From: a virus
Virus record (IMG/VR): IMGVR_UViG_3300048091_000109
Coordinates: 1-39,173 of that record
Length of the DNA: 39,173 bases
Strand: one strand, 5' to 3'
A program made the translations under genes and the position numbers. The notes beneath the pieces were generated by a model, which was given only the letters and a program-made list of their open reading frames with translations, had not been told where the DNA came from and searched no databases. Each line of letters opens with the position of its first letter. The first letter of the stretch is position 1. Positions 1 through 39,173 of the stretch are shown here, in pieces.

Positions 1-127
1 GCATTTGCCACGCCGTTCGACTTCCAGGCCGATCCCGGCTATGACTTTCGCCTAGCTGAAGGCATGAAGGGCATCAATAACAGTGCTGCGGCGCGCGGCG
101 GTGTGCTGTCCGGGGCGGCGCTGAAGG
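1..127. repeat. Terminal direct repeat marking a circular genome (left copy)
   Basis: The first 127 bases are identical to 39047-39173. The repeat lies inside the reading frame of the ejection protein that starts at 38531, and the frame continues without interruption when the copies are merged. A 127-base overlap is a common assembly k-mer length, so this most likely reflects a circular or circularly permuted molecule rather than a biological terminal repeat. The unit genome would be 39,046 bp. Confidence 0.9.
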
Positions 128-747
128 CAGCAAGCAAGTACAACCAGAATTTCGCCTCCAACGAGTACCAGAACGCATTCAACCGCTACGAAACGACCAA
201 CACCGACCAGTACAATCGTTATATGCAGGACAACACGACTGCGCATAACAAGTACATGGAAGAGAACACGGCCGCCTATAACCGCTACAACACCGACAAC
301 ACGAACCAGTACAACCGGTACATGCAGGACAACACCGGCCAGTACAACCGTGATGTGACGAACCAGACGAACCAGTACAACCGCCTGGCATCCCTGGCGG
401 GCGTCGGGCAGACTGCTGCGAATCAAATGAGCAATACCGCGCTGCAGACCGGCCAGCTCGTCGGCAATAACCTGATGACGACTGCAAACCAGATCGGCCA
501 GAACACCATCGGCGCCGGTAATGCGGCGGCGGCCGGGCAGATCGGCCAGGCCAACGCACTGACAGGCGGCATTTCCAGTGCATACAACATGTATCAGCAG
601 AATCAGATGATGAACCTGTTGGCCCAACGAGGCAGCGGCTACAACCCGACCACGGGCGTTGGAGCGGGAGCCGGATACGGTAACACTTCCGCTTACAGCA
701 ATTACGCGCCAACTGCTGCAGCCAACGGCGCATGGGGGATTGAATAA
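1..747 (+). CDS. Putative DNA ejection/transfer protein, C-terminal part (gene crosses the circle junction)
   Basis: This is the 3' part of the gene that starts at 38531. Joined across the overlap, the protein is 420 residues. The frame at base 1 is already open. The fragment carries a segment (GYDFRLAEGMKGINNSAAARG) that I associate with podovirus proteins encoded beside P22 gp10-like genes. It then has five 11-residue repeats (QYNRYMQDNT-type) and an Ala/Gln/Gly/Asn-rich tail. P22-like phages eject internal proteins with the DNA to build a channel through the envelope; position after the neck genes and Ala/Gln/Asn composition fit that role. The stop TAA shares a base with the start of the next gene (TAATG), indicating coupling. 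Function is inferred from context. Confidence 0.75.
   Translation, partial: AFATPFDFQADPGYDFRLAEGMKGINNSAAARGGVLSGAALKAASKYNQNFASNEYQNAFNRYETTNTDQYNRYMQDNTTAHNKYMEENTAAYNRYNTDNTNQYNRYMQDNTGQYNRDVTNQTNQYNRLASLAGVGQTAANQMSNTALQTGQLVGNNLMTTANQIGQNTIGAGNAAAAGQIGQANALTGGISSAYNMYQQNQMMNLLAQRGSGYNPTTGVGAGAGYGNTSAYSNYAPTAAANGAWGIE
208..372 (+). repeat. Five tandem 33-bp units encoding 11-residue (hendecad) repeats
   Basis: Starting at the CAG codon at 208, five consecutive 33-base units encode Q/A-Y/H-N-R/K-Y-x-x-D/E-N-T-x, followed by a partial sixth unit at 373. The 11-residue period suits a right-handed coiled coil. The units have diverged, so selection appears to have kept the periodicity rather than recent copying. 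Confidence 0.8.
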
Positions 748-2210
748 TGGCAGTCGATAGCTCTATTGCATTGCAGGCGCAATTGCCGAAGTTCGACAAC
801 CCGCTGACGCAGTTCGCGCAGGTTTCTGCCATCCAGCAGGCGCAGAATCAGAACCAGCTTGCGCAATACACGCTCGCCAAGGCGCAGCGCGACGACGACG
901 AGGCGCAGGCCGTCCGCAATCTGCTGACGCAATCCGGCGGCGACCTGGAAAAAGGGAAAAATGCGCTGATGAGCGCTGGCTATTACAAGCCGGCGCTTGA
1001 GCTAGGGAAGACGCAGCTTGAGCAGCAGGCAAAGCAGGCTGCAATCAAAAAGGATCTATCTGCTACTGCCGAGACAGACGGCAAGGTTGCGATTCAGCGA
1101 CAAGAAGCCATTGGCAACACGCTCGGCGCGATTGCGCAAATCCCGAATGTCACGCCACAGCATGTCGTCAACGGCATTCGGCATTTAGTTGACATTGGAT
1201 CGATTCAACCGGAAATGGGGCAGAAGATCGTCGCCAGCATTCCGCAAGACCAAAGCCAGTTGCAATCATGGCTGCTGACTGGCCGCAATGCCGTGCTAAA
1301 GGCTGCCGACCAGATGAAGTACACCACGCCGACTGCTGACGCCAAGCTGCAATCCGAAACGTCGATCAAGACAACCGGCATGAACAATGCTGCCTCGCGC
1401 GCCAATAATGCCGACAACATCAGCAAGGATCTGACGGTTGCGGGCGTCGGGCCGGATGGCAAGGTGAGCGATGATGTCGAGACGATGGCGCAAGCTATAG
1501 CAGCCGGAAAGCTGCCGCCGCTGAGTGGCTTTGCACTCGCCAAGCCGCGCGGGCAAGCCATCATGGGCCGCGCGATGGAGATCAACCCGACCTATGACGC
1601 GGGCGACTATGCTGCAAAGAATGCCGCGCTCAAGGGCTTCAGCACGGGCAAGGAAGGCACGGCGCTGCGCTCGTTCAACGTCGCCTCCGATCACCTCGAC
1701 ACGCTCGGCCAGATGGCGGATGCGCTCAACAACGGCAACACGCAGATCCTGAACAAGATCGGCAACGCTTGGGCGGCGCAGACGGGTGGCACGGCGCCGA
1801 CCAACTTCAACGCCGTGAAGGAAATCGTCGGCAAGGAAGTCGTGAAGGCGATTGTCGCGGGTGGTGGCGGCGTTGCAGAGCGCGAGGAGCTATCGAAGCT
1901 GCTGGAAAGCGCGAACTCGCCGCAACAGCTCAAGGGTGTGATCGGCCACTTCAAGGAGCTGATGGATGCGCAGCGTTCCGGCTTGATGGACCAGTATCAG
2001 CGCACCACTGGCCGCACGGATGGTGACACGGTGTTCGCGCCGTCGAAGAAGCCGCCGCAGCAGCAAGTCGCTGAGGCTGTCGCCAATGGCACGAGCGCGA
2101 AGCTTGGCGCCATGCGCCCCGTGCAAGTCAATAACGCTGCCGACTATGCCGCACTGCCGTCCGGGACCGTCTATACGGCGCCGGACGGCTCGCAAAGGAC
2201 GAAACGATAA
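747..2210 (+). CDS. Putative ejection/internal virion protein, 487 aa
   Basis: A long hydrophilic, Ala/Gln/Asn-rich protein without a signal peptide. The N-terminal 60 residues (AQVSAIQQAQNQNQLAQYTL) look helical and coiled-coil-like. A stretch near residues 280-400 includes LRSFNVASDHLDTLGQMADALNNG and GGVAEREELSKLL, patterns I associate with conserved podovirus internal proteins. It starts one base inside the stop of the preceding gene (TAATG) and ends by the same overlap with the next, so three adjacent genes (38531, 747, 2210) look like a translationally coupled ejection-protein set, analogous to P22 gp7/gp20/gp16. No catalytic motif is visible. Role is inferred from order and composition. 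Confidence 0.7.
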   Translation: MAVDSSIALQAQLPKFDNPLTQFAQVSAIQQAQNQNQLAQYTLAKAQRDDDEAQAVRNLLTQSGGDLEKGKNALMSAGYYKPALELGKTQLEQQAKQAAIKKDLSATAETDGKVAIQRQEAIGNTLGAIAQIPNVTPQHVVNGIRHLVDIGSIQPEMGQKIVASIPQDQSQLQSWLLTGRNAVLKAADQMKYTTPTADAKLQSETSIKTTGMNNAASRANNADNISKDLTVAGVGPDGKVSDDVETMAQAIAAGKLPPLSGFALAKPRGQAIMGRAMEINPTYDAGDYAAKNAALKGFSTGKEGTALRSFNVASDHLDTLGQMADALNNGNTQILNKIGNAWAAQTGGTAPTNFNAVKEIVGKEVVKAIVAGGGGVAEREELSKLLESANSPQQLKGVIGHFKELMDAQRSGLMDQYQRTTGRTDGDTVFAPSKKPPQQQVAEAVANGTSAKLGAMRPVQVNNAADYAALPSGTVYTAPDGSQRTKR

Positions 2211-4141
2211 TGGCGAATCCCTGGGACAGTGATCCGATTTACAAGCCGCTGGCGAAAGCATCGGCTCCAGCGGCAAACCCTTGGGACAATGATCCTGTTG
2301 TTCCGCCTCCTAATGAGCAAGACGGCACGCTGATGAAGCTCGCCAAGGGCGCCGCGATGGGCATAGCCGACATCGGTAACACGGCTATCAATGCCGGCGT
2401 CGGTGCGCTTACCCTGGGCGGCAATGTCCTGCCTTCTGTCGCGCAATGGAACCGCACGCGCAATGCGGACATGGACTACATCACGCAGCAGAACAAGGGA
2501 TCGACCGCGTTCCAGGTCGGGCGCGTCGGCGCCAATGTGGTTGCTACGCTGCCAGTGGGCGGCATTCTTGGCAATGGCGTCAAGGCTGTTGCCGCGATGC
2601 CGGAGGCTGCCGCACTCGCCAATACGCTCGGCATCGATGGCTTGGCTGCTGGTGGCAATGCCTTGGGCAATGCAATTGCCTCGGGCGGCTTCAGCACAGG
2701 TGCGGCGCCGGGTGTGCTGAATATGATCACGCGCGCAGCAGGAGGGGCAATCAACGGCGGCGCATCGGCGCTGCTCGTCAATCCGTCCGATGCCGGAAAG
2801 TCTGCGATTATCGGCGCTGCGCTGCCTCCTGCTTTGTCTGCTGCTGGAAAGGTGATGGGAACAGCTGGCCGAACAGTCGGCGCAATGGTCCAGCCATTCA
2901 CAGAAAAAGGGCAGGATGCGATTGCTGGAAAGATAATCCGCAAGTTTGCGGATGGCGGCCCGATTGCGATTGATGCCTCTGAACTCGTTCCCGGCTCTGT
3001 GCCGACACTGGCTGAAGCAACTGGAAATGCTGGAATCGCTACCCTACAGCGCGGAACAAGGGACTTGCGGCCAAACGCCTTTGTCGAGCGCGAGTCAGCC
3101 AATGCCGCCGCCCGCAATGGCCTGTTTGATCAAGTTGCGGGCGACCCTGGCGCGATTGCCACGGCAATAGACGCACGCGACAATGCCGCCAATGCGCTCT
3201 ATGGGCAAGCATTCGCAGCGGATTCGATGCGCCGAAACCTTGCCGCTGGTGCGCAGGCCACAAAGGCGCCCTTTGCCGGAGTCGGCCTGTCTGCTGCGCC
3301 GGAAGACCTAGCAACGCCGGGACTGCGGGAACTAGCAAGCCGTCCCATGTTCAAGCAGGCAGTCGAGGATGCGAAGCGCCTGGCAGCGAACAAGGGCGTG
3401 TCTCTGGATGACCCACTGCAATCGCTGGAAGGGCTGCACTACATCAAGCTTGCACTCGATGACGCGCTGAACCCGACTGCGAAAACGGCGATGGGGCGCA
3501 ATGCCAGCAGCGCGATCATGGATATGCGCGACAAGCTCGCCGGAGAACTGGCAAAGGTATCGCCGCTCTATGGCAATGCGCGGCAGACGTTTGCTGACAT
3601 GAGCCAGCCAATCAATGCGATGGAGTCGCTGCAGGGCTTGAAACTCACCGATGCGCGCGGGAACATGACGCTTGCCAAGGTGAAGAATGCGATTGACAGC
3701 CTAGAGGCCAAGCGGGCTGCGCCTGGTGTCGATCCGGCAAAGTCGATCACGGACGATCAACTGTCGGCGCTCAGGGCAATCCATGACGACCTGCTGCGGC
3801 AATCCAATCTCGGCGCCGGTCGCTCTGCGGGCTCCAACACGTTCCAGAACATCGCCACGGATAACATTCTCTCCACGCTCCTGCCTGGCAGTCTTGGCCC
3901 TGCGGTCACTGGAAAGATCGGCGGTGTTGTCGGTCAAATGGGCAAGCTGGCATACAGCGGCCCAAATGAGGCAATCAGAAACCGGCTGGTTGAGATGATG
4001 CTACAGCCACAGAACGCACAGAACGCGCTCTTTCCTCCGCCTGCGCAGTTGGGGCGGATCGGCACAGGATTTAACGCTCTGGTCGATTCTGCTGCGCCTG
4101 TGCTTTATCGCGCCGCGCCTCTTCTATCGTCTTCCCGGTGA
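2210..4141 (+). CDS. Putative large ejection/internal virion protein, 643 aa
   Basis: The N-terminus has two related short motifs (NPWDSDPIYKP and NPWDNDPVVPP), which suggest a small binding element used twice. Residues about 45-230 are Gly/Ala-rich with several moderately hydrophobic segments (GAAMGIADIGNTAINAGVGALTLGG, VVATLPVGGILGNG), compatible with membrane insertion after ejection. The C-terminal half is helical and charged. This pattern (short repeated N-terminal motif, amphipathic Gly/Ala region, long helical tail) is common in the largest ejected protein of podoviruses. The start overlaps the previous stop (TAATG). The last 70 bp overlap a small opposite-strand ORF at 4071-4223. No lytic transglycosylase signature was recognised. 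Confidence 0.68.
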   Translation: MANPWDSDPIYKPLAKASAPAANPWDNDPVVPPPNEQDGTLMKLAKGAAMGIADIGNTAINAGVGALTLGGNVLPSVAQWNRTRNADMDYITQQNKGSTAFQVGRVGANVVATLPVGGILGNGVKAVAAMPEAAALANTLGIDGLAAGGNALGNAIASGGFSTGAAPGVLNMITRAAGGAINGGASALLVNPSDAGKSAIIGAALPPALSAAGKVMGTAGRTVGAMVQPFTEKGQDAIAGKIIRKFADGGPIAIDASELVPGSVPTLAEATGNAGIATLQRGTRDLRPNAFVERESANAAARNGLFDQVAGDPGAIATAIDARDNAANALYGQAFAADSMRRNLAAGAQATKAPFAGVGLSAAPEDLATPGLRELASRPMFKQAVEDAKRLAANKGVSLDDPLQSLEGLHYIKLALDDALNPTAKTAMGRNASSAIMDMRDKLAGELAKVSPLYGNARQTFADMSQPINAMESLQGLKLTDARGNMTLAKVKNAIDSLEAKRAAPGVDPAKSITDDQLSALRAIHDDLLRQSNLGAGRSAGSNTFQNIATDNILSTLLPGSLGPAVTGKIGGVVGQMGKLAYSGPNEAIRNRLVEMMLQPQNAQNALFPPPAQLGRIGTGFNALVDSAAPVLYRAAPLLSSSR

Positions 4142-4223
4142 CGAACGCATAAACGAAGTTAACGATTGCGACGATGGCGACGAGCGCAACGGCTTTATAG
4201 AGCATGAAGTCGGAAAAAGTCAT
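4071..4223 (-). CDS. Small single-span membrane protein, 50 aa, antisense to the late operon
   Basis: On the minus strand an ATG at 4223 opens a 50-codon frame ending at TAA 4071. Residues 8-28 (YKAVALVAIVAIVNFVYAFV) form one clear membrane helix, followed by a charged cytoplasmic-type tail rich in Lys, Arg, Glu and Gln. It overlaps the last 70 bases of the 2210-4141 gene and points against the late operon. No strong ribosome binding site is visible, and a plus-strand terminator sits just upstream. The clean hydrophobic/charged organisation argues it is real. Function is unknown; an inner-membrane exclusion or polymerase-inhibitor peptide would be possible but is unsupported. Confidence 0.45.
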   Translation of the reverse strand: MTFSDFMLYKAVALVAIVAIVNFVYAFVTGKTIEEARRDKAQAQQNRPER

Positions 4224-4239
4224 TTGAGCAATATATCAC

Positions 4240-4261
4240 GCCCGCCCTGCGCGGGCTTTTT
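4240..4261 (+). terminator. Rho-independent terminator before the tailspike gene
   Basis: A 6-bp perfect stem (GCCCGC/GCGGGC) with a 5-base loop is followed by TTTTT. It separates the ejection genes from the tailspike gene and lies only about 20 bases before the tailspike start, so it probably tunes rather than abolishes downstream expression. Confidence 0.75.
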
Positions 4262-4281
4262 CACGCCTAAAGGAAACGCAC

Positions 4282-6489
4282 ATGGCAGGCAGCCTGTTAC
4301 CGCAACCGAAGCAGACCTTTACCGACGACGCTGGCAAGCCGCTCGTCGGCGGGCAGATTTACACCTATGCGGCCGGCACGCTGACGCCGAAAGCGACCTA
4401 TCAGGATGCCGCGCTGACGATAGCGAACACGAACCCGGTGATTGCGAATGCGCGCGGCGAGGTCATCATGTACGGCGCCGGAACCTATCGCCTGATCCTG
4501 AAGGATAAGCAGGGCAATACGCTATGGGACCGCGACAATATCGAATCAGTCGCATCCGCAGTCGGGGCGCAAATTGGCGGGCTATCTGGCGGGGCTGGTG
4601 CATCGCTGGTTGGCTACCAGCAGTCCGGCACAGGCGCCGCGGCGCGCACGGTGCAGGACAAGCTGCGCGAGTCGGTCAGCGTCAAGGACTTCGGCGCGAA
4701 GGGTGATGGCACGACGGATGACGCGCCGGCATTCCGCGCGGCGGCGGCTTACCTGGAATCCTTCGGCGGCGGCACATTGCGCGTGCCGGCAGGCACCTAC
4801 AAGTGCTCCAGCACGGACCCGGATATGGAATGGCCGAAGGACGAGCGGCACATTGTCTACATCGGCTCCAATACTGTGATCGAAGGGGACAGGGGCGCGG
4901 TGTTCTGGCTCGATGGCGATACGCTGTGCAAGCAAACCTTGTTCACGACTGGCGGCAACCGCTTCAACTGCATCGGCATCAAGAAGGGCGCCAGGTTCTC
5001 GGCGGTGCGCGGCCTGCGCTTCACGACGAACGGCTGGGTGCTCGACATTGGCTTTCGCACCTGTTTTGGCGTGACGGTCGGCGGCGATGATTGCGAAGTG
5101 AGCGGCAATTACTTCGACAACATGCCGGGCCATAACATGATCGGCGTCGGCTACAACAACCCGTCCTGGCCTGCCTATAACTATCTGCCGGCCGGCATCG
5201 TCATCAAGGGCAACACGTTCAAGAACGGGTCCAAGAACGTGCCGGGCAATGCCAATGCCAATGACTGCAGCTTCGTCTATCTCAACTCCTTGGGCGCCGT
5301 CGTCAGCGACAACCGCTTTTACAACGAGTCTGAAGCGGTGATTAACTGCGGTGGCGTGGAGCTGCACGGCTCGAACATCCACGTTCGCAACAATACGTTC
5401 ACGAACCTGTACCCGGCCATCTATACCGGCTGGCAAACCGCGGATGGAAAGGTATCCGAGGGTAACGAAATTACCGGCAACACGTTCACTACCTGCGCCG
5501 GGGGTATCCAGACGATTGACGAGCATAGCGGGCTAGTCATTTCGGGCAATACCTTTGTCAACGTCCTGGCGACCAGCGCGGCCAAGAACTACGGCCTGGC
5601 GATCTACTCGACGTTGCTTGACAGCGGCGTTTCCGGTGGCGCCTGCGTTGGAACGAAGATTAGCGGCAACCACTTCCGCGAATCGGTGCCAACCTACAAG
5701 GCCGCTATCAATGTGGCGGGCCTACAGGCGTCGATCATTGCGGAAAACACGTTCGACGGCATCATCAACTGCATCAATATTCCAGGCGCGTCCGATGTCG
5801 TTGCCAACGGTATCGAAGTGCGACACAACGTCGCGACCAATCCGCCGGCTTCTCCTGCGTATTACTCGGCCCTGGTCTGCCTGAATGGCTCGGATACATT
5901 TGCCAGCACGGTAAAGAATGTGGTGGCGCGCGGCAATATGCTGCTGGCCGGCGCTGGCACGATCAACACCTCCATCGGCAATGCTTCCGGCACGCAAAGC
6001 ACGCTGTCGAACGTGGTCTTTTCAGAAAACACCACGATCAATGCGCAGGACGCCATTCTTGGCACGCAAGCAGCGCAAGTGATCTTTGAGGCGGTGGCGG
6101 GCGTGGATTTCCCGACCGCCTGGACGCAATCCAGCGGCCTGCAGCCGGCCATCGGCAATGGCGCGATCAAGTTCGTTTATCAGCGCCGCGGCAAGAAGGT
6201 CGATGTCTGGTTCCGGCTGGCGGCGGGGTCGGCCACGGTCTTTGGCAATAGCGCGGCGCCGTGGGAGTTTTCGCTTCCGTTCACGGCGTCGGCGCAGTTC
6301 GCCGAGCAGAATGCCGTGGTCGAAGTCTACGATGGCGCGTCGGGAACGACGATGGTATCGGTGCTGGTTCCGGGCAGCGGTACAAAATTCCGCATGAACT
6401 ACAACGGGCAAACCGTGCGCAAGGATTGGCCGGTCACATCCACGGCGGCCCTGGTGATTCACGGGCAGTTCAGCTATCTGGTGGACTGA
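4282..6489 (+). CDS. Tailspike with pectate-lyase-type beta-helix, 735 aa
   Basis: The receptor-binding and probably polysaccharide-degrading tail protein. Residues 1-90 form a conserved particle-binding domain (KQTFTDDAGKPLVGGQIYTYAAGT, then NARGEVIMYGAGTYRLIL). Residues 131-151 carry the VKDFGAKGDGTTDDAPAF signature that opens pectate-lyase-superfamily beta-helices in phage tailspikes. Residues about 190-560 show repeated N-x-F/I and GNTF turns expected of parallel beta-helix rungs (for example GNYFDNM, GNTFKNG, NNTFTNL, GNTFTTC). The C-terminal 150 residues look like a separate beta-rich trimerisation or carbohydrate-binding module. A site AAAGGAAAC precedes the ATG. Such proteins usually cleave O-antigen or capsule; the substrate cannot be read from sequence, and catalytic residues were not assigned. 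Confidence 0.9.
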   Translation: MAGSLLPQPKQTFTDDAGKPLVGGQIYTYAAGTLTPKATYQDAALTIANTNPVIANARGEVIMYGAGTYRLILKDKQGNTLWDRDNIESVASAVGAQIGGLSGGAGASLVGYQQSGTGAAARTVQDKLRESVSVKDFGAKGDGTTDDAPAFRAAAAYLESFGGGTLRVPAGTYKCSSTDPDMEWPKDERHIVYIGSNTVIEGDRGAVFWLDGDTLCKQTLFTTGGNRFNCIGIKKGARFSAVRGLRFTTNGWVLDIGFRTCFGVTVGGDDCEVSGNYFDNMPGHNMIGVGYNNPSWPAYNYLPAGIVIKGNTFKNGSKNVPGNANANDCSFVYLNSLGAVVSDNRFYNESEAVINCGGVELHGSNIHVRNNTFTNLYPAIYTGWQTADGKVSEGNEITGNTFTTCAGGIQTIDEHSGLVISGNTFVNVLATSAAKNYGLAIYSTLLDSGVSGGACVGTKISGNHFRESVPTYKAAINVAGLQASIIAENTFDGIINCINIPGASDVVANGIEVRHNVATNPPASPAYYSALVCLNGSDTFASTVKNVVARGNMLLAGAGTINTSIGNASGTQSTLSNVVFSENTTINAQDAILGTQAAQVIFEAVAGVDFPTAWTQSSGLQPAIGNGAIKFVYQRRGKKVDVWFRLAAGSATVFGNSAAPWEFSLPFTASAQFAEQNAVVEVYDGASGTTMVSVLVPGSGTKFRMNYNGQTVRKDWPVTSTAALVIHGQFSYLVD

Positions 6490-6495
6490 AGCGAT

Positions 6496-6547
6496 GGGAA
6501 CCGGGCCGGCATAGTTGCGACATGGCAACCGTGCCGGACTGGTTCCC
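6496..6547. other. Large nested imperfect hairpin between tailspike and O-antigen polymerase genes
   Basis: GGGAACC (6496-6502) pairs with GGTTCCC (6541-6547), CCGGCA (6506-6511) with TGCCGG (6532-6537), and GTTGC (6514-6518) with GCAAC (6525-6529), giving a long three-segment hairpin. There is no T-tract, so it is not a standard terminator. It lies directly before a possible -10 element (TATACT, 6551-6556) and could insulate or regulate the downstream moron. Confidence 0.6.
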
Positions 6548-6588
6548 GGCTATACTGCGCCCCTTCTTTGTTGCGCTGCCTTGTCTTC

Positions 6589-7830
6589 ATGAAAACCGCC
6601 CGTTCTGCGCCGCTCTTTCTGCTGTTTGCGCTGTCCCTATTTTTGCCCACTTCGCTGCATGGCGTGATCAGTTCGGCGCTGGCCGGGTTCTGGTTTTTGG
6701 TGTGCATCGCCGGGCTGGCGGTCATCGTTTGCCGCCTTCGGCCGCTGCCTATCCTGAAAAGCAATTTTGTCATCGGCCAGGTGCTGATCGCGCTGCTACT
6801 GCTTTTTACGCTGTTGTCGCCGTTGAATGGCTTGGCGCTCGGGGCGGTGGTGCCGTATCTTGGCTTTGCCACTGTGCTGTCGGTGAATTATCGCCGGCTG
6901 CAGGTTGGCCCGTTCTCGATGCGGATCTTTGCGCTGCTGGCGGCGGTGCTGCTGGTCCTCGGATGGGGAACGGTATGTGGCAGCGCGGCTATCAATGGGG
7001 CGCTGGAGGCGAATTATCAGATGTACTACGATGAATTATTCGAGCAGATGGTGGGATGGTACGCCAAGCCGGTGTCGGTCTATGCCACGCATTCGCTGTC
7101 GGCCTTTGCCTATTTTGCCTTTGCGGTGACGTTCTTCCGGCTGGCGCAAGGCGAGGTCCGGATAGGACTGCGGCTGCTGTGGATCATGCTCTGCCTCGGG
7201 TTTGCGCTGCTGATTCCGTTTCTGATGTCAAATAGCGCCATTGGCTTGACCGTCATCCTGACGCTGCTTTTTTTCTGGTATCTATTCAAGAGCGGGCGCC
7301 TGTTTCTGCTTGCTGCGCTCCTGCTGGCTGCTGCTGTCGCGCTGGCGTTGTATGGAGCACCCTTGTTCGCGCTTGTCGATGCGACGTTCCAAGTGCAGGA
7401 TATTTTCAGCAGCAATCTAAACGGGTTTGCCGGTCGGTTCTCCACGGATTCGCGGCTCAGCTCAACTTACCGCTACCTGATGGAATACAGCTTCTGGCCG
7501 GTCGGCCTGAGCAATGATCCGGCCATCAGCTTTGGCGATAACTTCATTGCGGAATACATCGTGCGACTGTCGCCGATTGGCTATGTGCTGATTCTGGTGA
7601 TGCTCTATCGTTTTTTGAGGGCGAATCTGCAATCGAAGCGGATGGCGCAGGCATTCTTTCTCTTCTTCTTGATGGGCGATCAGAGTTTCCCACTGCTGAC
7701 GAGCTTCCGGTTTTTGTTCATGTTGCCAGTGCTGGTGCTGCTATGGAATGGCGCGGCACAGTTGGGCACGGTCAAGCCGCGCCGGCTTCGATTTGTGCGG
7801 CGGCGGATTTTCGCTGCAAGGCCGGCATGA
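6589..7830 (+). CDS. Wzy-like O-antigen polymerase/ligase-fold membrane protein, 413 aa (putative moron)
   Basis: A very hydrophobic inner-membrane protein with about ten predicted spans. One long loop near residues 270-320 (GRFSTDSRLSSTYRYLMEYSF, then GDNFIAEYIVRLSPIG) follows the periplasmic-loop pattern of Wzy/WaaL polymerases, where arginines bind the glycan substrate. Wzy joins lipid-linked O-units in the periplasm. The ATG at 6589 is chosen over a TTG at 6568 because the peptide then begins with a short basic end followed by a membrane helix. The gene is flanked by a hairpin upstream and a strong terminator downstream, and sits directly after the tailspike gene, a layout typical of a lysogenic-conversion moron. 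Phages D3 and epsilon-15 carry wzy genes that change host O-antigen linkage. Exact activity is inferred. Confidence 0.72.
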   Translation: MKTARSAPLFLLFALSLFLPTSLHGVISSALAGFWFLVCIAGLAVIVCRLRPLPILKSNFVIGQVLIALLLLFTLLSPLNGLALGAVVPYLGFATVLSVNYRRLQVGPFSMRIFALLAAVLLVLGWGTVCGSAAINGALEANYQMYYDELFEQMVGWYAKPVSVYATHSLSAFAYFAFAVTFFRLAQGEVRIGLRLLWIMLCLGFALLIPFLMSNSAIGLTVILTLLFFWYLFKSGRLFLLAALLLAAAVALALYGAPLFALVDATFQVQDIFSSNLNGFAGRFSTDSRLSSTYRYLMEYSFWPVGLSNDPAISFGDNFIAEYIVRLSPIGYVLILVMLYRFLRANLQSKRMAQAFFLFFLMGDQSFPLLTSFRFLFMLPVLVLLWNGAAQLGTVKPRRLRFVRRRIFAARPA

Positions 7831-7855
7831 CCTAACGATTAGCTTCTCGATCCAC

Positions 7856-7879
7856 AAACCGCCTTCGGGCGGTTTTTTT
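7856..7879 (+). terminator. Strong rho-independent terminator after the polymerase gene
   Basis: An 8-bp stem (AAACCGCC/GGCGGTTT) closes a TTCG tetraloop and is followed by a run of seven T. It ends the wzy-like transcription unit before the lysis cassette. Confidence 0.88.
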
Positions 7880-7900
7880 ACGCCTAACGAAAGGGCGCCC

Positions 7901-8164
7901 ATGCCTGAGCCGCAAAAGAGAATCCGTTTCGACGGGACCATTAACCTCGGCCACATCCTGACCGTGGTCACGTTCATCGGTGCCGGCGCCGTCGCCTGGA
8001 ACACGATGGACAAGCGCGTAGCAATCCTCGAAGAGGCGCGATTGGTGCAGAAGGCGATCGACGCGCGGCAGGACGAGGAGCGCGCAGACATCAAGCGCAC
8101 CGTGCGGGAGGACATGAAAGAGATTATCCGCAAGGTGGACATCCTTGTTGAACGGAGGGGGTGA
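7901..8164 (+). CDS. Small membrane-anchored coiled-coil protein of the lysis cassette, 87 aa
   Basis: ATG at 7901 follows GAAAGGGCG. The protein has a short basic N-terminus, one membrane helix at about residues 17-35 (ILTVVTFIGAGAVAWN), then a long charged helical tail rich in Glu, Arg and Lys. Proteins of this layout are common directly upstream of holin-like and lysozyme genes in phages of betaproteobacteria, but I do not know a demonstrated function. It is not a canonical holin because it has only one span and a long cytoplasmic or periplasmic helix. The gene stops one base before the start of the next, and its 3' end contains the next gene's ribosome binding site (GGAGGGGG). Confidence 0.75.
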   Translation: MPEPQKRIRFDGTINLGHILTVVTFIGAGAVAWNTMDKRVAILEEARLVQKAIDARQDEERADIKRTVREDMKEIIRKVDILVERRG

Positions 8165-8165
8165 T

Positions 8166-8393
8166 ATGCAATTTGTCGAAAACTGGGACGCAGTCCTAAA
8201 AAAAGCATGGAGCATCAAGTTCACCGCGCTTTCCATCCTGGCGAGCGCGGCCGAAGTTGTTGTTCAGATGATCCAGCCGGCCGGCATCCCGAACGGGATG
8301 TTTGCCTCGATCGCGGCTGGCATTTCGGTGTGCGCTGGCGTGGCGCGGCTGCTTGCACAGCAGGAGGTATCCGGTGCTGCCAAATCGGAATAA
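8166..8393 (+). CDS. Holin-like protein, 75 aa
   Basis: The ATG at 8166 is preceded by GGAGGGGG, a strong ribosome binding site. The sequence opens with VENWDAVLKKAWSIK, then has two hydrophobic segments at about residues 19-35 (LSILASAAEVVVQMI) and 45-62 (MFASIAAGISVCAGVARLL), and a short polar tail. This matches a widespread small two-span protein encoded immediately before endolysins and regarded as a holin candidate. A holin would make lesions in the inner membrane and set lysis timing. The gene overlaps the endolysin start by 20 bases. Holin function is inferred from position and topology. Confidence 0.75.
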   Translation: MQFVENWDAVLKKAWSIKFTALSILASAAEVVVQMIQPAGIPNGMFASIAAGISVCAGVARLLAQQEVSGAAKSE

Positions 8394-8835
8394 GCGCGCG
8401 GCCGGATGGTGCGCGCTTGCCGTTGCCTGCGTATCGGGTTTCGAGGGGCTGCGCACCGTCGCCTATAGCGATCCGGTCGGCATCCCCACGATTTGCTTCG
8501 GCGAGACGAAGGGCGTGCGGCTCGGCCAGCGCGCGACCGTGGACGAGTGCCGCGGCATGCTGGCCGACTCGCTGCAGATCGCCAACCGCGGCGTTGACTC
8601 CTGCGTGCATTCCTACCTGCCGGATACGCGCCGCGCGGCGCTCGTCTCCTTCGCCTACAACGTGGGCGTGACGAGCCTATGCGGTTCGACGCTCGTGCGC
8701 AAGCTGAATGCGGGCGATGTGCGCGGCGCCTGCAACGAGCTGCCGCGCTGGAATCGGGCCGGGGGGATCGTTCTTCCTGGGCTGACTAAGCGGCGCGAAG
8801 CTGAGCGCGAACTGTGCCTGCAGGGGGAAATATGA
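8374..8835 (+). CDS. Endolysin, T4-type lysozyme (GH24), 153 aa
   Basis: A muramidase cutting peptidoglycan. The catalytic triad spacing of T4-type lysozymes is exact: Glu24 (GFEGLR), Asp33 (YSDPVG) and Thr39 (IPTICFG). The family helices continue with AALVSFAYNVG and the conserved ending RWNRAGGIVLPGLTKRREAE. GTG at 8374 is the start, because AGGAGG (8362-8367) lies six bases upstream; the upstream open frame has no better site. Residues 8-21 are weakly hydrophobic (RAAGWCALAVACVS) and directly precede the catalytic Glu, as in signal-arrest-release endolysins such as that of phage 21, so export may not need a holin pore. It overlaps the holin-like gene upstream and the i-spanin downstream. 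Confidence 0.93.
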   Translation: MLPNRNKRAAGWCALAVACVSGFEGLRTVAYSDPVGIPTICFGETKGVRLGQRATVDECRGMLADSLQIANRGVDSCVHSYLPDTRRAALVSFAYNVGVTSLCGSTLVRKLNAGDVRGACNELPRWNRAGGIVLPGLTKRREAERELCLQGEI

Positions 8836-9215
8836 ATCCGATCGGAGTCGGTGCGATTGCCGCCGCGCTGGCGTTCGCCATCGGCACGGGCGCCGGCGTG
8901 AAGCTCAGTGCCGACCACTACGCCGCCAAGGAGGCGAAGAAGCTGAAGGATGCATCTGACGCATACGAGGCGCGCACGGAAGAACTCAACGCGGTATCCG
9001 CTGAACTTGAAAGGGCGAAAAGTGAGAAGCAAGTCATTTACCGCACGATCACCAAGCGCGTGCAGACGTATATCGACCGTCCTGTGTATCTGCATGACTG
9101 CGTCGATGATGACGGGCTGCGCGACATCAATGCCGCGCTCGCAGGCGCCGATCCCGGCAAACCTGCTGCAGCCGTGCCCGCCACTGACGCCGCTCGAAGG
9201 AAAGACGGGCGCTGA
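8832..9215 (+). CDS. Rz-like i-spanin, 127 aa
   Basis: The inner-membrane spanin subunit, which with the o-spanin fuses inner and outer membranes in the last step of lysis. Residues 5-20 form the single N-terminal membrane anchor (GVGAIAAALAFAIGTGAGV). A coiled-coil periplasmic region follows (residues about 30-75). Then comes DRPVYLHDCVDDDGLRDINAAL, a conserved Rz-family segment. ATG at 8832 overlaps the endolysin stop (ATGA) and is preceded by CAGGGGG. A second frame inside its 3' half encodes the o-spanin, the usual overlapping Rz/Rz1 arrangement. Confidence 0.88.
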   Translation: MNPIGVGAIAAALAFAIGTGAGVKLSADHYAAKEAKKLKDASDAYEARTEELNAVSAELERAKSEKQVIYRTITKRVQTYIDRPVYLHDCVDDDGLRDINAALAGADPGKPAAAVPATDAARRKDGR

Positions 9216-9300
9216 CATGCTGCACAAGCTGGTCGAAGTTGGCGAAGCCTACAACTCCTGCGCCGATGGCAAGGCCGCGCTGATTAAGGCGGTGCAATGA
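9022..9300 (+). CDS. Rz1-like o-spanin lipoprotein, 92 aa, overlapping the i-spanin
   Basis: It starts with GTG at 9022, seven bases after AAAGGG, and is read in a different frame from the i-spanin. Residues 1-33 form a lipoprotein signal: basic residues, a short hydrophobic part (ISTVLCICMTASMM) and a lipobox ending TGC. The mature part is proline-rich at first (APIPANLLQPCPPLTPLEG), then has a conserved o-spanin tail (LHKLVEVGEAYNSCADGKAALI). It would be anchored to the inner leaflet of the outer membrane and contact the i-spanin across the periplasm. About 190 bases overlap the i-spanin gene. Confidence 0.85.
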   Translation: MRSKSFTARSPSACRRISTVLCICMTASMMTGCATSMPRSQAPIPANLLQPCPPLTPLEGKTGADMLHKLVEVGEAYNSCADGKAALIKAVQ

Positions 9301-9301
9301 C

Positions 9302-9535
9302 ATGCGCTCCAACTGCTTTTTATTCGCCATAGCGTTCTGCTGGCGGCGCCGCAAGAAACGAGATTGGCACTTCAGCGTCCGCATGAGCAAGAACGGGCCA
9401 TTCCTCCATGCGCTCTGCGGGCGCGTTACCCAAGACGGCAAGGTGCGCCTTGTCTCCTATACGCCGCGCTATCCGGTTAAGCGCAAGGTTCCGCCGCCGC
9501 TGTTTGACGGCTTCGTGAAATGGGGTGATCGTTGA
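9302..9535 (+). CDS. Small basic protein of unknown function, 77 aa
   Basis: It begins one base after the o-spanin stop. The N-terminus is a short hydrophobic stretch (NCFLFAIAFCW) followed by RRRKKR, which resembles a reverse membrane anchor. The rest is a compact beta-rich region (FHFSVRM-type, HALCGRVTQDGKVRLVSYTP). It is tightly packed in the lysis operon and its stop overlaps the TTG start of the next gene. I do not recognise a family. An accessory membrane role in lysis is possible but unsupported. Confidence 0.65.
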   Translation: MRSNCFLFAIAFCWRRRKKRDWHFSVRMSKNGPFLHALCGRVTQDGKVRLVSYTPRYPVKRKVPPPLFDGFVKWGDR

Positions 9536-10305
9536 AGATACTCGTCCTGCCTGATTCGCAAGTGAAGCCCGGTGTCAGCCTTGATTATCTGCGCTGCATC
9601 GGCCGGTACATCATCGACAAGAAGCCGGATGTGATCGTGCATATTGGCGACTTTGCCGACATGCCGAGTCTGTCATCCTATGACAAGGGCAAGAAGTCGT
9701 TTGAAGGCAGGCGCTACAAGGTCGACATCGCCGCGGCGCGCGCCGGCATGGATATACTGCTCGGTCCGATGCGGGAATATAACGCGATGCGGGCCAGGAA
9801 CAAGAAGGCGCAATATCAGCCGCGGATGATCCTGACACTTGGGAATCACGAAGAACGCATCCTGCGCGCGATCGAGAACGAGCCGCTTCTCGATGGGACG
9901 ATCGGCATCGAGGATCTGCAGTATGCCGAGGCGGGATGGGAAGTGTATCCGTTTTTGGAGATCGTCACCGTGGCATCGGTTGCGTTCAGTCACTATTTCC
10001 AGACGGGTGGCATGGGCCGTCCGGCCGCGTCCGCGCAGGCCATGCTGACGAAGAAGTTTATGTCGTGCGTTGCGGGGCATCAGCAGGGCCGCAGCATGGC
10101 AAGCGCCTATCGCGCAGACGGGAAACGCATCACAGCAATTATTGCGGGCTCATGCTACGACCACGAGGAAAGTTATCTCAACCAGGCGAACGCGCACTGG
10201 CATGGTTTGGTGATGCTGCACAATGTCAAGGATGGTGAATTTGACGAATGTTTCGTGCCGCTGCACTACCTGAAAGAGAAATACGGGAATGCTGTGCCGG
10301 CGTGA
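9532..10305 (+). CDS. Calcineurin-like metallophosphoesterase, 257 aa
   Basis: It carries the ordered metal-binding blocks of the family: D-x-Q near residue 8 (LPDSQVKPG), GD at about residue 38 (VIVHIGDFADM), GNHEE at about residue 105 (LTLGNHEER), and later His residues (SHYF, VAGHQQG). Such enzymes hydrolyse phosphomono- or diesters with two metal ions. Related phage proteins range from protein phosphatases to nucleases, and the substrate here is unknown. TTG at 9532 is the start: it overlaps the previous stop (TTGA) and is preceded by GGGGTGAT. It is the last plus-strand gene of the late operon, before a hairpin and the convergent accessory cluster. Confidence 0.85.
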   Translation: MKILVLPDSQVKPGVSLDYLRCIGRYIIDKKPDVIVHIGDFADMPSLSSYDKGKKSFEGRRYKVDIAAARAGMDILLGPMREYNAMRARNKKAQYQPRMILTLGNHEERILRAIENEPLLDGTIGIEDLQYAEAGWEVYPFLEIVTVASVAFSHYFQTGGMGRPAASAQAMLTKKFMSCVAGHQQGRSMASAYRADGKRITAIIAGSCYDHEESYLNQANAHWHGLVMLHNVKDGEFDECFVPLHYLKEKYGNAVPA

Positions 10306-10320
10306 GGCTTTCCGGGTATG

Positions 10321-10350
10321 CTGACCGTTAAGCTGGCGAATAACGGTCAG
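10321..10350. other. Perfect 10-bp inverted repeat between convergent gene blocks
   Basis: CTGACCGTTA and TAACGGTCAG are exact complements separated by 10 bases. The hairpin sits 15 bases after the metallophosphoesterase stop and before the 3' end of the minus-strand cluster. There is no T-tract on either strand, so it may be a factor-dependent terminator, an RNA stabiliser or a protein site. Confidence 0.6.
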
Positions 10351-10383
10351 TAGACATAATCCTGCGGTAATGCTCGTTATGCG

Positions 10384-10587
10384 TCAGCGGGATTTTGGCT
10401 GTGGCGCGAACAGCGCGAGCAGGCGCTCCACATCTTTCATGCTGTCAAAGTTCGCTTCCCATGCCTCCAGGTGCCCCTCCCAGCCTGACTCTGGCCCCAT
10501 GTCGATCTGCTGCTGCACTCTCTGCTTTTCGCTTAGGAGCGCGAGGTAGAGGCGGTGCCGGTCGTGGTCATCCAGTTCATAGTGCAT
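10384..10587 (-). CDS. Small acidic protein of unknown function, 67 aa
   Basis: A minus-strand frame with a good site (AAGGAG) nine bases before its ATG. The sequence is helical and polar (DDHDRHRLYLALLSEKQRVQQQID, then SMKDVERLLALFAPQ). There is no membrane segment and no cysteine. It is the last gene of the accessory cluster running from 12720 down to 10384. No family was recognised. Confidence 0.65.
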   Translation of the reverse strand: MHYELDDHDRHRLYLALLSEKQRVQQQIDMGPESGWEGHLEAWEANFDSMKDVERLLALFAPQPKSR

Positions 10588-10613
10588 TTTTCATTGCTCC
10601 TTGTTATTTGCGA

Positions 10614-10629
10614 CATAACCCCGGTTATG
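10614..10629. repeat. CATAACC-CC-GGTTATG inverted repeat, one of several junction elements in the accessory cluster
   Basis: A 7-bp perfect inverted repeat with a 2-base centre lies at the junction between two minus-strand genes and covers the stop codon of the upstream one. Related CATAA...TTATG pairs occur at 10355-10381 and 12763-12789, and a weaker one at 10934-10961, each at a gene junction of this cluster. Confidence 0.5.
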
Positions 10630-10918
10630 CGTCGTTTTTGGATTGCTTAAACGGAACCACGTTTTCTAGTTCCCGCCGTACACCGCCTGCATCACGGAAT
10701 GCCAGCCATTGCTTGTAATGCGTGTCGCAGTAGTGCAGATTCGGGCCAATTTCATGGCTATGCGTTTCGCAAATGCTACGGTCACAGGTCTTGCCCTTGC
10801 CGACTGGGTAATCGCATAAGTTCTCGCCAACATCGGCACAATCGGCGCAATGCGGTCCGAGATCGCCGCAAATGAACATGCGCCCACCGTCTTTTGTTTT
10901 CGGTATATAACAGGGCAT
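10625..10918 (-). CDS. Cysteine/histidine-rich zinc-binding protein, 97 aa
   Basis: Between residues 17 and 64 it carries closely spaced Cys and His ligands: CGDLGPHCADCADV, LCDYPVGKGKTCDRSIC, then HYCDTHYKQW. This fits one or two zinc sites of a type often seen in small phage accessory proteins whose role is unknown. The C-terminal tail is charged. The ATG at 10918 has no strong ribosome binding site; an internal ATG 13 codons later (MFICGDL) is preceded by a purine-rich stretch and could be the true start. It lies in the minus-strand accessory cluster. Confidence 0.72.
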   Translation of the reverse strand: MPCYIPKTKDGGRMFICGDLGPHCADCADVGENLCDYPVGKGKTCDRSICETHSHEIGPNLHYCDTHYKQWLAFRDAGGVRRELENVVPFKQSKNDA

Positions 10919-10955
10919 CTTGTTGTACTTTCTATAACATTAAACAGAATGGATA

Positions 10956-11399
10956 TTATGCGTCGTTGGTATAGCGCCAGATCGTGGCGGAAATTAGGCA
11001 ACCCCACCAGCCAAGCATCCACGCCGCATCCGGCATTTCCCCTGCAAGCCAGCGACTCCCGAAGCCGAGCGCCACGACCGCGAACAATCTAAGCATTTTG
11101 TTCCCCAGGTGATGCGACGCGAAGCAGGAGCGCGTTCCAACCGTGCAGAGTGCAGGCGATGGCTCGTTCTCCATTGCAACCGTGATCGTATTGACAGCAT
11201 GCGTCGGACGCACAATTTCCCCGATGCATAATGCGCTATCACGTTGTGACGCATCCTTCTCCACTGCGGCCATCGCCGCCTGCCAGCCTTCCCACTTGTC
11301 TCTGACCTTCTCATCGATGTAGCAGCCGGCATTGTCCTTTTTGGCTTGCCGCGAGGACAGTTGAAAGTGCGCCTCGAATTGAGCGCGGGTATCGGTCAT
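10956..11399 (-). CDS. Unknown protein with C-terminal hydrophobic hairpin, 147 aa
   Basis: The N-terminal 60 residues (TRAQFEAHFQLSS, then VRDKWEGWQAAMAAVE) match a pattern common in small phage proteins. The last 45 residues contain two hydrophobic helices (MLRLFAVVALGFG and AAWMLGWWGCLISATIW), so the product could be membrane-tethered or could be two fused or separate genes, with internal ATG starts for the C-terminal part. The start ATG overlaps the stop of 11396-11740 (ATGA). The stop codon belongs to a repeated GACGCATAA junction sequence. No function assigned. Confidence 0.62.
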   Translation of the reverse strand: MTDTRAQFEAHFQLSSRQAKKDNAGCYIDEKVRDKWEGWQAAMAAVEKDASQRDSALCIGEIVRPTHAVNTITVAMENEPSPALCTVGTRSCFASHHLGNKMLRLFAVVALGFGSRWLAGEMPDAAWMLGWWGCLISATIWRYTNDA

Positions 11400-11740
11400 T
11401 TCGGTTCTCCCCCGTCTGCTATCGCTGCCGCCGCTCGCACGATGGCGCGACGAGTAGCTGCATAAGGGTCACCGTTCCAATCTTCCAGTGAAACTCCGGG
11501 ATGATGGATCGATTGCGCATATGCCTGTTCTTGATTGCAATGCGTGGCAAGGCGAAGCTCCAGCTTCACTGCCAGCCGTAGCGCATCGCCGTCATCGGCA
11601 AGCGGTCGCCACAAAACCCACTCGGAATAGCCGGGCAATACGGGGCGAGCGTCGCGCTGAAAGCAGTTCCATGCGTCATCCCATTGGATTGAAATTCCGG
11701 CAGCCTTTGCGGCTTTTTCCTGTAATTCGCGGTCGGTCAT
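11396..11740 (-). CDS. Conserved small phage protein, 114 aa
   Basis: A soluble protein opening with MTDRELQEKAAKAAGI. It then has WVLWRPLADDGDALRLAVKLEL and a C-terminal helix (TRRAIVRAAAAIADGG). This W-x-PL-x-DDGDALRLA arrangement is familiar from short phage proteins of unknown role in betaproteobacterial and enterobacterial phages. It is the first gene of an overlapping pair with 10956-11399. A weak ribosome binding region precedes its ATG. Confidence 0.68.
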   Translation of the reverse strand: MTDRELQEKAAKAAGISIQWDDAWNCFQRDARPVLPGYSEWVLWRPLADDGDALRLAVKLELRLATHCNQEQAYAQSIHHPGVSLEDWNGDPYAATRRAIVRAAAAIADGGEPK

Positions 11741-11780
11741 TTTTGAAAGGTCCGTTTTAAATCGAATAATTTGACGTATG

Positions 11781-11796
11781 GATAAGCGGGCTTATC
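11781..11796. repeat. Short palindrome upstream of the 11396-11740 gene
   Basis: GATAAG and CTTATC pair around a 4-base centre (CGGG). It lies about 40 bases upstream of a minus-strand start and just below the 3' end of the next gene, so it could be an operator or a weak hairpin. Confidence 0.35.
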
Positions 11797-11799
11797 TGC

Positions 11800-12231
11800 C
11801 TAGCGTTTATCTAACATGTCCCTAAGGATATATGGCGAGGATAATGAAAGCGTAACAACCGGCCCGGGTCCCTTCGCCACGCGCTCCATGTGAGCCACAT
11901 CACCATTCCCGATCTGTAACGGCCTATCCTGCTGCGGCGCTTCGGCACGCTGGCAATCCGGGTGATGGTCGCGCCAGGTGCAATGGGCATCGCAGAACGT
12001 GTCCTGCTCGGCTTCCGCGTAATCGGCTGGCGTTGCGGCCTGCGGCTCCTGCGCGGCGCTCGGCGCGGCAGCCAGGGCTTCCGCATACCTGGCGCGCGAC
12101 AGCCATCCAGCCCACCAGGCAGTCGTGTTCAGATCGATATACCAACCACGCTCGTTACGGGCCAGTACATGCGCACGGCCTGAGTCCGTAATCCATTGCT
12201 CGAAGGCTGCGCGTTCTTTCTCAGCATCCAT
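11800..12231 (-). CDS. Unknown accessory protein, 143 aa
   Basis: The N-terminus (ERAAFEQWITDSGRAHVLAR, then TTAWWAGWLSRARYAEA) resembles the FE-W...W-GW-AR pattern of small phage proteins whose function is unknown. The middle is Ala/Pro-rich and low in complexity, followed by CDAHCTWRDHHPDC, a possible zinc ligand group. The start overlaps the end of the 59-residue gene at 12221-12400. The modular look (W-rich head, linker, Cys/His tail) suggests a patched accessory gene. Confidence 0.65.
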   Translation of the reverse strand: MDAEKERAAFEQWITDSGRAHVLARNERGWYIDLNTTAWWAGWLSRARYAEALAAAPSAAQEPQAATPADYAEAEQDTFCDAHCTWRDHHPDCQRAEAPQQDRPLQIGNGDVAHMERVAKGPGPVVTLSLSSPYILRDMLDKR

Positions 12232-12400
12232 GTTCTTCCTTCATAGTTGCAGTGGCGCGGGCTTGCCAAGCTCTCCACATGTCCTCGACTTCATCGCTGA
12301 AGTAATACCAATAGGTGCGGCCCTTCGCCCCTCTGAAATCGGGCGTCTCGATCAGGTAGCTCTTGACCCAGGCTTCAAACTGCTGTTTCTCCTGCTCCAT
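12221..12400 (-). CDS. Small tryptophan/tyrosine-rich protein, 59 aa
   Basis: A short minus-strand frame with an excellent site: AGGAGG four bases before the ATG at 12400. The sequence has FEAWVKSYLIETPDF, GRTYWYYFSDEVEDMWRAWQAR and a charged tail. The FE-W...Y-W-F...W-AWQAR pattern matches the N-terminal domain type of the two neighbouring genes, so these may be duplicated or related accessory proteins. It overlaps the next gene by 11 bases. Function unknown. Confidence 0.7.
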   Translation of the reverse strand: MEQEKQQFEAWVKSYLIETPDFRGAKGRTYWYYFSDEVEDMWRAWQARATATMKEEHGC

Positions 12401-12459
12401 AAATCCTCCTCATATTTTGCATAACACCTCATCACTTACCGTTGTCCGAAAACGGCGAA

Positions 12460-12720
12460 TTACGCTGAAGTATGCTCAACATAGTTCCATTCGACAAAAT
12501 CCTGCTTTCCTTCATCCCATAGCAACAGTTCTTTACGGCAGCAGTGACTAACGAAAACCCGCTCTTTCCTGCTTTCAAGTAGCCGGCCTTGCATGTCTTC
12601 GCAACGGTAATGCTCATGCCACGAAGGGAGGGGTCGACAGTCGCCGCAGCCATTGGAGCAACACCAGATTTGGCCTTCCTTCGGTTCTGGCAGCGATGCT
12701 TCTTTCTTATGCTCGATCAT
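12460..12720 (-). CDS. Cysteine-rich accessory protein, 86 aa
   Basis: Residues 19-29 contain WCCSNGCGDCR and residues 60-61 a further Cys pair (HCCRKE), giving a likely zinc-binding or redox-active cluster. It then ends in a charged and aromatic tail (WDEGKQDFVEWNY). A site AAAGGAT precedes the ATG. It is the first gene after the replication initiator on the same strand, separated by a junction with an 8-bp inverted repeat (12753-12760 with 12776-12783). No family recognised. Confidence 0.65.
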   Translation of the reverse strand: MIEHKKEASLPEPKEGQIWCCSNGCGDCRPLPSWHEHYRCEDMQGRLLESRKERVFVSHCCRKELLLWDEGKQDFVEWNYVEHTSA

Positions 12721-12752
12721 TTTTGCGTTATCCTTTATACGTTGCGGGGAAC

Positions 12753-12783
12753 AGGCGATTTACATAATGTCCCCGAATCGCCT
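12753..12783. other. 8-bp inverted repeat between the trfA-like gene and the accessory cluster
   Basis: AGGCGATT (12753-12760) and AATCGCCT (12776-12783) are exact complements with a 15-base loop. The site lies just downstream of the initiator stop on the minus strand. There is no clear T-tract, so it may act as a weak terminator or attenuator. Confidence 0.5.
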
Positions 12784-12784
12784 C

Positions 12785-13630
12785 TTATGCACCGCGCTTT
12801 TCCGCATCCTGCTCTACCGCCTTCACCTGGGATGCGCGCTTAATAGTCACGGTGTCAGTAATCTTGTTGACCTCAAAATCATGCAGGAAGCCAACCGACT
12901 TTAATGATTCCAGCGCCTCTTTCAGCATGTAACGGAATTTCCGCAGCTCGGCGCATTTGGATCCGCATATCTGGTAAAGCGTCTCTACCTTGTAGACGAA
13001 CGGTTCGGCGTGGCTGAAATAGAAGCTATGGAGCCATTTCGCCAGCGGTGTCAGCTTCTGCCGCTGCGGCCAGTCAATGAGCGTATAGCCGTCGCTGACA
13101 AACAGAGCCATCATCTTCGGATCCAGCTTGATCTTCCAGTTCGTGCGAACCTCGTTGGAATCCATGTCCGACCAGGCCACGTCGCACATCCGACCCGTGA
13201 AGCCTTTCCTGCCATTGTTGTAGGTCACAATCACAGTCGATTCGGTGAGCCTGAACAGGGACCCTTTCAGCCGTTCATACTCCCGGCCACTAACACCCCA
13301 CCCCAATCCCTTCAGCAGTGCCTCGCCGGTTATTTCGATCTCGGTGCCGCCAGCGACATCCCGCGCCATGTGGATGGTCTGCAGATACACGTCGGCATCA
13401 TCCTGCCGCAACTCCATGCCGGTATAGAACAGGTCAAAGCCATTGATCGAGGCCACATTGACCCGCTGCAGCATTTCCCGTTCCTCCGCCTTCCCTGCCG
13501 CCTTAAACAGTGCCGAGCGGGCAAACGGATTCGGGATCCCGCGCTGCTGGTCGCGCCAGGATGGCATCTTTGTTGGAAACCGCCGCTCCTGTAATTTCTC
13601 AGATGCAGCGATCAGGCTTTTTTCCTTCAT
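12785..13630 (-). CDS. trfA: TrfA-family plasmid replication initiator, 281 aa
   Basis: The protein matches the TrfA pattern of broad-host-range plasmids: RGIPNPFARSALF (residues 30-42), an FYTG-x-EL-x-QDDADVYLQ block (68-84), winged-helix regions, and LTPLAKWLHSFYFSH (193-207). Its 281 residues compare with about 285 for the short form of RK2 TrfA. TrfA binds origin iterons, opens DNA and loads helicase with DnaA. Five iterons and two perfect DnaA boxes lie immediately upstream, so this is a cis-acting replicon and the iterons probably also repress the gene. GGGGAG lies five bases before the ATG. A plasmid initiator in a phage that also encodes O and DnaB homologues is the key sign of a phage-plasmid. 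Confidence 0.9.
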   Translation of the reverse strand: MKEKSLIAASEKLQERRFPTKMPSWRDQQRGIPNPFARSALFKAAGKAEEREMLQRVNVASINGFDLFYTGMELRQDDADVYLQTIHMARDVAGGTEIEITGEALLKGLGWGVSGREYERLKGSLFRLTESTVIVTYNNGRKGFTGRMCDVAWSDMDSNEVRTNWKIKLDPKMMALFVSDGYTLIDWPQRQKLTPLAKWLHSFYFSHAEPFVYKVETLYQICGSKCAELRKFRYMLKEALESLKSVGFLHDFEVNKITDTVTIKRASQVKAVEQDAEKRGA

Positions 13631-13645
13631 TCTTTCTCCCCGTCA

Positions 13646-13758
13646 TCGTGTTATGGCTGACAATCCATCGTGTTATGGCTGACACTTATCCACAATCGTC
13701 GTGTTATGACTGACAAAGTGCCGTGTTATGGCTGACGTTTTATCGTGTTATGGCTGAC
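13646..13758. repeat. Five iterons of the plasmid origin (TCGTGTTATGGCTGAC type)
   Basis: Copies lie at 13646-13661, 13668-13683, 13699-13714 (one change, GACTGAC), 13721-13736 (CCGTG start) and 13743-13758, all in the same direction. Start-to-start spacing is 22, 31, 22 and 22 bp, so most copies sit on the same face of the helix, and the wider gap contains a DnaA box. The sequence is unlike the RK2 iteron I remember, so the initiator has its own specificity. Confidence 0.93.
13686..13694 (+). promoter_or_regulatory. DnaA box (perfect) within the iteron array
   Basis: TTATCCACA is the consensus DnaA box, placed in the enlarged gap between iterons 2 and 3. Confidence 0.88.
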
Positions 13759-13760
13759 GC

Positions 13761-13769
13761 TGTGGATAA
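13761..13769 (-). promoter_or_regulatory. DnaA box (perfect, inverted) at the end of the iteron array
   Basis: TGTGGATAA is the exact complement of TTATCCACA and lies two bases after the fifth iteron. Together the two boxes show that host DnaA takes part in opening this origin. Confidence 0.88.
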
Positions 13770-13814
13770 GATTTCGTCAATGAATCATGGATTTACAAGC
13801 GGTTTCCGATTGCC

Positions 13815-13847
13815 TAATCTTTCTTTAATCTTTTCTTAATCAAAACC
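13815..13847. other. AT-rich DNA unwinding element with three 11-bp phased TAATC repeats
   Basis: TAATC recurs at 13815, 13826 and 13837, exactly 11 bp apart, inside an AT-rich tract 45-80 bp from the last iteron. The arrangement resembles the repeated AT-rich mers opened by DnaA and initiator proteins in other origins. Confidence 0.75.
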
Positions 13848-13852
13848 GTCTA

Positions 13853-14155
13853 TCAGGGCCTGTAATGTTTCGCCAGCAACTCATCCACGCGATCCTCAAC
13901 GGCCTTCAACGCGATCGAATGCATGGACTCATTGGGCAGGTTCTCAGCCGCCCACGTCAACTTCGCATGTAGCGGCTCAGGAAGTCGCAACGAGAACACA
14001 GTTTTTACCTTTGGATTTGCCCGATCCCAAGGGCCAGACACATCAGCAGCGATGGTCGGCCTTTTCTCGTTCCTGGTGAACTCCAGTACCGTCTGCTCCA
14101 ACTGCTCGATGAACGCGGCCTGCCTTGCAACCTGTTCAATTAGCTCTTTACTCAT
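13853..14155 (-). CDS. Putative ribbon-helix-helix DNA-binding protein, 100 aa
   Basis: ATG at 14155, with AAGGAA upstream, is preferred to an upstream in-frame start at 14224 that would run through the repeat-rich regulatory region. Residues 1-30 are helical (a coiled-coil-like ELIEQVARQAAFIEQLEQTVLEF). Residues about 54-95 read KTVFSLRLPEPLHAKLTWAAE, then MHSIALKAVEDRVDELL, fitting a beta-strand plus two helices of the Arc/CopG class. It lies between the origin and the parA operon, divergent from parA, with repeated TATCAAG motifs in the shared upstream region. A role in copy control or partition regulation is inferred. Confidence 0.68.
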   Translation of the reverse strand: MSKELIEQVARQAAFIEQLEQTVLEFTRNEKRPTIAADVSGPWDRANPKVKTVFSLRLPEPLHAKLTWAAENLPNESMHSIALKAVEDRVDELLAKHYRP

Positions 14156-14163
14156 GGCGTTTC

Positions 14164-14260
14164 CTTGATGTGACGTTAACATCATATCATGAATAATAAA
14201 GATATCAAGATAGATTGCAATCAAGCTACCTTGATATCAATATCCCAAGGCATCAAGATA
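14164..14260. repeat. Candidate partition site or operator upstream of parA: repeated TATCAAG motifs
   Basis: Copies or near-copies occur at 14164-14170 (inverted), 14203-14209, 14219-14225, 14230-14236 (inverted, inside the palindrome TTGATATCAA) and 14251-14257. The block at 14198-14217 recurs with one change at 15174-15193 after the operon. Sites on both sides of a parA operon are typical of centromere or operator DNA bound by a small partner protein. Confidence 0.72.
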
Positions 14261-14299
14261 TTTCGCTACCATGCGAGAAATCCATATAGGGAGGAAAGA

Positions 14300-14917
14300 G
14301 TGAAAACGATAGGTGTCTTCAATTCCAAAGGCGGATCTGGGAAAAGCACAATCGCTGTTCATGTTGGCGTCGCTGCTGCGTATGAATCGCGTGTCGCGCT
14401 GCTTGATGCGGATCCACAGGGTACGCTTAGCACGTGGGGAACCGTTCGCCAGGAAAAGGCGCCTGCAGTCATGGCTGTGACAGCCGACAGCTTGCAAGCA
14501 GAGCTGCGAAAGCTGGAGCTGCAAGGCGTTGAGTTGGCACTGGTGGATTGCCCGCCATACATCACGGCGGAAAGCTCTCGCCTGGTCAACTTGTGCGACT
14601 TCATCGTGGTTCCGGTTCAGCCAACTATGCCGGACATTTCTGGATGCATGAAGGCAATCAAGATAATTCTGGCGGCAAAGAAGCCTTTTGCATTTGTCGT
14701 CAATCGGGTGCGTCCGCGGGCGCCGGAAACGCAGGAAGCGGTTGATGCACTAAAGCAGCATGGAGATGTGTGCAAAATCATGTTCGGGGACCGCGTTGCA
14801 TTCTCCAGGGCATTGGCAAGCGGATTGTCAGTTCATGAATTTTCAGCAAAAAGTGAAGCCGGGAAGGAGGCTGCGGCCGTCTCGCATTGGATCCTTTCTA
14901 TGGCGAAGGAGAAGTGA
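14300..14917 (+). CDS. parA: ParA-family partition ATPase, 205 aa
   Basis: A deviant Walker A motif KGGSGKST is at residues 10-17. LLDADPQG follows at about 35-42 and LVDCPP at about 81-86; all are ParA/MinD signatures. The short length without an N-terminal DNA-binding domain places it with small (type Ib-like) plasmid ParA proteins, which act with a small ribbon-helix-helix partner. GTG at 14300 is preferred because GGGAGG lies five bases upstream; the open frame extends 37 codons further but crosses the regulatory repeats. The next gene overlaps by one base (TGATG) and supplies the likely partner. It would position plasmid-prophage copies at cell division. Confidence 0.92.
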   Translation: MKTIGVFNSKGGSGKSTIAVHVGVAAAYESRVALLDADPQGTLSTWGTVRQEKAPAVMAVTADSLQAELRKLELQGVELALVDCPPYITAESSRLVNLCDFIVVPVQPTMPDISGCMKAIKIILAAKKPFAFVVNRVRPRAPETQEAVDALKQHGDVCKIMFGDRVAFSRALASGLSVHEFSAKSEAGKEAAAVSHWILSMAKEK

Positions 14918-15159
14918 TGGCAACTAAAGCACAGCCTCTTTCTACGTTCACAGATGTGGAGGATTCTCCAGTTCGTCCCACCGCATTGCCGGACCCTGAG
15001 CCGGCACAAACAGAATTACGGCAGAAGGTTTTCAGGCTCACGCCGGCCCAAGCCAGGGCACTTAAGAAGTTCTGCGCCGACAGTGACATGACAATGCAGG
15101 AAGTAATTATTGAGGGCATAAATCTTGTTCTGAAGGCGCGCGGCCTGCCTACGATATAA
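14917..15159 (+). CDS. Small ParA partner (ParB/CopG-like), 80 aa
   Basis: It starts in the stop of parA, with AAGGAG five bases before the ATG. The first 40 residues are polar and disordered-looking (TFTDVEDSPVRPTALPDPEPA), suitable for ParA contact. Residues 43-75 read QKVFRLTPAQARALKKFCAD, then TMQEVIIEGINLVLKA, a ribbon-helix-helix arrangement. Small partners of this layout bind centromere repeats and stimulate ParA ATPase. The matching repeats upstream of parA and directly after this gene support that role, although no family hit is available. Confidence 0.8.
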   Translation: MATKAQPLSTFTDVEDSPVRPTALPDPEPAQTELRQKVFRLTPAQARALKKFCADSDMTMQEVIIEGINLVLKARGLPTI

Positions 15160-15173
15160 AGAAATAAAGGTAG

Positions 15174-15212
15174 AAAGATATCAAGATACATTGATACCTT
15201 TCACCCTTGATT
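15174..15212. repeat. Second TATCAAG repeat cluster downstream of the par operon
   Basis: A 20-base block at 15174-15193 matches 14198-14217 with one difference, and an inverted copy CTTGATT lies at 15206-15212. These lie in the short gap between the par operon and the convergent minus-strand operon. Confidence 0.7.
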
Positions 15213-15214
15213 GC

Positions 15215-15430
15215 TTATTTCAACCGACTTGACTGCAGCTCTTTTACGCTGGCCGGCACTTGCGGGTAGGCCGACCAAGCATCAAAGAAGCCGATGCTGT
15301 CGGATGTCCACACGGTCGGCACAAGCACGCCGCCTCTGCCGAGAGCCAGCACCCTTGCCCCGTTCGGCGGTGGCGCCTGGTGCGCGTCGATCAGCTCGAC
15401 GGCGGGCCGGGTAGGGCGGTCAGGCTCCAT
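15215..15430 (-). CDS. Small conserved phage protein, 71 aa (possibly DUF551-like)
   Basis: The central part reads PPPNGARVLALGRGGVLVPTVW and is followed by FFDAWSAYPQVPASV. The pattern of Pro-Pro, then a G-x-x-VL beta-strand and aromatic residues resembles short phage proteins of the DUF551 type, but I am unsure. It is the last gene of the recombination operon that runs down from 19369, overlaps the gene before it by 11 bases, and ends 55 bp from the par operon. Function unknown. Confidence 0.6.
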   Translation of the reverse strand: MEPDRPTRPAVELIDAHQAPPPNGARVLALGRGGVLVPTVWTSDSIGFFDAWSAYPQVPASVKELQSSRLK

Positions 15431-15599
15431 GCTTCAACCTCGCTTCCCGCTCGAGCTTCAGGCAGTAGACCTCGTAATCCTCGGGCGGCTCGCGGTCGTC
15501 AGGATGCGTCCGCGAGCGCAGCCAGTGCGCCTCGGCACCGTCGAAGCCGCAATGCTCGCAGCAGCCGTCATCGTCCCATTCGTGGCGGATTCGCTCCAT
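15420..15599 (-). CDS. Small Cys-containing acidic protein, 59 aa
   Basis: A 59-codon frame beginning at ATG 15599, which overlaps the TAA stop of the preceding gene (TAATG) and has GGAGG upstream. It contains CCEHCGFD (residues 13-20) and a further Cys-containing helix. The spacing is suggestive of a small metal site. Acidic and arginine-rich otherwise (THPDDREPPEDYEVYC). Stop and start overlaps on both sides support that it is translated. Function unknown. Confidence 0.65.
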   Translation of the reverse strand: MERIRHEWDDDGCCEHCGFDGAEAHWLRSRTHPDDREPPEDYEVYCLKLEREARLKHGA

Positions 15600-16003
15600 T
15601 ACGCCGCCTCCCTATGCTGCTGACTGCGCCGCGGAATCCACGCCAGCATCGGATCAGGCGGGGGAGGGCCGATCTTGCCGCGCATCTTCTCCGCGCGCCG
15701 ATCCATCCACGCTTCTACTTCGTCATCGGGCGGCATCTGCGTCGTCGCGATCGCATCGGGCCGATTGCCTAGCGCGAAGATTTGCGACGGCTGGCCTCCT
15801 CGCGCGCGAGCCTGCAGTTTCCAGACGAAAACCACTTTCCGCCCACGGGTGCGCAGATCGCGCAGATGATCGCCGACCGCGCTTACGCTGGCTCCGATCT
15901 CGTCGGCGAGTTCGCGGGCGCTTTTCGGGCCGGCCGCGAGTTCATCGAGAATGGCCTGGCGGATACGCTCGCCGATCACTTTGTTGTGTTTGCTGATCGA
16001 CAT
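15599..16003 (-). CDS. Winged-helix DNA-binding protein, 134 aa
   Basis: Residues 8-60 form a helix-turn-helix (IRQAILDELAAGPKSARELADEI, then SVSAVGDHLRDLRTRG), a pattern of winged-helix regulators with a short recognition helix. The rest is a Pro-rich, charged tail (DDEVEAWMDRRAEKMRGK). Phages often carry such small transcription-related proteins near recombination genes. Overlaps with dUTPase upstream (TAATG) and the 59-residue protein downstream show co-translation. Its target is unknown. Confidence 0.72.
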   Translation of the reverse strand: MSISKHNKVIGERIRQAILDELAAGPKSARELADEIGASVSAVGDHLRDLRTRGRKVVFVWKLQARARGGQPSQIFALGNRPDAIATTQMPPDDEVEAWMDRRAEKMRGKIGPPPPDPMLAWIPRRSQQHREAA

Positions 16004-16425
16004 TAGCGGCTCCCGGTGCTGCCGAAGCCGTTGTCGCCGCGCTCGGTTGGCGTCAGTTCGTCCACGACTTCAAGCTCAGGAAGCGCAACGGGAACAATCA
16101 GCATTTGGCAGATGCGTTCTCCGCGGCGGATCTTCATCCAGTCTTCGCTGTTGTTGACGACATTGGCGATGAACACGCCGCAGTAGTCGGAATCGCACAC
16201 ACCGACTACGTTCTTCAGATGCATGCCGCGGCTGCCCGTGGACGAGCGCGGGACCAGCATTGCCACATGCCCGGCTGGCACTTCGGCGCGGAAGCCGAGC
16301 ATGATCTTCTGCGACTCGCCGGGATACAGTTCGGCGTCCATGTCGGCGTAGCAGTCATACGCGCCGGCGCCGTCCGTGGCGCGGGCGGGAAGGATGGAAT
16401 CGCTGCTGCTTTTCTGTACTTTCAT
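16003..16425 (-). CDS. dut: dUTP diphosphatase (dUTPase), 140 aa
   Basis: The five trimeric dUTPase motifs appear in order: ATDGAGAYDCYAD (motif 1), VPRSSTGSRGM (motif 2), GVCDSDYCGVFIANVVN (motif 3), RGERICQMLIVP (motif 4) and RGDNGFGSTG (motif 5, phosphate-binding). The enzyme converts dUTP to dUMP, keeping uracil out of new phage DNA. ATG at 16425 is used: upstream frame is open further but lacks family residues. It overlaps ninB by 4 bases. The active-site tyrosine and aspartate of motif 3 are a slightly variant DSDYCG. Confidence 0.9.
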   Translation of the reverse strand: MKVQKSSSDSILPARATDGAGAYDCYADMDAELYPGESQKIMLGFRAEVPAGHVAMLVPRSSTGSRGMHLKNVVGVCDSDYCGVFIANVVNNSEDWMKIRRGERICQMLIVPVALPELEVVDELTPTERGDNGFGSTGSR

Positions 16426-16805
16426 TTGGTGTCCCTGAAGTTGACTCCGTGCTGCGCGCCAAACGCACGCGCAAGCTCCAGGAGTTCGCTGAATTCTTGT
16501 TTGGTCATCTTGCTCGTGCTGCTGCCCATCACTACAAAGCCGCCATCGATCCCTGGCATGACATCCTGTTTTTTGAGCGAGGCGGTCAGCATCGTTTTCC
16601 AGCTCTCTGGCGACAGGCGCCGGCCATGCCATTCCACTTGCTCGGAGATGTCGGTGAGCGTGGCCCATAGCGCGGCATTGGCTTCCAGGCTGCGGGTCGG
16701 CGGCTTCACCTGGACGACATACCCGGCCGGCGCCTGCATGACCCATGCCGCGGCATTGCGCCGGGCCTGGTCATGTGCGAGCACAAAGAGGCGCTTTTCA
16801 CTCAT
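16422..16805 (-). CDS. ninB: NinB-family recombination protein, 127 aa
   Basis: A lambda NinB/Orf-type protein that binds single-stranded DNA and helps recombination mediators in a RecFOR-like role. Family features are WHGRRLSPESWKTMLTASL (residues about 59-77), PGIDGGFVVMGSSTSKM (about 84-100) and the C-terminal FSELLELARAFGAQHGV. It overlaps ssb upstream by one base and dUTPase downstream by four, placing it in a recombination operon with exonuclease and SSB. Confidence 0.88.
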   Translation of the reverse strand: MSEKRLFVLAHDQARRNAAAWVMQAPAGYVVQVKPPTRSLEANAALWATLTDISEQVEWHGRRLSPESWKTMLTASLKKQDVMPGIDGGFVVMGSSTSKMTKQEFSELLELARAFGAQHGVNFRDTK

Positions 16806-17233
16806 CAGAACGGAATCGCGTCGTCTTCAAAGGCGAAGTCGTCGGCAGTCTTCTGCTTAGTGGGATGCTGACGCTGTGAAGGCTGCCCATCGCCGGCTGG
16901 ACGGCTGCCGAGCATCTTCATGGTGTCGCCGCGGATCTCAGTGACGTACTTCTCGACGCCATCCTTATCGGTGTATTTGCGGGTCCGCATGGCGCCCTCG
17001 ACGTAGACCTGGCTTCCTTTCTTCAGGTATTCGCCGGCGATCTCGGCCAGCTTGCCGAAGAAGGAGATGCGCACCCATTCCGTCGCTTCCTTCTTCTCGC
17101 CGGTTGACTTGTCTTTCCATGTCTCGGTTACGCCGATGCTGATGTTCGCCACCGCATCGCCGCTCGGCATGTACTTCACTTCCGGGTCGCGGCCGAGATT
17201 GCCGATGAACATGCATTTGTTGAGTGACGCCAT
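16805..17233 (-). CDS. ssb: Single-stranded DNA-binding protein, 142 aa
   Basis: A typical bacterial-type SSB: N-terminal OB fold ([24 protein letters not shown], then [22 protein letters not shown] and [16 protein letters not shown]), a flexible linker and the acidic tip DDAIPF, which recruits host repair proteins. The acidic tip is nearly identical to that of host SSBs, so it should contact host partners. It sits between the exonuclease and ninB genes. Confidence 0.94.
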
Positions 17234-17235
17234 AG

Positions 17236-17877
17236 TTATGCTGCCTCTAGGATGTTGTGCTGCTGGTTGATAATGGATACGAGATCTTCCAGGTACTTGC
17301 GCGCGGCATCGACCTTGACCTTGATCTTGTCTTCGAGCGCCTTGTCCCGCTCATAGGGGACGACGGTTACGCGCAGCGCCTCATCGATGTGGTCGACGTA
17401 GTGCAGCTCTGGCTGCTCGTACTTGATGAGTTCGTCCGGCGTATTGACCATGCAGTACGCGATTTCTGCCTGGTCAACGTCCCAAAGCATCATGTAGGCG
17501 CGGAGCTGCCATTCGTAGGTCTTGTCGCGGCCGGCTTCCGCAGTGGCCGGGAACGTCGCCAGGCTCCAACTGCTCTTGATGTCGATGATCTTCGAGCCGG
17601 TGAAAATGTCGCATTCGCCCGTGACCCAATCGTTATTGCGGCGCTCGGTATTCTTTGTGTAATTGGTGAAGGACACGGAGTTATAGAGCGCAATGGACTC
17701 CTCCTCGACAATCTGGCCCTTGTCCATGTATTTGCCGGTGATGACCTGGTTGAAGCCGTAGACGTACTCTTTCGCCATTGCTTCCAGGTAGGTCTTGGCG
17801 CCCTTGGACAGAATCTCGCCCTTCTCTTTCGGGTCGGTCATGATTTCTGCCAGGGACGAGGCACGGAAACGGATCAT
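17236..17877 (-). CDS. PD-(D/E)XK exonuclease, YqaJ/lambda-Exo-like, 213 aa
   Basis: The nuclease core is visible: GECD (residues 87-90) followed by IIDIKSSW (97-104), the D...D-x-K arrangement of lambda-exonuclease-like enzymes, with a later QLRAYMML helix as in RecB-like nucleases. These enzymes digest double-stranded ends 5' to 3' and work with an annealing protein. No recognised Beta/RecT annealase gene is seen, so the protein encoded just upstream (17874-18359) may be the partner. It overlaps that gene by four bases. Confidence 0.84.
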
Positions 17878-18359
17878 GCTTGCTCCTTGGTAGCTTCGTT
17901 GACGCGATTACGCTGCTCATCGGTGAGGGCGAATCGCGCTTCCAGTTCTTCGACGGTGTAGGTTCCGGCATTGATCTGCTCGATTGCCTTCTCTAGCCGC
18001 GCATCGGGGATTCCCGTCTTCTGTCGCCGCGGCACGTTCGGGCGAATGCGCAGGCATTCCACCGTCTCTCCGGCCAGCTTGGTCGTGCTGGCGTAGAGCG
18101 TGATGTCCTTTCCGCGCCAGTCCTCGATGTACGGGCCGTACAGCTTGTGGATCGACTTGGAATTGGTCATGTTGAGGATCAGCGGCTTCTGCCCGACCAG
18201 GTGAGCGACGGTGCATTCCTCTTTCTTGCCGCCCGTGCCGGTGATCGTCTCAAGGCGCACGAAATCGATGGTTACGGTCAGATCCTCGCCATCGGGCAGG
18301 GCATAGACGCCGATGTAATCTGGGTTAACGAGTTGCTTCCAGTGGGTTCGGGTATTCAT
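17874..18359 (-). CDS. Conserved phage protein next to the exonuclease, 161 aa
   Basis: It has the pattern HWKQLVNPDYIGVYALPDGED, GTGGKKEECTVAHLVG and NSKSIHKLYGPYIEDWRGKDITLY, which I have seen as a conserved phage protein encoded beside lambda-type exonucleases, with no demonstrated function known to me. The predicted beta-rich first 110 residues could be an OB-like fold binding DNA. The C-terminal 40 residues form a helical, acidic tail. Co-translation with the exonuclease (four-base overlap) makes a recombination or single-strand annealing role plausible. Stated as inference. Confidence 0.75.
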   Translation of the reverse strand: MNTRTHWKQLVNPDYIGVYALPDGEDLTVTIDFVRLETITGTGGKKEECTVAHLVGQKPLILNMTNSKSIHKLYGPYIEDWRGKDITLYASTTKLAGETVECLRIRPNVPRRQKTGIPDARLEKAIEQINAGTYTVEELEARFALTDEQRNRVNEATKEQA

Positions 18360-18424
18360 GGTTTAACCTTTTCGCTCGGAGGTTAGTTAGTCGGGTACTG
18401 CTGGATTAATCTTCGCCGCCTGGG

Positions 18425-18523
18425 TCACTCATAGCGCCTCATCAGTCGGCGGGCCTCGCGCAGCGCTGCGATGCGGGTGAAGCCGGTGGCGCGGAAGTAG
18501 CGGTAAAGCCGTAGCGTGGTCAT
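18425..18523 (-). CDS. Very small basic protein, 32 aa
   Basis: A 33-codon frame rich in Arg, Leu and Ala (TTLRLYRYFRATGFTRIA, then ALREARRLMRRYE), likely one amphipathic basic helix. GGAG lies seven bases before the ATG, which overlaps the preceding stop (TGATG). The 64 bases that follow to 18360 carry no gene. Its reality rests on position and start signals only. Confidence 0.42.
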   Translation of the reverse strand: MTTLRLYRYFRATGFTRIAALREARRLMRRYE

Positions 18524-18654
18524 CAGAACGCTCCCGCGACGCAGATCAGCACAGCGATGATTGCCAGCGATGCGGCGGGATGGCGGTCGATCCAGGCACC
18601 GGAGGGCAGCAGCAGCGATTCGATGGCGTTGCGGCGCAGGGTGGCGGCGCTCAT
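18523..18654 (-). CDS. Small single-span membrane protein, 43 aa
   Basis: ATG at 18654 overlaps the preceding gene's stop region, with GGAGG upstream. Residues 27-43 (PAASLAIIAVLICVAGAF) form one hydrophobic helix ending at the C-terminus, after a polar basic head. Position between two small phage genes and start overlaps suggest a real gene. No function is known. Confidence 0.5.
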   Translation of the reverse strand: MSAATLRRNAIESLLLPSGAWIDRHPAASLAIIAVLICVAGAF

Positions 18655-18977
18655 GCGGCCTCCCCGGTAGCTTTAGCGATGGCGGCACGAGCCCCATTGA
18701 GGGTTGCGAGGCCGGGGATATCCAAGCCTCCATCGTCCTCCATCGGCTCAAGCAACCGCACCAGGTGCGACAGTTCTCTCAGAAGATCCGGAGCGGCAGC
18801 GATCAGGCGGGCATTTGCGCGGCATTCCTCGTCAGTGCTGACAAGGCAGTTCACATAGGTGTCGGCAATTGCGCTGCCTTCTGGGTTCGCAATACGAACG
18901 GAGCGCAGCGTCGAATCATTCCAGCGGCCTTCGCCGTCATCGGAAATCAGCCAGGGGGCTTGTGTGTGCTTGCTCAT
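18651..18977 (-). CDS. Small conserved phage protein, 108 aa
   Basis: The sequence opens with MSKHTQAPWLISDDGEG and contains CRANARLIAAAPDLLRELSHLVRLLE. This HT-x-APW ... ANARLIAAAPDLL pattern is a very common short phage protein of unknown role. The gene overlaps its neighbours by four bases on each side, so it is translated with them. It has no catalytic motif and no membrane segment. Confidence 0.78.
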   Translation of the reverse strand: MSKHTQAPWLISDDGEGRWNDSTLRSVRIANPEGSAIADTYVNCLVSTDEECRANARLIAAAPDLLRELSHLVRLLEPMEDDGGLDIPGLATLNGARAAIAKATGEAA

Positions 18978-19369
18978 GCGGCCTCCAGCACTTGCGCTTG
19001 CAACTGGCGCTCAACGGCCTCACGGATGCGCTCCTCACGCTGCCGGCACATGTCGCGGAGGATGTCTACCGCAGCGCCGATCGTGTGATCCGCGAACTCG
19101 CCGACGAGCACAAGCGGCTCTTTCGTGACGATGTGGCGCACATACACCTCGCCGTCAGCGGTGTAGTAGTACACGGCAAGCTCTACGTCGCTGTCGGCGT
19201 AGAAGTCCATCTGGCGCGCGCCGGGGAAACTGGCGTACAGATCGCCAAACGACAGATCGCTCGCAATCACGTCGATCTGCGACAGCTTGCCGTCCCGTAC
19301 CAGCGCGAAATAGTGCGACTGGCGGTCGAGCATCTGGTAGTGCTTCAGCGCTGCATCCTTGTCTTGCAT
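18974..19369 (-). CDS. First gene of the minus-strand early operon, unknown protein, 131 aa
   Basis: A soluble mixed alpha/beta protein (HYFALVRDGKLSQIDVIASDL, then DVELAVYYYTADGEVYV) with a C-terminal helix. AGGAGG lies directly before ATG at 19369. It is the promoter-proximal gene after the regulatory region with the SOS-like box and candidate promoter, so it is likely among the first genes expressed. I do not recognise it. A role in early takeover of host functions is possible but unsupported. Confidence 0.65.
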   Translation of the reverse strand: MQDKDAALKHYQMLDRQSHYFALVRDGKLSQIDVIASDLSFGDLYASFPGARQMDFYADSDVELAVYYYTADGEVYVRHIVTKEPLVLVGEFADHTIGAAVDILRDMCRQREERIREAVERQLQAQVLEAA

Positions 19370-19441
19370 ACATCCTCCTGTGCGGGTTTCGTGCCCCGTG
19401 AAAGTGCTTGTGCCGGCTGGAAACTTGGGATAACGTAAACA

Positions 19442-19457
19442 CTGTACATGCGTACAG
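19442..19457. promoter_or_regulatory. LexA/SOS box, CTGT-N8-ACAG
   Basis: CTGTACATGCGTACAG is an exact match to the 16-bp LexA consensus frame and a perfect 6-bp inverted repeat around a 4-base centre. It lies about 70 bases upstream of the ATG of the first early minus-strand gene, downstream of the candidate promoter, so LexA could block elongation until DNA damage. Binding is inferred from the motif only. Confidence 0.72.
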
Positions 19458-19502
19458 CATTTGGTTCCTTTTGTTTGCCGTTAAGCAGAAGCGGATAGGA
19501 GA

Positions 19503-19541
19503 ACTATACCGAATTATCTAAACTCTGTACAGTTTTTTAAA
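19503..19541 (-). promoter_or_regulatory. Candidate early promoter of the minus-strand operon
   Basis: On the minus strand TTTAAA (19536-19541) and GATAAT (19513-19518) are 17 bp apart; an overlapping pair TGTACA (19526-19531) and TATAGT (19503-19508) also has a 17-bp spacer. Either fits sigma-70. Both overlap the inverted half-sites at 19525-19547. Confidence 0.6.
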
Positions 19542-19547
19542 CAGTTC
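19525..19547. promoter_or_regulatory. Candidate repressor operator (left)
   Basis: The palindrome CTGTACAG (19525-19532) and the near-palindrome TAAACAGTTC (19538-19547) provide AACTGT-type half-sites. The second resembles TAAACTGTTTA at 20390-20400, upstream of the Cro-like gene. The shared motif on both sides of the repressor gene suggests one protein binding both. Confidence 0.55.
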
Positions 19548-19678
19548 GCAAGGTGATTTACTGTTGTGGACCGTTACAAATTTTGTGACAAAACCGATGT
19601 TCCAAAAAGAAATACGGTGTAATATTTCCCGACATCAAGACAAGGTCTTTGGGCGTCAATAACAAATAGGAGCTGTGA

Positions 19679-19891
19679 ATGCCATCAACGGCACGCAAAA
19701 TGAAGCTTTTGGAAGCTTTTGAAACAATGGATGTGGCTGGAGAAATGACGCTCTTGGAGCTGGCGCAAGTATTGGCCGAGCGTTTTCCGAAAAGGATGGC
19801 AGATTGCGCAGAGGAAAGCGCAAACGATAGCGGCGTCGCAGGTTACGGACGAACCAAGCCGCTATCGCAGAGAAGCGTACAGATGATGTAA
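19679..19891 (+). CDS. Small unknown protein of the immunity region, 70 aa
   Basis: AGGAG lies about six bases before the ATG. The protein has a helix-rich first part (MKLLEAFETMDVAGEMTLLELAQVLAERF) that could be a small DNA-binding or regulatory helix bundle, then a polar tail. It runs in the opposite direction to the repressor, with their 3' ends four bases apart. No family is recognised. Confidence 0.55.
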   Translation: MPSTARKMKLLEAFETMDVAGEMTLLELAQVLAERFPKRMADCAEESANDSGVAGYGRTKPLSQRSVQMM

Positions 19892-19895
19892 CGAG

Positions 19896-20300
19896 TTAGG
19901 CGTTGTGCCCCTCTCCTGGAGGGGTGCGCCTACATAGAGTTTCGATTAGTGTTCGGTCCATCGGACTAGCGGCGCGATACGCCGTAAGAATTTCCATTTC
20001 AGCAGGTGTTACATGGGTAAGAAACATCTTCCCTTCGTCCTGCACGTCAGATTCCTTCTCCCCTTTCTTCTTCGGACCTTTGCCCTCCAGCAGCCACTCG
20101 ATGCGATACCCCAAGGTGTTGCAAATGGCGAGCGCATGGTCACTGTTTATTGATTTTTGCCCCGAAAGCCAGTGATTTACAACGGGCCTTCCAGCCCCGG
20201 CAATTTTGGCGAGGCGCGCTTGTTTTCCGTATTCAGAACCATCCATGTCACCAAGAATGACTCGAATCCGATCGGCTAATGCCATCGTGTCTTCGCTCAT
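19896..20300 (-). CDS. CI-like phage repressor, HTH type, 134 aa
   Basis: Residues about 5-65 form a lambda-repressor-type helix-turn-helix (ADRIRVILGDM, KQARLAKIAGAGRPVVNHWL, INSDHALAICNTLGYRIEWLL). The last 40 residues (THVTPAEMEILTAYRAASPMDR) are a short helical domain, and there is no S24/LexA-like self-cleaving peptidase domain, so induction cannot be by RecA-stimulated autocleavage. ATG at 20300 is preferred, leaving 101 bp for regulation; the longer frame starts at 20384 only 17 bp from the divergent gene. It probably maintains the prophage state by binding the operators on either side. Confidence 0.75.
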   Translation of the reverse strand: MSEDTMALADRIRVILGDMDGSEYGKQARLAKIAGAGRPVVNHWLSGQKSINSDHALAICNTLGYRIEWLLEGKGPKKKGEKESDVQDEGKMFLTHVTPAEMEILTAYRAASPMDRTLIETLCRRTPPGEGHNA

Positions 20301-20366
20301 GTTGTTTTCGGCGCTGAATGGTAAGAGGTTTTGCGTATAGCTTTCGAAACGCTTCTTCGTATGTTG

Positions 20367-20401
20367 TTGCGGAAATGCGTTCATAAGTTTAAACTGTTTA
20401 G
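20367..20401 (+). promoter_or_regulatory. Candidate right promoter/operator of the Cro-like gene
   Basis: TTGCGG (20367-20372) and TAAACT (20390-20395) are 17 bp apart. TAAACTGTTTA (20390-20400) is an 11-bp palindrome covering the -10 element and ending two bases before the ATG at 20402. No ribosome binding site lies between, so the transcript would begin close to the start codon (leaderless). Confidence 0.58.
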
Positions 20402-20692
20402 ATGAATGCGAAACAACTAATCGAAGCGGCCGGAGGTCGCCAGGCGGTGATGCAGCTAACCGGCCTGAAACGCGCCCGGATCTCTCAATGGTGTACGGAA
20501 AACTATATTCCGGCCCCGTGGGTGTTGCTCTTTAAGTCCAAGTTCCCGGTTATTCGTAAAGCGAAACTTGAACTAGCTGAAACTTATCATAAAAAAGTGC
20601 AGCCTGCTGTTCAGAATTCTAACGCTGAAGGACAGTTTAGCGTTGATAAAGCGCAAACAGTTGCGGCCAGTCAACCTAAGGGGCGGGCATGA
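20402..20692 (+). CDS. Cro-like helix-turn-helix protein, 96 aa
   Basis: Residues 1-45 read NAKQLIEAAGGRQAVMQLTG, then RARISQWCTENYIPAPWVLLF, a typical Cro/YdaS-type HTH in which the recognition helix is followed by an aromatic turn. The remaining half is polar with Gln, Ala and Lys. It diverges from the repressor and opens the plus-strand early operon, so it should act as the anti-repressor-type partner in the switch. It has no visible ribosome binding site and may be leaderless. Overlap of four bases with the next gene. Confidence 0.78.
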   Translation: MNAKQLIEAAGGRQAVMQLTGLKRARISQWCTENYIPAPWVLLFKSKFPVIRKAKLELAETYHKKVQPAVQNSNAEGQFSVDKAQTVAASQPKGRA

Positions 20693-21411
20693 TGAATTGC
20701 GTCCAAGTTCAAACTTCCCAGCAAAGTAAACCGGCAGCAAGCAATACTATTTGCATTGACTGCGGTATTCACTGCCATACGAATGGCCGACGCTGCAAGA
20801 AATGCTCTGTGGTGAACAATCTATATAGGGTTTTCGGCACCGGGCAATATGAGGCGCTAACGATTGTTGCAAATGAAATTCGTCGTCAGCGCATGCGGCC
20901 CGCAAAGGAATATAAGTGTGTTGATTGCGGCGGAGAGGCTGCAATCTATGAACACCGCGACTACGGCAAACCGCTTGAAGTTGAGCCTGTTTGCCAGGCG
21001 TGCAATCTGTTGCGCGGTCACGCAATCCCGAAACGGAAGACGTTCAATGAGTTTGTCACTTTCTGCCTAACCCTAAAGCGCATTCAAGGGAAAGTTACTG
21101 CCGCTGATTTCTCGCCTTTCCAGGTGAAATTTTCTAATGCCGCCGAATCTGGGCACGCAAACAAAATAGCCTCCAATGGGAGAAGTGATGAAAAATCTTT
21201 TGGGCCTGCCAATAAGGTTCTGCAGCAAATAAAGATCGAGTTTGGACTTAAAACTAACGGTGATCTTGCAGAATTCCTGGGCGTAACTCAGGCAACAATA
21301 TGCCGGCTTCGCTACTTGGCCTCTCCTGTTCGTGCCAAGTTTATAAACAGTGTCCATAGGCGTACTGGATGGCCTGTTAGCCATATCAAACGACTGGTGG
21401 GCCAAGCATGA
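20689..21411 (+). CDS. Zinc-finger plus HTH fusion protein, 240 aa
   Basis: Residues about 20-40 contain CIDCGIHCHTNGRRCKKC and residues about 76-113 CVDCGGEAAIYEHRDYGKPLEV followed by VCQACN, a ligand pattern of HNH-like zinc modules without obvious catalytic His-Asn-His. The last 60 residues form an HTH (NGDLAEFLGVTQATICRLRY, then FINSVHRRTGWPV). The combination suggests a DNA-binding regulator, perhaps in the place of CII or an early activator, just after Cro. The gene overlaps cro-like and the next small gene by four bases, so all are translated together. Confidence 0.7.
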   Translation: MMNCVQVQTSQQSKPAASNTICIDCGIHCHTNGRRCKKCSVVNNLYRVFGTGQYEALTIVANEIRRQRMRPAKEYKCVDCGGEAAIYEHRDYGKPLEVEPVCQACNLLRGHAIPKRKTFNEFVTFCLTLKRIQGKVTAADFSPFQVKFSNAAESGHANKIASNGRSDEKSFGPANKVLQQIKIEFGLKTNGDLAEFLGVTQATICRLRYLASPVRAKFINSVHRRTGWPVSHIKRLVGQA

Positions 21412-21587
21412 GCGCGCCAACTCTCGACCCGCGGCTGCTGACAGACCAATACCGCGCCAAGACTGCGCGCATGGTGATGTTCAACCTGTCGCAGCGTCAG
21501 TGCAGCCAATGCCGGCGCCGCCGCAGTCCTGGCCGCTTCCTGGCTGGCGGCGATGTGTGCTTCGACTGCCGGAGGAGGGCGCAATGA
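21408..21587 (+). CDS. Small zinc-finger protein, 59 aa
   Basis: ATG overlaps the previous stop (ATGA). Two Cys pairs (CSQC at about residues 32-35 and CFDC at 51-54) frame an Arg-rich loop (RRRRSPGRFLAGGD), a compact zinc ribbon of the type seen in phage operons. The end overlaps the start of the next gene (ATGA). Function unknown; DNA or RNA binding is plausible from the basic loop. Confidence 0.7.
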   Translation: MSAPTLDPRLLTDQYRAKTARMVMFNLSQRQCSQCRRRRSPGRFLAGGDVCFDCRRRAQ

Positions 21588-21781
21588 AGGCTAAAAAGTC
21601 GCTCTTGCCGCTGATAGTTCTCGGCGCTGGTCTTGGCCCTGGCTGGCTTACAGCGATGCTGAACCAATTTCCCGAGCCAAAGCCGCCGCGCGAGAAAACA
21701 GCCGCGGATCTCGCCACCATCGCTCGCGCAGAAGAGAAGCGGCAGCGTAAGGCCAACAAGATCAAGAGGGCGGGCAAATGA
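21584..21781 (+). CDS. Small membrane-anchored protein, 65 aa
   Basis: Residues 6-26 (LLPLIVLGAGLGPGWLTAML) form one hydrophobic segment after a basic start. The rest is a Lys/Arg/Glu-rich helix. GGAGGAG lies upstream of the ATG. It overlaps both neighbours by four bases. No function is known. Confidence 0.6.
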   Translation: MKAKKSLLPLIVLGAGLGPGWLTAMLNQFPEPKPPREKTAADLATIARAEEKRQRKANKIKRAGK

Positions 21782-22077
21782 AGGGCTCCACGCCAACCAA
21801 GGCCGATAAGGCTCTATGGGATGCGCTGGCGTCTCTCGGCTGCGCTGCCTGTCGCAAGGACGGCATCGTCAATCCTTGGGTAAGCATTCATCACCTGGAC
21901 GGTAGAACTAAGCCTGGCTGTCATCAACGGGTTCTGGCCCTGTGTGGTCCGCACCATCAGCAAGACGACAGCTCGGGAGTATGGGCCGTACACCCGAATA
22001 AAGCTCGCTTTGAACAGGAGTACGGCACACAAGAGGAACTGCTTGAGGAATGCAAGCAGATATTGGGGCTGGAATAG
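21778..22077 (+). CDS. Ref-like RecA-dependent nuclease, 99 aa
   Basis: The sequence has CAACRKDG (residues 22-29), SIHHLDGRTKPGCH (36-49) and LCGPHHQQD (55-63), the arrangement found in the compact HNH nuclease domain of phage P1 Ref and relatives. Ref cuts DNA inside RecA-formed displacement loops and stimulates recombination. This copy is only 99 residues, so it is mainly the nuclease core. P1 is itself a phage-plasmid. Overlap with the preceding gene shows it belongs to the early plus-strand operon. Confidence 0.8.
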   Translation: MKGSTPTKADKALWDALASLGCAACRKDGIVNPWVSIHHLDGRTKPGCHQRVLALCGPHHQQDDSSGVWAVHPNKARFEQEYGTQEELLEECKQILGLE

Positions 22078-22093
22078 GACAGCCAAAACAAAA

Positions 22094-22120
22094 ACCCGGC
22101 GCTGCACGAACAGCCCGGGT
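22094..22120 (-). terminator. Hairpin with T-rich tail on the minus strand
   Basis: ACCCGG (22094-22099) pairs with CCGGGT (22115-22120), and GCTG with CAGC around a 6-base loop. On the minus strand it is followed by TTTTTGTTTT, so it would terminate antisense transcription; on the plus strand there is no T-tract. Confidence 0.5.
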
Positions 22121-22147
22121 CACGATTCACACATTCGAAGGATGTAA

Positions 22148-22318
22148 ATGAATAACCAAAGTATATCGCAAAAACATACGGTCTTGCAGAGGGGCGACGA
22201 ATTCTTCGTTGTGTACCCGACGCCGGGCCTTGAGCATGTGCCGACGCTGGCACTGATCTGCAGGACTGAGCAGCAAGCGCAGGAACAGTGCGACCGCCTG
22301 AACGGAGGTTTGCAATGA
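22148..22318 (+). CDS. Small unknown protein, 56 aa
   Basis: AAGGA is seven bases before the ATG at 22148. The product (RGDEFFVVYPTPGLEHVPTL, then CRTEQQAQEQCDRLN) is a small alpha/beta polypeptide without known motif. Its stop overlaps the O-like gene's ATG (ATGA), and its tail contains GGAGG, the O gene's ribosome binding site, so it may couple O translation. Confidence 0.65.
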   Translation: MNNQSISQKHTVLQRGDEFFVVYPTPGLEHVPTLALICRTEQQAQEQCDRLNGGLQ

Positions 22319-23103
22319 AGCCGGCCAAAGTGCTTAACCTGGAAACGCCGAGGGCGCCACAAGTGGAAGACGGATATACCCGCATCGCAAACGAGCTGTT
22401 CGACGCCATTCTGCGCGCCGGCCTGACCGCCCGCGAACTGTCGGTTGTGATGGCGATCATCCGCAAGACCTATGGCTACAACAAGAAGCAGGACGACATT
22501 TCTGCATCGCAGATCGGCGGCCTGTGCAACATGGCGCGCAACCATGTGACGACCACGCTCAAGCAACTGGAAGCAAAGCAGATCATCCACAAGCGCGAAG
22601 GCTCCTATGGCTCAGTTGTCGGCATCCAGAAAGACTACTCCCTGTGGCTCCTGAATGGAGATAGTCCCAAATCGGGACTAGTCCCAAATCGGGACGTAGA
22701 TAGTCCCAAATTGGTACTAGTCGATAGTCCCAAATCGGGACACACAAAAGACAACCTTCCAAAAGACAACCTACAAAAGACACCGAGCAGCGAAAGAAAA
22801 ATCTCGCTGCTCGCATTCCTGGAGCGCTGCAAGGCAGAGAGCAGGAAGCCCATTCCTGAAGACGATGCAGTTTTTAAGTATGGCGAGAGCGTTGGAATCT
22901 CCATCGAGTTCATCCGCCTGGCCTGGATCGAGTTCAAGCGTAAGTACAGCGCAAAAGGCGCACGCAAGTACATCGACTGGAATCAGCACTTCCAAAACGC
23001 TGTACGCGAGAACTGGTACCACCTGTGGTTCATCAAGGGCGACACCTACGAACTGACCACCCGCGGTCTGCAAATCCAAAAAGAACTCAGGGAGCAAGCA
23101 TGA
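22315..23103 (+). CDS. Lambda-O-like replication initiator, 262 aa
   Basis: The N-terminal domain matches phage replication protein O: VEDGYTRIANELFDAILRAG, LTARELSVVMAIIRKTYGYNKK, and the winged helix ASQIGGLCNMARNHVTTTLKQ. A linker at about residues 116-150 is encoded by repeated iteron DNA. The C-terminal domain (FIRLAWIEFKRKY, then WNQHFQNAVRENW) resembles the part that recruits helicase. The product would bind origin repeats in its own gene and load the DnaB-like helicase from the next gene (ATGA overlap). ATG at 22315 is preferred to upstream codons because AACGGAGG precedes it. Confidence 0.87.
   Translation: MKPAKVLNLETPRAPQVEDGYTRIANELFDAILRAGLTARELSVVMAIIRKTYGYNKKQDDISASQIGGLCNMARNHVTTTLKQLEAKQIIHKREGSYGSVVGIQKDYSLWLLNGDSPKSGLVPNRDVDSPKLVLVDSPKSGHTKDNLPKDNLQKTPSSERKISLLAFLERCKAESRKPIPEDDAVFKYGESVGISIEFIRLAWIEFKRKYSAKGARKYIDWNQHFQNAVRENWYHLWFIKGDTYELTTRGLQIQKELREQA
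22662..22784. repeat. Putative lytic origin: four iterons and an A-rich repeat tract inside the O-like gene
   Basis: Copies of TAGTCCCAAATCGGGAC lie at 22662-22678, 22679-22695, 22701-22717 (three changes) and 22725-22741. Each contains the inverted repeat GTCCC/GGGAC around AAATC. CAAAAGACAACCT follows at 22745-22757 and 22760-22772, with a partial copy at 22774-22784. The design (palindromic iterons then an A-rich strand) matches lambda ori. In protein these units give repeated DSPKSG. Confidence 0.88.
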
Positions 23104-24458
23104 AAGCCAACGATCTGCCAAACGCCAACGATGCCGTCTATGCCGAGCAATCCCTGCTTGGCGCCCTGATGCTGGACAACGAAGCGCTGTATCGTGTCCC
23201 TGACGTAAAAGCCGAGCATTTCTACCGCGCCGACCATCGCGCGATCTTCGAGGAAATCTGCAAGCAGATTGGCGCCGGCAAGACTGCCGACCCGATCACG
23301 CTGTTTGCCTCCCTGCAGACCAAGGTCGATGACTGCCTGCATTACCTGACGCAGATTGCGACCAATACCACCTCGGCCGCCAGCGCGAACCGTTACGCCG
23401 ACATTGTGATGGACCGTGCGCTGAAGCGCTCCGTCGCAGCGCTCGGCGGCGAAATGATGGAGTTGCGCACATCCCTGGAGCCAGCAGACACGATCATCGA
23501 CCGCCTTGCCGCCAAGGTCGAAGCGCTCGCGCAGAAGCAGACCCGCCAAGAGCCGCAGCGCCTGAACGACATGCTTGGCTCTTACGTCGATGTGATCCAG
23601 GCGCGCATGGACGGGAAGATCAAGCCAATTTCGACCGGCTTTGCGGATCTGGACCGACGCCTTGATGGTGGCCTGGAGCGCGGAACGCTGACCGTTGTCG
23701 CTGGCCGCCCGGCAATGGGCAAGACCGCATTCGGCCTCGGCATCGCTCGCAATGTCGCGGAATGGGGTAGCAGCCTATTCCTGTCGATGGAAATGAGCCG
23801 CGATCAGGTGAACGACCGCCTGATTGCCGCGCTCGGGAAATTGCCGATCGCCTGGCTGCGCCGGCCGGACGACCGCAGCGACGAGGGAAAGCAGAACTTC
23901 AACCGGATGACCCACGCTTTCCAGCGCGCGCAGGAGCTGAACCTGTACATCGACGATCAGACGGCGCTCAACATGCTCGACATACGCGCTAAATCGCGCT
24001 CAGTGAAGCGCAAACAGGGTTTGGATGTCCTGGTCATAGACCAGCTCAGTTTTATCGCTGGAGGCGCTTCTGACAAGAGCTGGGAGGTTGTCGGAGAACA
24101 CACGCGCGGCCTGCTGCAGCTAGCCAAGGAATTGAACATCGCAATCGTGCTGCTCTGCCAGTTGAACCGGAAATGCGAGGAGCGCAACAACAAGCGGCCG
24201 ATGCTCTCCGACCTGGCAGTTTCCGGGTCCATCGAGCAGGACGCGGCGAACGTCATCTTCCTGTACCGCGATGAGGTCTACAACAGCGAAACGATGGACA
24301 AGGGCGTCTGCGAGGTGATCACCGCGAAGCAGCGGCAGGGCGAGCCGGGAACGGTCGGCCTCGCGTACATCGGCAACCAGACCCGATTCGAGGATCTGGC
24401 GACGCCATGGCAGCCGAGCGAACAGCGGGAAAAGCCGCGCAGTCGGGGTTTTGATTGA
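23100..24458 (+). CDS. dnaB: Replicative DNA helicase, DnaB family, 452 aa
   Basis: The N-terminal DnaB domain (AVYAEQSLLGALMLD, EHFYRADHRAIFEEI) is followed by the RecA-like motor with Walker A GRPAMGKT (residues 202-209), SMEMS (229-233), Walker B VIDQL (312-316) and a late arginine-containing AKQRQGEPG motif. The hexamer unwinds DNA ahead of the phage or host polymerase. ATG at 23100 overlaps the O-like stop (ATGA), and the frame upstream is shadow. A phage-coded helicase makes replication independent of helicase loading by host DnaC. Confidence 0.95.
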   Translation: MKANDLPNANDAVYAEQSLLGALMLDNEALYRVPDVKAEHFYRADHRAIFEEICKQIGAGKTADPITLFASLQTKVDDCLHYLTQIATNTTSAASANRYADIVMDRALKRSVAALGGEMMELRTSLEPADTIIDRLAAKVEALAQKQTRQEPQRLNDMLGSYVDVIQARMDGKIKPISTGFADLDRRLDGGLERGTLTVVAGRPAMGKTAFGLGIARNVAEWGSSLFLSMEMSRDQVNDRLIAALGKLPIAWLRRPDDRSDEGKQNFNRMTHAFQRAQELNLYIDDQTALNMLDIRAKSRSVKRKQGLDVLVIDQLSFIAGGASDKSWEVVGEHTRGLLQLAKELNIAIVLLCQLNRKCEERNNKRPMLSDLAVSGSIEQDAANVIFLYRDEVYNSETMDKGVCEVITAKQRQGEPGTVGLAYIGNQTRFEDLATPWQPSEQREKPRSRGFD

Positions 24459-24649
24459 AGGCTGGCGAGGAATGGCGCTTTGAATGCGAAACGCGCTACG
24501 TCCTCACTCTGCGGCGCATCAGCAGAGATCGCGCCGCAGCGTATATCGGCAAAGTCGGCGACAAGCGCGGCGCAGAAGCAGCGAAGGCGCTAAGGGAAGC
24601 AGCAGCGGCATTGTGGAAAGCGGAACAACAGCGAAGGGAAGACAAATGA
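24455..24649 (+). CDS. Small unknown protein, 64 aa
   Basis: TTG at 24455 overlaps the helicase stop (TTGA). The protein reads WRFECETRYVLTLRRISRDRAAAY and ends in an Ala/Arg/Glu helix (AKALREAAAALWKAEQQRRE). It looks like a small charged DNA- or protein-binding helical polypeptide common beside phage helicases. No function is known to me. Confidence 0.6.
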   Translation: MKAGEEWRFECETRYVLTLRRISRDRAAAYIGKVGDKRGAEAAKALREAAAALWKAEQQRREDK

Positions 24650-25008
24650 GCGGAATTGGAATGGGAATTGGAGCGGCAATGGCGGCAGAGCAGGCGCGTA
24701 GCGAGTTTGAGCGGTCGGCCAACTTTGACCCGGTAAGCGACCGGTATCCGCGCAAGCCTGACAACGGCGACCGCAACCGGCGCAGCGACAAGCCGGCAAC
24801 AGATCCGGTCAACCGGCCCGCGCACTACACCGGCCACCCGAGCGGCATCGAGTGCATCCAGGTGACGGAGCACATGGGCTTCAACATCGGCAACGCAGTG
24901 AAGTACTTGTGGCGCTGCGACCTGAAGAAAAACGCCATCGAGGATCTGGAGAAGGCGGAATGGTACATCCGGCGCGAGATCGAGAAGCGCAGGAAGGCCG
25001 CGGCGTGA
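24646..25008 (+). CDS. DUF3310-type protein, 120 aa
   Basis: Residues 52-112 carry the DUF3310 core: DPVNRPAHYTGHPSGIECIQV, then NAVKYLWRCDLKKNAIEDLEKAEWYIRREI. Such proteins occur in phage nucleotide or replication operons and are often named nucleotide kinase, though activity is not firmly established. The first 45 residues are Gly/Ala/Arg-rich and poorly conserved. ATG overlaps the preceding stop (ATGA), with GAAGGGAA upstream. Confidence 0.8.
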   Translation: MSGIGMGIGAAMAAEQARSEFERSANFDPVSDRYPRKPDNGDRNRRSDKPATDPVNRPAHYTGHPSGIECIQVTEHMGFNIGNAVKYLWRCDLKKNAIEDLEKAEWYIRREIEKRRKAAA

Positions 25009-25358
25009 TCCATCTGACGCTGCCCATCCCGCCAAGCATCAACCACTACTACGGGCAAAGCCCGCAGGGGCGGAAGTTCATCAAAGCGCCTGGCGTGAAG
25101 TACCGCCAGGAAGTCGCGGAAATCGTCGCCGAGAAGGGCTGCCGGAAGCTTGAAGGCCGTATCACCCTGTTCGCCATGATTCATCCCGCAGACAAGCGCC
25201 GCCAGGACTTGGATAACCGCAGCAAGGCGCTTCAGGACGCATTAACGCATGCCGGCGTCTGGCTGGATGACGAACAAATCGATGAGCTGCACCTGGTGCG
25301 CGGCGACGTAATGAAGGGCGGTCGCGTGACGGTAGTGATAACAGAAAGGGATAAGTAA
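25005..25358 (+). CDS. rusA: RusA-family Holliday junction resolvase, 117 aa
   Basis: The family pattern is complete: LTLPIPPSINHYYG near the start, DKRRQDLDNRSKALQDAL with the catalytic aspartates (about residues 64-81), and the conserved VWLDDEQIDELHLVRGD. RusA resolves four-way junctions and branched DNA before packaging. GTG at 25005 overlaps the DUF3310 stop (GTGA), with AGGAAGG eight bases upstream. It ends at the start of the next gene (TAATG). Confidence 0.92.
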   Translation: MIHLTLPIPPSINHYYGQSPQGRKFIKAPGVKYRQEVAEIVAEKGCRKLEGRITLFAMIHPADKRRQDLDNRSKALQDALTHAGVWLDDEQIDELHLVRGDVMKGGRVTVVITERDK

Positions 25359-25789
25359 TGGCCGGGAACAGCAAGCCGCGCAAGCGCTACAACAGCGACC
25401 GCAAAAAGCTCCATGTGCCGATGACGGCCGCGCGCAATCCATTGGCGCTCGATCTGCATCTGACCGTCGAATCGCTAGTCGCAAACCCGAACGAAGCCAC
25501 GGGCGGACGCCTGGCGCGCATCCTGGCCGCAATGGCGAACGCGATCAACTATGGCTCGCCAATCCGCATCGCAGACAGGGAAGACGCGGACGCTGTAGCC
25601 GTGAGAGGCGCTATGACCGCATTGCAGGCCGTAGAAGAGCGTTTCGACAGGCTCGGCAAGTATGGACTCAGCGGCGACGAAATAACGGCTCTGAGGGCCG
25701 CTGCTGGCGGATTGGACCAATCGCTCGCAAGGATTCCTTTCAATGTGTTGCAGGAGTCAATTCGAGCGGTGAATAGGATTTGCCCATGA
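25358..25789 (+). CDS. Unknown early protein, 143 aa
   Basis: A polar helical protein with a basic start (AGNSKPRKRYNSDRKKLHV), then LHLTVESLVANPNEATGGRLARILAAMANAINYG and AVAVRGAMTALQAVEERFDRLG. The basic head suggests nucleic acid binding. It lies between RusA and the last early gene, with one-base and four-base overlaps, near the position of late regulators in lambdoid phages. No domain was recognised. Confidence 0.68.
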   Translation: MAGNSKPRKRYNSDRKKLHVPMTAARNPLALDLHLTVESLVANPNEATGGRLARILAAMANAINYGSPIRIADREDADAVAVRGAMTALQAVEERFDRLGKYGLSGDEITALRAAAGGLDQSLARIPFNVLQESIRAVNRICP

Positions 25790-26295
25790 CGGGCGGCATA
25801 GACGGATGGGAGCGCATCCGCCTGCTGCTGGCGGGCGCGAACAAAGAGCGCAGCTACGCCATGCCGGCGAAATACTACGGGCGCGACCCTGCCCGCTATA
25901 TCAAATTCGAGAGCGAAAAGACGCCAGTCAGCAAAGGGGAAGTGATGCAGAAACTCGCCGTAGTCGATACTTTCCACCAGCAGTCGCCCTATGAGCAACT
26001 GCTGTCGATGTGGGCTGCCTGGATGCGTCTCGCCGACCATCAGCACTCACTCGCAGAAGGGCATCCGCAGGACACGAAAGAGTTTATGGCGGCCGGCGAG
26101 GCAGTAAACACGATGATTGATGATCTTCCGCGCTATCAGTGGTGGGCTATTCGCAAATCCAGAAACATCTGCACCGTCTGGAACTTTCCGAATGTCTCAC
26201 TGGATGAGGCGCTGGCCCAGGCCGAAGCGATCCTGACGCCGAAACTGAAGGCAGGCGCAGCGACGAAGCGATATTTTCCTGCCGATGAAAAATAA
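25786..26295 (+). CDS. Last early gene: possible Q-like late antiterminator, 169 aa
   Basis: The protein has EQLLSMWAAWMRLADH (about residues 66-81), AVNTMIDDLPRYQWWAIRKSRN (about 106-127) and a final helix (SLDEALAQAEAILTPKLKAG). The W-x-x-W block and HTH-like C-terminal half are reminiscent of phage Q-type antiterminators, which are sigma-like. It is the last gene of the early operon and is directly followed by a promoter-like sequence, then a terminator before the late genes, the same order as Q-PR'-tR'. The assignment is inference. ATG at 25786 overlaps the preceding stop (ATGA). Confidence 0.55.
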   Translation: MTGGIDGWERIRLLLAGANKERSYAMPAKYYGRDPARYIKFESEKTPVSKGEVMQKLAVVDTFHQQSPYEQLLSMWAAWMRLADHQHSLAEGHPQDTKEFMAAGEAVNTMIDDLPRYQWWAIRKSRNICTVWNFPNVSLDEALAQAEAILTPKLKAGAATKRYFPADEK

Positions 26296-26298
26296 TTG

Positions 26299-26327
26299 TT
26301 GCGCGCGGAGAACTTCTGAATTATGCT
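26299..26327 (+). promoter_or_regulatory. Candidate late promoter
   Basis: TTGCGC (26299-26304) and TATGCT (26322-26327) are separated by 17 bp, directly after the last early gene. Predicted transcripts would meet the terminator at 26396 after about 70 bases, as for lambda late transcription. Matches to consensus are only partial. Confidence 0.42.
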
Positions 26328-26395
26328 ATGCGCGTTAGATGTGATTTTTGCGTCTATTTAGTGTCTGACAGCCGGGAACAGACCGGCCTACATCC

Positions 26396-26424
26396 AACGC
26401 CTCGCCTAACCCGCGGGGCGTTTT
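26396..26424 (+). terminator. Rho-independent terminator upstream of the late genes
   Basis: AACGCCTCGC (26396-26405) pairs with GCGGGGCGTT (26413-26422) over 10 bp with one G-U pair, a 7-base loop and TTTT. It would stop early transcription or act as a Q-controlled late attenuator. Confidence 0.82.
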
Positions 26425-26440
26425 GCATTCTGGAGCCGCT

Positions 26441-26503
26441 ATGCACGCAATGACCATGCTGATGATGCTGTGGGGGGCGTGGCTGCCCAAGCCGTCGAAA
26501 TAA
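26441..26503 (+). CDS. Putative 20-residue leader peptide
   Basis: GGAG lies five bases before the ATG. The 20 codons give a Met-rich hydrophobic peptide (MHAMTMLMMLWGAWLPKPSK). It sits between two terminators in the late leader. It may be a translated leader or a chance frame; the good spacing argues for a trial. Confidence 0.3.
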   Translation: MHAMTMLMMLWGAWLPKPSK

Positions 26504-26536
26504 CCGTTCTCCTCCGCGTGGCAATCGCCGCGCTTC

Positions 26537-26570
26537 GCCGCCCTCCTTGACTGGCAGGGCGGCACCTTTT
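26537..26570 (+). terminator. Second hairpin terminator in the late leader
   Basis: GCCGCCCT (26537-26544) and AGGGCGGC (26556-26563) form an 8-bp perfect stem with an 11-base loop, followed by ACCTTTT. It lies 26 bases before the esterase ATG. Confidence 0.7.
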
Positions 26571-26595
26571 ATTCGCAGCACGCACAAGGATAACC

Positions 26596-28449
26596 ATGCT
26601 CGTACTCACTCCCGGCTATAGCGTCACGCTCACGCTGAACGCGCAGGATAGCGTTTTCGTGGAATCGCGCGACTCCGTAGTGGTCGAGGCAGTGTCGGGC
26701 CTGGGGCTTTCGCCGGGCGTGATCGCCACGCTGGACGGCAAGCAGACGTTCGGCCCGTATGCGGCTGGTCAGTTTAAGCTTACGGCCATCGGCGGCGACT
26801 GCGCTTACAACGTGATCGCGGCGAGCAATACAGGCGGCGTGCAGCTCGCTTACGACGCATCCGGCAATGTGCTGGGGGTCGTGGCACCGGGTGGGGTGGT
26901 GCCGATTCGTTCAGCTGTGCGCGTAGCATTTTTCGGTGACTCGATCACACAGCAATCCATGTCGTTTGGCCTGCAAATCAACGGCCAGCCAGCGGATAAT
27001 TTCGGCGGTCAGGGCTTCACTGTATTGTGGGCCGACTGGTCAACGCCAGCAGGTGCAGGGACACTGGTCTATGACCAGACCGCAAAGACGCTGCAATGGA
27101 CGCCGTTTGGCCTTTCCGCGGGCGCAGCGGTCGATGCATCCACGACTGGCATCTTGCGCATTCCCGGCCCAAGCAACGACACCGGCCTATGGGTGAACTG
27201 GTTCGGAAAGTCCCGCCCTTATACCTCCGGCTCGACCTCCGTGACTGTGAAGGCAGACGGATCGCAGCAATGGAACTGGGTCGCTTATGGCTTCCCGGTA
27301 CAGGCGATGGCATACGCCGGCCAGCGGTTCGTGTGGGCTAACTACAGCGGCCTGCCGGGAGGGAAGGCGTGCTATGGCATCGGCGGTGCGCGCATCAATG
27401 ACATGAACGACGCAAAGCCGCAGTGGGGCGGCATCGTTTCCGACATCGATGTGATTGAGATTGGTACTAATTCCTGCTCTGCCGGCTATCCGGGCACGCC
27501 GACTTTTACGGCTGCGCAGATGATTGCCGACCTGAAAACACTGATTGACACGCGCCGCGCCGTCACGCCGGTTGTGATCGTTTGCACCATCCCGCCGAAA
27601 AGCACATCGAACGAAACGATTGCGATGCAGCAGCAGCGTTCTGCGGTGAACCAGTGGATATTCGACTACTGCAAGACTGCGACGGGGCTGATCCCGTTCG
27701 ACCTGAATGCGCTAGTTTCCGACCCGACGAACGGCCTTTACCTGTCGGGGTACTCGTATGATTCGGTCCATCCGTCAAACATCGGCGCGCAGACAATCGG
27801 GTATGCGCTCGCACAGGTGATGCTGTCACTGTCGCCAACGCAGTCCGGCGTGCATTTGCCCGGTTATTTCGACACCTTTGATGCGACTTACAATCCTTAC
27901 GGGAACATGCTGCCGACCGCTGGCATGGCAACGTTTGAGGGTACGGGCGGCACAGCAGGCACGGGCGCGTCCGGCACTGTTCCGACCGGGTACACGATGA
28001 GCCGTGACAGCGGCGCGGCAATGACGGGCACTGGCAGCAAAGTCGCCCGCACGGATAGCATCCCCGGCAACTGGTATCAGGTGCAGCTTGCAGGGGCCGT
28101 TGCGAATGAAAATATTGCGTTGCGCACGCCAGGCATCACATCGGCAGTGGCCGGGGAAACGGTCGAGGCGCTGCTGGAAGTAAATGTGCCATCGTCCAGT
28201 TTGCTGTACGCGATTAACGTAACCCTAGTGCCGGGCGGTGTGACGGGCAGATCGGCAAGCTCGTTTGCCGCATCCTCAATGGTTCATAAGGACAGCATGG
28301 GCAAACTCTGGTTACGTACCGCGCCCTACACGATTCCTGCTGGCGCAACATCCGTCGCGCCGTACATCAACATGAGCACCCAAAACGGCGGCAGCGCGAC
28401 GATCCAACTAGGCCGCCTGGTTTATAGAAAAGTAAGGCCGGGCTTCTAA
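26596..28449 (+). CDS. SGNH-hydrolase (GDSL esterase) protein, 617 aa
   Basis: The catalytic blocks are in order: AFFGDSIT (Ser at residue 116), GIGGARIND (about 261-269), IEIGTNS (Asn at 292) and DSVHPSN (Asp389, His392). SGNH enzymes remove acyl groups, often O-acetyl from sugars. Residues 1-80 are beta-rich and may be a virion-attachment part, and residues about 430-617 form a Gly/Thr/Ser-rich beta domain typical of carbohydrate-binding tail modules. The gene opens the late block, before the terminase genes, far from the tailspike. A virion deacetylase of O-antigen or capsule is inferred. AAGGATAACC precedes the ATG. Confidence 0.82.
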   Translation: MLVLTPGYSVTLTLNAQDSVFVESRDSVVVEAVSGLGLSPGVIATLDGKQTFGPYAAGQFKLTAIGGDCAYNVIAASNTGGVQLAYDASGNVLGVVAPGGVVPIRSAVRVAFFGDSITQQSMSFGLQINGQPADNFGGQGFTVLWADWSTPAGAGTLVYDQTAKTLQWTPFGLSAGAAVDASTTGILRIPGPSNDTGLWVNWFGKSRPYTSGSTSVTVKADGSQQWNWVAYGFPVQAMAYAGQRFVWANYSGLPGGKACYGIGGARINDMNDAKPQWGGIVSDIDVIEIGTNSCSAGYPGTPTFTAAQMIADLKTLIDTRRAVTPVVIVCTIPPKSTSNETIAMQQQRSAVNQWIFDYCKTATGLIPFDLNALVSDPTNGLYLSGYSYDSVHPSNIGAQTIGYALAQVMLSLSPTQSGVHLPGYFDTFDATYNPYGNMLPTAGMATFEGTGGTAGTGASGTVPTGYTMSRDSGAAMTGTGSKVARTDSIPGNWYQVQLAGAVANENIALRTPGITSAVAGETVEALLEVNVPSSSLLYAINVTLVPGGVTGRSASSFAASSMVHKDSMGKLWLRTAPYTIPAGATSVAPYINMSTQNGGSATIQLGRLVYRKVRPGF

Positions 28450-28452
28450 TCC

Positions 28453-28644
28453 ATGACATCCAAACTCAGCACACAAGAGGACCTGGAATTATTGGCGCAG
28501 GCCAAAGAAATCATCGACATGGTGATTTCGGAATGGACGCCGGCGTTCCTTAATGGCGAGTATGACAGCGATGAGCCTGAGGAAAATGCACTTCGGGATA
28601 AGGCCAAAGCTTGGCTGTCTCGCTATGAAGAAAGCGTGAAATGA
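28453..28644 (+). CDS. Small acidic protein, 63 aa
   Basis: A helical acidic polypeptide (TQEDLELLAQAKEIIDMVIS, DSDEPEENALRDKAKAWLSRY). It starts three bases after the esterase stop. No motif is recognised. Its stop overlaps the start of a broken connector fragment (ATGA). Confidence 0.6.
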   Translation: MTSKLSTQEDLELLAQAKEIIDMVISEWTPAFLNGEYDSDEPEENALRDKAKAWLSRYEESVK

Positions 28645-28724
28645 CCTCCACACTCATCACTCCACCCGCCACCCTCGCGGTCGATCTCGCATCGGCCAAG
28701 TCGGCGCTGAAGATGGCGGATTGA
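28641..28724 (+). pseudogene. Truncated head-tail connector (gp6-like) remnant, 27 codons
   Basis: The frame TSTLITPPATLAVDLASAKS, ending LKMAD and then a stop, matches the beginning of gp6-like head-tail connector proteins of siphoviruses and myoviruses (LITPPA-x-LAVSL-x-x-AK). The normal protein is about 90-110 residues. It overlaps the previous gene's stop (ATGA). The remnant sits between the esterase and the small terminase, where a podovirus needs no such protein, so it likely marks an old recombination boundary. Confidence 0.6.
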
Positions 28725-28755
28725 ATAGTTTGAATTTAATCAAAGGAAATCAAAG

Positions 28756-29052
28756 ATGACGCGTGGCGGAGCGAGGCCGAACGCTGGCCGCAAAGCTGGC
28801 GCGGCAACCAAGAAGACCAAGGAGATAGCGGACAAGGCGGCGGAAGAAGGCATCACGCCACTGGAATACCTGCTATCTGTGATGCGCAACGAGGTCAATG
28901 AGCCGAAGGAGCGCGTTACGGCTGCGATTGCTGCTGCTCCCTATGTGCATGCCAAGCTGTCCAGCGTGGAGGCGACTGTAACCGGCAAGGATGGCGGCCC
29001 GTTGCAGATGAACTGGACGATTGATTTCGTCGCGCCAGAAGATGAAGGTTGA
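28756..29052 (+). CDS. terS: Small terminase subunit, 98 aa
   Basis: The start TRGGARPNAGRKAGAATKKT is the classical Gly/Ala/Arg/Lys-rich opening of many small terminase subunits. A helical region follows (TPLEYLLSVMRNEVNEP, ERVTAAIAAAPYVHAKLSSVE). The protein selects phage DNA and delivers it to the large subunit. The site AAAGGAAATC lies before ATG. The gene overlaps terL by 11 bases. It lacks a clear HTH, which is common in this group. Confidence 0.85.
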   Translation: MTRGGARPNAGRKAGAATKKTKEIADKAAEEGITPLEYLLSVMRNEVNEPKERVTAAIAAAPYVHAKLSSVEATVTGKDGGPLQMNWTIDFVAPEDEG

Positions 29053-30313
29053 ATTCCCGCAGAAACTAGGCTTCCTGCTTACCGAGAAGCGCCGCTACAA
29101 GGGCGCAAAGGGCGGCAGGGGCAGCGCAAAGTCCTGGTCGTTCGCCAGGGCGCTGCTGATCCTCGGATCGACCAGGAAGCTGCGCATACTCTGCACGCGC
29201 GAAGTGCAGAAGTCGATCAAGCAATCTGTCCACAAGTTGCTGAAGGATCAGATCGAAGGCTTGGGCCTGGGCAGCTTCTATCAGGTGCTGGAAAACGAAA
29301 TACGCGGCAAGAACGGTTCCGAGTTCTCGTTCTCCGGCCTGTCTGACCAAACGGTTGATTCGATCAAGTCGTTTGAGGGCTGCGACATTGTATGGGTAGA
29401 GGAAGCGCAGAGCGTCAGCAAGCGGTCATGGTCGGTACTGATTCCGACGATCCGCAAGGAAGGTTCTGAAATTTGGATCAGCTTCAATCCTGAGCTTGAG
29501 ACTGACGAGACTTACGACCGATTCATTACGAATCAGCCGGAAGATTGCATCATCGTGGACATGAATTACAGCGACAACAGGTGGTTTCCTGCTGTGCTGG
29601 AGAAAGAGCGGCTGCATGCGCTGGCTACGCTGCCGAAAGCCGAGTATGAAAACATCTGGGAAGGCAAGTGCATGCCGGCTGTCGCTGGCGCTATCTACTA
29701 TGAGCAGGTAGCCAAAGCGGAAGAAGAAGGCCGGATCTGCAATGTGCCGTATGACCCGCTGCTGAAGGTGCAGGTTGTGTTCGATTTGGGCTGGAACGAT
29801 GCCATGTCGATCAGCCTGGTGCAGAAAAGCCTGTCATCGGTCGCGGTCATCGAGAACATCGAGCAGTCGCACAAGACGCTGGATTACTACTCGGCGCTGC
29901 TGCGTGAGCGTAAGTACCGATGGGGCAAAGTGTGGCTGCCGCACGATGGGCGCCACAAGAACTATCAGACCGGCAAGAGCGCGGAAGACGTGATGAAGGC
30001 GCTTGGGTGGGATGTCGCCATTACGCCGAACATGAGCATTGAGGACGGCATCAGGCTTACCCGCATGAACTTCGGCAAGTTCTACTTTGACAAGACGAAG
30101 GCAGCCAGGATCGTGCAGTGCGCCAAACGGTATCGCCGCAGCATCAACCAGCAGACGCAGGAGCCAGGCGCACCGCTGCATGACGAGTGGAGCCACGGCG
30201 CCGACAACCTGCGGTATATCGCTGTGAATGCCGAGAAATTCACGAATGATGATTGGGGCAACCTGCCTCCGCTACAGACCAACAGCCCTGACGATTCAGG
30301 GCTTTATTTTTAG
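29042..30313 (+). CDS. terL: Large terminase subunit, 423 aa
   Basis: The packaging motor and nuclease. Walker A is GGRGSAKS (residues 24-31), Walker B DIVWVEEA (115-122), and the nuclease domain has VFDLGWND (247-253) with later HDGRHKN and WSHGADNLRYI, as in the PBSX/Terminase_3 group. ATG at 29042 lies inside terS; the longer frame at 29021 is less likely. A terminator hairpin covers its last codons. This group often uses headful packaging, consistent with the circularly permuted assembly. Confidence 0.95.
   Translation: MKVEFPQKLGFLLTEKRRYKGAKGGRGSAKSWSFARALLILGSTRKLRILCTREVQKSIKQSVHKLLKDQIEGLGLGSFYQVLENEIRGKNGSEFSFSGLSDQTVDSIKSFEGCDIVWVEEAQSVSKRSWSVLIPTIRKEGSEIWISFNPELETDETYDRFITNQPEDCIIVDMNYSDNRWFPAVLEKERLHALATLPKAEYENIWEGKCMPAVAGAIYYEQVAKAEEEGRICNVPYDPLLKVQVVFDLGWNDAMSISLVQKSLSSVAVIENIEQSHKTLDYYSALLRERKYRWGKVWLPHDGRHKNYQTGKSAEDVMKALGWDVAITPNMSIEDGIRLTRMNFGKFYFDKTKAARIVQCAKRYRRSINQQTQEPGAPLHDEWSHGADNLRYIAVNAEKFTNDDWGNLPPLQTNSPDDSGLYF
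30284..30311 (+). terminator. Terminator overlapping the end of terL
   Basis: AGCCCTGA (30284-30291) and TCAGGGCT (30296-30303) form an 8-bp perfect stem with CGAT loop and TTATTTTT tail. It lies inside the last codons of terL and before Tad2, so it probably reduces terminase read-through. Confidence 0.82.
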
Positions 30314-30321
30314 GGATGAAC

Positions 30322-30540
30322 ATGGACATCGGACAAGCAACTGCATTCTTGAAAAGCGGTGAGCGTGTAGCCCGCGCCGGATGGAATGGCAAGGGCATGT
30401 ACCTTGAACTGCAGATCCCGGACGCGCATAGCAAGATGAGCCTGCCGTATGTCTACATGAAGACCGCAGATGACAAGATGGTTCCTTGGCTGTGCAGCCA
30501 AACCGATCTGCTGGCTGAAGATTGGCAGGTAGCGTCGTAA
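30322..30540 (+). CDS. tad2: Tad2-like anti-Thoeris protein (DUF2829), 72 aa
   Basis: The family features are strongly conserved: AFLKSGERVARAGWNGKGMYL near the start, then VYMKTADDKMVPWLCSQTDLL and AEDWQV. DUF2829 proteins include Tad2, which binds and sequesters the cyclic ADP-ribose-type signal of Thoeris defence. The length (72 aa) is typical. ATG at 30322 is preferred because AGGG is six bases upstream; an ATG at 30316 is too close to it. The gene lies between terL and portal, downstream of a terminator, and overlaps the portal start (TAATG). Confidence 0.88.
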   Translation: MDIGQATAFLKSGERVARAGWNGKGMYLELQIPDAHSKMSLPYVYMKTADDKMVPWLCSQTDLLAEDWQVAS

Positions 30541-32720
30541 TGAGCGATTCCATGCACGCAACCACCGGCCTTGCCTCGCTCCTTGAGGGGCGGCTTATGG
30601 AATGGGAACTTGCGAGAAAACCGCAGGAATTGAAGCTGCTTGAGTGCTACGAGGATGTCATGCGGATCGCCCGCGATGGCGACACCAAGGGCAGCGGCGT
30701 GGCGAAGTCGAAGAAGGCTGCCGGCCTGTTCATCGGCTCGACCCGCAACAAGGTGCGTGCCGCCCGCGCCAAGATCAACGATGCGCTGTTCGGTAATGGC
30801 CTGATGCCGTTCGACACGACGCCGACGAATGAGGAACTGAAGAAGTACGCCGACACGGTGGAAGACATCGTGAACGAGCAGCTGGAGCGGATGAAGTTCA
30901 AGGATCTGCTCAAGACCGGCGTCAATACCCTGGCGACCTACGGCACCGGTTTCATCTTCGGCCCGTTCGTGCGCAAGGAGACATTGACCGAAACCTTCGC
31001 GGAAAACTCGCAGGTTGGCACGCAGATCAAGGAAAGCAAGTACGAGTTCGACTTCCCGTATTTCGAGCTAGGCAACACGCTGGACGTGTACCCGGACCCG
31101 GAAGCGCGCAACATTCCTGACGGACTGGGCGTGTTTTGGGTGACGATGGAGTCACCGCACACTGTTCGCGCATGGGAAGCCGACAAGTCGTACAAGAATA
31201 TCGCTGAGGCGCTGCAGGGCGCATCCGACAACGGCAACGAAACCGGCTCTGAAATTTCCGGCCAGCGCCGCGGCAATGTGGAGTTCTGGAACAAGAATGG
31301 CCGCATCAAGGTGGCGCGTTTCTTTGGCAAGGTGCCGAAATCCGCCCTTCACGGCGACGACGCCACCGACACCGGCGAGATGGTCGACGCCATCGTGATC
31401 ATGGCCGGCGGCGTGGTGGTCAAGGTGGCGGAAAGCCCGTATGGCGCCCGGCGACCAGCGCACCGCTGCGCGTACGAAGAAGTCGAGCATGAAATGTGGG
31501 GCGTCGGTGTCGCCGAGAATAACGCGCCGCACCAGAAAACGGTGAATGCCGCGTTCCGCCTGTTCATGGAAGGCAAGGGCATGGCGCTGCTCGGCACGAA
31601 GTCGGTGGACCGCTCGCTGTTTCTGCAGACCGAGAATTTCATCAAGTCGCCGGGCAAGGTGTACCAGTTCAAGCCGGGCCTGTCGCCGGATGAGCGCAAG
31701 ACGGCGATTATCGAGCATACCGAGCCCGACATTACCGGCGGCTGGCTCGATGTCATCAAGATGAGCGAGCAGTTTTCCGATGATGACACCGGCATCACCA
31801 AGTACACGCAGGGCGATGACAGCAGCAACCTGAACAAGACCGCCACCGGTATCTCGATGATCATGTCGGCGTCGTCGCTGCCGATCAAGGAAGTGATCCA
31901 GCACATTGACGCGAACTGGATCGAGCCGATCATTGAATGCCTGATCGACTGGAACCTGAAATACCTGGAGCCGGAAACGGTCGAGAAGATCCACGGCAAG
32001 GACGTGGCGGCGACCTGGACGCAAGTCAAGCAGTTCGGCAAGGCCAGCTTCATGGAGTGGCAGGCGACCGGCACCAGCTCGTTCATGCAGAAGGAGATCC
32101 TGACCAACAAGCTGCGCGCCTTCAGCGAGTTTGCCATGTCGAACCCAGCCACCGCGCCGCTGATCGATGCGCGCGAACTGCTGCAGCAGACCTGGGATTG
32201 CATGGAAATTGGCAAGGAGTCGCCGATCCTGAAGGAAGACGGCCAGGCCAAGATCCCGCCGCAAGTGCAGCAGCAGATGCAGCAGGCGCAGCAACATGCG
32301 CAGATGCTGGAAGAATCGATGAAGGAGCTGGGCGACAAGTACAACGAGCTGCATGCCGGCGCCGAGCTGGAGCGGCAGAAACTGCTGCTGGACCGCTACC
32401 GCGCCGAGACCGAGCGCCTGAAGCTGATCTATCCGACCATGCCGATGCAGTTGGGCCAGGTGATCGCGCAGGAGTTCGGCCTGAACCTGATCGCCGAGCA
32501 GCGCGAGGAAGCGCAGCAGGAAGCCGCAGGAGGCGCGCAAGCAGAACCGGCAGAGCAGGAGCCGCAACCGATGCCGCAAGCGCCCATGCAGCCGCCTATG
32601 CCGCCGCAAGCGCCCATGCCGCCGCCGCCTGATCCGCAGATGCTGCAGCAGCCACCCGAACAGCCGGCCGATGCCGGTTTTTTTCCGCCTGAGCCGCCGC
32701 AAGAGGGCATGCCGCAATGA
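30540..32720 (+). CDS. Portal protein, 726 aa
   Basis: The dodecameric DNA gate at one capsid vertex. The long soluble body has FIGSTRNKVRAARAKINDALFG, FKDLLKTGVNTLATYGTGFIFG, a beta-rich middle (SPHTVRAWE, RPAHRCAYEEV) and GISMIMSASSLPIKEVIQHI near residue 440, the layout of large podovirus portals of the N4/P22 type. The C-terminal 150 residues are Gln/Met/Pro-rich (QAPMQPPMPPQAPM) and may extend into the capsid like the P22 barrel. ATG overlaps tad2 (TAATG). Position after terminase and before the scaffold fits. Confidence 0.88.
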   Translation: MSDSMHATTGLASLLEGRLMEWELARKPQELKLLECYEDVMRIARDGDTKGSGVAKSKKAAGLFIGSTRNKVRAARAKINDALFGNGLMPFDTTPTNEELKKYADTVEDIVNEQLERMKFKDLLKTGVNTLATYGTGFIFGPFVRKETLTETFAENSQVGTQIKESKYEFDFPYFELGNTLDVYPDPEARNIPDGLGVFWVTMESPHTVRAWEADKSYKNIAEALQGASDNGNETGSEISGQRRGNVEFWNKNGRIKVARFFGKVPKSALHGDDATDTGEMVDAIVIMAGGVVVKVAESPYGARRPAHRCAYEEVEHEMWGVGVAENNAPHQKTVNAAFRLFMEGKGMALLGTKSVDRSLFLQTENFIKSPGKVYQFKPGLSPDERKTAIIEHTEPDITGGWLDVIKMSEQFSDDDTGITKYTQGDDSSNLNKTATGISMIMSASSLPIKEVIQHIDANWIEPIIECLIDWNLKYLEPETVEKIHGKDVAATWTQVKQFGKASFMEWQATGTSSFMQKEILTNKLRAFSEFAMSNPATAPLIDARELLQQTWDCMEIGKESPILKEDGQAKIPPQVQQQMQQAQQHAQMLEESMKELGDKYNELHAGAELERQKLLLDRYRAETERLKLIYPTMPMQLGQVIAQEFGLNLIAEQREEAQQEAAGGAQAEPAEQEPQPMPQAPMQPPMPPQAPMPPPPDPQMLQQPPEQPADAGFFPPEPPQEGMPQ

Positions 32721-32962
32721 TCCTGGAAGACAGAATCGACCAGATCAACCAGCAACTGCCGGCGCTGCAATCTGCGGTGCTGGTGGGCTTGCTGCGCGAG
32801 CGCATCGCCACCCTGACCGAACGGCTGATCGGCGCGGATAGTGAACAAGTACGCGGCGCGATCAAGGAACTGCGCCAATTGATCGATTTACCGGGCCAAC
32901 TGCAGACCGAGTTGGCCTACCTGACCGCTGGATTATCCGAGCAATCGGACCCGGCAAACTAG
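32717..32962 (+). CDS. Small coiled-coil protein, 81 aa
   Basis: A helical heptad-like polypeptide (EDRIDQINQQLPALQSAVLV, then IATLTERLIGADSEQVRGAIKEL) between portal and scaffold. The ATG overlaps the portal stop (ATGA). It may be a head-assembly accessory. No family was recognised. Confidence 0.62.
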   Translation: MILEDRIDQINQQLPALQSAVLVGLLRERIATLTERLIGADSEQVRGAIKELRQLIDLPGQLQTELAYLTAGLSEQSDPAN

Positions 32963-33027
32963 CAACCGCAGCACCCGGACTCCCTTACCTCCTATCGGGG
33001 GAAGGCCCACTTAGGAGTAGCAAAACA

Positions 33028-33789
33028 ATGTCGGAATTGACCCCGGAAGAATACGATCGTCAGTACAACGAAGCACTCGCCAAGCTGGACGCGGCGGCAG
33101 CCGGAGAACCGGAAGCCACTCCCGCACCCGAGCCGGAACCTGTCACCGAACAGGCGCCGGAACCAGCCAAGGCAGACGAACCACCGCCAGTGGACCCGCT
33201 GGAAGAGCTGCGGGCCAGGCTGGAGAAGGCCGAGAAGATTGCCGCCGATAACAAGGCTTGGGGAACCAAGCAGGCGCAGGAACTCGCGGCCCTCAAGCGC
33301 GAACGGGAGCAGCAGCAGCGCGAAGCCAGCAAGCCGGCCATCCTGGATGCCAATCCAGAACTGGCAGATGCGATTCGCTATGTGGCCAGCGATCCGGCGC
33401 CGCAACAGCAGGTGCAACACCAACAGCAACAGTGGCAGGAATTGGTCGCCTCGGCCCATCCTGGCATTTTTGACATTGGCATTGACCCTGAACTGGAGCA
33501 GGCGCTGCTCGCCAAGCGGGAAGCGTTGGGTGAATCGTGGTACGACCCGATGGTGGCGATCCGGGAGATTACGGCAGAAAAGCTTGCGCATACCGAGCGG
33601 ATGATCGGCAAGAAGTTCATGGCCGAAGCCGCGAAGGCTGCGCAAAAGTCAGCGATGAGCGTTCCCGGCGCAGGCGCCAGCACCGCAAAAGCGGCGCCGG
33701 TTGACCCGCAAACGGAAATGGCGAATCGCTATCGCACGATGTCCGCCGCCGAATTCGAGAAAGAACGGCGGCGGGTACTAGGTTATTAA
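33028..33789 (+). CDS. Scaffold protein, 253 aa
   Basis: The composition fits a scaffold: an acidic Pro/Glu-rich N-terminal part (EATPAPEPEPVTEQAPEPAK), long charged coiled-coil stretches (ELRARLEKAEKIAADN, QELAALKREREQQQREA) and a basic C-terminal end (SAAEFEKERRRVLGY), used to bind the coat protein. It directly precedes the capsid gene, as in most podoviruses. TAGGAG lies upstream of the ATG. Confidence 0.82.
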   Translation: MSELTPEEYDRQYNEALAKLDAAAAGEPEATPAPEPEPVTEQAPEPAKADEPPPVDPLEELRARLEKAEKIAADNKAWGTKQAQELAALKREREQQQREASKPAILDANPELADAIRYVASDPAPQQQVQHQQQQWQELVASAHPGIFDIGIDPELEQALLAKREALGESWYDPMVAIREITAEKLAHTERMIGKKFMAEAAKAAQKSAMSVPGAGASTAKAAPVDPQTEMANRYRTMSAAEFEKERRRVLGY

Positions 33790-33811
33790 CTCTCCCCGAT
33801 AGGAAATCAAC

Positions 33812-34801
33812 ATGGCAACCACCACTCTGAGTGCTCTCCCGCCTGGCGTACAGGCTTTCTACGACCGCAACCTGCTCGCCCGCGCGCAGCCGGCCGAAGT
33901 GCATGGTCGCTTCGGCCAAAAGCGCCCGATCGCCCAGCGCAACGGCAACCAGATCAAGTTCCGCCGCTACAGCCAACTGGCGCCGGCCTCCACCCCGCTG
34001 ACCGAAGGCGTGACCCCGGCCGGCTCCAGCCTGGCTGTGACCGACCTGACCGCCACCCTGGCGCAGTACGGCGACTTCATCACCCTGTCCGACATGGTCT
34101 CCATGACCAACCAAGATCCGGTCGTGACCGAAGCCACCGATGTCCTGGGCGACCAGGCCGGCACCACCATTGACCTGGCCCGCCGCGATGTGCTGGTCGC
34201 CGGCACCAACGTAGCCTATGCGGGCGGCGTCGCTGGCTTGTCGAACGTCAACACCAAGGTCTCGGCGTCCGACTTCGACAAGGTGATCCGCTTCCTGAAA
34301 GTGCAGAACGCCAAATTCGTCAAGGAAGGCATTGGCGCATCGGATGGCGTCGGCACCGGCTCGGTGCGCAAGGCGTTCATCGCCCTGGTGCATCCGGACG
34401 TGGAATATGACCTGGAGCAGATGACCGGCTACCGCTCGGTGTCGGACTACGGTTCGCAGGAAGGCGTGCTGGAAGATGAAATCGGCGCTTATAAGAATAT
34501 CCGCTTCATCTCGTCCACCAACTGCAAGATTTTTGCAGGCGCTGGCGCCGCTGGCACCACCGGCTTCAAGAACAACGGCGCGAACTTCGACGTGTACGCC
34601 ACGCTGATCCTGGCTGACAACGCCTATGGCGTCTGCCCGCTGTCCGGTCAAGCGATGAACACCTACGTCAAGGCGCTCGGCTCTGCTGGTTCGGCTGACC
34701 CGCTGGAGCAGCGCAGCACTATTGGCTGGAAGGCAACGACCACCACCAAAATCTTGAATGACAGCTGGATGATCAGGCTGTGCTCCGCGGCATCCCTGTA
34801 A
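33812..34801 (+). CDS. Major capsid protein, N4-gp56 family, 329 aa
   Basis: The sequence matches N4-gp56-type capsid proteins: FYDRNLLARAQPAEVHGRFGQ, GNQIKFRRYSQLAPASTPLTEG and YGDFITLSDMVSMTNQDPVVTEA, then TIDLARRDVLVAGTNVAYAGG. It is HK97-fold by family. The codons are markedly uniform and GC-ending, as expected for the most abundant virion protein. AGGAAATC precedes ATG and a strong terminator follows the stop. Confidence 0.92.
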   Translation: MATTTLSALPPGVQAFYDRNLLARAQPAEVHGRFGQKRPIAQRNGNQIKFRRYSQLAPASTPLTEGVTPAGSSLAVTDLTATLAQYGDFITLSDMVSMTNQDPVVTEATDVLGDQAGTTIDLARRDVLVAGTNVAYAGGVAGLSNVNTKVSASDFDKVIRFLKVQNAKFVKEGIGASDGVGTGSVRKAFIALVHPDVEYDLEQMTGYRSVSDYGSQEGVLEDEIGAYKNIRFISSTNCKIFAGAGAAGTTGFKNNGANFDVYATLILADNAYGVCPLSGQAMNTYVKALGSAGSADPLEQRSTIGWKATTTTKILNDSWMIRLCSAASL

Positions 34802-34819
34802 TCCCGCTTTAACCCCGCA

Positions 34820-34847
34820 AGCCCGGCCTCATCCGCCGGGCTTTTTT
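34820..34847 (+). terminator. Strong terminator after the capsid gene
   Basis: AGCCCGGC (34820-34827) and GCCGGGCT (34835-34842) form an 8-bp perfect stem with a 7-base loop and a TTTTTT tail. It lets capsid mRNA be terminated or protected. Confidence 0.9.
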
Positions 34848-34860
34848 GATGAGGAAATCC

Positions 34861-35142
34861 ATGTCTGAAGTCATCGATGCACCCGTGAAAGCCAAAAAAG
34901 ACGCCGTGAAACAATACAAAGTCACGATCCATTCCGGCGAAGACAAGGCCGACAAGGGCGACGTGTTCCTGTCCCACAACTTCAAGTCGCTGCTGATCCA
35001 GCGCGATCAGGAAGTGACCATCGGCGAGCATTTCCTGGAAGTGCTGAAGCATTCCACTATCGAAACCACTGTCAAGGATGACAAGGGCAACGAGCGCGCC
35101 ATCAAGGTTCCCCGTTTCTCCTATAGCGTTCAACCGGCTTAA
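34861..35142 (+). CDS. Small structural or head-accessory protein, 93 aa
   Basis: A beta-rich protein of Lys/Asp/Glu-type (KQYKVTIHSGEDKADKGDVFL, KSLLIQRDQEVTIGEHFLEVL, PRFSYSVQPA). It sits between capsid and neck genes as in N4-like-capsid podoviruses. ATG at 34861 follows GAGGAAATCC. An upstream ATG in the same frame lacks spacing. Role unknown; a head decoration or completion protein is possible. Confidence 0.65.
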   Translation: MSEVIDAPVKAKKDAVKQYKVTIHSGEDKADKGDVFLSHNFKSLLIQRDQEVTIGEHFLEVLKHSTIETTVKDDKGNERAIKVPRFSYSVQPA

Positions 35143-35144
35143 CC

Positions 35145-35798
35145 ATGACGACTACCTGGACACTCCCTGCCGCAGACATCATCACCGATGCGCTGCAGAT
35201 CTTGGGCGCAATCGGCGCCGGGCAGACTGCCTCCGATGACGACTACAGCGCGTGCCTGACCGCGCTGCAGAACATCATCAAGGAATTGCCGCTGCATGGC
35301 GTGTCCTGGCCGAAGATCACCGCCACGCCGGTTGCGCTTGCCTGGGATGCTGCCGCGCCGGAAAATGTGACGCTGCCGGCCGACTATTACGGCGTGCCGC
35401 AAGTCTCGCGCATCGTCAACGGGCAAAAGGTCGCGGTCGATGTCATCGCCAAGGCTGCCTATGACGCGCTGCCGTCCGCGCCGCTCGGTGGCGCTCCGCT
35501 GCGTCTGTACATCGCGCCGAACAATGTCGGCTACCTGTGGCCGGTTCCCGATGCCGATCCCGGCCTGTCGTTGACGTACCAGGCCATCGGCGCAGATGTC
35601 GATCTGTCCGCGCGGCCGGATGTCGCGCAAACCTGGATCAGCGGGCTCGGATACTGGCTGGCCTATGAGGTCTGCCCGAAGTTCGGCATTGACATGATGA
35701 GCCGCGCCGATATCGAAAAGCGCTACCTGACCAAGCGCAGCCTGATGCTGTCCTATGCCGCGGAACTGGCGCCGATTACCTTTGGAGTTGCTGACTGA
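35145..35798 (+). CDS. P22 gp4-like tail accessory factor, 217 aa
   Basis: The sequence begins with TWTLPAADIITDALQILGAIGAGQ and has YYGVPQVSRIVNGQKV, features of the head-completion adaptor that binds below the portal. The family is named for P22 gp4, whose P22 form is also a peptidoglycan hydrolase; that activity is not established here. The stop overlaps the gp10-like start (ATGA), as in the neck operons of these phages. Confidence 0.85.
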   Translation: MTTTWTLPAADIITDALQILGAIGAGQTASDDDYSACLTALQNIIKELPLHGVSWPKITATPVALAWDAAAPENVTLPADYYGVPQVSRIVNGQKVAVDVIAKAAYDALPSAPLGGAPLRLYIAPNNVGYLWPVPDADPGLSLTYQAIGADVDLSARPDVAQTWISGLGYWLAYEVCPKFGIDMMSRADIEKRYLTKRSLMLSYAAELAPITFGVAD

Positions 35799-37213
35799 TG
35801 CGCACGCTGCTCACCTCGGCATCGTACACGGCGCAAAGCCTGAAGGCGTCGGCGCAGCGCTGCGTGAACCTGTACCCGGAATCGAACCCGCCTGATGCGG
35901 CGGCGCCGGTCACGTTCTACGGCACGCCGGGGCTGCGCCTGCATTCGACGATGCCCGGTGTCGGCCCGGTGCGCTGCTTGTTCAAAGCCAGCAATGGCAA
36001 CCTGTACGGCGCGCAGGGGCGCACGCTGTACCGCTATCGCGACGGCGCGTGGCACAACCTGGCGACGCTGGCAACCGCATCCGGCCCGGTGCACGCGGCC
36101 GACAATGGCCTGTTTGCGGTCTTTGTCGATGGCTCAACGAATGCGCCGACCGTTGATCTTGGCGGCGATAAAGTGTCATCGATGGGCGGCGAGGGCTGGT
36201 ATGGCGCGGATTTTGTAGCGTATGTCGATACCTATCTGGTATTCAACAAGCCGAATTCACAGGCGTTCTATATCACTGGGCAGCTCGACCTGTCGCTGGA
36301 TGCGCTCGATTTTGCGTCGGCCGAATCCTTTCCCGATAACGTGGTGTCGCTGTTGGTCGATCACCGCGAAATCTGGCTGTTCGGCGAGCAGACGACCGAG
36401 GTGTTCAGCGATGCCGGCGCGGCGGATTTCCCGTTTGAGCGAGTTAATGGCACGATCATGCAGCAGGGGTGCATCGCGCCGCACTCGCCGACGCGCTTTG
36501 ATAACTCAATTGTTTGGCTCGGTGGCAATGATGACGGCAGCGGCATCGTGTGGCGTGCCAATGGTTATACGCCAACGCGCATTAGTACGCATGCGCTGGA
36601 AAACGAGTTGCGCGGCTATCCGACGCTGGCCGATGCGCAGGGCTTCAGCTACCAGCAGAACGGGCATACGTTCTATGTGCTGACGTTTCCGACTGCCGGC
36701 AAGACGTGGTGCTATGACGCCGCGGTAAACCAGTGGCACGAGCGCGCGTATCGCCAGGATGACGGCACGCTGACCCGCAACCGGGCGAACTGCCACGTCT
36801 TCTACGGCGGGCAGCATCTGGTCGGCGACTTCGAAAACGGGAACGTCTATGTGCTCGACCCGGAAACCTACACCGACAACGGCGCCGAGATCCTGCGCAC
36901 CAAGAGCTTCCAGCACATGGTCAGCGACGGCAAGCGGCAATTCTTCCGCAGTTTCGAGCTGGACATGGAAACCGGCGTCGGCAATGACGACGATCCCGAC
37001 CCGCAAGTGTGGTTGCGCTGGTCCGATGATGGCGGGCATACCTGGAGCGCGACTGTCACCATGAGCATGGGCAAGCTCGGCGAGTACGCGCGACGGATGA
37101 ACCGCAACCGACTTGGCATGGGGCGCGATCGGGTCTTCGAGGTATCGACTACGGCGAAAACGAAAGTCGTGCTGCAGGGCGCGTTCATTGATGCCGTGCC
37201 GGGGGCCGCATGA
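35798..37213 (+). CDS. Packaged DNA stabilization protein, P22 gp10-like, 471 aa
   Basis: Clear gp10-type protein: TSASYTAQSLKASAQRCVNLYPE, TFYGTPGLRLHSTMPGVGPVR, and WLFGEQTTEVFSDAGAADFPF. Further conserved parts include NSIVWLGGNDDGSGIVW and a C-terminal KTKVVLQGAFID. It closes the portal after packaging and forms the tail hub with the gp4-like protein. Start overlaps the upstream gene's stop. Confidence 0.9.
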   Translation: MRTLLTSASYTAQSLKASAQRCVNLYPESNPPDAAAPVTFYGTPGLRLHSTMPGVGPVRCLFKASNGNLYGAQGRTLYRYRDGAWHNLATLATASGPVHAADNGLFAVFVDGSTNAPTVDLGGDKVSSMGGEGWYGADFVAYVDTYLVFNKPNSQAFYITGQLDLSLDALDFASAESFPDNVVSLLVDHREIWLFGEQTTEVFSDAGAADFPFERVNGTIMQQGCIAPHSPTRFDNSIVWLGGNDDGSGIVWRANGYTPTRISTHALENELRGYPTLADAQGFSYQQNGHTFYVLTFPTAGKTWCYDAAVNQWHERAYRQDDGTLTRNRANCHVFYGGQHLVGDFENGNVYVLDPETYTDNGAEILRTKSFQHMVSDGKRQFFRSFELDMETGVGNDDDPDPQVWLRWSDDGGHTWSATVTMSMGKLGEYARRMNRNRLGMGRDRVFEVSTTAKTKVVLQGAFIDAVPGAA

Positions 37214-37692
37214 GCGCGATCAAACTCAACGAAGCCGCGCTGCTGGCGGCTGGATTCGACCGCGCCACGGTGCAGGCGCTGCGGCATCTGGTGCGCCAGG
37301 TCGGTCCGGAAGTGGGTGCGACGACGCTGCCGCAGGTTGCCGAGACGGCCGATCTAACCGGGCCTGTGATCATCGCGCTGCAAATCGGTGTCGCGGCGCT
37401 GCAGGCGCAGGCAGCGATTTTCGAGGCCGAGCAAGCGAGCCTGCCGCCTGTGGATGCCGACGCGCGCCGGCTGATTGCTGATCTATCCGCCGAGGCGCAA
37501 GAAAGGCGCATTACCGCTGATGCGGTTGCGCGCCGGCTTGATGACCTGGGCGCCGAACTGCAAGAGCAGCGCATCACGGCCTCTACGCTTACCGCAATGG
37601 TGGATGCGCTCAACGCCGAGCTGCAGGAAGCACGCACGACAAACAACGCGCTGTCACGGCGTATCGATGATCTGGAAAACGGGGTGAACTAA
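37210..37692 (+). CDS. Coiled-coil neck/tail protein, 160 aa
   Basis: Residues about 55-155 are a near-continuous coiled coil with repeating LQAQAAIFEAEQASL and RRLDDLGAELQEQRI patterns, preceded by a helical region (LLAAGFDRATVQALRHLV). The gene follows the gp10-like gene with four-base overlap. It could be a trimeric tail needle or connector, comparable with P22 gp26, but no sequence match is claimed. Confidence 0.65.
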   Translation: MSAIKLNEAALLAAGFDRATVQALRHLVRQVGPEVGATTLPQVAETADLTGPVIIALQIGVAALQAQAAIFEAEQASLPPVDADARRLIADLSAEAQERRITADAVARRLDDLGAELQEQRITASTLTAMVDALNAELQEARTTNNALSRRIDDLENGVN

Positions 37693-38033
37693 TGGGCATG
37701 TCCTACTCGAAGCTGTTTGAACCTACGCTGCTGACTGCGACGCCGGCTACGATCCTGACCGTGCCTTCCGGCTCGGCCTCGATGCTGCTCAAGGGCGCGA
37801 TCGTGCGCCTGACAAATACCAGCAATTCGCCCGTTTCCGTGTCGCTGTACAGCGTGCCGGTTGCGGGCAGCAATGGCGCAACCAATAACTTTTTCCCGGC
37901 CAAGTCCGTGCCGGCGAATGACTATATCGATGTGCAAGTGCCGCAGATGAAGGCGGGCGACTTCCTGCAAGGCTCCGCAGTGACGGCCAGCGTCGTCAAT
38001 ATCCAGCCGATTGCCGGGGCTTACTACTCGTGA
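37692..38033 (+). CDS. Small beta-rich virion protein, 113 aa
   Basis: A beta-sheet protein (PATILTVPSGSASMLLKGAIVRL, VSVSLYSVPVAG, DYIDVQVPQMKAGD) of a type often encoded between tail hub and ejection genes. The middle resembles a head or tail decoration fold. The stop overlaps the next start (GTGA). Function inferred only from location. Confidence 0.62.
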   Translation: MGMSYSKLFEPTLLTATPATILTVPSGSASMLLKGAIVRLTNTSNSPVSVSLYSVPVAGSNGATNNFFPAKSVPANDYIDVQVPQMKAGDFLQGSAVTASVVNIQPIAGAYYS

Positions 38034-38527
38034 TCATTCAACCTGTTGACGATTACGGCGCCGGCCTGACGCCATTCACGGCTTCCAATGACCCGGAAGT
38101 GATGCGCGCAAAGATATGGGCGCTGCAGGAAGCTATGACGGACATGCCGCAAGTGGATTGCCCGGTTCGGCATATCTTCGCGCCGGGCCTGTATGCGCGC
38201 GAAATGACCATCCCGAAGGGTGTTACTGCAGTCGGCGCCGTCCACAAGACTGAGCATGTCACCACGATTTCCAAGGGGCGCATGCTGCTGATGACCGACG
38301 AGGGAATCCAGGAGGTCAGCGCCGGCTATACGGGCGTGTCCAAGCCAGGCATCAAGCGTGCAGCCTATGCGCTGGAAGATACGGTGATGGTCTGCTATCA
38401 CCCGACCAATGAAACCGACCTGGACAAGCTGGCAGAGGAATTGACGGACTGCACCACGCAGCAACTGGTCGGAGGCTCGCAAAACAAGCAGTTCATTGCC
38501 AACCAAGCGAAGCAATTGAAGGGGTAA
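38030..38527 (+). CDS. Beta-rich tail-region protein with possible cupin-like fold, 165 aa
   Basis: GTG at 38030 overlaps the preceding stop (GTGA). Central residues EMTIPKGVTAVGAVHKTEHV and TTISKGRMLLMTDEGIQEV give successive beta-strands with His and Glu, reminiscent of a cupin barrel. The C-terminal region is helical (DLDKLAEELTDC). Similar proteins precede the ejection genes in podoviruses, but the role is unknown. It ends three bases before the ejection protein's ATG. Confidence 0.62.
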   Translation: MIIQPVDDYGAGLTPFTASNDPEVMRAKIWALQEAMTDMPQVDCPVRHIFAPGLYAREMTIPKGVTAVGAVHKTEHVTTISKGRMLLMTDEGIQEVSAGYTGVSKPGIKRAAYALEDTVMVCYHPTNETDLDKLAEELTDCTTQQLVGGSQNKQFIANQAKQLKG

Positions 38528-38530
38528 ATT

Positions 38531-39173
38531 ATGGTATGGGCCGCATCAACAGTTATTGCGCTCGGGGCTGCTGGTGCGGCCGGTGTCGGCGCGATTGCAG
38601 CAGCAGAAGCATCGAAGAACGCCGCAAACACGCAGGCCAATGCTGCGAATAATGCCAGCAATGCGCAATTGCAGGCATCGCGTGAGGCGATCCAGTTTCA
38701 GCGCGACCAGGCTGCCATCGCGCAGGCGAACCAGCAGCCGTGGCTGGATGCCGGGAAGAATGCGCTGTCGCAGCTTGCTATCGGCATGCGGACCTATCAG
38801 CCGAGCACGCTTTCCGTGAACCAGGCTGGTCATACCGCCGGCGTGCAGGCATGGCTGAATGCGCAGCCCGGCTATGTGCCCGAGGCTGGCTACGATTCGC
38901 CGTACACCAACACTGCGCAGGCAGTCGGCACGCCGATTGGCTTCCTGAATCAGCCATCGACCGCTTTTTCCACGCCAAATACGGCGTTCACGACGAAGAA
39001 CATGGCATTCTCCGCGCCGGATACCTCATTCACGGCCAAGAACACGGCATTTGCCACGCCGTTCGACTTCCAGGCCGATCCCGGCTATGACTTTCGCCTA
39101 GCTGAAGGCATGAAGGGCATCAATAACAGTGCTGCGGCGCGCGGCGGTGTGCTGTCCGGGGCGGCGCTGAAGG
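38531..39173 (+). CDS. Putative DNA ejection/transfer protein, N-terminal part (continues at position 1)
   Basis: ATG at 38531 follows the stop of the previous gene by three bases. The first 30 residues are hydrophobic and Ala/Gly-rich (ASTVIALGAAGAAGVGAIAA), followed by a helical Gln/Asn/Ala-rich region (SREAIQFQRDQAAIAQANQQ). Residues about 143-177 consist of five 7-residue repeats such as NTAFTTK. The frame runs through the 127-base overlap to the stop at 745-747, giving 420 residues. The amphipathic head could insert in the host envelope during ejection. Function is inferred from composition and position. Confidence 0.75.
   Translation, partial: MVWAASTVIALGAAGAAGVGAIAAAEASKNAANTQANAANNASNAQLQASREAIQFQRDQAAIAQANQQPWLDAGKNALSQLAIGMRTYQPSTLSVNQAGHTAGVQAWLNAQPGYVPEAGYDSPYTNTAQAVGTPIGFLNQPSTAFSTPNTAFTTKNMAFSAPDTSFTAKNTAFATPFDFQADPGYDFRLAEGMKGINNSAAARGGVLSGAALK
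38957..39061 (+). repeat. Five tandem 21-bp units encoding 7-residue repeats
   Basis: Units of 21 bp encode STAFSTP, NTAFTTK, NMAFSAP, DTSFTAK and NTAFATP. They lie in the ejection protein and extend into the terminal overlap. The period of seven would allow a beta-solenoid or extended linker; DNA copies have diverged by third-base and replacement changes. Confidence 0.8.
39047..39173. repeat. Terminal direct repeat marking a circular genome (right copy)
   Basis: These 127 bases equal 1-127. See the left copy: the overlap shows that the ejection gene continues and the unit genome is 39,046 bp. Confidence 0.9.

Follow-up and report, generated by a model that had tools for sequence, protein, structure and literature searches.

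A complete circular podovirus genome carrying a TrfA-type plasmid replicon and partition genes: a probable phage-plasmid

Introduction

Phage-plasmids are known as a class that is usually without an integrase, and conversion among phage-plasmids, plasmids, and integrated prophages has been described (PMC12977533, PMC10879196). A podovirus precedent is POI1126 of Ochrobactrum, which has partition genes and whose prophage was found experimentally to be extrachromosomal (PMC5492332). RedRock-type mycobacteriophage prophages are also extrachromosomal, being without an integrase and carrying parABS (PMC7157519). Among the circular phage scaffolds of glacial group 10, which are 37-38 kb in size, some have an integrase, some have ParA/ParB, and one has a GDSL lipase (PMC4490671). 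In plasmids, the unwinding element of RK2 has four 13-mers whose A-rich strand is bound by TrfA, and replication is hindered when one of them is lost. RK2 TrfA also binds the sliding clamp through a QLSLF/QLPLW motif. Losing this contact abolishes clamp binding, which is key to oriV replication in vitro (PMC4980987).

No published description of a TrfA-driven phage-plasmid was found in the literature, of which our coverage is incomplete. In this study, we analysed a stretch of 39,173 nucleotides (the window), which is the whole of record IMGVR_UViG_3300048091_000109. Its sequence indicates that it is very probably a complete temperate podovirus, from a lineage that infects Burkholderiales (probably Oxalobacteraceae), and that its prophage would be a low-copy plasmid. 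The phage-plasmid lifestyle is known; what is new, as far as published descriptions were found, is a TrfA-type initiator in a podovirus phage-plasmid.

Results

Phage genes and integration genes in the window

The window is a circular assembly with a 39,046-bp unit. Its main phage features are as follows.

1-39173, no strand: complete circular phage genome; exact 127-bp terminal overlap; entire IMG/VR record
28756-37213, plus strand: terminase, portal, scaffold region, major capsid protein, neck and head closure genes; PHROG matches; block conserved in relatives
19896-20384, minus strand: CI-like repressor, HTH only, 162 aa; HTH_3, phrog_4
20402-20692, plus strand: Cro/YdaS-like regulator
22288-23103, plus strand: O-like replication initiator, candidate lytic replication module; PF04492, E=1.7e-27
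23025-24458, plus strand: DnaB-like replicative helicase; PF03796, E=1.7e-72

Genes for the head, packaging, neck, ejection, spike, lysis, and DNA metabolism were open in the window, with intact reading frames for terminase, portal, capsid, neck, ejection, spike, endolysin, and spanin. The structural, packaging, and lysis genes were complete, as expected of a phage-plasmid. The O-like/DnaB replication module was oriented rightward. Among annotated phages, the first 25 kb of the window had no close relative at the DNA level.

Three further genes were observed. A Ref-family RecA-dependent nuclease (PF16786, E=6.6e-24), a protein known from phage-plasmid P1, is encoded at 21778-22077. A protein with a GDSL lipase/acylhydrolase domain (PF13472) lies between the replication genes and terminase at 26596-28449. 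The multi-membrane-spanning protein at 6568-7830 adjoins the tail spike; it matched neither Pfam nor PHROG, has by eye the look of an O-antigen polymerase, and could possibly cause serotype conversion.

We then searched the window for integration genes. Neither a tyrosine (PF00589) nor a serine (PF00239) recombinase was detected in the window even at E<=1, in a search with positive controls. Since the record is circular by its exact overlap, this is an absence from the complete sequence, as is typical of phage-plasmids. The window was also without a multimer-resolution recombinase, no toxin-antitoxin pair was seen in it, and its best match to a dif-like site was no better than those of shuffles, none being convincing. 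Neither conjugation genes nor IncP-1 backbone genes were recognised among the window proteins scanned. An initial annotation of this DNA had described an otherwise complete podovirus genome with a CI/Cro-type switch and no visible integrase, and our results agree with it on all three points.

TrfA initiator, origin, and partition operon

The plasmid-type genes begin with the initiator.

12785-13630, minus strand: trfA, plasmid replication initiator, 281 aa; PF07042, E=1.7e-31, conserved residues, fold

The TrfA protein scored 109.8 bits against PF07042 (curated cut-off 22), covering positions 39-280 of the 282 in the profile, which places it in the family. It was 41-46% identical to TrfAs of Burkholderiales plasmids and 30% identical to that of pJP4. 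Because of this low identity, and as IncP-1 backbone genes were not recognised among the proteins scanned, an IncP-1 plasmid replicon was rejected. The predicted structure (pTM 0.79) resembled the Vibrio initiator RctB (E=7.6e-7) and the TrfA model 9a0w (E=3e-5), although the TM-scores were modest, at about 0.4 to 0.54; the model has the predicted two winged-helix fold of iteron initiators.

Non-functional TrfA residues had been named beforehand as a point that would speak against a phage-plasmid. In our alignment, the residues invariant across ten plasmid TrfAs were all retained in the window TrfA. However, the position of the clamp-binding motif was occupied by a degenerate TKMPSW and not by QLSLF or QLPLW. 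The plasmid homologues mostly have QLPLW or QIPLW there, followed by the conserved stretch R(G)xPN; the motif is likewise missing at this place from the aligned gonococcal TrfA. The motif is functional in RK2 but is no condition of PF07042 membership. Judged from the alignment, its degeneration is a real caveat for the predicted function of the window TrfA.

The region upstream of trfA has the elements of a plasmid origin.

13647-13760, plus strand: five 15-nt iterons CGTGTTATG[G/A]CTGAC; starts 13647, 13669, 13700, 13722, and 13744; spacing 22, 31, 22, and 22
13686-13694, plus strand: DnaA box TTATCCACA, perfect match
13761-13769, minus strand: DnaA box TTATCCACA (reverse), perfect match
13815-13841, minus strand: triple A-rich 13-mer GATTAAGAAAAGATTAAAGAAAGATTA, candidate DNA unwinding element; unique in the window; like plasmid origins
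13853-14158, minus strand: small RHH/HicB-like protein upstream of the origin; weak PF05534; a 42% homologue is similarly placed before trfA in viral locus L222

The only 13-mers that occur at least four times in the 39 kb were those inside the five iterons. Exactly two perfect DnaA boxes are present in the 39 kb, both inside or adjoining the iteron array, one per strand. A triple of this kind also precedes trfA at five of the eight plasmid loci examined (Burkholderia, Cupriavidus, and Polaromonas; L172-L176) and at three of the ten viral TrfA loci (L222, L223, and L227). A CACGA end on the trfA strand is common to the iterons of the Burkholderia and Cupriavidus plasmids. The sequence shows that the window holds a plasmid initiator together with its own origin.

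On the other side of the origin lies a partition operon.

14160-14299, no strand: divergent promoter region with clustered ATCAAG repeats, candidate centromere/operator; repeat counts
14300-14917, plus strand: parA, type Ib (ParF-like) partition ATPase, 205 aa, KGGSGKST Walker motif; PF01656, ParF 4dzz
14887-15159, plus strand: RHH partner of ParA, ParG-like by position, 90 aa; PF20605, E=3.1e-6
15160-15215, no strand: second ATCAAG repeat cluster, behind the par operon; repeat counts

The start of parA is most plausibly the GTG at 14300, behind GGGAGGAAAG, and the resulting 205-aa form matched PF01656 with E=5.5e-17. Its best solved relatives were ParF 4dzz (PDB, E=4.6e-12) and ParA 5u1g. As in type Ib systems, the ParA is small and without an N-terminal HTH, and the nearest solved structure is ParF. 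ATCAAG/CTTGAT occurred seven times in 197 bp around the operon against 0.18 expected, a post hoc count made once the repeats had been seen. The RHH protein and the repeat clusters on either side of the operon fit a ParF/ParG-like system, in which the protein would bind the repeats. These results indicate a partition system in which the ParA partner and the centromere are identified solely from position and repeats. The TrfA-like initiator, the iteron origin with DnaA boxes, the operon of parA and a small partner, and the flanking repeats of the initial annotation were all recovered here, and the triple 13-mer and the second RHH-like gene at 13853-14158 are additions to it.

These data bear on whether the module is a decayed remnant or serves lytic replication only, with the phage persisting by pseudolysogeny or a host-supplied recombinase. 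Such a reading would agree with the degenerate clamp motif and with the presence of a second complete replication module, O/DnaB. However, the other conserved TrfA residues, the iterons, the DnaA boxes, and the 13-mers are intact, and the partition operon has no evident use in lytic growth. We consider this explanation unlikely.

Integrases in the relatives of the phage

Relatives were gathered by capsid and terminase queries, which gave 47 and 80 viral loci, and 50 records were searched. A tyrosine integrase was detected by profile search in 28 of the 50, and in 8 of the 12 capsid relatives of at least 34 kb. TrfA (PF07042) was detected in none of the 50, in a search whose control genomes hold no TrfA and which has no positive control. 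A tblastn search of nine whole relatives with the window TrfA was also negative, and the same query finds other viral TrfAs. A distant ParA was present in one of the 50 relatives. The integrase profile was absent from four further circular relatives (G017, G023, G032, and G040). One of these, G032 (L155-L156), is a circular 40-kb phage with a terminase 73% identical to that of the window, a ParA-like gene, and no integrase match; it is possibly another independent phage-plasmid.

When nine relatives were compared gene by gene, the structural block was partly common and the replication and lysogeny region differed. In relative G019, an integrase (1-1221, minus strand) is followed by a CI-like repressor (10858-11571, minus strand) and then by O and DnaB. 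Because the G019 integrase and the trfA-par module of the window both lie in the interval between lysis genes and repressor, we infer that the module stands in for the integrase. Since an integrase occurs in 28 of the 50 relatives and TrfA in none, the simplest reading of these sequences is that the plasmid module most likely took the place of the integrase in one lineage. The two repressors also differ. The window repressor (19896-20384) has no recognisable self-cleavage domain and that of G019 has 236 aa with a CI-like C-terminal match; induction may differ between the two phages.

Two Janthinobacterium records, NZ_LT607655.1 and NZ_FTMV01000002.1, contain prophage-like loci that resemble the window in the capsid (88% identical) and a collinear structural block. 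Unlike the window, these loci lie in contigs of 0.4-0.5 Mb, and no trfA-par module was seen in the 21 kb around them. The host lineage is probably Burkholderiales, Oxalobacteraceae, on kinship only, with the Janthinobacterium contigs as the clue. The initial annotation had named an integrase in related genomes as evidence against a phage-plasmid. Given the integrase-bearing relatives and the two loci in Janthinobacterium contigs, the plasmid habit is that of this member and not of the phage group, and the claim has been narrowed to this extent.

TrfA in other phages and plasmids

The window TrfA had no match among annotated phages. Viral contigs were scanned with the single trfA and parA sequences and with a pattern for the iteron pair, and nothing was found; therefore, no close copy of the module was available. 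A profile-guided scan found ten TrfA-bearing viral contigs (G444-G453, corresponding to L222-L231) of 17-116 kb and differing phage types, seemingly undescribed as a group. Some of them are fragments, and their viral status comes from IMG/VR and named genes. Terminase profiles matched six of the ten; the match in G449 was a PhoH-like protein, leaving five. G452 (61.6 kb, circular) has a portal, a capsid, a giant protein of the kind found in Bcep22-like podoviruses, and a terminase 48% like that of the window. G446 has a siphovirus-type portal and tape measure, and the circular, 87-kb G444 encodes a DarB/methyltransferase-like protein besides a portal. These contigs span at least three phage types other than that of the window, and eight of the ten had no tyrosine integrase match.

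In a tree of 51 rows, the window TrfA was sister to the G444 TrfA (97/98), within a supported clade that includes Burkholderia plasmids. The viral TrfAs did not form one group, and the viral label required at least five changes on the tree; therefore, TrfA has moved between plasmids and phages more than once.

Several plasmids were examined as candidate phage-plasmids of the same kind and rejected. Burkholderia glumae pyh83p (61 kb), a top TrfA match, was viewed over 50 kb, in which structural genes of a phage were absent. Comamonas thiooxydans NZ_CP083940.1 (L125), a phage-plasmid-like plasmid of 57.7 kb with a giant protein, ParA, and a related terminase, has a PF03090 replicase as initiator instead of TrfA. 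In the Massilia plasmid NZ_CP024609, an N4-gp56 capsid occurs together with ParA/ParB and integrases, and TrfA is not among the annotated genes. Two Arsenophonus plasmids with a distant terminase were viewed; both have integrases, and their annotated initiators are of other kinds. Separately, near-identical TrfA genes were observed in eight Oxalobacteraceae genomes (L192-L199), several of them in very large contigs; two of the eight have an internal TAA in the matched frame.

Since the viral contigs yielded no second copy of the module, its join to the phage is supported by a single assembly. A metagenome assembler might have joined a TrfA plasmid fragment to a podovirus genome, in keeping with a join seen in one record only and with scans of viral contigs that turned up nothing close to trfA, parA, or the iteron pair. 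We regard such a chimera as very unlikely, as the contig closes on itself elsewhere by the exact 127-bp overlap, leftward phage-type genes flank the module on both sides, the GC and GC3 of trfA are near those of the phage genes, and further phage contigs, of which two are circular, also contain TrfA. A plasmid that acquired phage genes and lost infectivity, by the kind of conversion described for P1-like elements (PMC10879196), is scarcely credible when all genes from terminase to spanin are open, the gene block is collinear with the Janthinobacterium prophage-like stretches, and conjugation genes were not recognised among the proteins scanned.

Discussion

The window combines plasmid replication and segregation genes with the lack of an integration gene, and many of the closest relatives of the phage have integrases; it follows that the phage most likely persists as a plasmid. 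Under repressor control, TrfA would bind the iterons and, together with host DnaA, open the 13-mers, so that the prophage would be replicated at low copy. The RHH partner would bind the flanking repeats as a centromere and repress the divergent promoter, and ParA would segregate the prophage copies. On induction, the O-like/DnaB module would take over for lytic replication. The trfA-par module would in this way substitute for an integrase.

The proposal of the initial annotation, a likely undescribed phage-plasmid, holds in that a TrfA-type podovirus phage-plasmid is the best supported reading; it does not extend to the phage group, and POI1126 is a podovirus precedent. TrfA had also been thought unusual as a prophage replicon. 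The combination was indeed not found published, but other TrfA-bearing phage contigs exist. It is an evenly balanced question whether the TrfA replicon, made up of the small RHH gene, the iteron origin, and trfA, is an exchangeable lysogeny cassette among proteobacterial phages. In that case, unrelated lineages would have taken it up separately from plasmids in place of integration, and the TrfA family would mark a class of phage-plasmids that is polyphyletic and has gone unrecognised.

These related phages, some having an integrase and others lacking one, offer a direct test of the switch between integrating and plasmid lysogeny. A well-studied plasmid initiator is here tied to phages, which bears on the exchange of parts between plasmid replicons and phages and on incompatibility between phage-plasmids and TrfA plasmids. 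Plasmid-typing schemes would call such a prophage a TrfA plasmid.

Among plasmids, B. glumae p86s5p, B. cenocepacia pTY921B, and Polaromonas pH6NP1 resemble the window in that repeat arrays and a triple A-rich 13-mer precede trfA. Two of them, p86s5p and pTY921B, also agree with the window in iterons that finish with CACGA on the trfA strand and in a ParA gene next to trfA. All three are plasmids of 82-89 kb, whereas the window replicon is in a 39-kb phage, and the window differs from them in its two perfect DnaA boxes and degenerate clamp motif. The oriV-TrfA system of RK2/IncP-1 has an initiator of the same family, and iterons, DnaA boxes, and A-rich 13-mers occur in both. However, the window TrfA has about 30% identity (to pJP4) and a short N-terminus, and three 13-mers were recognised, not four. 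Among phages, the circular scaffolds of glacial group 10 are likened to the window by description and not by sequence, and TrfA does not occur in the text of that paper (PMC4490671). The RedRock-type phages differ from the window in being actinobacterial, with RepA-like or RNA-based origins and another partition system. Compared with the window, POI1126 is Bcep22-like, has 60 kb, and keeps a putative integrase, with no initiator identified (PMC5492332).
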